Assembly (NCBI RefSeq): GCF_039555335.1
Contig: NC_092637.1
Location: forward strand, 3,498,472-3,562,471
From: Amphiura filiformis
Taxonomy: Eukaryota; Echinodermata; Ophiuroidea; Amphilepidida; Amphiuridae
Direction: 5' to 3'
DNA length: 64,000 nt
Positions 1 through 64,000 of this stretch are shown here, piece by piece. How positions within the stretch are numbered: the first letter of the stretch is position 1; the number at the start of each line of letters is the position of its first letter. The notes beneath the pieces are model-generated. The model did not search any database, was not told the DNA's origin, and worked only from the letters and a program-made list of their open reading frames with translations. Both the position numbers and the translations under genes were made by a program.

Positions 1-1381
1 CTAACGAACCTTTTTCAGAATAGGGGACCTTCGGACAAGAGAGTAGTCAGCGAACTCTTACTGTAAAATAGCTTACAGCAGAATCTAATACTTAGTCGGC
101 TTAGCTATTTCTTTCAGATCACATGATATAGCAGAATCAGCATATCGGTATCAAATATCGTAACAGGAGAATTAGCATAATTATATCATATCATAACTGG
201 CGATACGAATACATACAGAAATATAATGTACGAATAGACTTAGAGATCAGCTTACAAATCAAATATAAATGGACACTAGCTTCCTTGATAACTCATGTCA
301 TTGGACACCATTAAAAAGCATTAATACTGTATAACCACTGATATAACATCTGCTGTCGGAACACGTAGCACAATCCTCTTCCTACATTGCAAATTAGTCC
401 AGGTGTTACAAAAAACACTCAACTATGTAACGCATGTCTTAAGCAACCCAATTCATTCCAAGTTTGTCCATAATAGCCAGTGTCATATTACTCGCGCGAT
501 CTGCTTGAGTTGATGGATGCCAGTATTCGTTTCTCATGAATATCTGGGTATTTTGCATTTACTTAAAATGTATCAAACTTAGTTTTGCTGCGTAAAATAT
601 TTTTACTCACACCAAATAAAGATATAGGAAAACATTTTTAACATTGTTAATACAGTTAATACATTATATTGCATCATACTATTAAAGGATGTCGTTTTTA
701 TGCTCAATTATGAGTTTGTTTAAAAAAACCACGTGATTCATGCTTGACAATTGTTTTTCTAACAAGGCTTAATGTTGTGATTGCCGGGGTCATTCTTTAA
801 ACTGAAATTGAAATTTGAATAGTTTCAAATTAACAAGAAGTTGTAATGTATGCCAACAGACATGTGATATATTTCAGAACTATACCCATCGTCATTTTGT
901 AGGAGGGATGGTAGGCTGAACACTGAGAAAATGCGATAATAGGTTAACATTATTGTGCAGTGTTTTCACATTTCGGGAAAGGTTACACAACCATAAATCA
1001 ATATCAAAAATCACAGAAATTGGGCAGATTTTGTGAAAAATGTGTGTCAGTTATAAAATTTAGCTTGAATCTGGCCAAGTTTGAGAAAGATTCTGTAATT
1101 TTATCGAGATTTTTAATGTATTTCTCAAGCTGCCAGTTTCTACGTAAAATCATAAGTGTTACTATTCTGTTAATGGGATGAAAAAACTTGATAGTCTTCG
1201 CGGTCCAGTAGTTTGAAATTTTAATGGTCACGAATATGTTTCTTTTGTTTTGTTTTGTTTGTCTTTCAGGAAAATATTACTTTGAAAAACCGAGTCGCTT
1301 CGTAAGGTAGGTACAGCCATTTGAATAGAACCCATATTGCACACCTAGTACAGGGAAATTTATTACTATTGTACTACCCTA
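1..1381. other. Intergenic, no gene seen
   Basis: AT-rich sequence without a convincing coding region, splice chain or RNA gene. The only structure noted is a stretch at about 709-780 that reappears, diverged and in the same orientation, at about 34308-34385, so at least part of this stretch is a dispersed repeat. Confidence 0.6.
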
Positions 1382-2234
1382 TATAAATTAAAGATTAAAT
1401 ATCAAACTGATCATCTGGACTTACTGTTTTGAGTTGGCTACAGTATCACGTCTCATTCGAGACGCATCGTCAGGCCTAATGGCAGGGGGGGTGGCACTAA
1501 ATTCACGGTTTTTGTTTTAGCCACGCAAACCTATTAGTATGGTCGTTGGACATTTTGACCCGGAAAAAATTGGTAAAAAGCTGATTTTTGCACCAGACAA
1601 GCAGAATATATCATAGAACATCGTATTCCTCCTTGGGGAATTCGTTTTATCCAAGCTGGCCACCAAAATGGCCGCCACAACATATAATTAGCTGTATCTT
1701 AGCTTCTAAATCAGATATGATGATGATTTTAGTGTCTTTGAATAGGTTTAAGAGGTCAGAGAATTAAAATTTGTACAAATCTAACACACTGATGTCTTCA
1801 ATCACACTGAAATCCAAGATGGCGCCAAAATGGCCGCCACAGCATATAATTAGCTGTATCTTAGCTTCTAAAGCAGATATGATGATGATAATTTTAGAGT
1901 CTTTGAATAGGTTTAAGAGGTCAGAGAATTCAAATTTGTACAAATCTAACACACTGATGTCTTCAATTACACTGAAATCCAAGATGGCCGCCAAAATGGC
2001 CACCACCACATATGATTAGATATATCTCCGCTTCTGAAGCAGATATGATGATGATTTTAGTGTCCTTGAATATATTTCAGAGGTCAAAGAATTCAAATTT
2101 GTACGTATCTAAAACACTGAAGTCTTCATTCACACTGGAATCCAAGATGGCCGCCAAAATGGCCGCCACCACCACGTGTTATGTTTAGGTATATTTTGGC
2201 TTATGAAACAGATAATGATAATGATTTTGCAATG

Positions 2235-2390
2235 CAATGCAAAGGAAATATCTTCGACTTCATCTGCAAGTATAATCGCCTCAGCGTTTTGGCAATTTTC
2301 TCCTCCGCATTCTCCACAAGCTGTGACACATTTAAATCCCTTTTTGCGACAGGAACATCCGTTATTTCCACAAGGACTCCTGGAGGATAG
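2235..2390 (-). pseudogene. Cys-rich (CXC/tesmin-like) coding relic, copy 1
   Basis: Read on the minus strand, the stretch encodes seven cysteines spaced C-x4-C-x-C-x6-C-x3-C-x2-C-x4-C with basic residues after the third, followed by an acidic tail. This resembles the second half of the CXC (tesmin/TSO1-type) zinc-binding repeat, which has C-x-C-x6-C-x3-C-x-C-x2-C. The frame is short, has no start of its own and is flanked by foldback repeat units, so I take it to be a remnant of a transposon-borne or captured gene. The family assignment is inference from spacing only. Confidence 0.45.
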
Positions 2391-2529
2391 TTTACATTAA
2401 CGTACAAATTTAAGCAAGCCTTATGGTGCTGTATCAACATCCGTAAGGACCGGTGCTAATACGGTGTCAGAGAGTTTCCAACCCCATTGATTTGGATCCA
2501 AGTTATTTTTTGTGAGCTTTCAAAGTATG

Positions 2530-2690
2530 ACCTGCAAAAGAACACTCAGACTGTGAAAATGGACTTAAATGTGTCACAGCTTGTGAAGATTACACAGGAG
2601 AACATTGCCAAAACGCTGAGGCGATTATACCTGTAGATGAGAACGAAGACAGCTACTTTTGCTTCAGAAGCTGAGATATATATTCACATG
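2530..2690 (+). pseudogene. Cys-rich coding relic, inverted copy 2
   Basis: This stretch is an inverted, diverged copy of the relic at 2235-2390. The best-preserved shared block encodes K-C-V-T-A-C, then a C-Q-N-A-E-A-I-I stretch. One cysteine of the first copy is lost and an indel disrupts the frame at about 2545-2565, so it is broken. The frame closes at a stop near 2690, where sequence of the flanking tandem units resumes. Confidence 0.45.
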
Positions 2691-3163
2691 TGGTGGCAGC
2701 TATTTGGGATTCTATTGCGACTTGCACTTCAATGTTATAAGCCCGGGTTTTAAGTAATTACAACAATTCTCTGACCCTTAAAACCTACATTCTCTTAAAA
2801 ACCTATTCAAAGATTAAAATGTTGGATTGCAGTGTCAGTAAAGACATATACTTATGAAGATAAATACAAAATTGACTTCTGCGTCACCTAAAACCTATTC
2901 AAAGACATTAAAATCATTATCATATCTGCTTCATAAGCCAAAATATACCTAAACATAACACGTGGTGGTGGCGGCCATTTTGGCGGCCATCTTGGATTCC
3001 AGTGTGAATGAAGACTTCAGTGTTTTAGATACGTACACATTTGAATTCTTTGACCCCTGAAACACTAAAATCATCATCATATCTGCTTCAGAAGCGGAGA
3101 TATATCTAATCATATGTGGTGGTGGGATTTTGGCGGCCATCTTGAATTTCAGTGTGATTGAAA

Positions 3164-3481
3164 CACAGAGGAGTAAGATAAAACAGAGCGCGTACCACCA
3201 GTCAAAGTCTCCGCCTCATCCGATAATGACGGCCGATTGTTCCATGAAATGCGACAGGCGACACTGCTACGCAATTACCGCGTATTTTTATGGTCTATCG
3301 CGTAATCGCGAAAGCACGCAACGCTCTATCGCGTATACGCGAAGGCACGCAGCGCTGGCGTGATTGTTTGACACGGCACGATCGAACAATCGGCCCTCAT
3401 GAATATGCGAGAACTGGTAGCATACAATACACGGGGACTTTGACTGGTGGTACGCGCTCTGTTTTATCTTACTCCTCTGTG
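3164..3481. mobile_element. MITE with perfect 46-bp TIRs and 8-bp TSD (hAT-like)
   Basis: Bases 3164-3209 and 3436-3481 are perfect reverse complements (46 of 46), starting 'cacagaggagtaagataaaa'. The flanks are GATTGAAA on the left and GATTGAAG on the right. The sister repeat unit near 3645-3655 carries the same sequence as a single uninterrupted GATTGAAG, which serves as an empty site and supports an 8-bp target duplication. An 8-bp duplication is typical of hAT superfamily elements. The 226-bp interior is rich in 'cgcg' words and has no gene. Identical TIRs suggest a recent insertion. Confidence 0.85.
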
Positions 3482-4440
3482 GATTGAAGACATCAGTGTG
3501 TTAGATTTGTACAAATTTGAATTCTCTGACCTCTTAAACCTATTCAAAGACACTAAAATCATCATCATATCTACTTTAGAAGCTAAGATACAGCTAATTA
3601 TATGTTGTGGCGGCCATTTTGGAGGCCATCCTGGATTTCAATGTGATTGAAGACATCAGTGTGTTAGATTTGTACAAATTTGAATTCTCTGACCTCTTAA
3701 ACCTATTCAAAGACACTAAAATCATCATCATATCTGCTTTAGAAGCTAAGATACAGCTAATTATATGTTGTGGCGGCCATTTTGGCGGCCATCTTGGATA
3801 AAACGAATTCCCCAAGGAAGATTTCTTGGGATTTTGGATATGATGTTCTATGATATATTCTGCTTGTCTGGTGCAAAAATCAGCTTTTTACCAATTTTTT
3901 CCGGGTAGCCACTGATTTTCCTCTTCAACGACCACACTATATGGCAAATTTGGTTGGCTTCCTGTCATCAAATTGAGGCAAGTTATCGATCGGTTATGAA
4001 TGATTCACACCAACTCTTATTCGGCCCATGTGATTGAGGTCACCACATAAAGGTGTCGTAAGTTTAGCGAATCGTACCTGTTGAAGAGAGTAAAAACGCC
4101 CTCTATCGCGGTCACGATGAACGGAAATGGGGTCAACTACTATGATCCCATCAGGAAGCAGTGATTTGTTTTTCAAAGAAAGTCTTCTAATTTGGGGAAT
4201 GACTTTTTCCTATAATAATGTCGAAATTAGGATTTCTTATCAATAATACGATGGAAATAAGTGACAGGCATGACATGTATGCAAATAAAAGCTGTATTTG
4301 GGAATAAAAACCTAGACACATGACCTGACGTTGTATCGTGGCGCCATTTTGTGTGGTTGTTCGTACTTGTGTTCTCGAGTGTAAATTATTATCAATATAC
4401 ACTAATCCAGACTTATTGGCGATAGCCTGCCAGCATGATT

Positions 4441-5600
4441 TTTGTTTTGTTAAAGTATGTATACAAAAGCATCATACTACTGACATTTCATTTCTATAGA
4501 GCCACACTGATCTAAAACTATGATCTTTACTCATCACGTCCATTGGCTCATTTTCTTACGTAGGAACAATAGGAATTTCATGACATCGATGATGTGAAAC
4601 CAGCCTATTCAACCATAGACCCCAGAAAAAGATCATGATAATAGGCCCACTCGACCGTCAAGTCGCCTATCACCGACTGCACGTGTGTGCGCTCTCAGTA
4701 ATATGCTTTTATCGATTGGCTCCAAACAAAGGATTTGAACCGATGTCCTTTGCCGTAATCATGGTGCAATAGAGGCCCTGCATCAAATTATCGATTGGCT
4801 CCAAACAAAGGATTTGAACCGGTGTCCTTCACCGTAGTTATGGCGGAGTGCAGTCCATTCAATCAAATGTTGTCATCAACCTATTTGATCGTAGTGCAGG
4901 GTTATGTGTGTGAGACGAACTGTCACGGTAGATTGCAATCATGCTTTTGTTGAATGCATTTGAGCAGTCCGCCATATTTACGGGAAGATACGTCACATGC
5001 AAGGCCTCTATGCAGTCCATTCAATCAAATGTTGTCATCAACCTATTTGATAGTAGTGCATTTTTGTTATGTGTGTGAGACGAACTGTCGCGGTACATTT
5101 GGATTTGGATTTGGAAGATACCTTCTCTTAAATAACAGTATTGCGAACCACCAGCATACATAACTCGATGTAGAGAGTCTTTCCTATTCAGAGGAAATAT
5201 TGCAATTACACACCTTATTGCCTTTTATCAATAACCATTGACACTAGCACATATCAGAGAAGATGTAAGAAAAGGATGGAGAACAGAATTATATCCTGGA
5301 GATAATCCCGTAGGTAATCCTGTTGCACCTATCATAGTCCTTTATTCTCAAGTGGTGGGTTAACCAACTATTAACAATGAGAGGAAATTCCTCAACCTAG
5401 TTCAGTTGGGGATGATTTGAAGTGACCGCCAATTATGACCATTTGATATTTAATACCAGCAATGTGAAAAAAAGAAAGAAATAATGTAGTGCCAAAATAA
5501 TGTACCCTTTTACGGAAGGAGCAAAGTTTAACAAGTTATAACTCCGCTTCTGAATTACGAATGTCAGCGGCGAATGTCAGGTTATTATTTCCCAGTCTTT
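4441..5600. repeat. Duplicated segments, no gene
   Basis: Two local duplications are visible. A stretch starting 'ttatcgattggctccaaaca' occurs near 4709 and 4790, and a longer one starting 'gcagtccattcaatcaaatg' occurs near 4851 and 5012. A further segment at about 4928-5010 (around 'gtccgccatatttacgg') recurs in the same orientation at about 11937-12012. No coding region was recognised. Confidence 0.6.
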
Positions 5601-5610
5601 AAAAAAAATT

Positions 5611-5690
5611 GCAGGCAGAGGTGGGAATCGATCTCGGTACCTCCAGGTTAAACAGCACTGTGCAATACCACTAAGCCAACTAAATATCTG
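5611..5690 (-). ncRNA. tRNA-derived SINE/tRNA relic
   Basis: Read on the minus strand this segment has an A-box-like 'tggcttagtgg' and, about 45 bases on, a B-box-like 'agatcgattcc', the spacing expected of a tRNA-type internal polymerase III promoter. The arms do not form a clean cloverleaf. I take it to be a SINE head or a tRNA pseudogene, not a functional tRNA. Confidence 0.45.
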
Positions 5691-5956
5691 TTGTGAGATG
5701 TGTGACATTAATCTTTGATATTGCTTAATGGAACAAATCGTGGAATTAAATCAGTAATAAAAGAAGTAGATTCTTATATAGCGGTCAAATTAGATAAAAG
5801 GGGAAATATTTGTCCCTGCTCTAAAGAAAATATAGGTTAGAAAATTATCAAATAAATTTAAACTAAAAATTGAGATTTTATATTTCTTTCTTTCACGAGG
5901 CGGACAAACACTGACAAACACTCTATAAGCTAAAAAATCGACCCTTACCACTAGAT

Positions 5957-6028
5957 CCTGTCATAGCTCAATGGTAGAGCATCAGACTGCTAATGTCAAT
6001 ATCGTTGGTTCGAGTCCTCCTGCCAGCA
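5957..6028 (+). pseudogene. tRNA-Ser(GCT)-like pseudogene
   Basis: The A box 'tagctcaatgg' and B box 'ggttcgagtcc' are intact, the D stem GCTC/GAGC pairs perfectly, and the anticodon loop CTGCTAA would read GCT (Ser). Only about five of seven acceptor pairs form, and the anticodon and T stems have mismatches. The short variable region is unlike a real type II serine tRNA. It is best read as a decayed tRNA or SINE head. It lies 50 bases before a long tetranucleotide repeat. Confidence 0.55.
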
Positions 6029-6080
6029 ATGGTTATATTTATGATTTTAATACTACGCTACAATTTGTTCAATTTTGTTC

Positions 6081-6094
6081 GTTTATTTATGTAT

Positions 6095-6177
<83 letters not shown>

Positions 6178-6360
6178 TCTATCTATTTATCTATTTATCT
6201 ATTTATCTATTTATCTAATTATCTATTTATCTGTTTATCTATTTATCTATTTATCTATTTATCTATTTATCTATTTATCTATTTATCTATTTATCTATTT
6301 ATCTATTTATCTATTTATCTATTTATCTATTTATCTATTTATTTATTTATTTTTGTTTAT
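6081..6360 (+). repeat. (TTTA)n/(TTTATCTA)n microsatellite
   Basis: About 100 bp of pure TTTA repeat passes into about 180 bp of alternating TTTA and TCTA units. The open frames across it (repeats of Leu-Phe-Ile-Tyr) are a by-product of the repeat and not genes. Confidence 0.97.
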
Positions 6361-8009
6361 TTATGTAAATAATTTGATATATTTGAAAGAGGTATTTGAG
6401 CAATTGAAATTTTGATTTTATAATCCTATGGGGTCATTTTGAACCCCCATACCCCTCCCAAATTGCCAAACGCACAAAACCTGAGTTTGCATCATACATG
6501 TCATCATCATAAAAAAAAACATTCTATGTATACCTGACGCCGCCTGCAGCCTATATTAATTTACTAGTCAACATTTGCATAGGAACCGCATAGATTGGAG
6601 ATTATATGGTCGAATCCAACCAAAAGTGTCCACGGGCCAAAAATAAAAGTCCGAAATAAAAATGTCTCCACAATTTTTTCCTTTTGCCCATTGATTGATG
6701 ACATATTGGCCTTATAGGAACCAAAAGTGCTATTACTAATCTTGAAAAATAAATCCAGGACGTGTGATAGTAAATGTGATATCAAAACCCAATGTTACCT
6801 ACGAATACCACTAGGATGCTTTCACTATCGCAACACTAATCAACATAAAACAAATGGAATATTCCCATTAACGCTTTTTTCGTGTAATGTAGACCACAGG
6901 GTGTCAGGAAAATGCTAACTCAACCAGAAAATATTTGTTTTTATTTTTATAACGCGATCAATATGATCTTAGTCAATTTATGCTAGTTTATTTTTGAAAA
7001 TGAAGTTTAGGTCAGTTTCTGTATTTTATTTATCAAATGAGTATGAATCAATTTACACATTGTATAAGAACGAGTATGATATATGTTTTCAAGAATATTA
7101 GGAATTATACGCATACACCTAACGCTTTATACAATGAAAAGGTGAAGAAACCTGGGTATTCGTAGGTAACATGAGCGATTTAACAATATCTATATTGAGT
7201 TTATAGGTTTAAATTTTGCTATTATGGTAATGAATTAATAAAATGGTAGTTTTAGATCCCTTTCAGATGGTACGTCCAAATGAATAAATGCTATTACCTT
7301 AGATCAAAATTTTTTGATGCTTTTAGCAAGATTTTGACCACTTCATTTTGATATACAAGTAGTTAATCAGCAATTTTACATAATAAATAATTGTTGAATG
7401 AATCCGTATATGGGTAATAATAGTGTCCTGGGGTACCGCTTAAAGTTTTTGACAATTAATTTCCATTGGTAGGGACACTTCATTACACATGTCATGTATT
7501 ATGCTGTATTCGTAAGTAACATTTCAGTATTTGTAGGTAAGAATTAGACTTTTGGTGGATATCGCAATCAAAACTTCATTTTATAAAGCACTTTGAATGT
7601 ATTATTTTCTTTATGTGCGTTTATTGATACTTTAGACCCTATCATGTATTAATAATGTCGGTTCACAACGGTTGAAAGAGGATTGAAGTAAGAAACAAAG
7701 GCACTAAAGGTTACTTTAATTTGCTTAATTGCACACAAATCGCTTAAAACCGTTATTGCAGACTTGTGAAGTCCATCTTGGAGTCAGTTACGTCTTGTGG
7801 CCTTTCGTTTGAGGGCAACTACAATTAGCTTTATACCAGGGTCCATCAATGTGTTGTCTAGATCATGAGACAATGAGAACAGTCGTTTTTCCATGGTATT
7901 CGTAGGTAACCTTAGCGAAAACGTCAAAAGTTACCTTCGAATAAATCAATTTGGACACAAATTACTAAGAAACCAGAAGGTCGGTAAACATTTAAAATTT
8001 TTTTTTTTA

Positions 8010-8066
8010 NNNNNNNNNNNNNNNNNNNNNNNNNNNNNNNNNNNNNNNNNNNNNNNNNNNNNNNNN
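8010..8066. other. Assembly gap (57 N)
   Basis: A run of undetermined bases directly after a poly-T tract, inside the element at 6561-9880. Open frames drawn across it are meaningless. Confidence 1.
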
Positions 8067-9108
8067 CTTTCAAATGAGCAGATCGTCGTCTATTTCAGTA
8101 CATATTTTTCACCAATTAAGCCGTATTCAGTTTTGCATGGTGGGCATGTATGTGAATTCGCAACTTTCATTGACATATGATTTGATAGCAAACATACAGG
8201 CCTTCGTTATGTACCAATATGGGCATTGGCATGAATGGCGGTGTTTCACAATACTGTCATGATGTAAAAGTGTATTCGTAGGTAACATTCGGTTACCGAA
8301 ATTTACCTACGAATACTTGCTTTTATTGTTGACATCTCAGAAATATTTAAACGCAGGTTATTGAAACTTGGTAGAAATAAAGAGTGTATTACCCTGCACC
8401 TATTGCTTAACTATTGTTTACTATTCTCTCACTTTGTGGAAATGACACAGCTTTTAATATGTATTCGGAGGTAATGCATATTTTTACCAAACCTACCTTT
8501 GTGCCATTTAGAATTTCTGGCAGCTAAACACAATAATAAAGATGTCCGAATGCAATGCATTTCAGTATTGGACATATCAAAGCTTGTATCAATTGCGCAT
8601 TTATTAGTGATTTCCATTTTTTAAAGATATATCTAGTGCTGTGAAAAATTGTATTCGTAGGTAATGTAAAAAAATACCACTCAAAAAATTATCACAAAAA
8701 ATTCATAATTATGTACAAATATGTGAAAAATTGAACAGGCAATCTTTGAATACACACCTTTCAGGAAATCAATTTAGATTCAATCAAATGACTTCTTTTC
8801 ATAACTGATTTAGATGTTTTTAAAAATACTTTAAGAAATATTTTGAAAAAATGGGTAAAAATAGCATGTTTTGGGGTCTCTGTGTCTAAGTTTTTCACAG
8901 AAGGGGGTCTTATTATATATTGCGCGAAGCGTATGATCAAGGCGAATAAACACAATAGAAAAACGAATGCCAATTGATTAATACTTTTAAGTTATGGCCC
9001 TGAACATGCCGTGTACACTTTTCGTTGGATTCGACCATATACGTATTTATTAGTAATAGACAAGTAATATATATATATCGTGTGTTTGCGATTTATTCCT
9101 TTTGTTAA

Positions 9109-9769
9109 GGGCTGGGGTATGAACGTTTGGACAATATTTATTTTGGGACATTAGAGCACATCAGACATATCGAATTGCATTCTGAATATGAAGAATGTCA
9201 TTCTGATATCAAGTAATTTTGCTTTTTTGAAATTTGCAATTTAATACACATTTTATGGCAAATCATTAAAAATTGATATTTTTGATATTTAACAGTACTT
9301 GAAGTAAACTTTATAAAGCTGATGATTTATACTTAAAGTGTATGTAGGTGGGATGAAAAGCCGACGATCAATTGAAAATTTGGACCTTTCGTATTGAAGA
9401 TATGGATTTTTTTCCCAAAACACCAAAAAAAAATAGGTCTTTTTGGGAAAAAATCCATATCTTCAATATGAAAGGTCAACATTTTCAATTGACCGTCGAC
9501 TTTTCCTCCCTGCTACATACACTTTAAGAATATATCATTAGATTTATATAATTTACTTCGAGGACTGTTATATATAAAAAATTTGAAAAATATCAAATTT
9601 TTATAATTTGTCATAAAATTTGTATTATATTGTGATTTTTAAAAGATGAAAATTATTTGATATCAGAAAGACATGCTTCGTGTTCAGAATGCAATTCGAT
9701 AGGTCTGAGGTGCTCTCATGCCCCACAAAAAATACTGTCGAAACGCAATAAACGCTCATTTTGGATCCC
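9109..9769. mobile_element. TTAA-flanked long-hairpin MITE, copy 1
   Basis: TTAA stands on both sides (9105-9108, 9770-9773). The element is almost one complete inverted repeat of about 300 bp per arm with its centre near 9430, where 'tttttttcccaaaacacca' faces its complement. A second full-length copy lies at 61974-62626, and partial copies at about 14724-14905, 26010-26130 and 49622-49875 share the stretch around 'gagagcacatcagacatat'. TTAA target sites are used by piggyBac-type transposases; that link is inference, because no transposase is present. Confidence 0.8.
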
Positions 9770-9880
9770 TTAAGTAAGAGGTAATAATTATGGCAATAAA
9801 TCCGCCGTATAAAACTGAACACAGCTCAATCCAGCCTCATAGGCATGTAAATGTATTATGTGATGCAAATGTTGACTAGG

Positions 9881-10867
9881 AAAAAAAATATCGCACGCCG
9901 GCAACTAGACTACTATACAAAAAAATAGTATCACATCTTTCCTGCTCAATCAATATATTATAATACTTGCAAATAGATCATAGTTTACTAATCTAATCCT
10001 GTAATATAGACCTGTTATATCACCTTTACATGGTTTGTTATGGTAGGGATTAGTGTCCGATCTCTGTAATGTAATGTAAATGAAGCATATTGATATGCAG
10101 GAAGAATCGATCAGGGTGATATCTATTAGGGAAAGATAAACACTATTCAAAATATCAATAGACAAGAAGAAAGGGATGTAATTGATTTGTAATTGAGTCA
10201 TGCATAATTTAACAGAAGGTTCTTTCCCAAACCCAAACGTAATGCCACGGAATAGGCCTGGAAGCGGCGCTAGAAATTAGCATGAAGCCGCATTCATATG
10301 TAAATAGCGTATTGTTATTTAAATTTGCGCCCAGGCGTATTGAGGGCGACAGTCATGTTATCCAGACAGAGAATGTCTTGATGCGCCAGGCATGTCAAAT
10401 TGCTGAGTGAATGTGTATAAATCCCCTTTCCGTATAGGTAAAAAGCTAGTATATTTCGTGTTCCAGTTTGTTATAACAAAAAAATAAGTATTATATTAAA
10501 TATATTAAGTGTATAAACTTTGAAATTGACGTGAATTTTAAATGCAGAGCTCCAAATCTAGCTAAATCGTGTAGTGTGAAATTATGCTGTGTGACCCCCC
10601 CTCTGCGTGGTAGAATTATATTCATAAAACATTGAATTTAACATATAATATGGGCAGCCAACCACGATTTATCAGCATTTAAAAGATATATTAATCAACA
10701 AAGATAAATAATCAATAGTACAAATGACAATTTAACTAGTAAACAAGTCTGAAATCTTAAAATGTTGCCACGTAATTTCCCGAACATTCTGTCTGCTTAG
10801 TGCAGTTTGGTATTTTATTTTACTTGAGAGCATATAGAAATACATAAGACGCCATGATGGAAAGCTA
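9881..10867. other. No gene seen
   Basis: AT-rich sequence with short open frames only. No splice chain, RNA gene or strong repeat structure was recognised. Confidence 0.5.
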
Positions 10868-11340
10868 TGGAAGGTCAGGTCGGGTATCAAAGGTTATTTT
10901 AACTTCAAATACTACTTGTGTTTCACACCTTGCCTCTGTCACGTATTTCCTTCATATTATTGACCTCAAGTCCTAATTTTGACTTTGCTATTGCAAAATG
11001 TCATTTCATATCAAATTAGTAGACTTTCTTTGAAAAAAACATATCACTGGTGCCTGATGGGAATATCCGTCCGCCATTTCATTAAACTGGATCGTTTTCG
11101 CCTGGTTTGTGCCCAGATGTATTGGGGCGCGCTATACTCTCATTGAACAGGCAAAGTTCGCAAAACTAACAACGTTGTTATTTGCCAATATCAATTAACA
11201 TGATCCAAGGGGTCGAACATGAATTATTCATAACGGATCGATAACTGGCCTCACTTTCTAGCTAATTAACCAGCGGAATTTTTCATAGGTTTTGCGTTGC
11301 TAATAGAACAACCGTGAATTTAGTGTCACCCCCTTGGTAA
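10868..11340. repeat. Diverged third copy of the 12-kb element arm
   Basis: Shares with 12943-13450 the order 'ggtcaggt', 'ttattgac/gat', 'catatcaaatta', 'actggtgc(c/a)tgatggga', 'gaattattcataac(g/c)gatcg' and 'ccgtgaatttagtg', in the same orientation, with several insertions. It ends where the small element at 11343 begins. Confidence 0.6.
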
Positions 11341-11342
11341 TG

Positions 11343-11937
11343 CTGAGTTCACATAGAAGTATACGGTATACGGTATTCGCTGTACGAAATACGCTCATTT
11401 GATCAGGCTGAGTTCATATAGGAGTATACTATGTGAACTCAGCCTGATCGAATGAGCGTATTTCTATATAGCGAACAGCGAGTATGTCAGTTTACCCATT
11501 TTCTTCGTCTTGTCAAATGCTTGTAACTTTACTTCTTGAGGTCACATTGCATTCAATGAGGTGTCATAATATGCATAATTAGACAGTGCATCTATTAAAA
11601 AAATGAATTTACCCACATATGGTTTAGGTTTTTAAAATTTGGACGGTATACGCTGCACTAAAATCGAACACGCGCGCTTCCCACTATACTATACTAAACG
11701 CAGGTATACGGCCTTTTCGAATAGCTCTTATGTGACCCGGTACTATGAAATTACCTTGCTCGCTTTAAGCTATACGCGTCCACCTGCAAAACGTGCATCG
11801 TATACCCGAATAGTATACTTCTATGCGATCGTAGCCTTATGTGACCCGGTACTATGAAATTGCCTTGCTCGATTTAAGTTATACGCGTGAACCTGCAAAA
11901 CGTGCACCGCATACCCGAATAGTATACTTCTATGTGG
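11343..11937. mobile_element. Small inverted-repeat element with internal hairpin and duplication
   Basis: The end 'acatagaagtatac' (left) is mirrored by 'gtatacttctatgt' (right). Inside are a 30-bp hairpin with one mismatch (11387-11416 against 11434-11463) and a tandem duplication of about 107 bp (11727-11829 and 11834-11937, starting 'cttatgtgacccggtactat'). No coding capacity was recognised. Confidence 0.6.
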
Positions 11938-12942
11938 TAGATTGCGAAAATCATTTATTGAATGTATTTGAGAAGTCCGCCATATTTACGGTATGATACG
12001 TCATATGCACAACCTCTATTTTAGTAACCTTGATTTTATGCTATTTTAGACTGTGTACGAATCTCTAATGAACATTAATAAATAATAATAAATAAATTTC
12101 GGATTCTATGCAGTTTCAAAAATACTTTGATGGGGATGGTCAAAACATTTTTTTGGTTATTAAGAAGGAGGGGGGGGGTCAACACAGTTTGGCCAAATTA
12201 ATACACAGTATAACGAAAGTTAAAATCGTGTTTTTTTAGGCTTATGTAGGTGGACGTGAAGAACTGCATACAACATAATATAATAGGCCTATGACACAAC
12301 AAAGTTAAATTCCATGATAGATCTTTTTATTACATGTAAATGACTGGTGATGGTCACTTTACCTTCAACGGCATTAACAAAATTAAAATGTCATGCAAAA
12401 GATTTGCCGGTATATATAGGCCTATGTATGGCTTTAAAGATACTGTATAATAGGCAAAAATACTTTAAAAAAATGTACGTTCGGCACGTGGCCTACCCTA
12501 TCTGGTATAGCTGCTGGTCAACATTATGTCCGTGACATGGAATGTGCATAATAACTGGGGCCTATGTATAGTAGCCGATACAAATAGAAAGTACTGTGTC
12601 CCTTAATCAAACTTCAATTATCAACACGTGTTCGTGAAATTGCGTGAAATTACGTTTTTCAACATTATAACATTCACGGCTCGTTTGACAGAGTTGAATG
12701 TAATCATGGGCGTTGGGTATACTCGATTATTAAATTGTTTTCATTCAAATATGTTTTCAATGAAGATAAACCGTGTTTGCAACCACCCTATTTGTAGTAA
12801 TTCAATAATATTTGACTAGAATTCTCTCACGCAGTCAGGGTGTTCCGCAGTTTAGCTTGCACTTCAGTTTTGCACAATCTAGATGGTATAAAGTCACGTA
12901 AACTTCCTTTTTTTGAGGAGTTTATATACTTTAAAAAACAAT
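11938..12942. other. No gene seen
   Basis: Contains a repeat segment shared with 4928-5010 at its start, a short A/T-rich run near 12080 and a poly-G run near 12170. No coding region was recognised. Confidence 0.5.
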
Positions 12943-13570
12943 AATCATGCTGGCAGGCTATCGCCAATAAGTCTGGATTTGTGTAGATTGATAATCATTT
13001 ACACTCGAGAACACAAGTACGAACAACCACACAAAATGGCGCAACGATACAACGTCAGGTCAGGTGTCAAGGTTTGTATTCCCAAATACAGCTTGTATTT
13101 GTCATACCTGTCACTTATTTTCTTCGTATTATTGATATGAAATCATAATTTCGGCATTATTATAGGAAAAAAGTCACTCTCTTATCAAATTAAAAGACTT
13201 TCTTGGAAAAACAATTCACTGGTGCATGATGGGATCATAGTAGTTGACCCCATTTCTTTTCATCGTGTTTTTACTCTCTTCAACAGGTACGATTCGCTAA
13301 ACTTACGACACCTTTATGTGGTGACCTCAATCACATGGGCCGATTAAGAGTTGGTGTGAATTATTCATAACCGATCGATAACTTGCCTCAATTTGTTGTC
13401 AGGAAGCCAACCAAATTTGCCATAGGTTTGCGTGGCTAAAACAAAAACCGTGAATTTAGTGCCACCCCCTGACATTAGGCCTGACGATGCGTCTCGGATG
13501 AGACGTGATACTGTAGCCAACTCAAAACAGTAAGTCCAGATGATCAGTTTGATATTTAATCTTTAATTTA
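12943..13570. repeat. Right arm of the 12-kb inverted-repeat structure
   Basis: Reverse complement of 1382-1534 plus 3941-4440, here uninterrupted. It therefore shows the empty site of the foldback element inserted in the left arm (around 'gccataggtttgcgtggcta'). No protein-coding frame was recognised. Confidence 0.8.
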
Positions 13571-14477
13571 TGTATCTACATGGATGATTCAGAATATTCA
13601 CAAATATATGCTACCCTATATAGTAAATTTATGTATATAATGGGACTTACGTTATCCGTTCCCTCTAAATCAGGCATGCAGCAAAATAGTTTTGAGATAT
13701 TGATTAGTGGGGATTATGGACTTTCAGTTTCCTACGCGTTTGAACGGGAATTGGATTGCGTACTTTTTCGATGTCTAGTGAGCAAATTTCTTCAATATTT
13801 TGAGAAAATGATGTCAAATTTTCTATTCTATATTGTTTGGTAATAATGTCTTTTGCCAATAGTATGTTTAAAGTTGTAATTTTGTATTTTTGATCGCAAA
13901 GATCGGATATTTTCGTTCCCGATTCGAATTCTGAACCCTTCGCAAGGGTGCCGATTTCGGCAGAACTTTGACGATAATTTTGCCTTTTTGAAATGCATTC
14001 GATCCTTAATTTTGTTTCAACCGAGTCTTAAATTAGCAAGCACAATAAGGTTGGTACCACTTTTATATACATTGATGAAATTGTAAAGATTTTTTTTTCA
14101 AGTTTCTAACCGGCGTAAATCGTTAAGTGTGTATTTCCCATTGACATCCAAAATGGCGTAAGCCAGGCCTTAATATACATAGGTACGGCGTATATAAACA
14201 CCTCAAAAGAAATAAGTCCCCCTCTGAACATGTCGTCATAACATCGTAAGGTATCATTTTGTACCAACAAAACTAACTTTGAAATAATTATATGACTGTT
14301 TACTAAGTGCTGTGTGCAAATGAGAGATTTCCATGACTTCAGGGCTGAATGAGCCTAAATTGAAGACAAAAAGTGCCCTTTCCAAAAGTCACAAAGTAGG
14401 CCTAAAGTAAAAAAAAGTAAAGGAGTCGATCCTGTATAAACAGTGATCGGAGTGCCCATCTCTCTTTCATTGGCGAT
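13571..14477. other. No gene seen
   Basis: Only short open frames without recognisable domains. No RNA gene or repeat was identified. Confidence 0.5.
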
Positions 14478-14714
14478 TGGGCCAGACTCATCCATGTAAT
14501 GTTGCTATAGGGGGATCGCTACACCTCCTCTACAGCGAGAATGTTACCTTCCCAGCATTTACGAATGCCGGTACCCATTTAAACACCTGGGTGGAGAGGA
14601 GTAATCGAGATAAAGTGCCTTACTCAAGGGCACAACACGATGGCGTCGCCGAGGCTCGAACCCGCAACCTTTCGATTATGAGTCAGTGCCCGTTCCGCTA
14701 GGCCACCGTGCTCC
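14478..14714 (-). mobile_element. tRNA-Met-derived SINE (V-SINE-like body)
   Basis: On the minus strand the element begins 'ggagcacggtggcctagcgg' (A box), has the anticodon region 'actcataatc' (CAT, as in tRNA-Met) and a B box 'gggttcgagcc'. It continues into a body with 'tgcccttgagtaaggcact', a block known from V-type SINE cores. The length is about 237 bp. The tRNA head is well preserved. The family name rests on remembered similarity, not on a search. Confidence 0.75.
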
Positions 14715-14719
14715 CCGAG

Positions 14720-16570
14720 TGCTGAGAGCTGAGAGCACATCAATCAGACATACCAAATTGCATTCTGAATACGAGGAATAGCCTTAACTGATATCAAATA
14801 ATTTTGATCTTGTGAAATTTGCGATATAATACAAATTTTTAACATTTAACAGTCCTCGAAGTAAAGTTTATCAATCTAATGATATGCACTTAAAGTTCAC
14901 TAATGTAATTGACTAATTCATTTAATTGACTTGTCATTATTTTTGATTACCCGCAGCTCCATGAAAGTACACACTAGGATCATTAACGTCATTAAGTTTA
15001 TGGTATTGATGGTATTGATATGCAAATATGAATACAAGCTCTGCAAAAATGCATAAAATGGACACAGGTGCTTACAATTGCACGAAATTAATATCTGTAA
15101 AATGTCATAATAATAAAAAAAAATCCTTTTGATTTACTGAGAAGGGTAGGTTTCATTTAAAATGACATTCCATTTAATTAAATTATCATTTTTGATAACT
15201 CCATAAAAGTACACCGAACCTCTTTATTAAATGTTGAATGAAATTACACACGTGCCCCTACCATCTTTAACCTGTCGCATGAACTAAATGTCTATAGTGC
15301 TCAACTTAAAACACCTAAAGATGTTCAGTCCATAAACAGGGTGTTTATTTTCTACAAGCAATATACAGGGTGAGTAAAAAAAGGTATAACCATTTTCTTA
15401 ACCTCATTGGCACTGAAGTAGAATGGAGCACCCAAAGTTTTATTGTCCCTGGTCTTGTATAAGTAGCCCTTACATCCACTTTTTGACTTTTTGAGAAAAA
15501 AACTTGTTTTGTTCGATTTGATTCAATTTGGGTTCGGATAAAGTGTTGATGAATAGAAACTAAAAGAATAGGTTTGGTACATATTTGTTTTATTATTTCT
15601 TTTATATAGCGCCTTTTGTTGATGTAAGGGCTTTTGCAACAAAATAAATCTACCCTTTTCTAGAAACCACCTTTGCAATCAAATTTGAGCCCATTTGTTT
15701 GCACTACTTTATGTAACTTGACTTATGCTCTCAAAATCAAAAAGAAAAAATTGAAATATTTCATTAACTTTTTTTAATTATGAATTTTTAATTAAATCCG
15801 GCAAAACGACATTGTTGATCATTTCCGAAGCTATAGCTTTCGTTAATTATAATGATTTTTTTGTTCAAACATAGTGACCCCAAGACAGTTCGTTTTGGTT
15901 TTAATAATTAAAGAACATTCTAGGCTACTATTATACATGCATGCCATACAGACTGCGCACTTGCTTTTTTATTGGTGTCCCCGGTGGCATATCAGCGGTG
16001 AGCGGCGATGAAAATGTTCCCGATGGTCATTATTTTTGGCCTTTTTTTCTGGGACAATTGTGCACGAAGCACGCAAAACCTTTCCATTTTACACTATTCT
16101 AGCACAATCAAAGGTGATATGTTGTGGTAATTACACTATTTATTTTTGCCCCCAAATTAACTATGTTTAACGGTCTAAACAAGAAGATGCACAGGGCAAT
16201 TCTGGACAATTTCTGTCCGACGGAGCTGCCCCACGCCTGTTGCGGAATTTCTCGTCCAGAGGCTTTCCCCCACGAGTGACCAAAAAATTGGGAGGAAAGG
16301 GCGTTACCAGAGGCGTTGTGAGGCAATATTTGCTTGACGTCCCCTGCCAATTGAATGTTTGACTGATCACCACAAACAATACAGGACATAGGATTTCCCG
16401 ACTACATCAGTCTTACTTTGTGGGGGAACTTTTTTAATTTCTTAGTCATATTTCGGGCTGAAACTAGTATAGAAATATTTTAGGCACGGATTTTTAATTC
16501 TCACTGCACGGATGTCTATTCTCATTGCACGAACCTGCCATGAGGCACGTTAAAATAGCCCCTGCCTGGG
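14720..16570 (+). repeat. Composite dispersed repeat, copy A
   Basis: The segments 14724-14905, 14905-15475 and 16270-16565 are collinear with 49622-49875, 49876-50810 and 51695-51975, in the same orientation. The first is a partial TTAA-hairpin MITE. The second contains 'cagctccatgaaagtacaca' and ends with a mariner-like end 'tacagggtgagt'. The third contains 'gccaattgaatgtttgactg'. Differences in spacing show independent insertions or deletions. Two recognisable copies of this order suggest a larger ancient element or a segmental duplication. Confidence 0.7.
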
Positions 16571-16943
16571 GTACAGTACGCAAAATAATTAAGGTACCAG
16601 TTGTGTTTACCCATGTATATACATAAAGACATAAAGACACACCGACATCGCCCGGTTAATAATTACATTATACAGCCAGATACACTGAAATGAATACCAG
16701 GGATCGATACACGTGAATGTGCTATGCACGATTGATATTCAGACGATAAATCTTTGGATACCGGGATAGAAAATGATGAATATCTCCCGTAAACGATTTC
16801 GTATAAAGAAACCAGATTTGGTTCCTTGCACTTGAATACAATATATGTTCAACGAATATTATCGTCATTAGCTAGCGTCTTGAGAAAGAAGCGAGGGTCT
16901 TGCACTCAAAAAATGGCAGAAATATTCTGATTTTCTGTTGTGA

Positions 16944-17055
16944 GCGCTCACTCACATGGCGTATACATGCTCACACCCACACAGAGGTCACACACAGCGT
17001 GAGTGTGAGCACTCACTCACATGGCGTATACAAGCTCGTCCACACACAGAGAAGT
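16944..17055 (+). repeat. Short tandem duplication (about 65 bp)
   Basis: The block 'cactcacatggcgtataca' followed by a CA-rich tract with 'cacacagag' occurs twice, starting near 16947 and 17012. Confidence 0.7.
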
Positions 17056-17199
17056 CAATTACCGAGCTATTGTCAGTAGCTTTAGTCGGGATGTCCCTCG
17101 GCAAATTATGCGTCTCAAAGGTCAGAACAAAATGGCCATGCGTGGCTGTGGATTCAACCTACCATGGCGATTTCTGCCATGAAGATATCGGGGCGATGA

Positions 17200-17600
17200 C
17201 ACTGTGAGCCGATGCCTGTACTCTTCAGCTCTGATTTATTTGTTGAAATCGATTTTGTGTTCAATCAATGAAAGCATGACGCTAGTTTTCCGTGCTAATC
17301 AATGAAAGCACGGCTCTAGTTCTCTTGTTCGCAAAAGCGTTGTGTACACATTAATCATGTCAATTCGGGCATGCAATGTGGCAAACTGCAACATTTGAAT
17401 TGGCATCTTCGTTTTTGGATCGTCGTGTCTTAATTTCTTGAACAATTTCAACAAATAACAAATGATGTCTTAAATTCGAGCTAAAAGATGCAGCTATTGG
17501 CTGCTGGTTCCAATTATGACATATCTGTCTTGGTTTAGGATATACAGGGGGTAAATATAACTGGTACCTTAATTTGTTGGCTTATTGTATATAGTGAACA
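17200..17600 (+). repeat. Dispersed repeat pair, copy 1
   Basis: Diverged direct copy of about 21775-22215. Shared blocks include 'tttagctctgattt'-like sequence, 'ttatgacatatctg' and 'tggtaccttaatt'. No coding region was recognised. Confidence 0.6.
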
Positions 17601-18395
17601 TCTCAGGTTCTACTGGGGATCGTCAAAAAGGAGAATTAGACTCTCAACAGAAAGAAGAACAGGTCATTTACAGGCAACTTCTCGATATTAATCCTATTGT
17701 TTTGTGTATAAATGTCCGCTGTCACGGAACGAAATTGCTAAAAAATTATTCAAAGGGTCACTCATTGGCCAAAATGCAGCACAGAATCACGTGCGTTTCA
17801 TGCCCATTCATGAATTTGAAGAGGTCATCGGTCAAAAACAATAGGTCACTTGAAAATGTTTTGACTTTTGTAAGCTTAAAATCCGCGGCAATAAATTGAT
17901 GGTAATACTTTTTATGACGCATGAAAATGCATGTAAAGCTTACTTTTTTATTCAAAATTGGACAAAAATCATTAGAAATTAAAATCGTGGAAGTTACACA
18001 TTTGATGACAAAGCCAGAAAAGATTCTCCAAATACTTTTTAACATTTTGATAAAATTATGATTTGTCTATTTGAAACATTTGCTCAACGACACGAACATG
18101 TGGCTGGTCATTTCACTAAAAAGAAGCAGGGTCTAATTCCTAAAACCAGTTCCTAGTTCCCCAAAAGCTGTGTACACACTTGGACGTCGAAGTTGTGGGC
18201 AAATTTGATCTTAATTTCCAGGTGATAAAATACTATCAAGTGTTGACATCATACGGGGCACAATGCAAAGCCCTTGTCCTATAACATGCAATGGTCAATA
18301 ACCCCTAAAAAGAATTCCTTCGCATAACTTGACATACATTTTGTTTTCTTTAATTTTATGTGTCGGATAACTTGGTCACCCACGCAAGCATCCCT

Positions 18396-19250
18396 CAGTA
18401 TAAACAATGATTGATTAACATACATTTGGACATGAATAAGGTTTTCTTTGAAGTTTTTATTCAGCAGGTGTTTCAAAAATGGTAAAATTACTATAGGATA
18501 AGAAATAAGGTTTGTAGTGTGGTGCTCAGTTAACATCTTTCAGTATAAAACAATGATTGATTAACATGAATTTGGACATGAATAGGGGTTTCTTTAAAGT
18601 TTTTATTCAGCAGGTGTTTCAAAATGGTAAAATTACTATAGGATAAGAAATAAGGTTTGTAGTGTGGTGCTTAGTTAACATCTTTCAGTATAAAACAATG
18701 ATTGATTAACATGAATTTGGACATGAATAGGGGTTTCTTTGAAGTTTTTATTCAGCAGGTGTTTCAAAAATGGTAAAATTACTATAGGAGAAATAAGGTT
18801 TGTAGTGTGGTGCTTAGTTAACATCTATCAGTATAAAACAATGATTGATTAACATGAATTTGGACATGAATAGGGGTTTCTTTAAAGTTTTTATTCAGCA
18901 GGTGTTTCAAAAATGGTAAAATTACTATAGGATAAGAAATAAGGTTTGTAGTGTGGTGCTTAGTTAACATCTATCAGTATAAAACAATGATTGATTAGCA
19001 TGAATTTGGACATGAATAGGGTTTCTTTAAAGTTTTTATTCAGCAGGTGTTTCAAAAATGGTAAAATTACTATAGGGGAAGAAATAAGGTTTGTAGTGTG
19101 GTGCTTAGTTAACATCTATCAGTATAAAACAATGATTGATTAACATGAATTTGGACATGAATAGGATTTTCTTTGAACTTTTTTATTCAGCAGGTGTTTC
19201 AAAAATGGTAAAATCACTATAGTAAGGTTTGTAGTGCGGTGCCTAGTTCT
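18396..19250 (+). repeat. 145-bp satellite, six copies
   Basis: Units start with 'cagtataaaacaatgattga' at 18396, 18541, 18686, 18829, 18975 and 19120, so the period is 143-146 bp. The units are nearly identical, with one- to five-base indels, for example in the 'ctataggataagaaat' block. The last copy is truncated. Open frames in the array are by-products. Confidence 0.93.
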
Positions 19251-19254
19251 TTCG

Positions 19255-20056
19255 TTGGCAAGAAGAGATAGAACTTACGTTTAAATGTAGACTGAAACAG
19301 TTGCAACGATCTAGAGCGACGGCTATCTTGAATAAAGGCGCAAGTGAAAGACTAAATGGTCATCAGATATCGCTTGAATAAAAATATTGGATGTAGGCAT
19401 CCCAACCTTTTAACTCTTAATTCTATTGGTAACATTAAGATTGTTACGCCTTATCCAGGAAATCCATCACTTTAGGACAAGATGCAGAATGTTTCAGCCT
19501 ACCCATTTACAGGTAAATTTTCACCCTTTTGGTCAAATGTATGCATGGAGACCGGATTTTCCCTCCTGAGTGATGTTATCATTTTGAAACAACTGCTGAT
19601 TTAAAAATTCAAAGAAATTCTCATTCGTGTGAAAATTAATGTCAACGAATCATTGTTTCGTACTGAATGATGGTTACATGGGTGACTAATAAACTGATGA
19701 AGGAAAAGAAACCAATTAAATCATTCATAAAATTGATATCGAGAAAGTCTTGTACAATAAATATATGGGATATTGAAAAGTGCAACTTTTTCTGAAAGCA
19801 TCATGTTTGGAAAATTGGATTATTTTTGATTTGAATAATAGTGGGACAGCTTTGGGAGGGTAACAAAACGATTTTTCATTTCACAGCTTTTTGAGTTTTT
19901 CAAATCAACAAAATGTATATACGTCAAGTTATAGAAAGAAATGTTTTGTAATTATAAGGGGGGTATTTCTTTTGAACTCTATATAAAGCGAGTTGTGTTA
20001 GTCATCACGGTTTTGCACCTGCCCTGTGCTTTGCAAACATGTAATTATCGCGTTTC
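19255..20056. other. No gene seen
   Basis: Only short frames. A stretch at about 19740-19900 ('gaaaagtgcaactttttctg') recurs near 38990-39110, so it belongs to a dispersed repeat. Confidence 0.5.
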
Positions 20057-20407
20057 ACAATACGATGCGCCTCCAGCGGTCGCTGGGTCGAGGCCAAAAT
20101 ATGCAGTTCATCATGGGAAAATGAGTCGACATCCAAATCCCGCGTAATACGAATACGAACACGCATCATTGCGAGTTTAAATGTTATTATAATGATGTTA
20201 CATGCGGATGCACACTAAAACAACAATTTAAAACTATAGTAGATCCCTTTTCTATCTACTGATCACAGGGAATCCTTCGTGGAGCTATTTTCAACATATT
20301 TATTATCACACTCGCGTGAAAATTCAATAGCAGCTAGAACGGTGATGTCGACTATGGAGTCGAAAATTTTACTGCCAAAAGCAACCGCTGGCGGCGCATC
20401 GTATTGT
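20057..20407. mobile_element. MITE with about 26-bp TIRs
   Basis: The end 'acaatacgatgcgcctccag' (from 20057) is mirrored at 20382-20407 with few mismatches. The interior of about 300 bp has no gene. Confidence 0.65.
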
Positions 20408-21004
20408 TAAGTTTCATTATTATTAAGTTTTCAGACATGCATATCGCTTCAACATTGTTATTTGAATCCTCATTTGTAAGACATACTTTATTTATAGGTT
20501 GATAAATGAGTATCACGTGTTACTGCTCTATATGAAACTGCCTTATCCAAATGAATAAAAAATACTAACCTTAATAACGTGTCAACAAGTTGTAACACTG
20601 TTATCGTGTTAAATGTTCTCCTTTAAACAAAGTGACAATTTCTCATTCATTTGGATGATAGAGTTTCATAAAAATGAGACTCATTCTCATAGTTTTGTCC
20701 AATTCTCATCGGTTTGAAAGAATTCTTATTTTAAATTTCTACTGGTGTACTTTAGACTCATCGACATTCTACGCAAGTACATCAATGTATCAAATTCAAA
20801 GTGATACGCATGTAATGTATTAACCCATTTCATAAACGATAGAGACCATCCTCCTTCAGCAAACCATCACCAATCCTGCAAGATGCAAACGCACTAGCCA
20901 TAACTGTGCGACAGTGCAATGCACTCCGCCCATTTTTAACTGCTTTTCTGATTGGCTATGCTTTTCTAAGAGTGTATGTATGTTAATTAAGGAAGAAAGA
21001 TCAA

Positions 21005-21167
21005 TATATCGAGGGTTGAGAGCCAGAAAGCTTCAACTAACAATCACCTGCTCCCACAAAATGAGCATAAAGTCGCGCAGGGACAGAGAAAACAAAACAC
21101 GTTATGCTCATTTTGTGAGAGCTGGTCATAGTGAGTTACGGTTTTCTGGTTCTAAACCCTCAATATA
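21005..21167. mobile_element. Short palindromic MITE
   Basis: The outer arms (21005-21030 and 21142-21167, around 'agggttgagagccagaaa') and an inner perfect pair ('cacaaaatgagcataa' at 21055-21070 with its complement at 21102-21117) make a 163-bp palindrome. Confidence 0.75.
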
Positions 21168-21384
21168 CAGTAAGCCAAATTATTAAGGTAGCATTTATGT
21201 CCATCCATGTATGTTCTAAACAAAGATAAATATATCAAAATTAAGACCAGCAGCCAATACCTGTACCCAGGTGTTATGCGCCGTGCATTCTCTAAATTCA
21301 GTAAATTTCCATCGTCAACCGTGTAATTGAATGGGATTATTTTGAAATTTTAAAACGCTTGAAATATCACAAACAAATAGGCCT

Positions 21385-21642
21385 ACCGTAAAACCTTGTC
21401 TACAAGCATATATATGCCTCTAAACGGTTTTTTTTAATGCAAGAGACGAGAGACAGAAACTCTCCAAAAAAAAACATTATTTGGAGTTTGAACAACTATA
21501 TTACTGATATAGGCGACTGTACAAACACGTATTATTTTAAGACCAATTGTAATGTGTTTGTGGAGGGTATTTGCCTTTCGTCTCTTTCGTCCAAAAATAC
21601 CTCGTTTAGAGGCATATATGCTTGTAGACGGAATTCTACGGT
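21385..21642. mobile_element. Palindromic MITE
   Basis: The ends 'accgta' and 'ctacaagcatatatatgcct' are mirrored at about 21600-21642. The total is about 258 bp. Open frames on both strands simply follow the palindrome. Confidence 0.75.
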
Positions 21643-21774
21643 ATGTTAATAAATAATATAAATACAAGCTAAAACCGTTGGGGATCGATAATGAACCCTC
21701 AAAACTAACCGAGTATATGGAAAATGCCATACGGCCGGGCGGTTTCATAAGTTGCTGGCTCGATCATGCCACTC

Positions 21775-22215
21775 GCCGCCTGACCTGTACCTTTAGCTCT
21801 GATTTAAAACCTCACTTATTGAAATTGGTTGAGAATTAAAGAAACGATGATCTAAAACCCAAGCAAGCAAAGGAAGTCAAAAGTTGCACCTTCATATTCT
21901 TATAAATGGAGCTAGTTTTATTGTGCTAATAAATGGAAGCACGACGCTAGCTTGTTCGAGAACGCTTTGTGTACAAATCTATAGGGCATGTAATGCAGCA
22001 AAACTGCAACTTTTTAATTTGCATCTTCCATAGGTTTTGGATTATTGTGGCTTTATTTCTTGACCGATTTAAACGGATGGGGTCTTAAATCCGAGCTGAA
22101 AGATTCAGTTATTTGCTTTTGGCTCTAATTATGACATATCTGCCTTTTATAGGATATATAAGGGTAACAATAAATGGTACCTTAATTGTCTTGCCGACTG
22201 TATATCATGAGCAGA
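21775..22215 (+). repeat. Dispersed repeat pair, copy 2
   Basis: Diverged direct copy of 17200-17600. Confidence 0.6.
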
Positions 22216-22430
22216 TAATACAGACTGAAATGTGCATTTTAGTTTTGAACAATTACAATAATGTCGACGATCGAATATACATCTAAAATGTTATCATCGC
22301 TGGTGTTGTGTTCAGCTTTTTATGAGAGATCAAATAACATTCGCGATAATTAATAAAATACTGTAGGGGCATGTAGCTGACAGTAATGTAGCAAAATAGT
22401 ATTTGTTTGAATGTATGTTTCTATATAAGT

Positions 22431-22660
22431 CCTAAGTCCAGAGACCTCAGAGATTCCTGCTTTGTGGATACAACCTCTGAGGATGTCCTTTTGAGCTCGC
22501 TGTACTTGAGCTTGTGTGTACGCAGGTGCTCGGGATCATTTCGGCTGATGTAGTTCATGTCAGCACTGGATTATGCTCTGAGGGAAGCGGGCCGGTTGGG
22601 TACCCTTAAAACTGGTTTAACCCACCAGAGTCTGGTCCTAAGTCCAGAGACCTCAGAGAA
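22431..22660 (+). repeat. Direct repeat downstream of the GPCR
   Basis: The 24-bp block starting 'cctaagtccagagacctcag' occurs at 22431 and again at 22637. It lies in the presumed 3' flank of the receptor gene. Confidence 0.75.
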
Positions 22661-22853
22661 TTGATTGATGCCTACCCAAGACAAGGAGATATGCAGTTCA
22701 AGAAATACTTCTCAAAATACCTTCAAAGAGGCATTATAATGGAGTGCTCATCTGTATAAGGGTGTAATAAGGCTCCGAAGGTGACTGCGCTGGTGCTCTA
22801 CCAATGAATTACTCATCAATGATGAGGGATACGTTATTCCATGCAAAATGCAG

Positions 22854-23984
22854 TTAGCAAATAAAGACTAGTATGCCACGAAATATCTTACATTTTGTGT
22901 CAATAACATTTACTGACTTAACATAGGTATGCTCTGACAGCCGGTGTCCTCCACCCCTTCCAGAACCATATGACCCACGTGCTTTACGAACTAATCTTGA
23001 CTTCAATTTAGTTAGAGTTTTACGATGCACTGATGACATCACAAAAACTATCCATGGGTCCAGGCAAGAGTTGGCGAGTGCCATGTAGTAGTCAATGTAC
23101 CGAAAGATCCTTACGAATGGTACATTTGCTTCAATATAGTGCCCATGTTTGGTGTAAAAGCTCCACATATAAAACACATAATGTGGCAACCAGAAGATTC
23201 CAAAGAAAAGGGTTATAACTAACACTACTTGTGCTAGTCTCCGTCGTCCTTTCATTTGTTCTGCGGAGCCACTCGAATGTTGTGCTAATGTTGTGACAGT
23301 ACTATGACAAAGACTCCTGGCGATATGATAATAATGGACTGCGATGAAGACTAGTGGGATGAGATAGACGACTATGAATAGGAATATCATGTAGGCTTTC
23401 GAAGCTGTAGTCCGCAATGGCATATAGAGACAGTTTATGCCACCGAGTGTGGTTGATGTTAAGAACAGAACTGGTATCCCGATTCCTAAGCCGAAAATCC
23501 AGGCAAAACTAGCGGCCATAATAGTGCGTCGGACACTCCTAGAAATCCGCGATTCCAATCCTTTAACAATAGCAACATAGCGCTCTCTGCTGAGAGAGGT
23601 TAATGAGAATATGCAACCGCCCTGTGCCACCTGTGGAATGTAATGTCTAAGCTGGCATGCAACAAATCCGTAACCCCAACATGGTCGCCCGAGTTCATGT
23701 AACATGTAAAACGGTGCGTTACTGACGATGTACATGATATCAGCAACAGCGACGTTGATGATGAGTATATTTGGTGTGTTACGCAGACGTTGGTTGGAAA
23801 AGATGACCAGCAACAGACACATATTACCGATGATTCCAAAAAATGACAGTATGAATAGTACCACGACGACGATATTAATCTTAACTGGCATCCTACAGAT
23901 AAGATCAAGAAATCCTCCAGGTATATTGTCAAACAGGAAAGTATCATTGAAATGCAATACGTCTGAACTGTTTGAATCCGACAT
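22854..23984 (-). CDS. Class A (rhodopsin-family) peptide GPCR, bombesin/CCHamide-like
   Basis: A 376-residue seven-helix receptor in one uninterrupted frame; it acts in the plasma membrane and signals through G proteins. The N-terminus has two N-glycosylation sites (N5, N13). Helix landmarks are N54 in helix 1, D82 in helix 2, C110 (disulfide partner C185 in the second outer loop), ERY at 134-136 at the end of helix 3, W162 in helix 4, P210 in helix 5, F-W-L-P at 264-267 in helix 6 and N-S-C-L-D-P at 305-310 in helix 7. The order R-N-T-P-N before helix 2 and the helix 3 segment F-S-L-T-S-L-S before the ERY resemble bombesin/neuromedin-B, CCHamide and endothelin receptors. The ligand is unknown. 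Oddities are ERY in place of DRY, and D-P-W-I-V-F in place of the usual N-P-x-x-Y. The start chosen is the first Met upstream of helix 1. A coding 5' exon cannot be excluded. Flanks are repeat-rich. Confidence 0.9.
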   Translation of the reverse strand: MSDSNSSDVLHFNDTFLFDNIPGGFLDLICRMPVKINIVVVVLFILSFFGIIGNMCLLLVIFSNQRLRNTPNILIINVAVADIMYIVSNAPFYMLHELGRPCWGYGFVACQLRHYIPQVAQGGCIFSLTSLSRERYVAIVKGLESRISRSVRRTIMAASFAWIFGLGIGIPVLFLTSTTLGGINCLYMPLRTTASKAYMIFLFIVVYLIPLVFIAVHYYHIARSLCHSTVTTLAQHSSGSAEQMKGRRRLAQVVLVITLFFGIFWLPHYVFYMWSFYTKHGHYIEANVPFVRIFRYIDYYMALANSCLDPWIVFVMSSVHRKTLTKLKSRLVRKARGSYGSGRGGGHRLSEHTYVKSVNVIDTKCKIFRGILVFIC

Positions 23985-25660
23985 TGTTATTTCTTTTGTC
24001 TGTTGTTTTAATGTAATAGAAGATACAATTTTTTGTTCTTTACCTTACGTACATACAACTCATGTCAGTGGCTACCCAGCAGTTGATACGAGGCAATTGT
24101 CAGAACTGGTTCTAAAAAGTGACGCAAATATAAATATAAAATACGCAAGGGTATTCCAGTTGCATTTAAGAACTAAAATTCGTACTGCGGTACAAACCAC
24201 AAAAAAAGCAATTACTACAAAATTTCAATTTTTAAGGATAAAACTGTAGCATTAAACTTATCAATTTATTCCGATTATTCCGACAACCGGTACCCGGATG
24301 TTCATACACGACACGATTCGACCATAACGTGAAATTGATGCTCACACATAACAAGTCGGTTTATTACGTACAAGTCGATGTTTAAGTCATATAAGACTAA
24401 ACGTCCAAGGCGTTCAGCTAACATTCACAAATGCGGCTCACCGAAACTGGTTTTAAAAGTCAAATCATTCCTTAGTGAATGAAAATAAGTCACTCAAGAA
24501 GCTTACGAAGGCTTGTGAATGCAATGGCACAAGCTACCGACAATTCTGCTTGCTCTTAAAGATGTTGTATTTGCACCTCCTTCATGCAAGTTCCGCACTT
24601 CACGAGGCTATTTAAGAGACACACTGCTCAACTCAAAAATCACATTAAGAGAGATATATAGAGACGATTCCACAAAATGTACACAGAAAATCTTTTTCCG
24701 ACGTCAACTTTCTCCAACCTGAACATTGACTGATCGCATCATGACGAATTAGTGAATCAGGATAATAGTACTCAAATGAATTGGTACAATTATTCTCCAA
24801 TCCGCCTGTGGAACATGAGTGCTTTAATAAAAATGACTTAAAATTCGCACCAAATAAGTTTTAACTGCTTAAGGTGTTTTGTTACACGTGTTGAGGGAGC
24901 GTAATACAGAGGAACTAGTCAAGTGAAATATCCCGCTGCAATTTGTCATGTCAGCATCTGCGAGCTAAGATATATACCCTTTCCACGTACGGTGGACAGC
25001 AGCATAAAATATACATGCGCACTGATGGATTTGTAATTTGAAATTTGCAGAAGTGAAGCGCCACCGACTATAAATTTCTTGTAATGCATATAATTTAACA
25101 ATGGTTGAAGTAGCCTGTTGCATAGACGCTTTAACATTTGCTTTTTACTAATTATAGGTTAATAAACACTTACTAGAAGTGAAATTGTACAACATTTTTC
25201 CCGAGCAACAAGTTATACGCATGTTTTAATCGTTTTAGTGATGCGATCAATCAAAATGTGTCTGATGTCGATAGGAAACAAAATTCAGTTTTCAATCAGC
25301 AGAGAGAATAAATTAAATATCCTTCATGCATTTGTAATCGTTCATATATAATACAATAAAAGAGATCCAAGAGTATTATACCTTTGGGGTACACCACAAT
25401 TTGTATTTTAAAATTTAAGCTTTAAAATGAACATACTTATTATCATTTACAATTTTAACAATAGTTCGCGTAATATCGTCGTAAGGACAACTTGTTGTTG
25501 TTTCTAAGAATATTTTCCACGATTGGGATTATTTCAAATGAATAGCATGTTTATACCAACTGTTCGTCGTTAGACCAACATTCTCACTATTTTGTGATGT
25601 GACTTTTTCTGCCACAAATAAATAGCTAATATAATCTTTAAAAGTGCATACTTCTGATCC
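23985..25660. other. 5' flank of the GPCR, no other gene seen
   Basis: AT-rich sequence upstream of the minus-strand receptor. I saw no convincing coding exon and no clear promoter element. Confidence 0.5.
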
Positions 25661-26130
25661 GATTCTTGTTGATATTTAAAATTTACAGCTAGAACTCGAT
25701 GAAAGTACACACCTGGTTCGCTAATGCGAAGTTAACGATTGAAAAATGTTAATCAGAATATAAAAGCAAAATGCACACAGGTGCCTACACTTATTTTATT
25801 AGCTACAGCTTCATGAAAGTGCACGCCTGGTTCACTAAGTTCTAAACTACCAGTCAGTGATCTCGGCGAAAATATAAACATGACGTATTTCTGAAATGAA
25901 AGAATTTGGCAAAAAAACAAAGGAGACAAATCCGTGAAAATCTGTGACTGCTTGATAAATCCGTGACAAAGTTGAAACCCCATTGAAATACATGTAGCTA
26001 ATGTCTCTACTTAAGGGCTCGGATAGCGACGTTTCACGTATTTTTTATGGGACCTGAGAGCACATCAGACATATTGAATTGCATTTTGAATTCGAGGGAT
26101 GTCCCTCTGATATCAAATAATTTTAGTTAA
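25661..26130 (+). repeat. Partial copies of dispersed repeats
   Basis: The block around 'gaaagtacacacctggttc' occurs twice here and matches the composite repeat at 14.9 and 49.9 kb. The stretch 26010-26130 ('gagagcacatcagacatatt') is a partial TTAA-hairpin MITE. Confidence 0.6.
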
Positions 26131-27639
26131 TTTTAGTTTTAAAACATTTAAAGGAAGGTGACCTGATATATTTGGAAAAACTAATTCTTTAAAACTTATG
26201 TATAACATAAAATGTTGTTTCTTTCAAGTCATTAATCTTATTCACAACTCTCACGTCCAATTTGTTTGATTTCATCTGTATCACATTTCCTCTTTAATAT
26301 TAAAAAACAAAATGCAATTTTAAGTATATTTCCCTGTAAAAATGGGAAATCCGACTAGAGAGTTACCGCTAGCGACCACTTACAAACAGCATAATCATGT
26401 GATATACAAATAGGCGGGTTTGCAATCAACCCATTTGGATTGTTTTACGTGCAGGCATTACAAAATAGTGTCAAGAGATTTTGAGAGTTTAAGTGTAAAA
26501 AAGGTAAAACTTTTAATTTAAAACTTGACGTTCTACAGTATTAATTTGATTTCTCATCATAAGAAATTTGTCAACTCCGATTCGTTCATATTAGTATGTT
26601 CTCTACATCACACAAAGGCTAATATTTATATATATATGATATATGTTAATGAACGTGTATTACTTGTTGGGATATGAACGCACCACGAAGGGGGAGTGCA
26701 TTAGATGCACCAACATCAGCGCAAGTACATTATTTGTCGAACAACAAGTACTACGGGTTCATTTACCTATTTTATACACGAAAAGAAAGGCCTTTAAAGA
26801 CCCATTCAGTGATCCCAGCGGAAGTGTAAAAAAATAAAATTGTTTATAAATTGCTTAACAGTGAAGGACAAGTCATTCAAATTGTCATTTGGTATTTTTG
26901 AAATGACAAATTTGACAAAAAACGAAGAAAACAGTGGTACTGACGAAGTTGAAGCTCCATTCAAATACATGTAGCTAATTTAGATAATGTATGTATCTAA
27001 ATTACAGATTCATGTAAAATATCTTATTTTGTCTTAAATACACGGCTTTCGGCTGAACCACTCGCAGGTTATGTTAGCACATCTATGACAATGACAAAGG
27101 TACCAAAATCTGAATTTGGGTGATTTGTACCCTTAATTAACCTTTAAACTACCGTTTTCGTAAAGACATATTATAAATCCTCTTTGGGTATACATTACCT
27201 TATCCCCCGGAATATATGAGGGCCCTCTCTCCCCAGTAGAATACCACTCACATACGGTCGGGAATCTTACAATATTATGTTCAGTTACTTTGCAGAATAT
27301 AATTGTAGAATTTCGTCTCACCCCATACACTGTTTAGAACGCGCAGATAGGTAGTGTCTGTATTCGTCTTTGTGTTCAAATGGAGGTCTATATTTACATA
27401 AATTTAATTTAGCCAAATAATATATCAATTTATTAAGCCAAATTATACCTTACCTTTCATTCTACAAACTTTTTTGAAAATGTCCAATTGCTAGTTGTTA
27501 CTCTTTTTTCAGAGTGTTTTACTGCCACTATGCATGTACCAGCATTAACGGTGTCTACCCCTTGTAAAGATAAAAACAATATTTTAATAACTTGCGCAGT
27601 GAGTGTTCGCCTTTACTAATTAATTCGCTATAGTTTTGA
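26131..27639. other. No gene seen
   Basis: AT-rich sequence with short open frames only. No splice chain or RNA gene was recognised. Confidence 0.5.
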
Positions 27640-28768
27640 ATGTAAGCATGAGAGTACAAAGTCAAAAGAAATAGACTTCCTCTTTACATGTGCTTCATAG
27701 ATTACAGTAAAGCTTTTGACTGTGTTAGCCACCCTCAGATGTGGGAAACTATGAAAAGATGTGTTTTCAAGTCATCTTGTGGATCTGATCAGCTGCTTAT
27801 ATGAAGACCAAGAATCGGCAGTCAGAACAAGTAGTGGAGACACAGATTGGTTCAAGATTGGAAGAGGCTTACGACAGGGTTGTGTGCTATCACCAAACCT
27901 ATTTAACATCTACTCTGAAGACATAATGAGAACAGCTTTGGAGGGGTTTGAAGGTGGAGTGAAGTTTGGCGGTACAAGAATTACTAACCTGAGGTACGCC
28001 GATGATACCACTCTTATTTGTAGCAGCAGAGTAGAGCTGATTGATCTTTTGAAGCGCATCAAAGAGGCCAGTGAAGAAAAACACCTTCTCCTGAACACAA
28101 AGAAGACAAAAATAATGGTTGTAGACAGAGAGAGAAAAAGTGATGGGTTTGTGATAGATGGACAACAGATTGAGGAGGTGAAGCAATTTGAATATCTGGG
28201 TTCAATGATTAACAACAGTGGTGACAGCACAACTGAAATTAAGAGAAGACTGGCTATTGCAAGGACAACTGTGCAGGGCATGTCAAGCATATGGAAAAGC
28301 AGAGGCCTATCCATTGACCTCAAGGTACGCCTACTTCGTGCAACTGTGTTTTCCATTGCCACTTATGGATGCGAGTCTTGGGCTATGACCAAGAATGATA
28401 GGAAAAGAGTAGATGCTTTTGAGATGTGGTGTTACAGGAGGCTTCTACGAGTGACATGGAAAGACAGGAGAACAAATTCCTGGATCCTTGACAAGATTGG
28501 TACAAGTCTAACCATCAGAAGCGGCATAATGGAGAGAAAGCTGAAGTACTTTGGCCATATTGTCAGGAAACATGGAGGTGTAGAAAAACAGATTTTGCAA
28601 GGGGCCATGGAAGGCAAACGAGGAAGAGGACGTCCACCAACATCTTGGACTAATGACGTGAAGCTGGTTTCTAACCAGGGAATGCAAGGTGCAACACACT
28701 TGGCATCGGATCGAGTGAGATGGCGTACTCTTGTGAAGACCACAGCAGCGCTACACAGCGCCACCTGA
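27640..28768 (+). pseudogene. 5'-truncated, frameshifted non-LTR retrotransposon reverse transcriptase
   Basis: The frame from 27761 encodes 335 residues of a LINE ORF2 C-terminal half. The reverse-transcriptase blocks include G-L-R-Q-G-C-V-L-S-P (37-46), Y-A-D-D (79-82, the catalytic pair at 27995-28006) and F-E-Y-L-G-S. A thumb/C-terminal region follows, ending with a G-R-G-R-P-P basic stretch. The preceding block F-I-D-Y-S-K-A-F-D (27694-27720) is in another frame, so one indel at about 27750-27765 breaks the gene. The endonuclease half and the 5' end are absent, as expected from incomplete target-primed integration. The clade (RTE- or Jockey-like) is not settled. A (GA)n tract follows the stop. 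Confidence 0.9.
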
Positions 28769-28795
28769 CACAGAGAGAGAGAGAGAGAGATAGTT
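28769..28795 (+). repeat. (GA)n tract after the LINE
   Basis: About ten GA units directly after the stop codon of the reverse transcriptase, possibly the simple-repeat tail of the retrotransposon. Confidence 0.7.
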
Positions 28796-28916
28796 TTGCA
28801 TGCCATAAAAACAACCGTGCCGGAGTTCCATCTACATTCCATATAGCATAGCATGTGGAGCTCCTGTATGTCATAACAGCGAAAGATAGAACTTCTTCCA
28901 TGTTGTTGGTTTAAAT

Positions 28917-29310
28917 TGTTTGATTTTTTTGTTTCAAAAACATGCCTTTTATGCAGTATTTTGGACATTCTCAAATCTTTTCTTTTGTTGAAAAATTCCC
29001 GAAGTTTTGTTTGGGTTTTTGCTTGCAATTTCGGAATTTTGAATTTTATAATTTTGATATAAGTGCTATGTATGAATTTGAAAATGAATTTTCTTGTTAT
29101 ATAAATAATATGCTGTCTCAAATCTTTAAACTGTTTGATTATTTGTTTCAATTACATGCCTTTTATGCAGTATTTTGGAAATTCTGAAATCTTTTCTTTT
29201 GTTGAAAAATTCCCCAAGTTTTGTTTAGGTTTTTGCTTGCAATTTCTGAATTTTGAATTTTATAATTTTGATAAAAGTGCTTTGTATTTAAATTTGATGA
29301 GCTGTGTTGG
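28917..29310 (+). repeat. Tandem duplication, about 216-bp period
   Basis: The stretch with 'atgccttttatgcagtattttgga' split over two blocks starts near 28917 and again near 29133. The copies differ by scattered substitutions. The Phe-rich open frames over it are by-products. Confidence 0.8.
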
Positions 29311-29479
29311 TTATTTATTTTAAAATTGTAAATATGGGTTAGTTTGCCCATTTTAAGTTCATGATTGTGTATGCCTATATATATTTATGGATCCTATGTA
29401 TTTAAATATTTTGTTAAATTATTTTTATGTATGTTGATGTATATTTTAATGTGTATTTTGATGTATATTTTAATGTGAC

Positions 29480-29572
29480 CCCTGGGCCTCATGGAAGAAC
29501 AGAGGATACCTTAAAACATCCACTGAATGAGTAACCCAGGCAAAAGATGAAATAAAACAAACAAACAAACAA
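29480..29572 (+). other. Retrotransposon-like 3' tail
   Basis: The block 'ggcctcatggaagaacagag', later 'gagtaacccaggcaaaagatg', then AATAAA and (ACAA)n resembles the 3' ends of LINEs, in which a conserved untranslated tail ends in a short tandem repeat. The assignment is by general form only. Confidence 0.4.
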
Positions 29573-29599
29573 AATGTGGATCTAGCAGGACTACAACCG

Positions 29600-29985
29600 T
29601 ATTTAGTTCTGTCGAATCTTTTTTATGACGCCGTCTTACTTGGGGTTCAGTGAAGTGGTCCGTGTTTTGTCTATTCCGAGCAATACACATAGGACTATCT
29701 CTGCCATGACTTTGCGTTCAAAGTTTCTCCTTTGCTCGATGTGTAGAATTCTCGGACATCCGACATATCCACTCTTGTGTCGGCTTATTGGCACAGCTGA
29801 CTGCTTCTTGATCCGGAATAGGATATGCGTCCACCCACTTAAAGAAGTAGTCTACGATAACAAGAATGTAAAGATTCGATGCTTGAGTTATAGGGAGGGG
29901 ACCAAGGGTATCCATGTCTATCATTTGCCAAGAGGTCGAACGACTTGCTTGTTTGTTGGTTATGTGGCCCTTGCATAGTTCTTAA
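29600..29985 (-). pseudogene. Ty3/gypsy-type integrase core relic
   Basis: On the minus strand the frame from 29985 to about 29740 encodes the start of an integrase core: the C-K-G zinc-finger end, a W-Q-M-I-D-M-D-T-L-G-P-L-P block that holds the first catalytic Asp, and Y-I-L-V-I-V-D-Y-F-like and D-A-Y-P-I-P-D-Q-E-A blocks. A frameshift near 29745 follows. The next block (around N-F-E and T-R-T-T) lies in another frame, and the position of the second catalytic Asp is changed. No LTRs, RNase H or reverse transcriptase were found nearby. It is a dead fragment of an LTR retrotransposon. Confidence 0.8.
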
Positions 29986-30423
29986 TCATGCGCGTATTTT
30001 TTTTTGGTTGGGGGGGGGGGCTTTAGAGGCACGACCCCCGGAGTAAAATCAGGGGGCGGCAAAATGGAAGGGGCGGTAAGGAGAAGTATTAAAGAAAAAA
30101 GGGCGGGACAGAAAGAAGAATGAAAAAAGGGCGGAAAATGATTGAAAACTAATGTAAGTATACCTTTTTGATCGCCAACAGGGCCACAGATCGAGACGGT
30201 GGGGGTAATTGAGGTGCTTTTTAGATTCTCGAGGGCCATCCTCCCTGAAAAAAAATTCGGTCAACCTTTTCGGGCTGTTGCTGCAGGGTAGGTACGGCCA
30301 CGATACGCCACTGTTAATCCACCATCTTGATACATTGTAAGATGTATCCATTCATGTTTGTATGTATTTTGTTTTGACGTTTTGTACATATATTTTTAAA
30401 TATTGTAAAACGTCTTTTTAAAT

Positions 30424-30433
30424 TAACTACTTT

Positions 30434-30482
<49 letters not shown>

Positions 30483-30490
30483 AAAGAGAA
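30424..30490 (+). repeat. (GAAA)n microsatellite
   Basis: About 14 GAAA units, degenerating at the right end into G/A-rich sequence. Confidence 0.95.
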
Positions 30491-30504
30491 GAAAAGGAAA
30501 GAAG

Positions 30505-30700
30505 GAAGCTTGTAGAAACAATCCATGTTAGGAAAGAAGGAAAAATAACACAATAATTATGAGCCGGGGGGGAATTTCCAAACGGCTCGACAAAAATTGC
30601 TTGTAGAAACAATCCATGTTAGGAAAGAAGGAAAAATAACACAATAATTATGAGCCGGGGGGAATTTCCAAACGGCTCGACAAAAATTGCTTGCCCCCCT
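30505..30700 (+). repeat. Tandem duplication (about 91 bp)
   Basis: The stretch starting 'gcttgtagaaacaatccatg' occurs at 30508 and 30599, almost identical. Downstream, 'ggctcataattattgcaca' is an inverted copy of part of the unit. Confidence 0.85.
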
Positions 30701-30818
30701 CTCGGCTTGCCAAAATTGCTTCCCCCCCTTTCGGCTCGCCAAACATTTCTTGCCCCCCCCCCCCATTTTACCCTCCCCCAGGGCTCATAATTATTGCACA
30801 GTCCCTAATAAAGAAAGA

Positions 30819-31083
30819 AATTGAAGACCTGAGCGCAAGAAGACCGTAAGTCCACTTGGCCCCTCAACACGTATACTAAAGTTACGTATAGTTTCTTAGG
30901 GTTTTTACAATGTTTAATACATGTTCCAGGGTGAAAACATCATGAAAGGTTGTGAAAGATTTGTTTTGGCCCCTGAACATGTATAAAACGTTACCAAACT
31001 ATACGAAACCATACGCAACTTGAGTGTATACATGTTGAGGGGCCAAGTGGACTTACGGTCTTCTTGCGCTCAGGTCTTCAATT
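30819..31083. mobile_element. MITE with 58-bp near-perfect TIRs
   Basis: Bases 30819-30876 and 31026-31083 are reverse complements with one mismatch, beginning 'aattgaagacctgagcgcaa'. The interior is also partly palindromic. High arm identity suggests recent insertion or gene conversion. No gene is present. Confidence 0.85.
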
Positions 31084-31199
31084 ATGAATGAATGTAATAA
31101 CTTTGTTTCAATATTTCAACTATGGTCATTATTGAAAGCTATTTTACTTAGTTCTCGGGGTTGAACAAATTTTAATATTTCCCCAGAGCAGCCAGCGCA

Positions 31200-31305
31200 C
31201 ATAAACGTTTAAAAACAAAACAAAACAACAACAACAACAATAACAACAGCAACAACAACAACAACAATAACAACAACAACGACAACAATAACAACAACAA
31301 CAAAA
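31200..31305 (+). repeat. (AAC)n microsatellite
   Basis: A run of AAC with AAT and AGC variants, immediately upstream of the candidate exon at 31316. Confidence 0.95.
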
Positions 31306-31315
31306 ACCAGCTGGC

Positions 31316-31442
31316 ATGATTCTGGCCGAATTATTATTTGTGTGTTATTTATTGACCTGTACAGAGCAATATACGTCCCTGTGTTCCATTCGATGTGGCA
31401 TTGCTATATCCAGTTCCAAATGCAGGGTTCAAGAACAAACAG
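31316..31442 (+). CDS. Candidate first exon with signal peptide (unproven)
   Basis: The frame opens with Met and a hydrophobic stretch (L-L-F-V-C-Y-L-L-T-C), followed by three cysteines, and ends at an AG|GT donor with one base of the next codon left over (phase 1). That is the same phase as every intron of the two genes downstream. I found no acceptor exon that clearly continues it. A microsatellite directly precedes it, and the neighbourhood is full of elements. It could be a real first exon of another cysteine-rich secreted protein, or chance. Confidence 0.25.
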
Positions 31443-33684
31443 GTATTTTGTATTTTCAGGCTGTGATATTCTGCATTGTGAATTTGCTTTCTAAAGTCGT
31501 TTATCAGCCCAATAAATCTTCTGTGTGTATTGTAAGTTTCAACTAAATAAATTCGAATTGTCAGGCATTCGTTAATTTCGTACAAAAGTAAGTAAAACCT
31601 CAACATAAAGTTGCAAACAAAATGGCAAACTGAGAAATGTTTATTTGATATTTCTGAGGAGTGCATATCATATTATATTATTCATTATAGTGATGCGAGC
31701 ACAGGGGGAGGGGGGGGGGCAAAATAAGGATCATTTGTTGATACAAAAATGATATTATACCTCTTGTCTAGTTCTCATGATGAAAAAAGAGCCTGACATT
31801 GCTATTTCTGAATTGTGTAGCTTAGGGATGATTCAATATTTAGACCGGAAGGGAGCGGAAGTTTTCACAAAATTAGTAAAAATTTCGCGTTTACCCCTCG
31901 CGTCTGCTCAAAATTTCGTATTCATCCTTGTCTTTCTTATGATGCAGTCATGTCTACAGTAGAATTCACCACGACCTTTGCAGGACTTAAACCCCATTAA
32001 AAGCTATTAAACCAAGATAACACTCATTGAAAACAGCTCAACTGATTAACTCATATCTTCTCTGGTTAAATCCACACAACATATGTTTCTGCTTTACATG
32101 TACAATGGAGCAATGAGCTGGTATTATAGTTTCAGTTGGGTGAACGATTATAAAGCGAACGCTAGGGAACAATTCTGTGTGGGCTTTTGTTTACGAAATG
32201 AGACAATACTCTGCTTATTGTTAACCAGCGTTCTTGAAAATGAGAAGCATGGTGGTTTGCAGACTTAACACGGTTTGGAAATAATTTCTTCATATTTGTT
32301 GGTGTTATCTGTCGTTTACATATCCTTCCTGAAACACCAAAGTACGAATATTTCCAAACACCTAAATTAGCTAAAAATTTAGGACATGTTACAAAACTAT
32401 ATTTTCTAGAATTTCAGAAGAGTACTTTTAATATTGGCCGGTTTTTTTTTACACAGCGACGTTAACTAGGCAATGTACTATTACCTATAACATACACTAA
32501 AACACCAAAGTACGAATATTTCCAAACATCTAAATTAGCTAAAAATTTAGGACATGTTACAAAACTATATTTTCTAGAATTTTAGAAGAGTACTTTTAAT
32601 ATTGGCCGGTTATTTTTCACACAGCGACGTTAACTACATTTGTAGAGGTTACGCGTCAATGGTAAGAGCACTGTTTATTGTGTATAGGAAAACGGACAGT
32701 AACTGCAGTATGTCTATTTAAAACTTAACCTTCCAAACTTATGATTCAAGTAAAAATCGGATCCCCCCTTAAAACTCCCACTCCATTCTGGCGTAAATAT
32801 TGAACGGTCCGTTACCGTTATGTTTTTTTGTTTGTAAAAAAACAACAACTATAGATTGGTATTATGTATTACCTTGGAGAAAACGACTGATCCATATTGC
32901 ACGGAATATGACAATTATATTTGCAGGATTAAAACTTAAGCCATAAGCCTTCAAATTTTAAATTTATTACTCTGTACTAAAATTGCTGTATAGTAAATAA
33001 TTGTTTGGACAGGTTTTTGTCCACTTGTAGCTGAAATAACAGATGAGAGAAACCCTACTGGTTATTTTGGCCGTTTAACATTCAGTTCTATAGGAGGACA
33101 TAAAGACATAATTCACGAAACATGTCTTTATGTCGAACTTTGCCCTGTTAACCTACTAACATAATAAATTTGGCTGATTAAATTTAGGTGCAAGTTGGAA
33201 CATGTGTAAACATTACATATGCCAAAAAAAATCAGGTTTGAAAAACATTCATCAATATCATATTATAAGATCGTACATTATGGCTTTAGTAAGTTATCTG
33301 CTGTCTGCAGTGTGTAAGTAAAACTCAAAGTGGTTCCAGGGAAGATATCTGTTTCTGAAATTTAAGAAAACCTAGATCTCCTGAGATACCGGTTGGCTTA
33401 TTAAACAGCATATACAGCGTCTTAGCATTTGCCCACACTTCACTAGGCAGATATTAAGTATTTATTTGGCCAAGAGACCAGGTAATAACGCAATATTTGG
33501 ACCCCTAAAGTGTGCCCTGAAGAATATTAACAAATTGATCATTTTTAGCTGCATTTTGGGAAATGTTAGGAATTTCAAACAATCTTTGTGAAAAAAGCAT
33601 GTTCTACGGGCAAACGTAGGGTCGGTCGGTCGTATCGTATCTTTTTTCTAGAGGCCAAAATCAGAACATTTCTAAAAATGTTCA

Positions 33685-34103
33685 TCCAAAATGAATCAAT
33701 TTTGGCCCGGCCCCAAACGGCTAATTTTACATGATTTTAGAAAAATTTGGTACGGGTCAAACTATAATTGTCCTAATCCGCCTTGATGCAGCTTGGATAT
33801 TAAAGCAATATTCAACAACTCTTCCTATACCTTTGTACAGAAGCCGACTGTTGTTAACGGAAGTCTCCGGTAATCATAACATTACGCCTTATATTATGTT
33901 AGGAAAATAATTAACAAATAATGCTTGAGGAAAATAATTAACAAATAATGCTTTACCCTAGCCATGCTAGCAGGTCAAAATAATTATCAAACACGAATCA
34001 CATGGTTTTACTTAAAACAAACTCATATTGACCCGTACTAATTTTTTCTAAAATCATGTAAAATTAGCCGTTTGGGGCCGGGCCAAAATTGATTCATTTT
34101 GGA
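33685..34103. repeat. Inverted repeat with 76-bp arms
   Basis: 33685-33761 and 34028-34103 are reverse complements (around 'ggcccggccccaaacggcta') with a spacer of about 265 bp. It is probably a MITE; no coding sequence is seen. Confidence 0.75.
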
Positions 34104-34115
34104 TCAAAAACGAAT

Positions 34116-34288
34116 AAAACAGCCACACGCGATATTCAAAATTCCCACGCCGAAATTGTCTAGTTTAATGACGTAATGGCTATTTGTGCTCAATTGTCGT
34201 CAGCCTTCAGTATTACTGGGACGTCATTGCACTAGACAATCTCGGCACCTGGGAATTTGGAATATCGCGTGTTGAGAGACTGCTGTTT
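34116..34288. mobile_element. Palindromic MITE
   Basis: The arms around 'acgcgatattcaaaattccc' and 'gccgaaattgtctag' are mirrored at about 34231-34288 with several mismatches. The total is about 173 bp, directly adjoining the inverted repeat at 33685-34103. Confidence 0.7.
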
Positions 34289-35705
34289 TTATTTTTTTTT
34301 ATGGCCAATGTGAGTTTGTTTAAAATAAAAAAACACGTGATTCGTGCTTGATAATAATTTTTTCTAACATACAGTGCAAAATGTTGTGACTATAATGTCA
34401 TGTCAATACCTCAATGTCAGCCAGTGGTGGATGTAAGGGTTTTTGCAACAGAGCCCTTCATAATACTATGTAGACAGTAAAAGGGAAGTGAAATAGCAGT
34501 TCGTCTCTTTAGCATTTAACCACATAACCTTTCAAAACTAAACAAAGACAAAGTGTTACCATGGTATTACGTTTGCGGTTTGTTATTAAAATTACCTTTT
34601 TAAAAAGTGCATTTACTTGATCAGCAGGTTTGATTTTTGGTTTCGATGCGGTGAAAGAGGTGCTAAATTACCAGAGCTGCCTTTTTGGGCGGGTGCGGCG
34701 TGCCGCACCCGCCCTATATTCTCTGACTATTGACCTACTTTTTCACATGCCGCAGTGTTGAGAAAATATTCGTGCCGGTTATATCCCAAACACCCACAGA
34801 GGTGATAGTTTACGGCGAGTTTTGTAATTATTACTTGATTTTGATATGTAAGTAATACGATAAAGTCGTCATAGGCAGTAATGTGTTTGTATTAAAATAA
34901 ATAACAAAAATAATTATTTAAGTAATAGAAATACTATTTGGAAATTACAGCAAGATTTGCAGACGTTTTTATTTGAACAGTACCAGTTCACCAGTTTTGC
35001 TAGTTTTCCTAATCGTTGGGCTAAATTAATAGCATCGTGAAGGTCATATATATCATTTTATACTGACAGCTTCGGTATGTACTTAAATACAGCTTGTATG
35101 TGCATTGTGTGCAGTGTGTACATAGGCTATTTACTTTTCAAATCATTGTGCTTGCTGATGCTTGTATAAGGTATTATAGACAAATTATTATAATGCATGT
35201 GCACCAGTAGAAATGGCCCAGGTTGAATAAAATAAATAAACATATGAATGAATATTTTATTCCCTGGATTATTTTTGTTGGGACAAAATAATGATATAGT
35301 TTGACGCTTTGAAATACAGTTATATTAATCATAATAAAGTTACAAAGTTAAAAAATAATATTGATGTATTGTAAAATCAAACTTTTCCCCTCATAAGTTG
35401 TATCAAAACAACATCTTGAGGAAATTGATATGACAGATTTTTAAACTTTGACATGGAAAGATACTCCAGCCCTGTTGTCTCACCAGAGAAGATGAGCAGA
35501 AGTCTTTCTATCTGATGATAAAAAAACACCTCTAGGTATGATAACGAAAATGTTTTAAATAACTATTATCTACAAAAGTTTTATAACAATGTTTTATATA
35601 AAATGTTAACATAAAACGTCTTCTGTTATGATGTGAAGGGTTAATATAAAAACAGGGAAAATCTGTTCCAACTGACCAGCAGAGAACAAAGGATAAGCAA
35701 TAGAT

Positions 35706-35862
35706 AAGATTAAAATCAGGGAAAATATGACACAACCTCCAATGGGGGAATAACAAACGTATAAACGTATAAAGTTGACAACTCTTTTAACTTTGTTTAT
35801 ACGTTTTGTGTTATTCCCCCATTGGAAATCGATGTTGTGTCATTATTTTCCCTGTTTTTAAT
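35706..35862. mobile_element. Near-complete palindrome
   Basis: The left arm 35706-35775 and right arm 35790-35862 pair around 'aatgggggaataacaaacgt' and its complement, with a loop of about 14 bases. It is the only structure of note between 34400 and 36350. Confidence 0.75.
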
Positions 35863-36352
35863 TGTGAAGACTTACTCGTTCTTTCATTTCTCTTGGCAAT
35901 TTTTCATTTGTCCGCCCTATTCCTTTTAAAGGAATTTTTATTTGACTCAATCAATGACACATTATGTGTACTGCAAGTCATTGGATGCTGTATTAAAAAG
36001 GATCCAAAATGAACTATCATCGTAAATGTCTTATAAGAACGTCACAGTAAATTTTCAAAATTCATAGCGTATATAAAAGATGGCTTGTAATACAATTGAC
36101 ATAAAATAATCAATCTGGTTTTGTTTATGGGATAAAAATACTAAAAAATAACAACAATTTCCGACAGTGCAGGTCTTTCAGAGGCACCCTCTATGGCTGT
36201 TGATTGCCATTGACCCGTGGCGTTCTCTTTTGACTACAGAAATTAGCAGGGTCAGCGATTCCACAGTATAGGCTACAGGAAGTATATGTACTGGCACTAA
36301 AATAATTATGAACTAGTTTGTTGTCGACTACTTATTAAAATAATCTTGAAAC

Positions 36353-36410
36353 ATGGATCTGGTGTTATTGGTGTGTATCATCGTCGTGTTTGGCTCCATA
36401 CCATACCGAG
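36353..36410 (+). CDS. LU gene exon 1: signal peptide
   Basis: Met followed by a hydrophobic run (L-V-L-L-V-C-I-I-V-V-F-G). The exon ends at cgag|gtatta, leaving one base of a codon. It lies between the arms of the TTAA-flanked element 32269-37344. Confidence 0.65.
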
Positions 36411-39400
36411 GTATTATATTCTAATTATTATTATTTAGAGTGTTTACCAAAAAGGAAATACAACTTATTATATTAAAGGGTGAACTGCCACAGTTGTATT
36501 GCATTATAATTGTGTAATTGGTAGCGTAACATGTATTAATGCAACGTTGTGCATTTATTTTTAGAATAAGCTTTATATACCGCAGAAAAGAAATTATTAA
36601 TGCGTTATTATTTTTTTAGATGTATTTAATGTGTTGAGTATATTGTTGAAGTTATCTTGTGTACTCGTATAATAAAAATATCAACAATTATATGCGCAAC
36701 TCGATCTAACTCACTTACAATATTCGCCTTAGAAATGATGATGTATAACAGAACTACCATAGCAATATATGAATACAATTTTAACATGAAGAACAAAGAA
36801 CAGGGTTAGACATACTGCAGTTACTGTCCGTTTTCCTATACACATACACAGTGCTCTCACCATTGACGCGCGACCTTTACAAATAGTGTATGGTTAGAAG
36901 TATATGCATTTGCCTAGTTAACATCACTGTGTAAAAAATAACCGGCCAATATTTAAAGCATTCTCCAAACTTCTGGCAAATATATTTCTCGAACATGACC
37001 TAAAATTACAGCTAGGTTAGATGTTCAGAAATAGTCGCACTTTCGTAAAATATGAGTGAGGGCAAGGCATAGCTAGCTCATAGCTAGCCAACTCCCAGTG
37101 TTAATTGAATGGAGATTTGACCGAAAATATTGGTAACGGACCGCTCAGTTCTGAAGGATGCCACAAAAAAAAAACGATACAAGGTACAATTAAAGTATTC
37201 TATGAAATTCTAGAAAATATAGTTTCGTAACATGTTCTAAATTTTTAGCTAATTTAAGCTAATTTAGGTGTTTGGAAATAGTCGCACTTTTGTGTTTTTT
37301 TGCAGATAACACCAAAAATATGAAGAAATTATTTCCAAACCGTGTTAAGGGGGTACTACACCCCTGGCCAATTTTGTATCTATTTTTTGCATTTTTCTCA
37401 ATTATAATCATAATGCGATCAAGCAAAATCAGTCAGAACTCGGAAATGTTAAATTTCAGTTTCTTACAGGATAGTAAAAAGCATTTATAAAGCTGCATTT
37501 TGCAGAAAACCCCACTGAAATTGAACAACCAGTTCCAAAGATATGAGCAATTAAAGAGTTTCCAAAACAAAATCTCAAAATCAACATTTCCGATTTCTAA
37601 CAGATTTTGCTTGATCTCATCACATATTATATCGAAAATAAGGAAATAATGATACATTTAAGGGGACAGAATTGATTTTGAACTAGCGATTGATTACTCG
37701 TTATCGCCTCTATCATTCAGGTGTGTGTTTGAAAAACGGTAATGCGCCGTTAAAGAAAATACTATAAGCGTCAGCTATCGAGTTCCGTTGGCAAGTTGTA
37801 ATGGCGAATGAAATCGGAAGAAATAGGTAGAACTCTGGATCTAAACTTCGCTATAATATTTAATTTTGCAACTCATAGTGTTACACTCTTAGACAAAAAG
37901 GTGCAAGTATACAGAACCCAAAGCAGTGTTAAAGTTCTATAAAGAACATTAAAAATTTCTTTAAAGAACCCTAAAGATTTAAATAGGCATAAGAAAGTTC
38001 TAATTAAATGATTTAGGGACTCATCATAATGTTAAGAAAAGTGAAAAGTAGTGTTAACCCTTTTTGGTACTAAAATTCATTTTCTTTGATAAATAACCTT
38101 TTGTTTTGTTGCTCTACTTAGAATCCTTTGAGAGTTCTTCCTTAAAGGTTCTTCAAGCTTAAGGGACAATTATAGGGGCAAGGAATCCAGTTACTACATT
38201 GGAATTTCAGTGACTCAAGACAAGTTGTACGTTATTAAGAAAAGAGGTACCGCTAGAATGTACCTCATTTCTTAACATATAATGAGCCACTTGTCTTGAA
38301 TTACTGAAATTTCAGTGAAGTAATTGGATTCCTTGCCCCTATAGTATACATAACTTTTGTAACAAGTGTGTCTAGTTTTTTTTTTGGAGAAATATGCAAA
38401 ATTCGTTACAAAATGTATCAGGGGGTGTAGTACCACCTTAACATTTCTGAATAAAAACTTCAAAGAAAGTGGCGTAACTAGGGTTGGTAGCGCCCGGGGC
38501 AAGAAACATAATTGGCGCCCTTACCCCCCGCACCCAAGCCAGTGGCGTAGATTTCATTTTGACATTGGGGTGATGGTGTTGGAAAATTTTCTTGAAGTAT
38601 AGTTAATCCATCGCCATTTTGCGACATATTAGTTAATGTTACAAGCACGCGCGAAACGCGCGAAAAAATTGGCCATTTTGAAGCTAAACTGTTGAAATAT
38701 GGTGCAAAAGTGTAATAAATTTGCGCGACGCGCGAAAAAATTATAATTTTGTGGCTAAAATAGCCAAATATGAGGTTAAGTGAGGCCGATTTGCCCCCCC
38801 CCTAGTGGTAGCGCCCGGGGCACGTTGCCCCCCTCAGCCCCCCCCCCCCTCGTAGTTACGCCACTGACTGAAAGATAACTGCATGGGTGACTGAGTTATC
38901 GGACACATACAATTAAAGAAATCAAACATTAGATTATCAATTAAAACATCGAAGATGTTTTTGTACATTTCATGTATCAGGTATAGGAATTTGAAAAGTG
39001 CAAGTTTTTCTGAAAGCATCATTTTTGGAAAATATGATTATTTTTGACCAAAGAAATTTTAGGAGGGTAGAAAAATGTTTACTCTATTCACAGGTTTTGA
39101 AAGTTTTCAAATCAACAAAATGTATGTCAAGTTTAGCGAAGGAATAGTTGTAATTTTATGGGGCGGGTATGTTTTTAACCCTTTAACCCTTTTAACCCCT
39201 CAATACAGATCAAACTACAATGGCAGCAGTGGCTACTACGATAGTCACACCAGACGTATTACCAACAACAGAAACAACGGAATCTTATGGTGAGAAGTAG
39301 ATTTTGATTTGGGATTGCGTTTGGGGATTACGACTGTTTCTCTTTTATTATTGGAGATAAGGAATGTCTTTACAGGCTGAACGCTGGTCAGTCGATGCCT

Positions 39401-42400
39401 ATTGTTAAACAAGACCCACTCAGTCACTTAATTAATTTGGCGCTTGAAACGATCGAATTCGATGTTGAAATAAGCATAATTTTTAGTTACACCTTTTCAC
39501 TTCATGATTAATTTTGAAAACAAAAACAAATGAAAAGCTATAACTTTCAAACCATGGTATTAAACTTAGGTGTGAAATTTAGGCTTCTAGTGTAATATTT
39601 TTGATTTTCACACACGGTTGTTTGATGTGATCATTTATTAGTTTTTCAAACAAAACATCACGTATAACCAAATTTTAGGCTTAAACAACTTAAAGTGATA
39701 TCGTGCTAATGTATACAGATGCTTTTGAGTCGTTCTCAACTTTAATTTCCTCTCTTTTACAAAATGATTCTCTTTTATAGTATTTTTAAAAGCTTTTTCG
39801 GACATAAAATGCATCTATTAATGCCAAAATTGGTGGCGCTATTTAGTTACTGGAAATTATTCTTTCAAGCTTTTAATACAAATAATTCCTTTTACTGTTT
39901 GATGGCATATGTTTATAAAATTCCCTTGTTGCTTGTTTCACATATTCCAGCTGTTTTAATGGCGGTATTAATCACATAACCCTTGCAAATAAAGAAATAT
40001 GATTTAGGATAAATAGCGCCATCTATAGTTTACATTTAGTTAATAATGAAGCCAATTCTATATACATCAAACAGCCGTGCACAGGCTTCATTTTGCCCAG
40101 CGAGCTTTTTCTGGGATCAACATTTTTACCTTTCAAAGTAACAGAATTCGCTTACGAAAGATATTTCCCAACTTTCTAAAGCACATCATAGTGGGCTATA
40201 ATTATGTCATAGTTTTTATCAGAATTTCGGTTTTGATTGCACCCTTTTTAATTCCGACTACCTATTTTGTCAAAATCAACTCGAGAATACGCTGGCGAAG
40301 TTACGTAATAATCAGATTAACTACCATAGCAATAGGTGAAAACAATTTTTGAATATACCGCGCTGCACTGATACGTTCATGCAGTACCTCTGCATTGAAC
40401 CATATCATACTGACCACTTGCACCTGTAAGATTAGTATCTTTGAAAGACCAGTATTGTATTCAATCGATGATTGCAGACATACGCAGGTGATGAGTTTAA
40501 CCTGCTTGTAGTGCAGCGCGATATGTTCAAAATTGTTTTCACCTATTGCTATGGCAATTAATCCGATTAATTACGTAACTTCGCCAGCGTATGTACCCAT
40601 GGGTGGATACTTTTGCAAGCCACAATAGAAATATCGACCATTTCTGCTGGTTATATTAGAAATGAAGTACTGGTTGGACATGTTGGCAGTCGCAAGTGGA
40701 AAAAGGTGAAATCAAAACGGATATTCTGTCAAAACTATAACATATAGACCCACACGATGTGCCTAACAGAGGTGGGAAGTATATTTCTTTAGCGAATTAT
40801 ATTAGTTTGAAACGCTAAAACATGAATTCCGAAAAAAAGTTCGCGGGCGGAGTTAAGGCCTATAAAAATCAAAAATCTTACACTAAAAGACACAATTTCA
40901 GGCCTAAGTTTTTAACCGACATTACTGAAGGAAAAAATATTTCTTTATTTGTTATATTTGACCAAGAAAATGAATTTCATAGCAAAAATGTGTATCTCTG
41001 AATTTTGCTGATTTCAACATGAATCGATCGACTTTTAGCGCGACTATGCATACCAAAAGAAGCTGTGACAATCGTTCTAAGTGTTTAGTTACTGATATTT
41101 AATAGTTGATAGTCAGTGACCGCACAATCCCGAATAAAAATCCATTATCAAATGATTATGTATGTACATTGGATTTGGGGCAAGAACTTTGCCCGGGAAC
41201 TTTGTTCCCAATATTACACATTTTGTTCAAATGTACAAGTTACTCTCGTCTGCCAATTAGTTATGATTCCAATCTAACCGCAAGGGTCAAGTTAGAGCTT
41301 AAAGGTCATTTGTACACCACGAATGAGCCGTAAAGTCGACCCCGGTCAATTTTGTTTTATTTCGTGTTTAGAAATATATCATAAGCTTTAAAATGGTATA
41401 TCATTTGACTTAAAATGATATCCAGAGGCGGGGTCAGGAATATCCTCTCATTGTTAATTGCTGTATAAACCCACCACTTTAAGAATTCTATAGACATATG
41501 TAGAAGCTTATTATATTCTTCAACAATAGGCTTATTGATTGGTTTAAAAGGTGTTTGACTAGCGCTATCAAAATGAGATACATGCAGCACCAACATGAGG
41601 TACCTATGAATACGACCTTCATGCAAATTTTACACTGTTACTCAGAATACAATTTAGGACATTTGCAGCTCATTCGTGGTGTACGGTCATATTTTTTTGG
41701 ATGTTCAGGCACACTTTCAACTCATCATATAATTAGGGCATTAAAAAAAAGGGCTCTTACCGTCAAGTTAAAAGGGCACTTCGGGATCCACAGCCTCATC
41801 CCCCCACTTTTTTCAAAAAAAGTTGAGATTTTTATACCACTGGAAACCTCTGGCTACATAATGTTTATGTACCAAAAATTTCTTGCAGTTCAAAATATCG
41901 TCAAATTTGAATTTCGTTCTGGTACCAGAACGAAATTACACACAGTGGCCTATTGAGCAGTGTAATACCCATAAATCATGCAAAATCGGAATCAGCTGGA
42001 ATTTTGGGAATAAGCTTTTTTTGAAAATATCTAGTGAAAAAGTCATAAAAAGAGGGTACTACATGTAGGATCACGAAATCCTCCTTTAATATGTTTTACA
42101 GATATTTGGAGTGGCCTTTAACTTTCTTGCCAACACACATTCAAATTCAAATCAAATTCCACATATACCGTAGTTGTTTACACGGTAGTTAGTCAATTCC
42201 ATTATTATGTAGTATAATAATGTTTTATTGCATTAACAAAATCTTACCATTTAACGACTACATAGCTAAATGCAATCTAAACTAAATACACTAAGCCAAT
42301 AAAACTGGTAAGATTAGCGGCTGAGGAGACTAAAAATATCTCACGCATTGTGCACACTCTTCTTAGTACAAGTGAACTAGGGAGATGTCAACAGTTAATT

Positions 42401-45400
42401 TAGACTGCATAATGATGCACTAGTTAAAAGCAGGGTCCACAATTTATAAGTTTTTTGCCGACAAAATTGTGTATTGGGGGTGTCAGCCCCCCCCCCCCCT
42501 CCATACCCACCCTCTAGCGACGGCCCTGGTCGATATCTATCGATTATTTATGATATTACGGATTTGTTACACTTGAGTGACTTTAAACTATTCTTTCTTT
42601 GGCGACAGTTTTGCAGACAATTATTGCAATGTGTGAGTTTCGTCATTTGAAATGCCGGTAGAGATCGATTTTTCATAAAAGTTTCGTCCTTAGTGTCACA
42701 GCATGTATATTTATGTCCACAGCATATTGGCAAACACACAGCCACGTTGCCGACGGCAGTCAAATTTTGCCGACAAAATTGTGTATTGGGGGTGTCAACC
42801 CCCCCCCCCTCCATACCCACCCTCTAGCGACGGCCCTGGTCGATATCTATCGATTATTTATGATATTACGGATTTGTTACACTTGAGTGACTTTAAACTA
42901 TTCTTTCTTTGGCGACAGTTTTGCAGACAATTATTGCAATGTGTGAGTTTCGTCATTTGAAATGCCGGTAGAGATCGATTTTTCATAAACGTTTCGTCCT
43001 TAGTGTCACAGCATGTATATTTATGTCCACAGCATATTGGCAAACACACAGCCACGTAACGGGGAAGATTAAAATTTACTGCGGAGGATCCTTGAGGAAG
43101 TTATATCATCTGTAATAATGAAATTTTTGGGTAAAAATTGCGGTAAAAATCATATCAACCTAAATATCTGAAGTCATATTGAAATGTTTCACTTAATCCC
43201 ATATAAAAAAAACATTCAGCGTTGTAAGCTCTACATTTGTGCCAAATTTGGTATATTTCATATAAAAAGAATGTAGGATTTCTCCAATATATTGTACAGT
43301 GCGGCTAGACGATGGTGATGGTTTTCGTCCATTTTCAGTAATAGCAATGTCACGCCAAAACAAATCAAGCTATTTCCATGAAAGTCACAGAATAAGTAGG
43401 AGACATATGTGTCATTGTATTGCACTTATTAAAATTAGATTCACTGTTGACTATATTTTTGATATTTTGTTTAAACACAGTCTAAATCATTCTAGGACAC
43501 CCTGTAGGGCTATTAGGCCTACATAGCTTTTTACATTCTTTCATTTCGTAAAATATTTTTCGACTTATTAAAAAAAGTATTAGAGGCGATGTATTATTTT
43601 GTAGGGCGCAGTCACTTATCCTCGCATCGCGCACTACATCTGTACAGCCTTTCGTGGATATATCACTTGTGGAGTTGAGGACGCTACTGTCTCGAACAAA
43701 CCAAGTAGACTATTTTGCTTCTGAATATTTTATAATACATTTTCATTTACAGTTTTGTGCTACAAATGTGTAGAAGAAATACCCAGCCAAGAATATGAGC
43801 ACGATTGTGATATTCCTGAGGTTACCAATTGCACTCAAGGCTGCGCTACCTATTTTTTAACCGATCCCAGTGACGGTTAGTTTGTTTATTAACCTTCGTA
43901 TGTATGTATGTATGTATGTATTGTTATCAATTACTGGTAATTATTTGACATATTAACCACGTCAGTATCATTCGTTAGATTATACGTGCTTAAAGTATAC
44001 ATCTATGCCATACCGAAAAATTACTAGTAATCTAATACAGTTATCTTAATATATTTCTATATTCATGAGTGATACTCCGTGTGCGTAAATAGTTGGTCCT
44101 CAAAGTAACTTGTCACAGGTATAGAGCATTCCAAGTAAAGACAGTTTGCACCATCTAAGATCTCTACACCATGTGTGCTTCAGATGGTACAGGGTCGTAC
44201 CAGGTAACACAGTTATGTCTCCTCTGGCACGTCATTTATAAAATGTCCCAGACCAAGGCGTTAAACACCGTACAAGACACAGTTCCACTTTAATTGTTAT
44301 CACCCGCAGTTATTGTTAGAGTGCAATAGGCCACCAAGTGACCAGTGGCGTAGCTAGGGGTTGTGGCGCCCGGGCCCCAGGATACATATTGGCGCCCCTC
44401 CATTCTTAAAAACAATTACTCGTGGAGTGCGCGAACATGTGTACACCTTTTGAGTTAATGAACTTCAGTGAATTTCGGTCTTAAATTGATCAAACAATTG
44501 AGTTATTGTTCACTTGTATTACTTAGAGGAGGCGCATAATTGATGCTAAATTTGTCAATTCGGCGCCCCTCGAAGGTGCCGTCCAGGTCACGTGCCCCCC
44601 CCCTCTGCCCCCTCTCACTACGCAACTGGCCACAAATTGACCAAAAATGCCGCATCACATCCGCCAACAACTTGTTTCCCTGCCGGTTTTGTCATGCATT
44701 TCGTCAATACCCTGCTTTTTTATCATTCTCTTTGTGTCGGTACACGTGTAGAGCTGTATGGGTATTATTTAGAAAAGGATTGCTATGGAGCGTACAATGT
44801 GACGGTACCAACCAATGCGTGTGTTGATTTCACGGCCGGTGGTGGATCCCTGGTGAGATACTGCCAATGTTCTAGAGACCTTTGTGATAGCGAACAAGGT
44901 AATAAACTCATCAAATGGGTAATAAGTTGGAATTGCATGCCTGAAATTGCTGAAAATTATGTTGTCTAAGACAATACAATATGCAAAGATATGTTTTGGT
45001 GTCACAATATTTAAATTAATCGATGCTTGCCTTTATTTCTAAACTCGTTTGTTTTGAACTACACAAGAAGTGCAATGCCGCGCCATGCCGGCGGCAGCTA
45101 ACATGTGATCGCGCACGTAAATGCAATATTTTTGCGTTCTCGCATAAATGATACACAGGTCGATTTGAAAATCGATTGATTGAAGTAGTCTGCGCAGAAT
45201 ACGCGAGTTTTGCGCGATTGTCCATGACACTATACTCTCATTCTTTCTTCTACTTCCACTTTTTTTTGTGTAAGAATTGTGGGTTTTGACATGAAGCTAG
45301 ACACTAAGAACGGTGAATCAAATAGTTTCAGCAACACTTAGGCACAGATCTCGGAATTGAACGCTATTATTGATCAAAATGGAATAAACCAAAGAAGAAG

Positions 45401-46290
45401 ACGACGAAGAAGGAAAAACAAAACAAAACAAAACAAAAACACCGATTATAATGTCCGTTTATATGACCGACCAATCGTACGAACAACACACGTGTACCAA
45501 AGAATAGTCATACTGTATGAAACTATTATACTGTTATTGACCTGGTTTTACACAAAACTCACAATACCCACACTAAACGCACGTTCACAGTTTGAATTAT
45601 TCTATCATGGTATTATATTTATGATGTATTATGATACTTTATTTTATTTAAATCATCACCTATTTCTGCTGTATTGTATTGTTATCTGTTTGATATTTTT
45701 AAGTTCAAAGGTCAAATAACTGTCATTAGCTGCTGCAGGTAAGAATATATTTTGCTTTCATCAAGATACATACATTTTAAGAAAATCTACACATTTTAAA
45801 CACACTGCAATGCTATAAAAAGTATTACGTATTCTCCTTTTATTCTCATTAATTCAGGAAACACAGATATATACACGAACATGCGACAAATAAGACGTCA
45901 TAAGTTCGAGTTAAAGAATTATGTATCATTGTATAAATTTTGTCAAAGAAATTGTAACACGGAATTTTCAAAACTCACAATCCTAATGATATAATATAAT
46001 ATAATATATATATAATGGACATATGTTTGCACACAACAGAGCTATTTAAAAATAAAGGTATTGGAAAATAAATTTGATCCACTCAGGCTAAAGGCGGAAA
46101 TGTTGAAAATTTAGTTACTACCGTTACTAACTTGCTCAGTACCTAAAATTATTGTTGAATCCCCATGTCTCCTGGATACTTGGTTGCAAATATACGAACC
46201 TTTTATATGTCCATTTTCTTATGTTTTTTATTGTTTTTTCCTCCTCATTTTTTGTTTATCTCAGTTTCGTTATTGCCGTCTTTAGCCTGA
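36353..46290 (+). CDS. Ly6/uPAR (LU) domain protein gene, five-exon model
   Basis: The model joins 36353-36410, 39209-39289, 43753-43875, 44752-44898 and, tentatively, 46265-46290. All introns are GT-AG and phase 1, and the joined frame has no internal stop (144 residues). It encodes a signal peptide (1-19), a Thr-rich linker of 27 residues that could carry O-glycans, and an LU domain with ten cysteines: L-C-Y-K-C at the start and C-Q-C-S-R-D-L-C at the end. LU proteins are three-finger, disulfide-bonded secreted or GPI-anchored proteins that act as surface receptors, ion-channel modulators or complement regulators; which role applies here is unknown. The last residue after the final Cys is Asp instead of the usual Asn. 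The last exon is weak: it adds only eight residues, too short for a GPI signal. The LU exons may instead splice onward to 52312 in the next gene. Confidence 0.7.
37349..38437. mobile_element. TTAA-flanked element, long copy
   Basis: TTAA at 37345-37348 (shared with the end of the 5-kb element) and at 38438-38441. The end 'gggggtactacacccctggc' is mirrored at 38400-38437. A nested palindrome lies at 38168-38349 ('ataggggcaaggaatccagt' and its complement). A short copy of the same family is at 63073-63327. It lies in intron 1 of the LU gene. Confidence 0.75.
38467..38878. mobile_element. hAT-like MITE
   Basis: The left end 'agtggcgtaactaggg' and right end 'tagttacgccact' are inverted. 'ggtagcgcccggggca' occurs near both ends, and the interior has repeated 'gcgcgaaacgcgcgaaaaaa'-type words. 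A relative lies at 44341-44632. The CAGTGGCG-type terminus is common in hAT elements; the assignment is by end sequence only. Confidence 0.6.
39209..39289 (+). CDS. LU gene exon 2: Thr-rich linker
   Basis: An 81-bp, 1-1 phase exon preceded by a pyrimidine-rich tract and 'caatacag', ended by 'tatg|gtgaga'. The encoded 27 residues are rich in Thr, Val and Ala with no cysteine (for example T-T-E-T-T-E-S). A mucin-like stalk or spacer is plausible. It is supported only by splice sites and frame, so it could be an alternative exon. Confidence 0.5.
40205..40745. mobile_element. Palindromic MITE with arms of 150 bp or more
   Basis: The inner arms, 40287-40370 and about 40500-40595, pair around 'atacgctggcgaagttacgt'. 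Outer arms around 'aaaactataacatatag' and 'atcaaaac' extend the pairing to about 40205 and 40745. It lies in intron 2 of the LU gene. Confidence 0.7.
40970..41100. repeat. Dispersed repeat, inverted partner at 57770-57880
   Basis: The block around 'gatcgacttttagcgcgact' is found inverted at about 57825-57845 in an intron of the downstream gene, with flanking similarity over about 100 bp. Confidence 0.6.
41306..41688. repeat. Inverted repeat, probable MITE
   Basis: 'gtacaccacgaatgagc' near 41313 is mirrored by 'gctcattcgtggtgtac' at about 41669-41686. The interior has no recognised gene. Confidence 0.5.
42453..43057 (+). repeat. Nearly identical 295-bp tandem duplication
   Basis: 42453-42747 and 42763-43057 differ by about three substitutions and by the length of a C run (12 against 10). 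The segment begins 'ttttgccgacaaaattgtgt' and ends 'cacagccacgt'. Flanks at 42429 ('cagggtccacaatttataag') and 43502-43590 match the MITE at 56695-57156, so the duplication sits inside a copy of that family. It is in an intron of the LU gene. Confidence 0.9.
43753..43875 (+). CDS. LU gene exon 3: first half of LU domain
   Basis: A 123-bp, 1-1 phase exon between 'catttacag' and 'gacg|gttagt'. It encodes L-C-Y-K-C, then D-C, N-C-T (also an N-glycosylation site) and G-C, i.e. cysteines 1-5 of the three-finger fold. The spacing fits the LU family. Confidence 0.8.
43898..43921 (+). repeat. (TATG)n microsatellite
   Basis: Short run of about six TATG units just inside the intron after LU exon 3. 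Confidence 0.9.
44341..44632. mobile_element. hAT-like MITE relative, intronic
   Basis: Begins 'cagtggcgtagctagggg' and ends near 'tcactacgcaactggc', with 'ggcgcccgg' and 'ggcgcccctc' words inside. It is related to 38467-38878 and lies 120 bp before LU exon 4. Confidence 0.55.
44752..44898 (+). CDS. LU gene exon 4: second half of LU domain
   Basis: A 147-bp, 1-1 phase exon between 'cacgtgtag' and 'caag|gtaata'. It encodes cysteines 6-10, ending R-Y-C-Q-C-S-R-D-L-C-D. The close pair C-x-C followed by a Cys five residues on is the LU signature. An N-V-T glycosylation site lies mid-exon. Confidence 0.8.
46265..46290 (+). CDS. Possible terminal exon of the LU gene
   Basis: Preceded by an unusually strong pyrimidine tract and 'tttatctcag' (46255-46264), and in frame with phase 1. 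It encodes V-S-L-L-P-S-L-A and a stop. There is no GPI-type tail and no polyadenylation signal close behind. It rests on acceptor strength only. Confidence 0.35.
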
Positions 46291-46656
46291 TTGGACAAGG
46301 TCTAGTCACATATCCGTATATAAAAAGTTATTGAATTTTGGTTTTAACCAACAAGCAACATTATCTAATTAATATATTAATTGCATTTTTAACAACATGA
46401 TTTGACCTTCACTATGTATGATTTGACCTACAATGATATAATATCGATAATCTATAGTGACCTGAATATAAAGGTAACATGTGCAATATGCTACAATCAA
46501 TTTACTTGTATCGATTACAATGCATTGATCAATTCTTTATTGGCCTTGTTTTGGATATTTAGTTGTAAATTTATCGAGGTTTTTAATTATTTTCCTATCA
46601 CAGCATCGAAGTTCGCAGTACTTTATGATTTGTGTACTAAACATTTCTTTGGTTAG

Positions 46657-46687
46657 CTAATTGTTCTTCTGAAAAACAACTGAAAAG
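46657..46687 (+). other. Possible 5' untranslated exon of the second gene
   Basis: Bounded by 'tttggttag' and a strong donor 'aaaag|gtgagt'. The next gene's start exon is itself preceded by a good acceptor ('cttattaaag', ending 48150), so a non-coding exon must lie upstream of it. This is a candidate, but its 5' limit is unknown. Confidence 0.3.
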
Positions 46688-46807
46688 GTGAGTACGTTTT
46701 CTATGTAGTTAATGATATTTGCATTTATATAGAAACTATGTAAATATTTTGGGGAACTTGAATTACACATCATCATGTACTTTATTTCAATCACATTCGT
46801 GTACACT

Positions 46808-47198
46808 AGGTGTGTTTAGACGGTAGCCTACATTTGAATGTTACTTACATGCGAGCCAGCAATTAAATTATGCTACAAGCGAGTGTGTGTCCACACGGGA
46901 CTTACTTGTAAGCCAACTCACTTGTAAGAGTGACCTTCACTGGTAACTTATGCCATGATTATGCACAGTCAGAATAGGATTGGGTCATCAAGGTCATGCT
47001 TAAAAGCGAGCTAACATGCAAGTCTTGTTCACACTGGCCTTACATTTGAATGTTACTCGCTACATGTAAGATATCTTACATGTAAAATCGTCACTTGCAT
47101 GTAGCTACATGCGAGTGCGTTTAGACGGGCACTACATACAAGTTTACATTTGAATGTAGTTACAAGCGACTTTACAAGCGATCGTCTGAACAAGCCTA
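46808..47198. mobile_element. MITE with motif repeats
   Basis: The ends 'tgtgtttagacggt' and 'cgatcgtctgaacaag' are imperfectly inverted. 'acatttgaatgt' occurs three times and variants of 'acatgcgag' or 'acaagcga' are scattered inside. It lies between the two secreted-protein genes. Confidence 0.6.
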
Positions 47199-48156
47199 AT
47201 GTATTAATTTTTCATATCGATAATTTTATGACAGCTTTCTCTTTCATTTTAATAGTGTACTTCCCCATTAAGTTTGTATGCCATTAGTAAGCTATCCTTA
47301 TTCATCATTTATCTACCTGAAGAGAGATTATATAAAAAAGAGCGCGTTATTTTATTAGAAATAAGATGGAAATACGTCTTTCGAATTCAGGTTACCAGAC
47401 TGCAGATCGACTGTGGTATAAACCCAAATTAAACCTATATTTCTGAGGTACGATTGGAGACGAACTCGAGATTTATGCCAGGTCTCCAAGCGGGTTTTCA
47501 ATTTACTAGACCAGCGAATGGCGAGCTGCCGTTTTAATCATAAATAGAAATTATTTGTTGATTTCATTTTATTGTGTTTAATTTTTAGGTAACGGGGGGT
47601 AAAACTGCCACAAAGTGACAACGAATATAGTTTTAAGTACCTAGTGTAATGATAACTCAAGATAATTTGGTTTAAGGCTACACGAGGTATTGTTGGTCGA
47701 AGCAGCCAAAAGAAAAAAAAATCGATTTTCATTATTTAAATCAATGTACGTCGTATTATTGAAAAATCACACTATGATGTTTTGCAAAAGTTCATTCTAC
47801 AAATCATATGCGTTGTACTTAATTTATTGTTGTTAATGAGTTATGTACAAACGTGTTGTTGTTTTAGCCCTCTTTACAACATAACTCAACAATATCTGTG
47901 ATATTTGAATTCTTTCACATGCAATTGTTGACAAAGCTCACTACCATTCGCAAGATGCTGTGAACTGTAAAATCGCAACAGTTTAAAATAGTTGCTAACC
48001 TTGAAATAAAGGGTTCACAAAATACCCACTTAAATTACAAAACATTTTTGCATAACTTGACATACATTACGTTGATTTGAAAAATATTAAAAAAAACATT
48101 ATAACAAATATTTTTTTTTGCCATATTGCTTTTACTTTTTCTTATTAAAGGAAAAG

Positions 48157-48217
48157 ATGAAGATCTCGATTGTATCCTGTCTGATTTTCACGCAACACTG
48201 GTTACCCACTGTTTATG
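48157..48217 (+). CDS. Modular gene exon 1: signal peptide
   Basis: Met-Lys followed by a hydrophobic core (I-S-I-V-S-C-L-I-F). It ends 'tatg|gtaagc' in phase 1. A strong acceptor ends at 48150, seven bases before the ATG, so transcription starts further upstream. The one leftover G joins CT of exon 2 to give Ala. Confidence 0.8.
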
Positions 48218-51200
48218 GTAAGCTGTCTTATATAAACACGGATTTTAAAATAATTTGCAACACCTGTTAAGTTGACAATCAATACCTGTTTCCATTATCC
48301 CGTTTTTAATATCGGGTTTCCCGGAGTATTTCGTACTTGTCATAGTGCAGTTATGTCCACGGCAAATTCACCGGGACCTTTCCAGCCATAAACCCGCTTA
48401 GTGAAGATTAAACCGATATAATGCAGTACTAAACCATTATAGTAATCTATTGTCCAATGCAAATTTATTACCACGTGATAATATTAATCCAATGAGCGAT
48501 AGAATTGTCCGCTACGGTCGACTAATCCAATCAATAACGACGCTATTGACATGTACGAGCGGAGCTCCACTGACCGAGTTTTGGGGGTATTTTCACTGGT
48601 TTGCTGTCATTTACTCATCAAGGCGGTCCCCCGTTATTATAAGGACTATGTTAATTATTTAAAGATTGACATGTAGAAAATAAACCATACCTGATTGACA
48701 GAAAGTACTAAATTTGTACCTATTACGGTTTCGTGACACCAATCTTCCAAATACGACCAAGCCAGGGCTGCCCGGTGAAGCAAAATGTGCATTGGAATAA
48801 CACGGGAGTTTGGGTAGATGGTAGGATTTCTTTCTCATAAAAATGTATGGTCCCCCGTTTTTAAAGCTTGTACCGGGTTTGAAATACAGATATTTTGAAA
48901 AGAATAAGTACTTGAAACATAGAGCAAGTACTAAAATCATAGCTTTTATACTTTTGGATATATGACGCTAACTAGTTCATCTCCTATAGCTACAACACAG
49001 CGCTACCAGTAGGGTTCAAATGCCTATTGTGAGTGCCCCTGTGTTGTGTGCATACATGTAGTTAACAATAACTGCATGATGTGTCATTGATTTTCGTTCA
49101 AAAGATATTTCTATTCCATCCCAACAAATCTTAAGTAAGTAAGAAACTCCAGTTCAATTTCACTATTGTGCCACTAGATGTCAGTTTTGTAGCATTATAT
49201 TTCGTGTTTGGGTCAAATTTATCTGAAAATACAAAAGTAGTCCCTTCCACAAAAGCAAAAGCAAATTCGTCTCTTGTCATTGAAATTCAAAATGGTTTCA
49301 ATTAATGCAATGATCGAATAATGAAATTGGTTTTGAGTTTGTGCGTCACGTCACGTCACGTCGTTTGACGCCGATGCGCGCATCGTTTCTGCGCATTGCA
49401 AGTCGGCGTGACGTCAGGTAACGACATCTCAGGCAGGGGCTATTTTAGAAGAAAAAAGTCACTGCACGTTAGCAAACGTAAAATCTAAAAGATCAGCTAG
49501 CGGAGACAAGCTTTAGGGGAAGGGGTTGCTGGCAGAGAGGTTGTCTCCCCTCGAGTTCTGTAAACTTTTACAAATCACACGTTACAATCATGCATTTTAC
49601 TGACTCATTTTTTACGTTAAGCGCTGAGAGCTGAGAGCACATCACTCAGACATACCAAATTGCATTCTGAATACGAGGAATAGCCTTAATATCAAATAGG
49701 AAGCAATTTTCAACTTCTACGCTACTCAAATTTCACTCACCGGAGCGCTTTCACCGGGTCAAATAATTTTGAATTTTTGAAATTTTATGACAAATTATAT
49801 TAAAAAATGATATTTTTGACATTAACAATCCCCGAAGTAAAGTTTATCAATCTAATGATATGCACTTAAAGTTGAAAATTGATTCATGTCTGGTTCACTA
49901 ATGTATTTCACTAATTTCATTTTCAATTACCTACAGCTCCATGAAAGTACACACTAGGATCATAAATGTTATTAAGTTTATGGTATTGATGGTATTGATA
50001 TGCAAAAAAACGAATACAATCTCTGCAAAATGAATAAAATGCGCACAGGTGCCTACAATTGCACAAATTAATAGCTGTAAAATATAATAATAATATAAAA
50101 ATCTTTTTGATTTACTTAGAAAGGTAATAGCTTTCATTTAAAATGTCATTCCATTTAATTGAATTGTCATTATTGAAAACTCCGTAAAAGTACACAGAAC
50201 CTCTTTATTACATGTTGAATGAAATGCACACGTGTCCCTACCATCTTTTAACCGGTCGCACAGTAGCGTAAAGTTCTCACAATGTGAATGTGATAAGATT
50301 TCTGAAACTTAAGTGATGCAAAGGTGCATAAGTTGTCGGCAAATTGCATACAAAAAGTTGCATACAAATTCATTACAAAAGATTAAACACACTCTTCATG
50401 AACTAAATGTCTATAGTGCTCAACTTAAAACACTAAATGCTCAGTCAATAAACAGGGTGTTTATTTTCTACAAGCAATATACAGGGTGAGTCCAAAAAGT
50501 GCAATAGTGCAAAGAATCCATCTTTATTTTATAACCAGATTGAACTTTTAAGATTTAAAACACATGATATATTCATTAGTGGCCTTGTGTGAAAAAACGA
50601 AGTAATTAGCACTTGCCGTTCTGTTTTTATGACACATTTTACAGCGATACCCAATTTTAATGATTGTCCACGAGATATCTAAACTTTGAATGTCAGCACA
50701 CTATACTATTATACTATTTGGAACAACTGCCATTTTCTTAACCTCATTGGCACTGAAGTAAAATAGAGTACCCAAAGTTGTATTGTCCCTGGTCTTGTAT
50801 AAGTAGAGGAAACATTGCTTTTATTTGTTGTTATTTTCCTATTTACCCTTAAATTAAAAATGTTCATTCTCTATAAAAGAAACATACAAATATATGGGCG
50901 GGTTTTTCAAATGTCGAAAAGAATGTGTGCAAATTGAAGTGGTGTGAAAAATTGGAGTTGGAGTTAGGTGAGGTATGTTTTAAGTTAAAGCCAGTTTAAG
51001 ATATGGTGTCCTTATTTCGCATTGTGTGCTCTCATTCAAATTATGGTGCCTCGTGGACAAAGAGTTAAGATGGGTATCGCCGTAAAATGACTCATAAAAG
51101 TTTAAGGGTTCACTTGCTTTTTTACAAGTGGTGTATATTGAGTGTGGCATTTTCAATAATGGGAAAGTTCAACATGGTTCTTACGTGAATATTGATTCGT

Positions 51201-54200
51201 TGACCCTTTTTTACTCACCCTGTATACGTTTAATACCAAAATGATTTGATGTGTTCATCATTAAGTGTTTATGTGTTTAGTTTAGCGTTGAAAGTGTTCA
51301 ATTTAGTACGGTATTTACCTCTATGTATACGTTTAGCTTGTAAGCAGAAGAGTTTAAACCGGCTGATATCACATGCATTTGAAAAACAATCAATTTGTTT
51401 AAATAATTATCAAATGGTTAAGCAGTGCTTTTTCTACTAACATATCGCAAACAGGCCCATCACGAGGATTTATTGGGGGGGGGGGGGGGGGGGCTGGACT
51501 GATTTTGAAAAGGTGGCCCTTTTTTCAAAATTTGCACCTTTTTGGATTAGGACGGATTTTGAAAAAGTGGACTTTTTTTTCCAAAATTTTGACCTTTTTT
51601 GACCAAGAAGGCTTAAAAGATTTTCGCTCGCTACGCTCGCAAGCGGGACTTTTTGGGTTAAAAACGGGGATTTTTTTGGCCATTTTGGGATGGGGGCGGT
51701 GACCAAAACATTGGGAGGAGAGGGCGTTAGTAGAGGCGTTGTTCTTGATTTCCCCTGCCAATTGAATGTTTGACTGATCCCCACAAACTATACAATATAT
51801 GATTTCCGGACTAGATCAGACTTACTTTGTGGAGGAACTTCTTTAATTTCTTAGTCATTTTTCGGGCTGAAACTAGTATAGAACTATTTTAAGCACGGAT
51901 TTTTTATTCTCACTGCACGGATTCCTATTCTCACTGCACGAACGTGCCAGGAGGCACGTTAAAATAGCCCCTGATCTCAGGTGTACTTGCAAAGGCTTAT
52001 GGGATTTACCGAAAGGTTATTTGTCTGCTTGAAAGAGCATTTCGTGATTCTAAAATCTTCTCTATATCCACGAAAAAAATTCCCAAATTGCAAGTTAAAT
52101 ACATGCATGACAGTAGGTCAGTGTATTGCATTTCTGTCTGTTGCAAAAAAAAAAAATACAAATTGGCAATGTCTTTGTCAGCATGGTCGAAGACCCGAAT
52201 TTCTGAAATAATTTCTGATAATATAACCATCTAAGCCTGTTTTGGAGTAAGTCGGCGAATGAAACTGTGGATCACGAAATGGTCCTTTTATGCTTTCTTT
52301 TATTTTTTCAGCTCCGCCTTACAGAAGTGACACTAAGCCCAATGCAAATGACTGGGAAACGCATTCTGCAACAGCAGGCACAGCTCATCATGGACTGGCC
52401 ATAACAAGTGTTTTGGCCAATAATAATGTAGACTCAAAATCAAACTTAAGACTGAAAAGAAGCAACTGTTTTTCGTGCATGTGTATGGAAATCACCCAAG
52501 CTTGTGGGCCCGACAATGTTTGTGTTGATAAAGAAGACGGATTCTCGGTAGGAGCACATTGCGTTCACAAAAATGCATTGCAGCACAAACAATCCTCCTC
52601 CACTAGAATCACAGGTAACAACAATGGCGGCGGACAAGCAACATTACCAGGTGCTCAACTGCCGACAGGAAGTTTTACCGGAAATAGTGGTCCAGCCAAT
52701 AATGGACAGACTAATGCCCAAAACGGTGCGGTAAATAATGTTGGAAATATCGCAACAAATGCTCAAATTGGTGCTGCAAATAGCGCCACTTCAGCGAATA
52801 CAGGTCAAAATAGCCACAATGCTCCTGTAGTTAACACTGATCCATCAAGCATGAATTTGCCTCGGAGCAACTGCTTTACGTGCCAATGTATGGAAATGAC
52901 TCAAGCATGTCCTCAAAATTACGGATGCGTTGATAAAGAGCACGGTTTTTCAACCGGACCACATTGTGTTCACAAAAGTGTATTTGACGGGTTGGTGGGA
53001 AGTAATGGGAATATCCAAGGCGAGTCGGTTGGTACTGCTACTACATCTGTAATCCAGCCACCACAAGAAGCCAGTAGCGCATCTGGTGTTAATCAGCCTC
53101 CTCAAGAAGCCAGGTCGTCTGCTGCCGCGGTAGCAACGTTTCCTTTCGGAACAAACGGTATGAATTAGGAATGAAAGGGACATTATAAAACAACATTAAG
53201 CCACTCATAAGCTTTTGACCTTAGTTGACTATTTATATGACATAATATTTATAGAAACACTTCGAAACTTTTTTTTTTACTTTAAATCTTTAGGGATTAC
53301 CACACCACTCTTCGCCATACATACATTCTCCCAGCCACATTTCCCTAACATAATATGAAAAAAAAAAATTAAATTAATTTTTGCAGAGGCGCCGGCAGGG
53401 TTCGAACCCACGCTGCACTGAGCAGTACTATACAGTATTGACATAACACCAGCGCCTTAGACCGCTCGGCCGTAAAGGCTTGATGATGTCATGATGGAAA
53501 TTTAAAAATATAATCGCAACTTCATTACTTCAACATACCACGTGACAAGCAAAGACAGAAAACGTACCATATTTTGGAATTTTATTTGTTTAAAAACATT
53601 AATGTGTATTAATAGCGCTCAATTGTTGATAACTGCGTGTTCTATATACAATAAATTAGCCTACACACAATAGGTTTCTCATACATTATATCGATTTTGA
53701 CTCGCACGTGCTCGCCGTATACTAAAAGTATGTCGGTGTGGCGTGGCCTACCATTTTTCTTGTAGCTTCTTGTATACACGTCGATGTTTTCATCATTTAT
53801 AAAATAAATCCACGTTAGACCCCTAATTTTATTTCAGGAAATAAAAGATTAGATTTCCATAAAAACGAAACAGTAATCATTGGTTTGGTCTAATGTCATC
53901 TTTACATGGAATTTTCAAGGTTTTTTCTATCGCCATTCTCGCTCAATTAAAAAAATATTTTGGCGTATATAAAATTGAAATAAAATTCTCTGCCGCATAA
54001 ACGACATCAAATGTGCCACACTTGGGTATCACGAATCATTATATATGATGTGCAGTTAATATTCATATTTTCTTTTATACAGAGGATGCTTCAGTTTTGA
54101 CAGGAAAAATATTTTCTTGAAAACCCTCTCACTCGGTTATTTCAAAACGGTAACCACGCTTTCCTAAAATGTGCAATAAATTAGCATTAACATTTTTCTT

Positions 54201-57200
54201 ATTCTAACAGCAAGCGTTTCTAAAATGCAGTATGGCGAAATATGGTGTAAGGGATTACGCAGTTCACAATGTTCATGTACATCAGATACGCTTTATTTTA
54301 TGTCACTTGCCGTGTGTAACATGAAAGGTTATGTCATCCATTACGATTTGTTTTGAAGAAATACGAGGTGTAGCGTTAAAATCTTTACTAGATCTGATAT
54401 ATATACATATACGTATAAAGAAATGTTTTTAGATGAATATGTAGAGAAAATAAATACTTATTTTTCTATCGGACATGGATTGTTCATAATTGCTGTAAAA
54501 GTTAATGATATCCGCGTATCCGGTTCTGCTGTGTATCCCGCATACACCATGCCACCAAGAATACCTTTACATGTACCTCTTATGTACATCGAAAACCTCT
54601 TTATAGTTTTTTCAATGCTAATCTCGATAGGTTAATCAACATAATGTTGGATAGTGCACGTTGATTTTTTTCCTGTTGTTTATTAATTTAGTGTTTTTTG
54701 TTATGTGACCAAACAGGCTGTCCGGTTCAGGAATGTACCGATGCTCACGATCCCCAATGTGGAACAAATGGCCGTACATATCAGAATATGTGTCAATTCA
54801 TTGCAGGCGTGTGCAAAGACAACACATTGGGACTACTACATCCTGGAGGGTGTGCACTTGGTACGTTAGTCACCACATCCAATTTGGTACTATATAACTA
54901 TCGGTGCCCGGTTAGGCACCGATGAATCTTAACATCGCTCACAGGAGATGTAATACATTGTATCAAGCATAATAATTAATATTAGCATAGTGTTATTGTG
55001 TTTCATTTAAATAAAAAGCGAATGCACTGTACAAATGTTCAGGGTACGATAAAAAAAAGTACCATCGGTACCTCTTCGGGCACCGATAGCGCTATAGGAC
55101 CAACAATATGTTGTACCTTACCGTACGTATGATTGATTGATGAGGTCATATGTGACATTATTGGTCATTGTTCTTTGAAGAGCATACTTTTGATGAATGC
55201 ACCCTCTTTCTTGTAACAGTCAAATAGCACAAATCAATCCGGATGTTTACCACAATTATTTTAAAGGGACTTTTACATTTATTATACTTCCAATCTATTA
55301 CTAAGTGGTATTGCATATGTGTTGAAAGACAACGTAGGGTGTGTTCGTGTTTATCACTAAAATATTACATTGTAATTTTCTGGCAATTGGTCAGATATCC
55401 CTTGATGTGCAGGATGACCTTTTTTTTTAACCGTAATGCACTTAAAACGGATTTTCACATTCAAATACGTCAGAGAAAATACGTCAAAATAAAGTAAGAG
55501 AAAAGAAACTCTGACTTAAATTTGCTCTTGACCTTACAGGTTTGCATGTTGCCAAATCCCGCTGTGGTGCATGCATGTGCGCTGATGAATTTCCAGGTTG
55601 CGAGAACGGGTTTACCTGTATGACTGGGCAGGGATTCACTAATGAAGCTAGCGCATTATGTGTACACAATTCGGTATTTACCAGTAGAGTTAATGGGAAC
55701 ACAGATGCGACGAGAACAGGAATCCAAGGTGTACAAAGAGATGCAGCAGTCGAGATGGGACCTGGCGTTCGAGGTGTACAAAGGACTGTTGCAAACAAAG
55801 AAAACGAGGTGGTTCCCGAAAAAGGTATATATATTATTTCAACACAGTCTCCTTATTAAAATGATCATAATTATTCATTCTATAACTGGTCTTAAAATGA
55901 TCATATCAATCATTTTGTGCAGTGATAGCGCCATCTGTAATTAAGTTTATGCAACATTTTTCAATGAGGCTAGGTGAAGGCCGGGGAGCTATCGGCCGTT
56001 AAAAAACGCTCAAAAACAATATTGTTCAAGGTTGGCCCGCAGGGTTAATAAGAAACAATATTTCTCCAAAAACAATAGCGATTAAATTCAAGCTATAGAG
56101 GGAAAGGCCAGGAAGAATGTGGGAAATTAAGTGGTGAAAATAAACAATCAAAACAAATTAGAAATCGATAAATAAAGTTACGCCTTGTCTTTTTGCCCTG
56201 CGAGGCTATTATATATTGGAACTCCAATAGTTGCAAGTCCTCACTATGGAACTTTCCAGCCTCATATGACATATAATAGTATATCATCTGAATTCAAACG
56301 ACATTCAGTCGAGTTATGGTTGATTAAACTTTGTCCATAATAGACGTTTGGGCTGTAACTGAAAATCAAACTTGTCGTCTTTACGACAAGATCGTGGTGG
56401 ACACAGGCGTCATCTTTGTATCAAGGACAAGAGGTTGGCAGACGTAGCAAGGAAAATGTTATCTTATACTGTTATCTTATACAACTGGTTAAATCAAGAG
56501 TATGAATGTTTTGTTGAGGCTTTTGGAATAGAAGGGCAGTGTTCATTTTAGGATCAGCAATGTTAACGAGTGGATGCAGTCCGTAACGATCTTTTTTATC
56601 TTTCTCAGAGCCAAAAGGATCTGTCATTTATTGCATCAATCATCACAGTCTTTTTTCTCTTTTCTTTACGAGAACATGTACAAGCATATATATAGGGTCC
56701 ACAAGTTATAAGTTCCCCCCTAAATACTTTTTAGAATAAATAGACAAATATGTAAAAAGGTATGGGTAGCCTTATTTGTTTTACACCTACGGACCAAATT
56801 ATAGTGTCACACGTCATTGCGCTCAGTCACAATGGTTCATTGTGTAAAAAAATGAAACCGTTTCAAAAAGTGCTAAAAGTTGCATCTGAGTCAATATGAT
56901 TCAACTCTCAAACAATACAGTCAGTCAGGTCTATTTATGTGTTTGTTTAAGAAAACCTGACTGCTATGCACTCAGGTGCAACTTTTAAAACGGCCTCTTT
57001 TCTTACACACTTAACCACTGTTATGTTTGACGCTACAAATTAGTCCACATGTGTAAACAAATAGGGCTATACATACCTTTTTAAATTTTTACATTTCGTA
57101 AAATATTTTTTGACTTATTTTAAAAAGTATTACGGGAACTTATAAGTTGTGGACCCTATACAATGAATATATATCACAATACAATAAATAAGAATTAAGA

Positions 57201-58342
57201 AGTCAAAATGAAATTAGCACATGAACCACAAAACAAGCCATTACAAATTGACATTATTCTATTTGTTACTCCATGTATTAAGACAGCAATTAACTTCTCA
57301 GTTTCTCTACGGGATTTAAGAAATTACACAAAAGGTACATAAATTAGATTTATCAATACCAATTTGTCCGAAACGATCTGAACTTCTTCGATGCACGATA
57401 ATATATTACCATATTCGTCAAAATTGTGCCAAAAGTGTATGCTTATGGAGATAAATATTTCGGTCGCATTTTTAGTATTTATTTAGTTGAATCACTGTCA
57501 GGATAATAATCATATACAAGTACTTCAAAATCCCAGTTAAGCACGAGGAAGAATATTATTTTATCTTCTAATCTCTATATTATTTGCGATGTGTTTCATA
57601 TCCTACAGAGCCGTCCACTGGATTTAAATGTTCAGTGCAGGGAGAAAACATGTGTCAACACAAAGGCTATTGTGAACCAAAGTTTGGTACTTGTCTTTGC
57701 CCTTGGAAATACAAAGGAACAAAGTGTGAAACGCTCGGTGAGTTTAAATACTAAATTTTCCTTGGAGGCTTTGCACTCTGAACGTTACTGGTCAACTTCT
57801 ATTGTTATGCATAGTCGCGCTAAAAGTCGATCGATACATGTTGAAATCAGTACAATTCAGAGATATACCGAGTACGATGTAAATATTGCGATAGTTGTAA
57901 AAGTTGTCAAGAAATATAATGTAACAATAGCCATCGACTGACTAGCGTTCTACGTGTAAGCTATATGATTTGCAACATTGCTATAATGCTACTTATATAG
58001 ATGCATTCATATGGTGTTTTATGCCAAAGGCGCAATGCAGATGTGATATGAAAGACAAAAGCACATCATAAAGAAATGTTATGAAAGTAATCTACATAAT
58101 GGTCACAGGTCAACTTTCATTACTGACCGTACCGACAATCGTAATGTTGAAGCAGTGCTATTGGTTTGGTTGATGTACACAGGTGCCAAGAAACTCAAAA
58201 GTAGATATTGTACAAACATCGATATTAACCTTCTTTCGTTTGTTTTCTTTCAGTGCCACATCCGCAGTCTCCATGTATCACTGATCCATGCCCAGGTGAT
58301 AAAACATGCAAGGTGCGCGACATTGGTCGCACATGTGAATAA
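48157..58342 (+). CDS. Secreted modular protein: three novel Cys modules, Kazal, EGF
   Basis: Exons 48157-48217, 52312-53157, 54717-54860, 55540-55824, 57609-57737 and 58254-58342 join by GT-AG, phase-1 introns into 1554 bp (517 residues) with no internal stop. In order: signal peptide (1-20); a possible furin site R-L-K-R (67-70); Cys module 1 (73-104); an Asn/Gly/Ala/Gln-rich linker; Cys module 2 (208-239); a second linker; Kazal domain (304-348); Cys module 3 (359-391); EGF-like domain (453-485); and a four-Cys tail (496-516). The modules share C-x2-C-x-C-x6-C-x5-C-x12/13-C-V-H. No transmembrane or GPI segment is seen, so it is probably extracellular. Kazal and EGF domains suggest protease inhibition or matrix and signalling roles, but the Kazal P1 position would be Asp, not Lys/Arg. 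I know no protein with this architecture. The 5' untranslated region is unresolved. Confidence 0.82.
49622..51975 (+). repeat. Composite dispersed repeat, copy B
   Basis: Collinear with 14720-16570 (see that entry), but with extra insertions, among them a mariner-like element at 50482-51222 and a poly-G run at 51474-51492. It fills much of intron 1 of the modular gene. Confidence 0.7.
50482..51222. mobile_element. Mariner-like non-autonomous element
   Basis: The ends 'cagggtgagt' and 'actcaccctg' are inverted and flanked by TA on both sides. The length is 741 bp. The interior has no transposase frame. The left end alone is also present at 15364. Confidence 0.65.
52312..53157 (+). CDS. Modular gene exon 2: two Cys modules
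   Basis: An 846-bp exon behind 'ttttattttttcag'. It encodes an N-terminal spacer, the R-L-K-R site, modules 1 and 2, and two low-complexity linkers (Asn/Gly/Ala-rich, then with two P-P-Q-E-A repeats). The modules are 60% or more identical over their length and share the ends C-V-D-K-E-x-G-F-S and C-V-H-K, so they arose by internal duplication. It ends 'aacg|gtatga'. Confidence 0.88.
53388..53480 (-). pseudogene. tRNA-Leu-like (type II) pseudogene
   Basis: On the minus strand it has 'ggccgagcggtctaaggcg' (D arm and A box of a leucine tRNA type) and 'gtgggttcgaaccc' (T arm and B box), with a long variable region. The acceptor strands pair poorly, so it is a decayed tRNA or SINE head, in an intron of the modular gene. 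Confidence 0.6.
54717..54860 (+). CDS. Modular gene exon 3: Kazal domain
   Basis: A 144-bp, 1-1 phase exon ('ccaaacag' before, 'cttg|gtacgt' after) encoding exactly one Kazal domain. The hallmark C-G-T-N-G-R-T-Y-x-N-x-C is complete, and six cysteines lie at 304, 309, 317, 328, 335 and 348. The residue two after the second Cys (usual P1) is Asp, so trypsin-type inhibition is not suggested. The short first loop and the C-x6-C step fit the invertebrate/follistatin-type variety. Confidence 0.9.
55540..55824 (+). CDS. Modular gene exon 4: third Cys module
   Basis: A 285-bp, 1-1 phase exon ('gaccttacag' before, 'aaag|gtatat' after). The module (359-391) keeps all six cysteines, the Gly-Phe before the last one and the C-V-H end, but is otherwise diverged from modules 1 and 2. 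A second half contains two copies of a G-V-Q-R or G-V-x-R-G-V-Q-R type repeat and an acidic end, without cysteine. Confidence 0.85.
56695..57156. mobile_element. MITE with 26-bp TIRs, TA target
   Basis: 'gggtccacaagttataagtt' (56695) is mirrored at the right end (about 57131-57156), with TATA on both sides. It is possibly a Tc1/mariner-type element by target. A partial, internally duplicated copy lies at about 42429-43590. Confidence 0.75.
57609..57737 (+). CDS. Modular gene exon 5: EGF-like domain
   Basis: A 129-bp, 1-1 phase exon ('atcctacag' before, 'ctcg|gtgagt' after) encoding one EGF-like domain. Six cysteines lie at 453, 461, 467, 474, 476 and 485, with the C-L-C pair and the K-G-T-K-C end. 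There is no Asp/Asn pattern for calcium binding. It is a typical shuffled EGF exon. Confidence 0.9.
58254..58342 (+). CDS. Modular gene exon 6: C-terminal tail
   Basis: Behind 'tgttttctttcag'. It encodes 28 residues with four cysteines (P-C-x4-C-x5-C-x8-C-E) and the stop at 58340-58342. It looks like the opening part of an EGF-like or related disulfide domain cut short. Possible polyadenylation signals are ATTAAA near 58519 and AATAAA near 59034. Confidence 0.8.
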
Positions 58343-58766
58343 TAGGCCGATAGCTGTTTGAGGTTTTATACAGTCATAACACTGTTACGAAGCAAAAAGC
58401 AAAATAGTACAATTTTAGTACTTTTCAGATCATGGCCGGATGCGTTAATAGGTTAAGTTACTGAATCACACTATGGGCCACAATGACCTCATCACAATGA
58501 CATAGTTCAATAACGTCAATTAAACAATCATAGTGCAAAATTTGACCTCAAGTTGCAGAGAATGAGTTTTTGTACCCAAATTGTCAAAGGTAATTTAATG
58601 AATGTGAAAATGCAGTGGTGTTAAATAACTGTGCCCAGATAGATGAGCATGTTTTGGATCATAGTGTCATCTTTATAAGCTGGTGACAAGTTTTAAAGCT
58701 GTGGAAGCATACATTTCGAAGATATTGCAGATCCAGTTTCAATGGGCACACTATAATTGAATATGT

Positions 58767-59370
58767 GAATACAAAAGCCACCCAAGTCCATACTTAAACC
58801 AAATTGAGTTAAGCATGGTAAAGTGTTGCTTTACATAGGCCTGTCATATGTATGACAGAACAACTCAAATTCATCCTCTGTGTCTATTGAGCATGTGAAA
58901 AATAGCATGTATGAAAGAATCACCCAATTCCATGATTTGAGTCTTGTAACACATTGATTAAAATCCAGTATGTATAAAAGTCCACTTGTAACACATTCAT
59001 TGCTAGAGAGTGACTTTTGAAAAAAAATGGGTTTAATAAAGGAAAGTGTGTGGTTTATATTACATGGCAGAATGCTTATCAACATTATACATACCTGTGC
59101 GCTTTATTTTGTATTATCTTACTAGTGGTAATCTCATTCTAACATTGTTGTCTTTGTATATGATTAAAAAACCACCCAAGTCCAAAATTTAAAATGAACC
59201 CCACGAAGTCCCTGAAATGCTAATCGTCATACCTAATACAGGTTAATCCACTCATTTGCACGTAAAACTTACCATATTGACCAGGTAAATCTAACTGAAG
59301 GAATTAAAATGATACACAGGTTTTTCTCTCAAAATCACTTCCCATGGACTTGGGGTGGCTTTTGTATTCA
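58767..59370. mobile_element. MITE with 25-bp TIRs
   Basis: 'gaatacaaaagccacccaag' near 58767 is mirrored at 59345-59370. 'ccacccaagtcca' also occurs inside (59167). It lies in the 3' flank of the modular gene, perhaps in its 3' untranslated region. Confidence 0.65.
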
Positions 59371-60289
59371 TGTTTTCAATTATGGAATGCGCAGAAGTAT
59401 ATTTATCCGGCCATCATGTTTGTACACCTGCTGACATTGGCTGAAAAGGGCAAATAACTAATTCGCAGTATGTACCTACTCTGCTTCTTACCTGAAGGTC
59501 GTTAACTGTTGTCGAATCCTCTTTCAGTGGATGATGAATAAGCCAAATCAGCATTGGAAGTGTGCAATGCATTGTGGGACAGTTTGTGCAGTTTTGGGAC
59601 ACTTTGCCAATTGCCCAAAACCCAATTAACAGAATTTAACAAATGTCTTTTGAGAACGTGACATATTTATGTACTATGGTACAGGGAATCAAAATAAGTA
59701 AAACTAAAAGTATTTCGAAACAGTCTTTCGTACTGGTAAATTAGTCTATTAGTTTGTATTGTGACTATGATACATTTTGGGTTAAGGGGGAATGTATCGT
59801 TGAATATGTTTAAATGACAAAAGTTGATTATTGATAAAATTATGTTTAAAATGTAATCTTTCTTTTACGTCAAATTTGATTAAAATCCTTCAAAAGTTAC
59901 ATAACTTTTGTATGAAATGATGGTAAAAAAGCCGTAAATTTCTTATGTATTTCCTGTATATTTTGAAACTTTTGTATTCTATTGTTTTATCGTATGTATT
60001 GTATTGTTTTTGAAATACGCCAATTTTAGGTAGTTTGTTCCAATCTCATTTGCAATAATTTGAAGCTAAAATTGTTCAAAAGTACTACTAATTAATGTTA
60101 ATTAACACACATTTTTTACTAATTAAACTTAAATGGCTGATATCTCGAAAACACAGTTTTGACCATGTGACACCGTTGCAGACATCCTATCTGGAAAAGT
60201 ATATGGGCTACAACCTTCAAATGTGGCCAAGATGTTGCTATCACTGAAAGCTACAAGTTGTATCAAAATGATTTTCATGGGGATTTTCC
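59371..60289. other. No gene seen
   Basis: AT-rich sequence, no coding exon or repeat structure recognised. Confidence 0.5.
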
Positions 60290-60785
60290 ATTTGGTCTAA
60301 AACCCTTTGGTCTAATATCCATTTCGTCTATATCCATTTCGTCTAAGTCTATAATAGGTCTATATCCACTACGTCCAATAATCATTTGGTCCTATAACCA
60401 TTTGCTCCGATAACCATTTGGTCCGATAAACATTTAGTCTAATAACCATTAAGTCTAAAACCATTTAGTCTAACAACCATTTAGTCTAATACCCATTTGG
60501 TCTACAAACCATTTTAGTCTTACAATCATTTAGTTTATTAATAAATAGACGAAATTGTATTAGACTAACTGGTTACTAGATCATACGAGTATTAGGCCTA
60601 ACGGTTATTAGACCAAACGGTTATTAGACCAATCGGTTAAAGAAGAAATATTAGACCAAATGGTTTTTAGACTCTATGGTTAGTAGACATATCAGTTATT
60701 AGACCACACAATATTAGACTAAATAGACATTAGACTATATGATTATTAGACTAAGCGGTAATTAGCCTTTCTGGTAATAGACCAA
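60290..60785. repeat. Mirror-arranged minisatellite (about 16-bp unit)
   Basis: Degenerate units of the type 'aaccatttagtctaat' run in plus orientation to about 60545. They are followed by units of the complementary type ('attagaccaaacggtt') to 60785. The whole forms a repeat-built palindrome. A few units of the second orientation reappear at 61603-61660. Confidence 0.85.
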
Positions 60786-61602
60786 TTCGTCGGGTGCATC
60801 ACATACTGGCCTATCTTGATTTTTTTACTTTTTTGAGAAAATTGGTATATAGATTTTATTTACGGAGTTCTTCCAACACAACAAATTACAGACTTCAATT
60901 TTTCCTAGATAATTAGTTATAAAATGTTACATTTAAACTATCTATGATTTTGACAAAATACGTGTTTCACATACTGATCTATCTCGAAAAAAACAGGCAT
61001 TTCTAGAAAATCGCAATTGAAAATCTTCGTATTAAGTTTACCTTTCTATAATTTAATTAGATGAAGGATTTTCATGAAAGTGGTTTAAAATTAAAGCATA
61101 TACTTAACAGATTTAGTAAAGTGGAATCTTTAATTATATTTACGTATGCAATATTGCTTAAAACTACACTTAAGTAGTAGTTCTGTATGTAAAATCGTTA
61201 ATTTCCCAATATCGTATTGAAAGTGCATTACATACTGGTCTATCTCGAGATAGACCAGTATGTGATGCGTCTAAAGTCACGTCATTGTTCGCGAAATCGA
61301 GATAGCCCCAAGATAGACCAGTATGAAATGCAATTTAAATACGATATCGGGAAATTATATATTTTTACATACAGAACTACAACTTTAGTGTAGTTTTAAG
61401 CAATATTGCATCGGTAATATAATTCAAGATTCCACTTAAATAAATCTGTAAAGTATATGCTTTAATTTTAAACCACTTTCATTAAAATCCATAGTCTAAT
61501 TAAATTATAGGAAGATTAACTTAATACGAAGATTTTCAATTGCAATTTTCTCGAAATGAGTGTTTTTCGAGATAGACCAGTATGTGATGCGTCCGACGAA
61601 TT
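60786..61602. mobile_element. Multi-level palindromic element
   Basis: The ends 'ttcgtcgggtgcatcacata' and its complement at about 61583-61602 enclose two long inverted arms (about 61008-61228 and 61318-61555). The centre is a perfect 32-bp palindrome at 61231-61262 (catactggtctatctc and its complement). The 'atactggtctatct' word occurs six times, at both ends, in both arms and at the centre. No gene is present. Confidence 0.8.
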
Positions 61603-61973
61603 GAATATAGACTAAACTGGAATTAGACAAAATGGTATTAGACCAAATAGCAATAAACCGTTTTCATTGATAACGAATGAGGCTGACACATCAAAATTCA
61701 GCACAAAATTCAAATAATTTGTACATGTATTGTATAACATGTCATTAAATATACATTGTGGAAATTTTAAAAGTATCTAATATTAGATTTGGAAGAGGCA
61801 AGCTTTTCAATAAACATCAAAACTGATGGGTACCAATCATTTTGATACAGTTTGTATGCAATGAACCAATGAAGAAAAAAGTTCCACCCATGGGAACATA
61901 TTTTTAATGACCATGACCAAATCAATAATATTGTTTTTATAAAAAAACTAAATCAAATATTAACCCTCTTTAA

Positions 61974-62626
61974 GGGATCTGGAATGAGCGTTTTGGGCGT
62001 TTCGACAGTATTTTTTGTGGGGCATGAGAGCACATCAGACATATCGAATTGCATTCTGAATACGAAGAATGTCTTTCTGATATCAAATAATTTTCATTTT
62101 TTGAAATTCACGATATAATACAAATTTTATGACAAGTTATTAAAACTTGATATTTTTCACATTTTTGATATATAACAGTCCTCGAAGTAAATTTTATAAA
62201 TCTAATGAATCTTAGAGTGTATGTAGCTGGGAGGAAAAGCCGACGATCAATTGAAAATGTTGACCTTTCATATTGAATTTTTTTTTCCCCAAAAAGACCT
62301 ATTTTTTGTTTGGTGTTTTGGGAAAAAATCCATATCTTCAATACGAAAGGTCAACATTTTCAATTGATCGTCGGCTTTTCATCCCACCTACATACACTTT
62401 AAGTATAAATCATCAGATTTATAAAGTTTACTTCGATTACTGTTAAATATCAAAAATATCAATTTTTAATCATTTGCCATAAAATGTGTATTACATTGCG
62501 AATTTTAAAAAATCAAAATTATTTGATATCAGAAGGACATTCTTCGTATTCAGAATGCAGTTCGATATGTCTGATGTGCTCTAACGTCCCAAAATAAATA
62601 CTGTCTAAACGTTCATACCCCATCCC
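61974..62626. mobile_element. TTAA-flanked long-hairpin MITE, copy 2
   Basis: Full-length copy of the family at 9109-9769, with TTAA at 61970-61973 and 62627-62630. The arms pair along nearly the whole element, with the centre near 62300. Confidence 0.8.
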
Positions 62627-63072
62627 TTAAAGCCATATTATAACATTTCTTTAACAATAGATTAGTATTTATTTTCCATAAAATGTTAGCTTTTACCGTC
62701 AGGTATGTCCCTATTTAATTTTGAGCCGAACAAGTGAGGTAAAGCAAAGAAAATTGGAATTTACTAATAGCACCAATGCATGTTACTCCGGCGATTGTAA
62801 TACAGTACGATCCTCTGGCGCGTGTGTGTCCAGCACGCCGTGTACGTAGTACTGTGTTATGAAAAACACACACGACTAATATTTCCATCGTAATAATAAA
62901 ACGACGGTTCCATCGGTTTATTCAAAATCACGGATTTTGACAAAACTACAGCACATAAAGTCTTGATTTTTGCAGAAAATCTGTATTTACTAAAGTATAT
63001 TACAATCGTGTAAAACCTGAATTAAAATGTTTTTTAGGGGGTTCTTCTCAGCAAATGTTATTATGGCTTTAA

Positions 63073-63327
63073 GGGGGTACTACACCCCTGCCCAATTTTG
63101 TGCCTATTTTTGCATTTTTCACAAAAAAGATATGTATATTATAGGGGCAAGGACTACAACTACTGCACTGGAAATTTTAAATCAATAACTACTTACTTTG
63201 AGTTGCTGAATTTTCAGTACAGAAGTTGTAGTCCTTGCCCCTATAATATACATATCTTACTCGTCACTCGTCGTTTTGAGAAAAATGCAAAAATAGGCAC
63301 ACAATTGGCCAGGGGTGTAGTAGCCCC
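63073..63327. mobile_element. TTAA-type palindromic MITE, short copy
   Basis: Starts after TTAA (63069-63072) with 'gggggtactacacccctgcc' and ends with its complement followed by TTAT. The inner arms around 'ataggggcaaggactacaac' pair. It is the same family as 37349-38437. Confidence 0.75.
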
Positions 63328-64000
63328 TTATTGGTACATGAACTGTTTCATTCTAGTTCGTTGTATATGTAAGAAAGTGCAGATTAATTTACTTTTCATT
63401 TCAAGTCTCTAGCATTGGTAGTTTTTGAGATATATTGTCTGCAAGCTTATAATGTGCGGAAACGGGTCATATGACCCATCAAATGCAATGTATTTTAAAT
63501 TCAATTCTCTTTGATGTTACTATATAGGTCTATGTAATACCAACTTACCACAAAGCATAAAAAAAAACATTTTTTTTTTGCATTTTGTGAAGAAATTGGA
63601 CAAAGTGGTATGCAAAATGAAGGGGCAAAGCTTCTCCTTTTATTGGTGGCATCGGTATCAATGTAGCCTACATGCTTTTAAAGGTAACAGCCAAAAGGTG
63701 GTACATCACTGATGTTTTAAATTAACTTCATTTTGTGAAAGCTTACTATCAACGGATTTCGTTAAAAATTTAGATATGTTACACATTAGGAAAATAATGT
63801 TGATATGTTAAATGGGAATAAGTGGTTCCTGGTTTCTTTTATGACTTCATGAACTTGGTGCTATACACCTATCAAAAAACGAACTGTTCAGGACATGGAG
63901 TGATGAACTTATTTATGCACTTCATAAATTTGCAACAAAAAAAGAAGAGGGGTACTGATGAAAATCATGGTATTATACCCCCTTAATAAATTGCAGTCTC
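63328..64000. other. No gene seen
   Basis: AT-rich sequence with short frames only. The last bases ('ttataccccctta') may be the edge of another copy of the TTAA family. Confidence 0.45.

Follow-up and report, generated by a model that had tools for sequence, protein, structure and literature searches.

The locus analyzed here raises the question of whether a six-cysteine stretch that occurs three times in one putatively secreted protein of the brittle star Amphiura filiformis is a genuine domain, and whether it belongs to an established family. The first-pass annotation of the window (the entire stretch of 64,000 nucleotides) had placed this repeat at 52312-55824, and had described it as an unrecognised but real folded unit.

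Gene model and arrangement of the module copies

The spliced model consists of six exons on the forward strand and yields an open protein of 517 residues. The coding part of exon 1 (48157..48217) starts with the ATG at 48157 and ends in phase 1, ahead of a GTAAGC donor from 48218. The N-terminus resembles a signal peptide in its hydropathy profile (9-residue peak of 2.8, from residue 3) and, judged from the sequence, exon 1 encodes a putative signal peptide. Exon 2 (52312..53157; 846 bases, open frame, acceptor ...TTTTTTCAG, donor GTATGA) encodes, in this order, a propeptide-like stretch, module copy 1, a linker rich in Asn, Gly and Ala, module copy 2, and a further linker. It is followed by exon 3 with a Kazal domain (54717..54860), exon 4 with module copy 3 and a Cys-free linker (55540..55824; 285 bases, GT-AG limits, open frame), exon 5 with an EGF-like domain (57609..57737), and exon 6, the last coding exon, with four Cys and the stop codon TAA (58254..58342). 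The GT-AG sites fit the limits 52312-53157, 54717-54860 and 55540-55824, and the frame is preserved across them. The model thus runs from a signal-like start through the two-copy exon, the Kazal exon, the exon of copy 3 and the EGF-like exon to a short Cys tail, and the span originally given for the repeat extends from the start of exon 2 to the end of exon 4.

As far as the sequence indicates, all five introns of the model are in phase 1, and exon 4, like the other internal exons, has phase-1 introns on both sides (class 1-1). The stop-to-stop frame that contains copies 1 and 2 comprises 301 residues and is longer than the longest frame in every one of 200 windows simulated with a first-order Markov model (longest frame: median 137, maximum 226). 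Introns were also scanned for additional exons that encode at least two Cys and lie between a pyrimidine-rich acceptor and a donor of one of the forms tried. A single further phase 1-1 candidate was found (54211-54315); it was not module-like and was kept out of the model.

Exon 3 exceeds the gathering score of Pfam Kazal_1 (33.4 bits vs. a cut-off of 21) and matches ovomucoid, agrin and follistatin in PDB. Exon 5 scores 21.8 bits against Pfam EGF_2, marginally below the cut-off of 22.1, and phmmer aligns it with a Notch EGF domain (E 0.00054). For exon 6, a Pfam scan with an E limit of 1 found nothing.

From the first to the last Cys, the three copies occupy 52467..52562 (residues 73-104), 52872..52967 (residues 208-239) and 55563..55661 (residues 359-391) of the forward strand, exactly the residues named in the first-pass annotation, with copies 1 and 2 in one large exon and copy 3 in an exon of its own after the Kazal exon, as had also been proposed. 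All three copies conform exactly to the pattern C-x2-C-x-C-x6-C-x5-C-x12/13-C-V-H, with Gly-Phe ahead of the last Cys. When the strict expression was slightly relaxed and applied to all six frames of the window, it matched these copies and nothing else, and it found no match in 100 mononucleotide shuffles. A looser expression gave five further overlapping matches, all in one poly-Cys stretch on the reverse strand (31165-31302). A profile built from the three copies scores 103.7, 105.6 and 88.2 bits on the copies themselves, which are self-matches by construction, and the next frame in the window reaches 8.3 bits (E 0.28).

Each copy opens with a basic residue followed by Ser-x-Cys, and the module extends over about 40 residues, from [KR]-S-x-C through C-V-H and a few residues beyond. 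The Cys-free spans of the model (residues 9-72, 105-207, 240-303 and 392-452) precede and follow each of copies 1 and 2, and the last comes after copy 3. Because copies 1 and 2 are flanked by such long Cys-free stretches, the six Cys most likely pair internally. The first Cys of copy 3 (359) is only 10 residues past the last Cys of the Kazal domain (348), so that the isolation of copy 3 is weaker on that side.

Likeness between the copies and coding constraint

The alignment of the three copies has 11 invariant columns in all, a Ser, the six Cys, Gly-Phe and Val-His, in agreement with the earlier remark that the Cys are kept while the rest diverges. Outside the Cys, copies 1 and 2 are alike at 21 of 35 positions, a value that none of 20000 shuffles equalled. 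Copy 3 has an identity of 27-28% with copy 1. Outside the Cys, it is alike at 7 of 34 positions when compared with copy 1 (144 of 20000 shuffles equal) and at 8 of 34 when compared with copy 2 (31 of 20000).

In the proposed frame, the divergence between copies 1 and 2 falls mostly on synonymous sites (pS 0.71, pN 0.18), which argues that the frame is translated and constrained. In the two alternative frames of this strand, which served as frame-shifted controls, pS/pN was 0.21/0.27 and 0.34/0.29, with 2 and 4 stop codons, respectively, and the synonymous excess was thus confined to the proposed frame. For copy 3, pS against the other copies (0.65 and 0.83) is near saturation, with pN of 0.46 and 0.49, and the case for constraint on this copy therefore rests mainly on the Cys, Gly-Phe and C-V-H. 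A recent duplication could be part of the cause of the likeness between copies 1 and 2, but not of that of copy 3. The comparison of copies 1 and 2 and the frame controls bear out the view of the repeat as an in-frame unit with marks of translation and constraint.

Searches for known families and alternative readings

A match to an established domain family was sought in Pfam and PDB, and none was found. With an E limit of 10, the exon 2 frame, the exon 4 frame and the three modules alone all remained without a Pfam family. Scans at E up to 1 of the three forward frames of about 49000-64000 and of one forward frame of 34001-48097, with X in place of stops, likewise assigned the module to no family, and neither did scans of single exons. 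Exon 2 had no match in PDB at E up to 10, and the three-copy profile had no significant one, the best being a zinc finger (E 0.19), a Kazal inhibitor (0.34) and a cyclodipeptide synthase (1.8). The description of the module as unrecognised is upheld by these results. EGF-like domains have six Cys as well, with C4-x-C5 near the end; the C-x-C of the module is formed by Cys2 and Cys3 of the six, and Pfam did not match it.

Relatives were sought in PDB and in prokaryotic, viral, phage and plasmid collections, and as the latter are non-animal, absence from them says little. With the three-copy profile, 40 pattern stretches in the viral contigs and 80 in the prokaryote genome contigs were obtained, none of them confirmed. 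The copy 3 exon did not match the pattern in the viral contigs, and exon 2 had no match in the phage and plasmid collections. Among the matches listed in the literature searched, titles and abstract openings did not describe the module.

With copy 1 and copy 3 as seeds, AlphaFold gave models with mean pLDDT values of 58.8 and 54.4, which are low. Both had the order strand, strand, helix, again with low confidence. Confidence at this level is insufficient to show a fold, and the same three copies went into both runs. Foldseek searches with these two low-confidence models yielded no match at E up to 0.001; at a limit of E 10, the numbers of matches were 19 and 14. The earlier claim of a real folded unit stands as probable on the strength of repetition, the constrained frame and the separate phase 1-1 exon of copy 3.

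One alternative explanation derives the module from an i-type lysozyme (destabilase), of whose N-terminal part it would be a truncated and inactive vestige that now serves as a small disulfide-bonded module. The first five Cys fall into the spacing class C-x2-C-x-C-x(4-6)-C-x(4-6)-C common to the i-type lysozymes 2dqa, 4pj2 and 8bbu in PDB. The profile-profile score against these structures was equalled by 13 of 200 Cys-keeping column shuffles (0.065), and the scores of copies 1, 2 and 3 against an HMM of the three lysozymes by 203, 36 and 139 of 1000 Cys-keeping shuffles. Only the value for copy 2 is below 0.05, and it loses this standing after three tests. Past the Cys spacing, the resemblance does not reach significance. 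Neither exons 2 and 4 nor the modules matched a Pfam family with E of 10 or less, and the remainder of the roughly 120-residue enzyme is absent. I-type lysozymes carry the Glu in a helix; neither AlphaFold model has a helix at this position, where confidence is low (below 50, at residues 14-17 or 1-17 depending on the model). The catalytic dyad of destabilase is reported to be Glu34/Asp46 (PMC10126035), and the Glu position is aligned in copy 3 only, the Asp position in no copy. Altogether, we regard a lysozyme origin as improbable.

There is similarly little to recommend the idea of a polyprotein precursor from which the modules are released as separate six-Cys antimicrobial or signalling peptides. 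The basic residue and Ser-x-Cys at the start of every copy would suit such processing, as would R-L-K-R at residues 67-70 ahead of copy 1, which we take from the consensus to be a furin-type site. However, copies 2 and 3 are preceded by a single Arg or Lys, inspection of the model sequence by eye revealed no multibasic site downstream of the modules, and the Kazal and EGF-like domains and the linkers favour a structural mosaic over a precursor.

Still less probable is a degenerate von Willebrand type C (VWC) domain or related subdomain, of which only the C-x2-C-x-C core would be left. The VWC domain of collagen II (1u5m) has C-x2-C-x-C-x6-C-x4-C, near to the start of the module. VWC domains have about ten Cys and a C-C-x2-C end, which is also visible in the 1u5m sequence, whereas the module has six Cys, none adjacent, and no such end. 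Cys are absent for 64 residues upstream of copy 1 and 103 upstream of copy 2, and Pfam gave no VWC match for the module. With a single VWC sequence as template, the profile-profile score was equalled by 147 of 200 column shuffles and the scores of the three modules by 159, 645 and 602 of 1000 shuffles. A VWC relationship is unsupported, as scores are no better than those of shuffles. Metal binding by the conserved Cys and His (C-x2-C-x-C ... C-V-H), rather than disulfides alone, is equally remote: every copy has the invariant His two residues past the last Cys and a zinc finger heads the PDB matches of the profile, but that match is non-significant, Cys in secreted proteins, as this one appears to be, are normally oxidised, and six is an even number that fits three disulfides.

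Proposed reading and comparison with known systems

We consider it probable that the repeat is an undescribed, disulfide-stabilised extracellular module, three copies of which are carried by a secreted mosaic protein that may belong to the matrix or the body surface. The Kazal and EGF-like units of the adjoining exons are known extracellular modules and speak for this reading. The mosaic would comprise a signal peptide, two modules, a Kazal domain, a third module, an EGF-like domain and a short Cys tail. Within each module, the six Cys would form three disulfides, and Cys5 and Cys6 may lie on two paired strands joined by a loop with the Gly-Phe. The modules could then act as rigid binding beads along flexible strings rich in Asn, Gly, Ala and Ser, with several weak binding sites within matrix, mucus or a mineral layer as the putative outcome. 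The presumed reactive site of the Kazal domain is occupied by Asp; this domain may be mainly structural, as in agrin and follistatin, and is less likely to be a strong inhibitor of trypsin- or chymotrypsin-type proteases. From the architecture of the protein, we infer a possible matrix role.

Copies 1 and 2 probably arose by duplication within exon 2. Copy 3 would be more remotely related to them, and sits on an exon of a type amenable to shuffling. More speculatively, the module may belong to a lineage-confined family of mobile class 1-1 six-Cys modules with their own disulfide fold, which would have spread by shuffling into a number of secreted proteins of the matrix or surface. If the unit recurs in other genes, it would be an addition to the list of modules, perhaps one of a single lineage; if it is private to this gene, it is another repeat within a secreted protein. 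The three-copy profile suffices as a starting query for its recurrence elsewhere.

In comparison with known systems, the module shares the C-x2-C-x-C-x6-C core with VWC domains, and the spacing class of the first five Cys with i-type lysozymes. The latter have a larger set of Cys than the six found here, and the module is about a third of their length and lacks the dyad. Agrin and follistatin are similar in that the Kazal exon matches both, but the present protein has, in addition, the six-Cys modules, and its EGF-like domain is single. The partner domain of follistatin type is missing before the Kazal domain, because the 64 residues ahead of it are without Cys.

Among echinoderm skeletal proteins, the consulted excerpts describe Kazal proteins with low-complexity blocks in the sea urchin tooth matrix (PMC2614417) and agrin-like Kazal proteins in the brittle star skeleton, where a Pro/Gln/Asn-rich stretch sits in a C-type lectin and not in the Kazal proteins (PMC4336488). 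In the same excerpts, no six-Cys module of the present kind is described for these proteins (PMC2614417, PMC4336488). The likeness consists in secretion and a Kazal domain, and in the low-complexity blocks of the tooth proteins (PMC2614417, PMC4336488). As far as these excerpts go, the AP-rich Kazal proteins of the tooth are rich in Ala and Pro and acidic (PMC2614417), whereas the linker of the present protein is rich in Asn, Gly and Ala.

Gene model and module copies

A gene model built from sequence alone joins six putative coding exons of the forward strand (48157-48217, 52312-53157, 54717-54860, 55540-55824, 57609-57737 and 58254-58342) in one frame of 517 residues and a stop, and all 5 of its introns are of phase 1 with GT-AG ends. 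The predicted protein runs from a signal-like start and a stretch ending R-L-K-R through module 1, a linker, module 2, a linker, a Kazal domain, module 3, a linker and an EGF-like domain to a four-cysteine tail. The Kazal exon (third) is clear, with 33.4 bits for Pfam Kazal_1 against a cut-off of 21. The EGF-like exon (fifth) lies just under its Pfam cut-off (21.8 against 22.1 bits) and resembles Notch EGF repeats in the PDB (E 0.00054).

The first-pass annotation had placed three copies of a six-cysteine module at residues 73-104, 208-239 and 359-391, and both residues and coordinates were borne out by the spliced model and by a six-frame regular expression (C-x2-C-x-C-x6/7-C-x4-6-C-x11-14-C). 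The expression matched three times in the window, always on the forward strand, at 52467-52562 and 52872-52967 (copies 1 and 2, second exon) and at 55563-55661 (copy 3, fourth exon), and never in 100 mononucleotide shuffles. A profile of the copies detected no convincing fourth copy in the window, the next frame scoring 8.3 bits (E 0.28).

Constraint and probable folding of the module

The open frame that holds copies 1 and 2 has 301 residues and is longer than any frame of 200 simulated windows, the largest of which reached 226. The proportion of sites that differ between copies 1 and 2 is 0.71 at synonymous and 0.18 at replacement positions, and this synonymous excess is absent in both shifted frames, which hold 2 and 4 stops. 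For copy 3 against the other two, the synonymous values of 0.65 and 0.83 are near saturation, and the replacement values are 0.46 and 0.49. Despite this divergence, copy 3 keeps the six cysteines, the Gly-Phe, the Cys-Val-His and a serine two residues before the first cysteine. Its identity outside the cysteines also exceeds that of cysteine-keeping shuffles, which were as good in 144 of 20000 cases against copy 1 and in 31 of 20000 against copy 2.

The model lacks cysteine in residues 9-72, 105-207, 240-303 and 392-452, which leaves copies 1 and 2 without other cysteine partners nearby. Copy 3 starts 10 residues past the last cysteine of the Kazal domain, itself complete, and the 61 residues after copy 3 are cysteine-free. 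With six cysteines per unit and no spare neighbours, three internal disulfides per module would be the simplest reading of the cysteine counts. In AlphaFold runs on the three-row alignment, mean pLDDT was 58.8 for copy 1 and 54.4 for copy 3; each model predicts two strands followed by a helix, one strand carrying Cys5 and the other Cys6, but the runs share the same three copies and the models are not taken as a determined fold.

Other features of the window

A reverse-strand open frame at 22857-24044 encodes a rhodopsin-family receptor (Pfam 7tm_1, 141.6 bits), closest in the PDB to bombesin/gastrin-releasing-peptide receptors (phmmer E 2.5e-39). On the forward strand, 27755-28765 holds a partial retroelement reverse transcriptase (RVT_1, 66.6 bits, covering positions 107-203 of the 205 in the profile), and 43755-43877 and 44751-44897 are two possible exons, Ly6/three-finger-like by eye, with no significant Pfam support. 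Rfam places a forward-strand tRNA at 5957-6028 (40.3 bits), where ARAGORN reported none; the long repeat after it would translate, in two open frames, as Tyr-Leu-Phe-Ile or the like. Inspection by eye also revealed a stretch of some 290-300 bases duplicated in direct orientation at 42450-43060, each copy beginning near GCCGACAAAATTGTGTATTGGGGGTGTC, and three long inverted-repeat elements (61000-61600, 62000-62620 and 63060-63330), the second of which resembles a fragment near 49640-49700.

Known domains and possible role

Pfam searches at E up to 10 returned nothing for the second and fourth exons or for the modules alone, and PDB sequence searches returned nothing significant for the module. 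Foldseek matches to the weak module models all had E of 3 or more. Searches of viral, prokaryote, phage and plasmid collections found no relative, which is unsurprising if the gene is an animal one. The start C-x2-C-x-C is common to the module, i-type lysozyme and von Willebrand type C. For i-type lysozyme, cysteine-keeping shuffles reached the profile-profile score in 13 of 200 cases and, against the HMM, the score of copy 1 in 203, of copy 2 in 36 and of copy 3 in 139 of 1000, which leans towards similarity and proves none; the catalytic dyad, as described in PMC10126035, is not kept. Von Willebrand type C, represented by one template sequence, is unsupported (147 of 200; 159, 645 and 602 of 1000). 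The module is an unnamed, probably folded unit, and the original observation was correct and careful. Among the secreted proteins of invertebrates, small cysteine-rich units specific to one lineage are not uncommon.

Judged by its architecture, the protein is most likely secreted, a mosaic in which flexible linkers join small disulfide modules. The linker between modules 1 and 2 has 103 residues, among them 20 Asn, 13 Gly, 13 Ala, 11 Ser and 10 Thr. For all its Asn-rich linker, the apparently secreted protein has no N-glycosylation sequon in its 517 residues (48157-58342, joined exons); shuffles give an expectation of 6.6, and 3 of 10000 contained none. In the Kazal domain, Asp aligns with the reactive-site Leu of ovomucoid, the P1 position. 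Strong inhibition of common serine proteases is unlikely with Asp there, and we take the domain to be structural. The most likely role, from the architecture, would be multivalent binding in extracellular matrix, mucus or a mineral layer. Sea urchin tooth matrix is described as containing Kazal proteins that carry low-complexity blocks (PMC2614417), and the brittle star skeleton as containing agrin-like Kazal proteins (PMC4336488).
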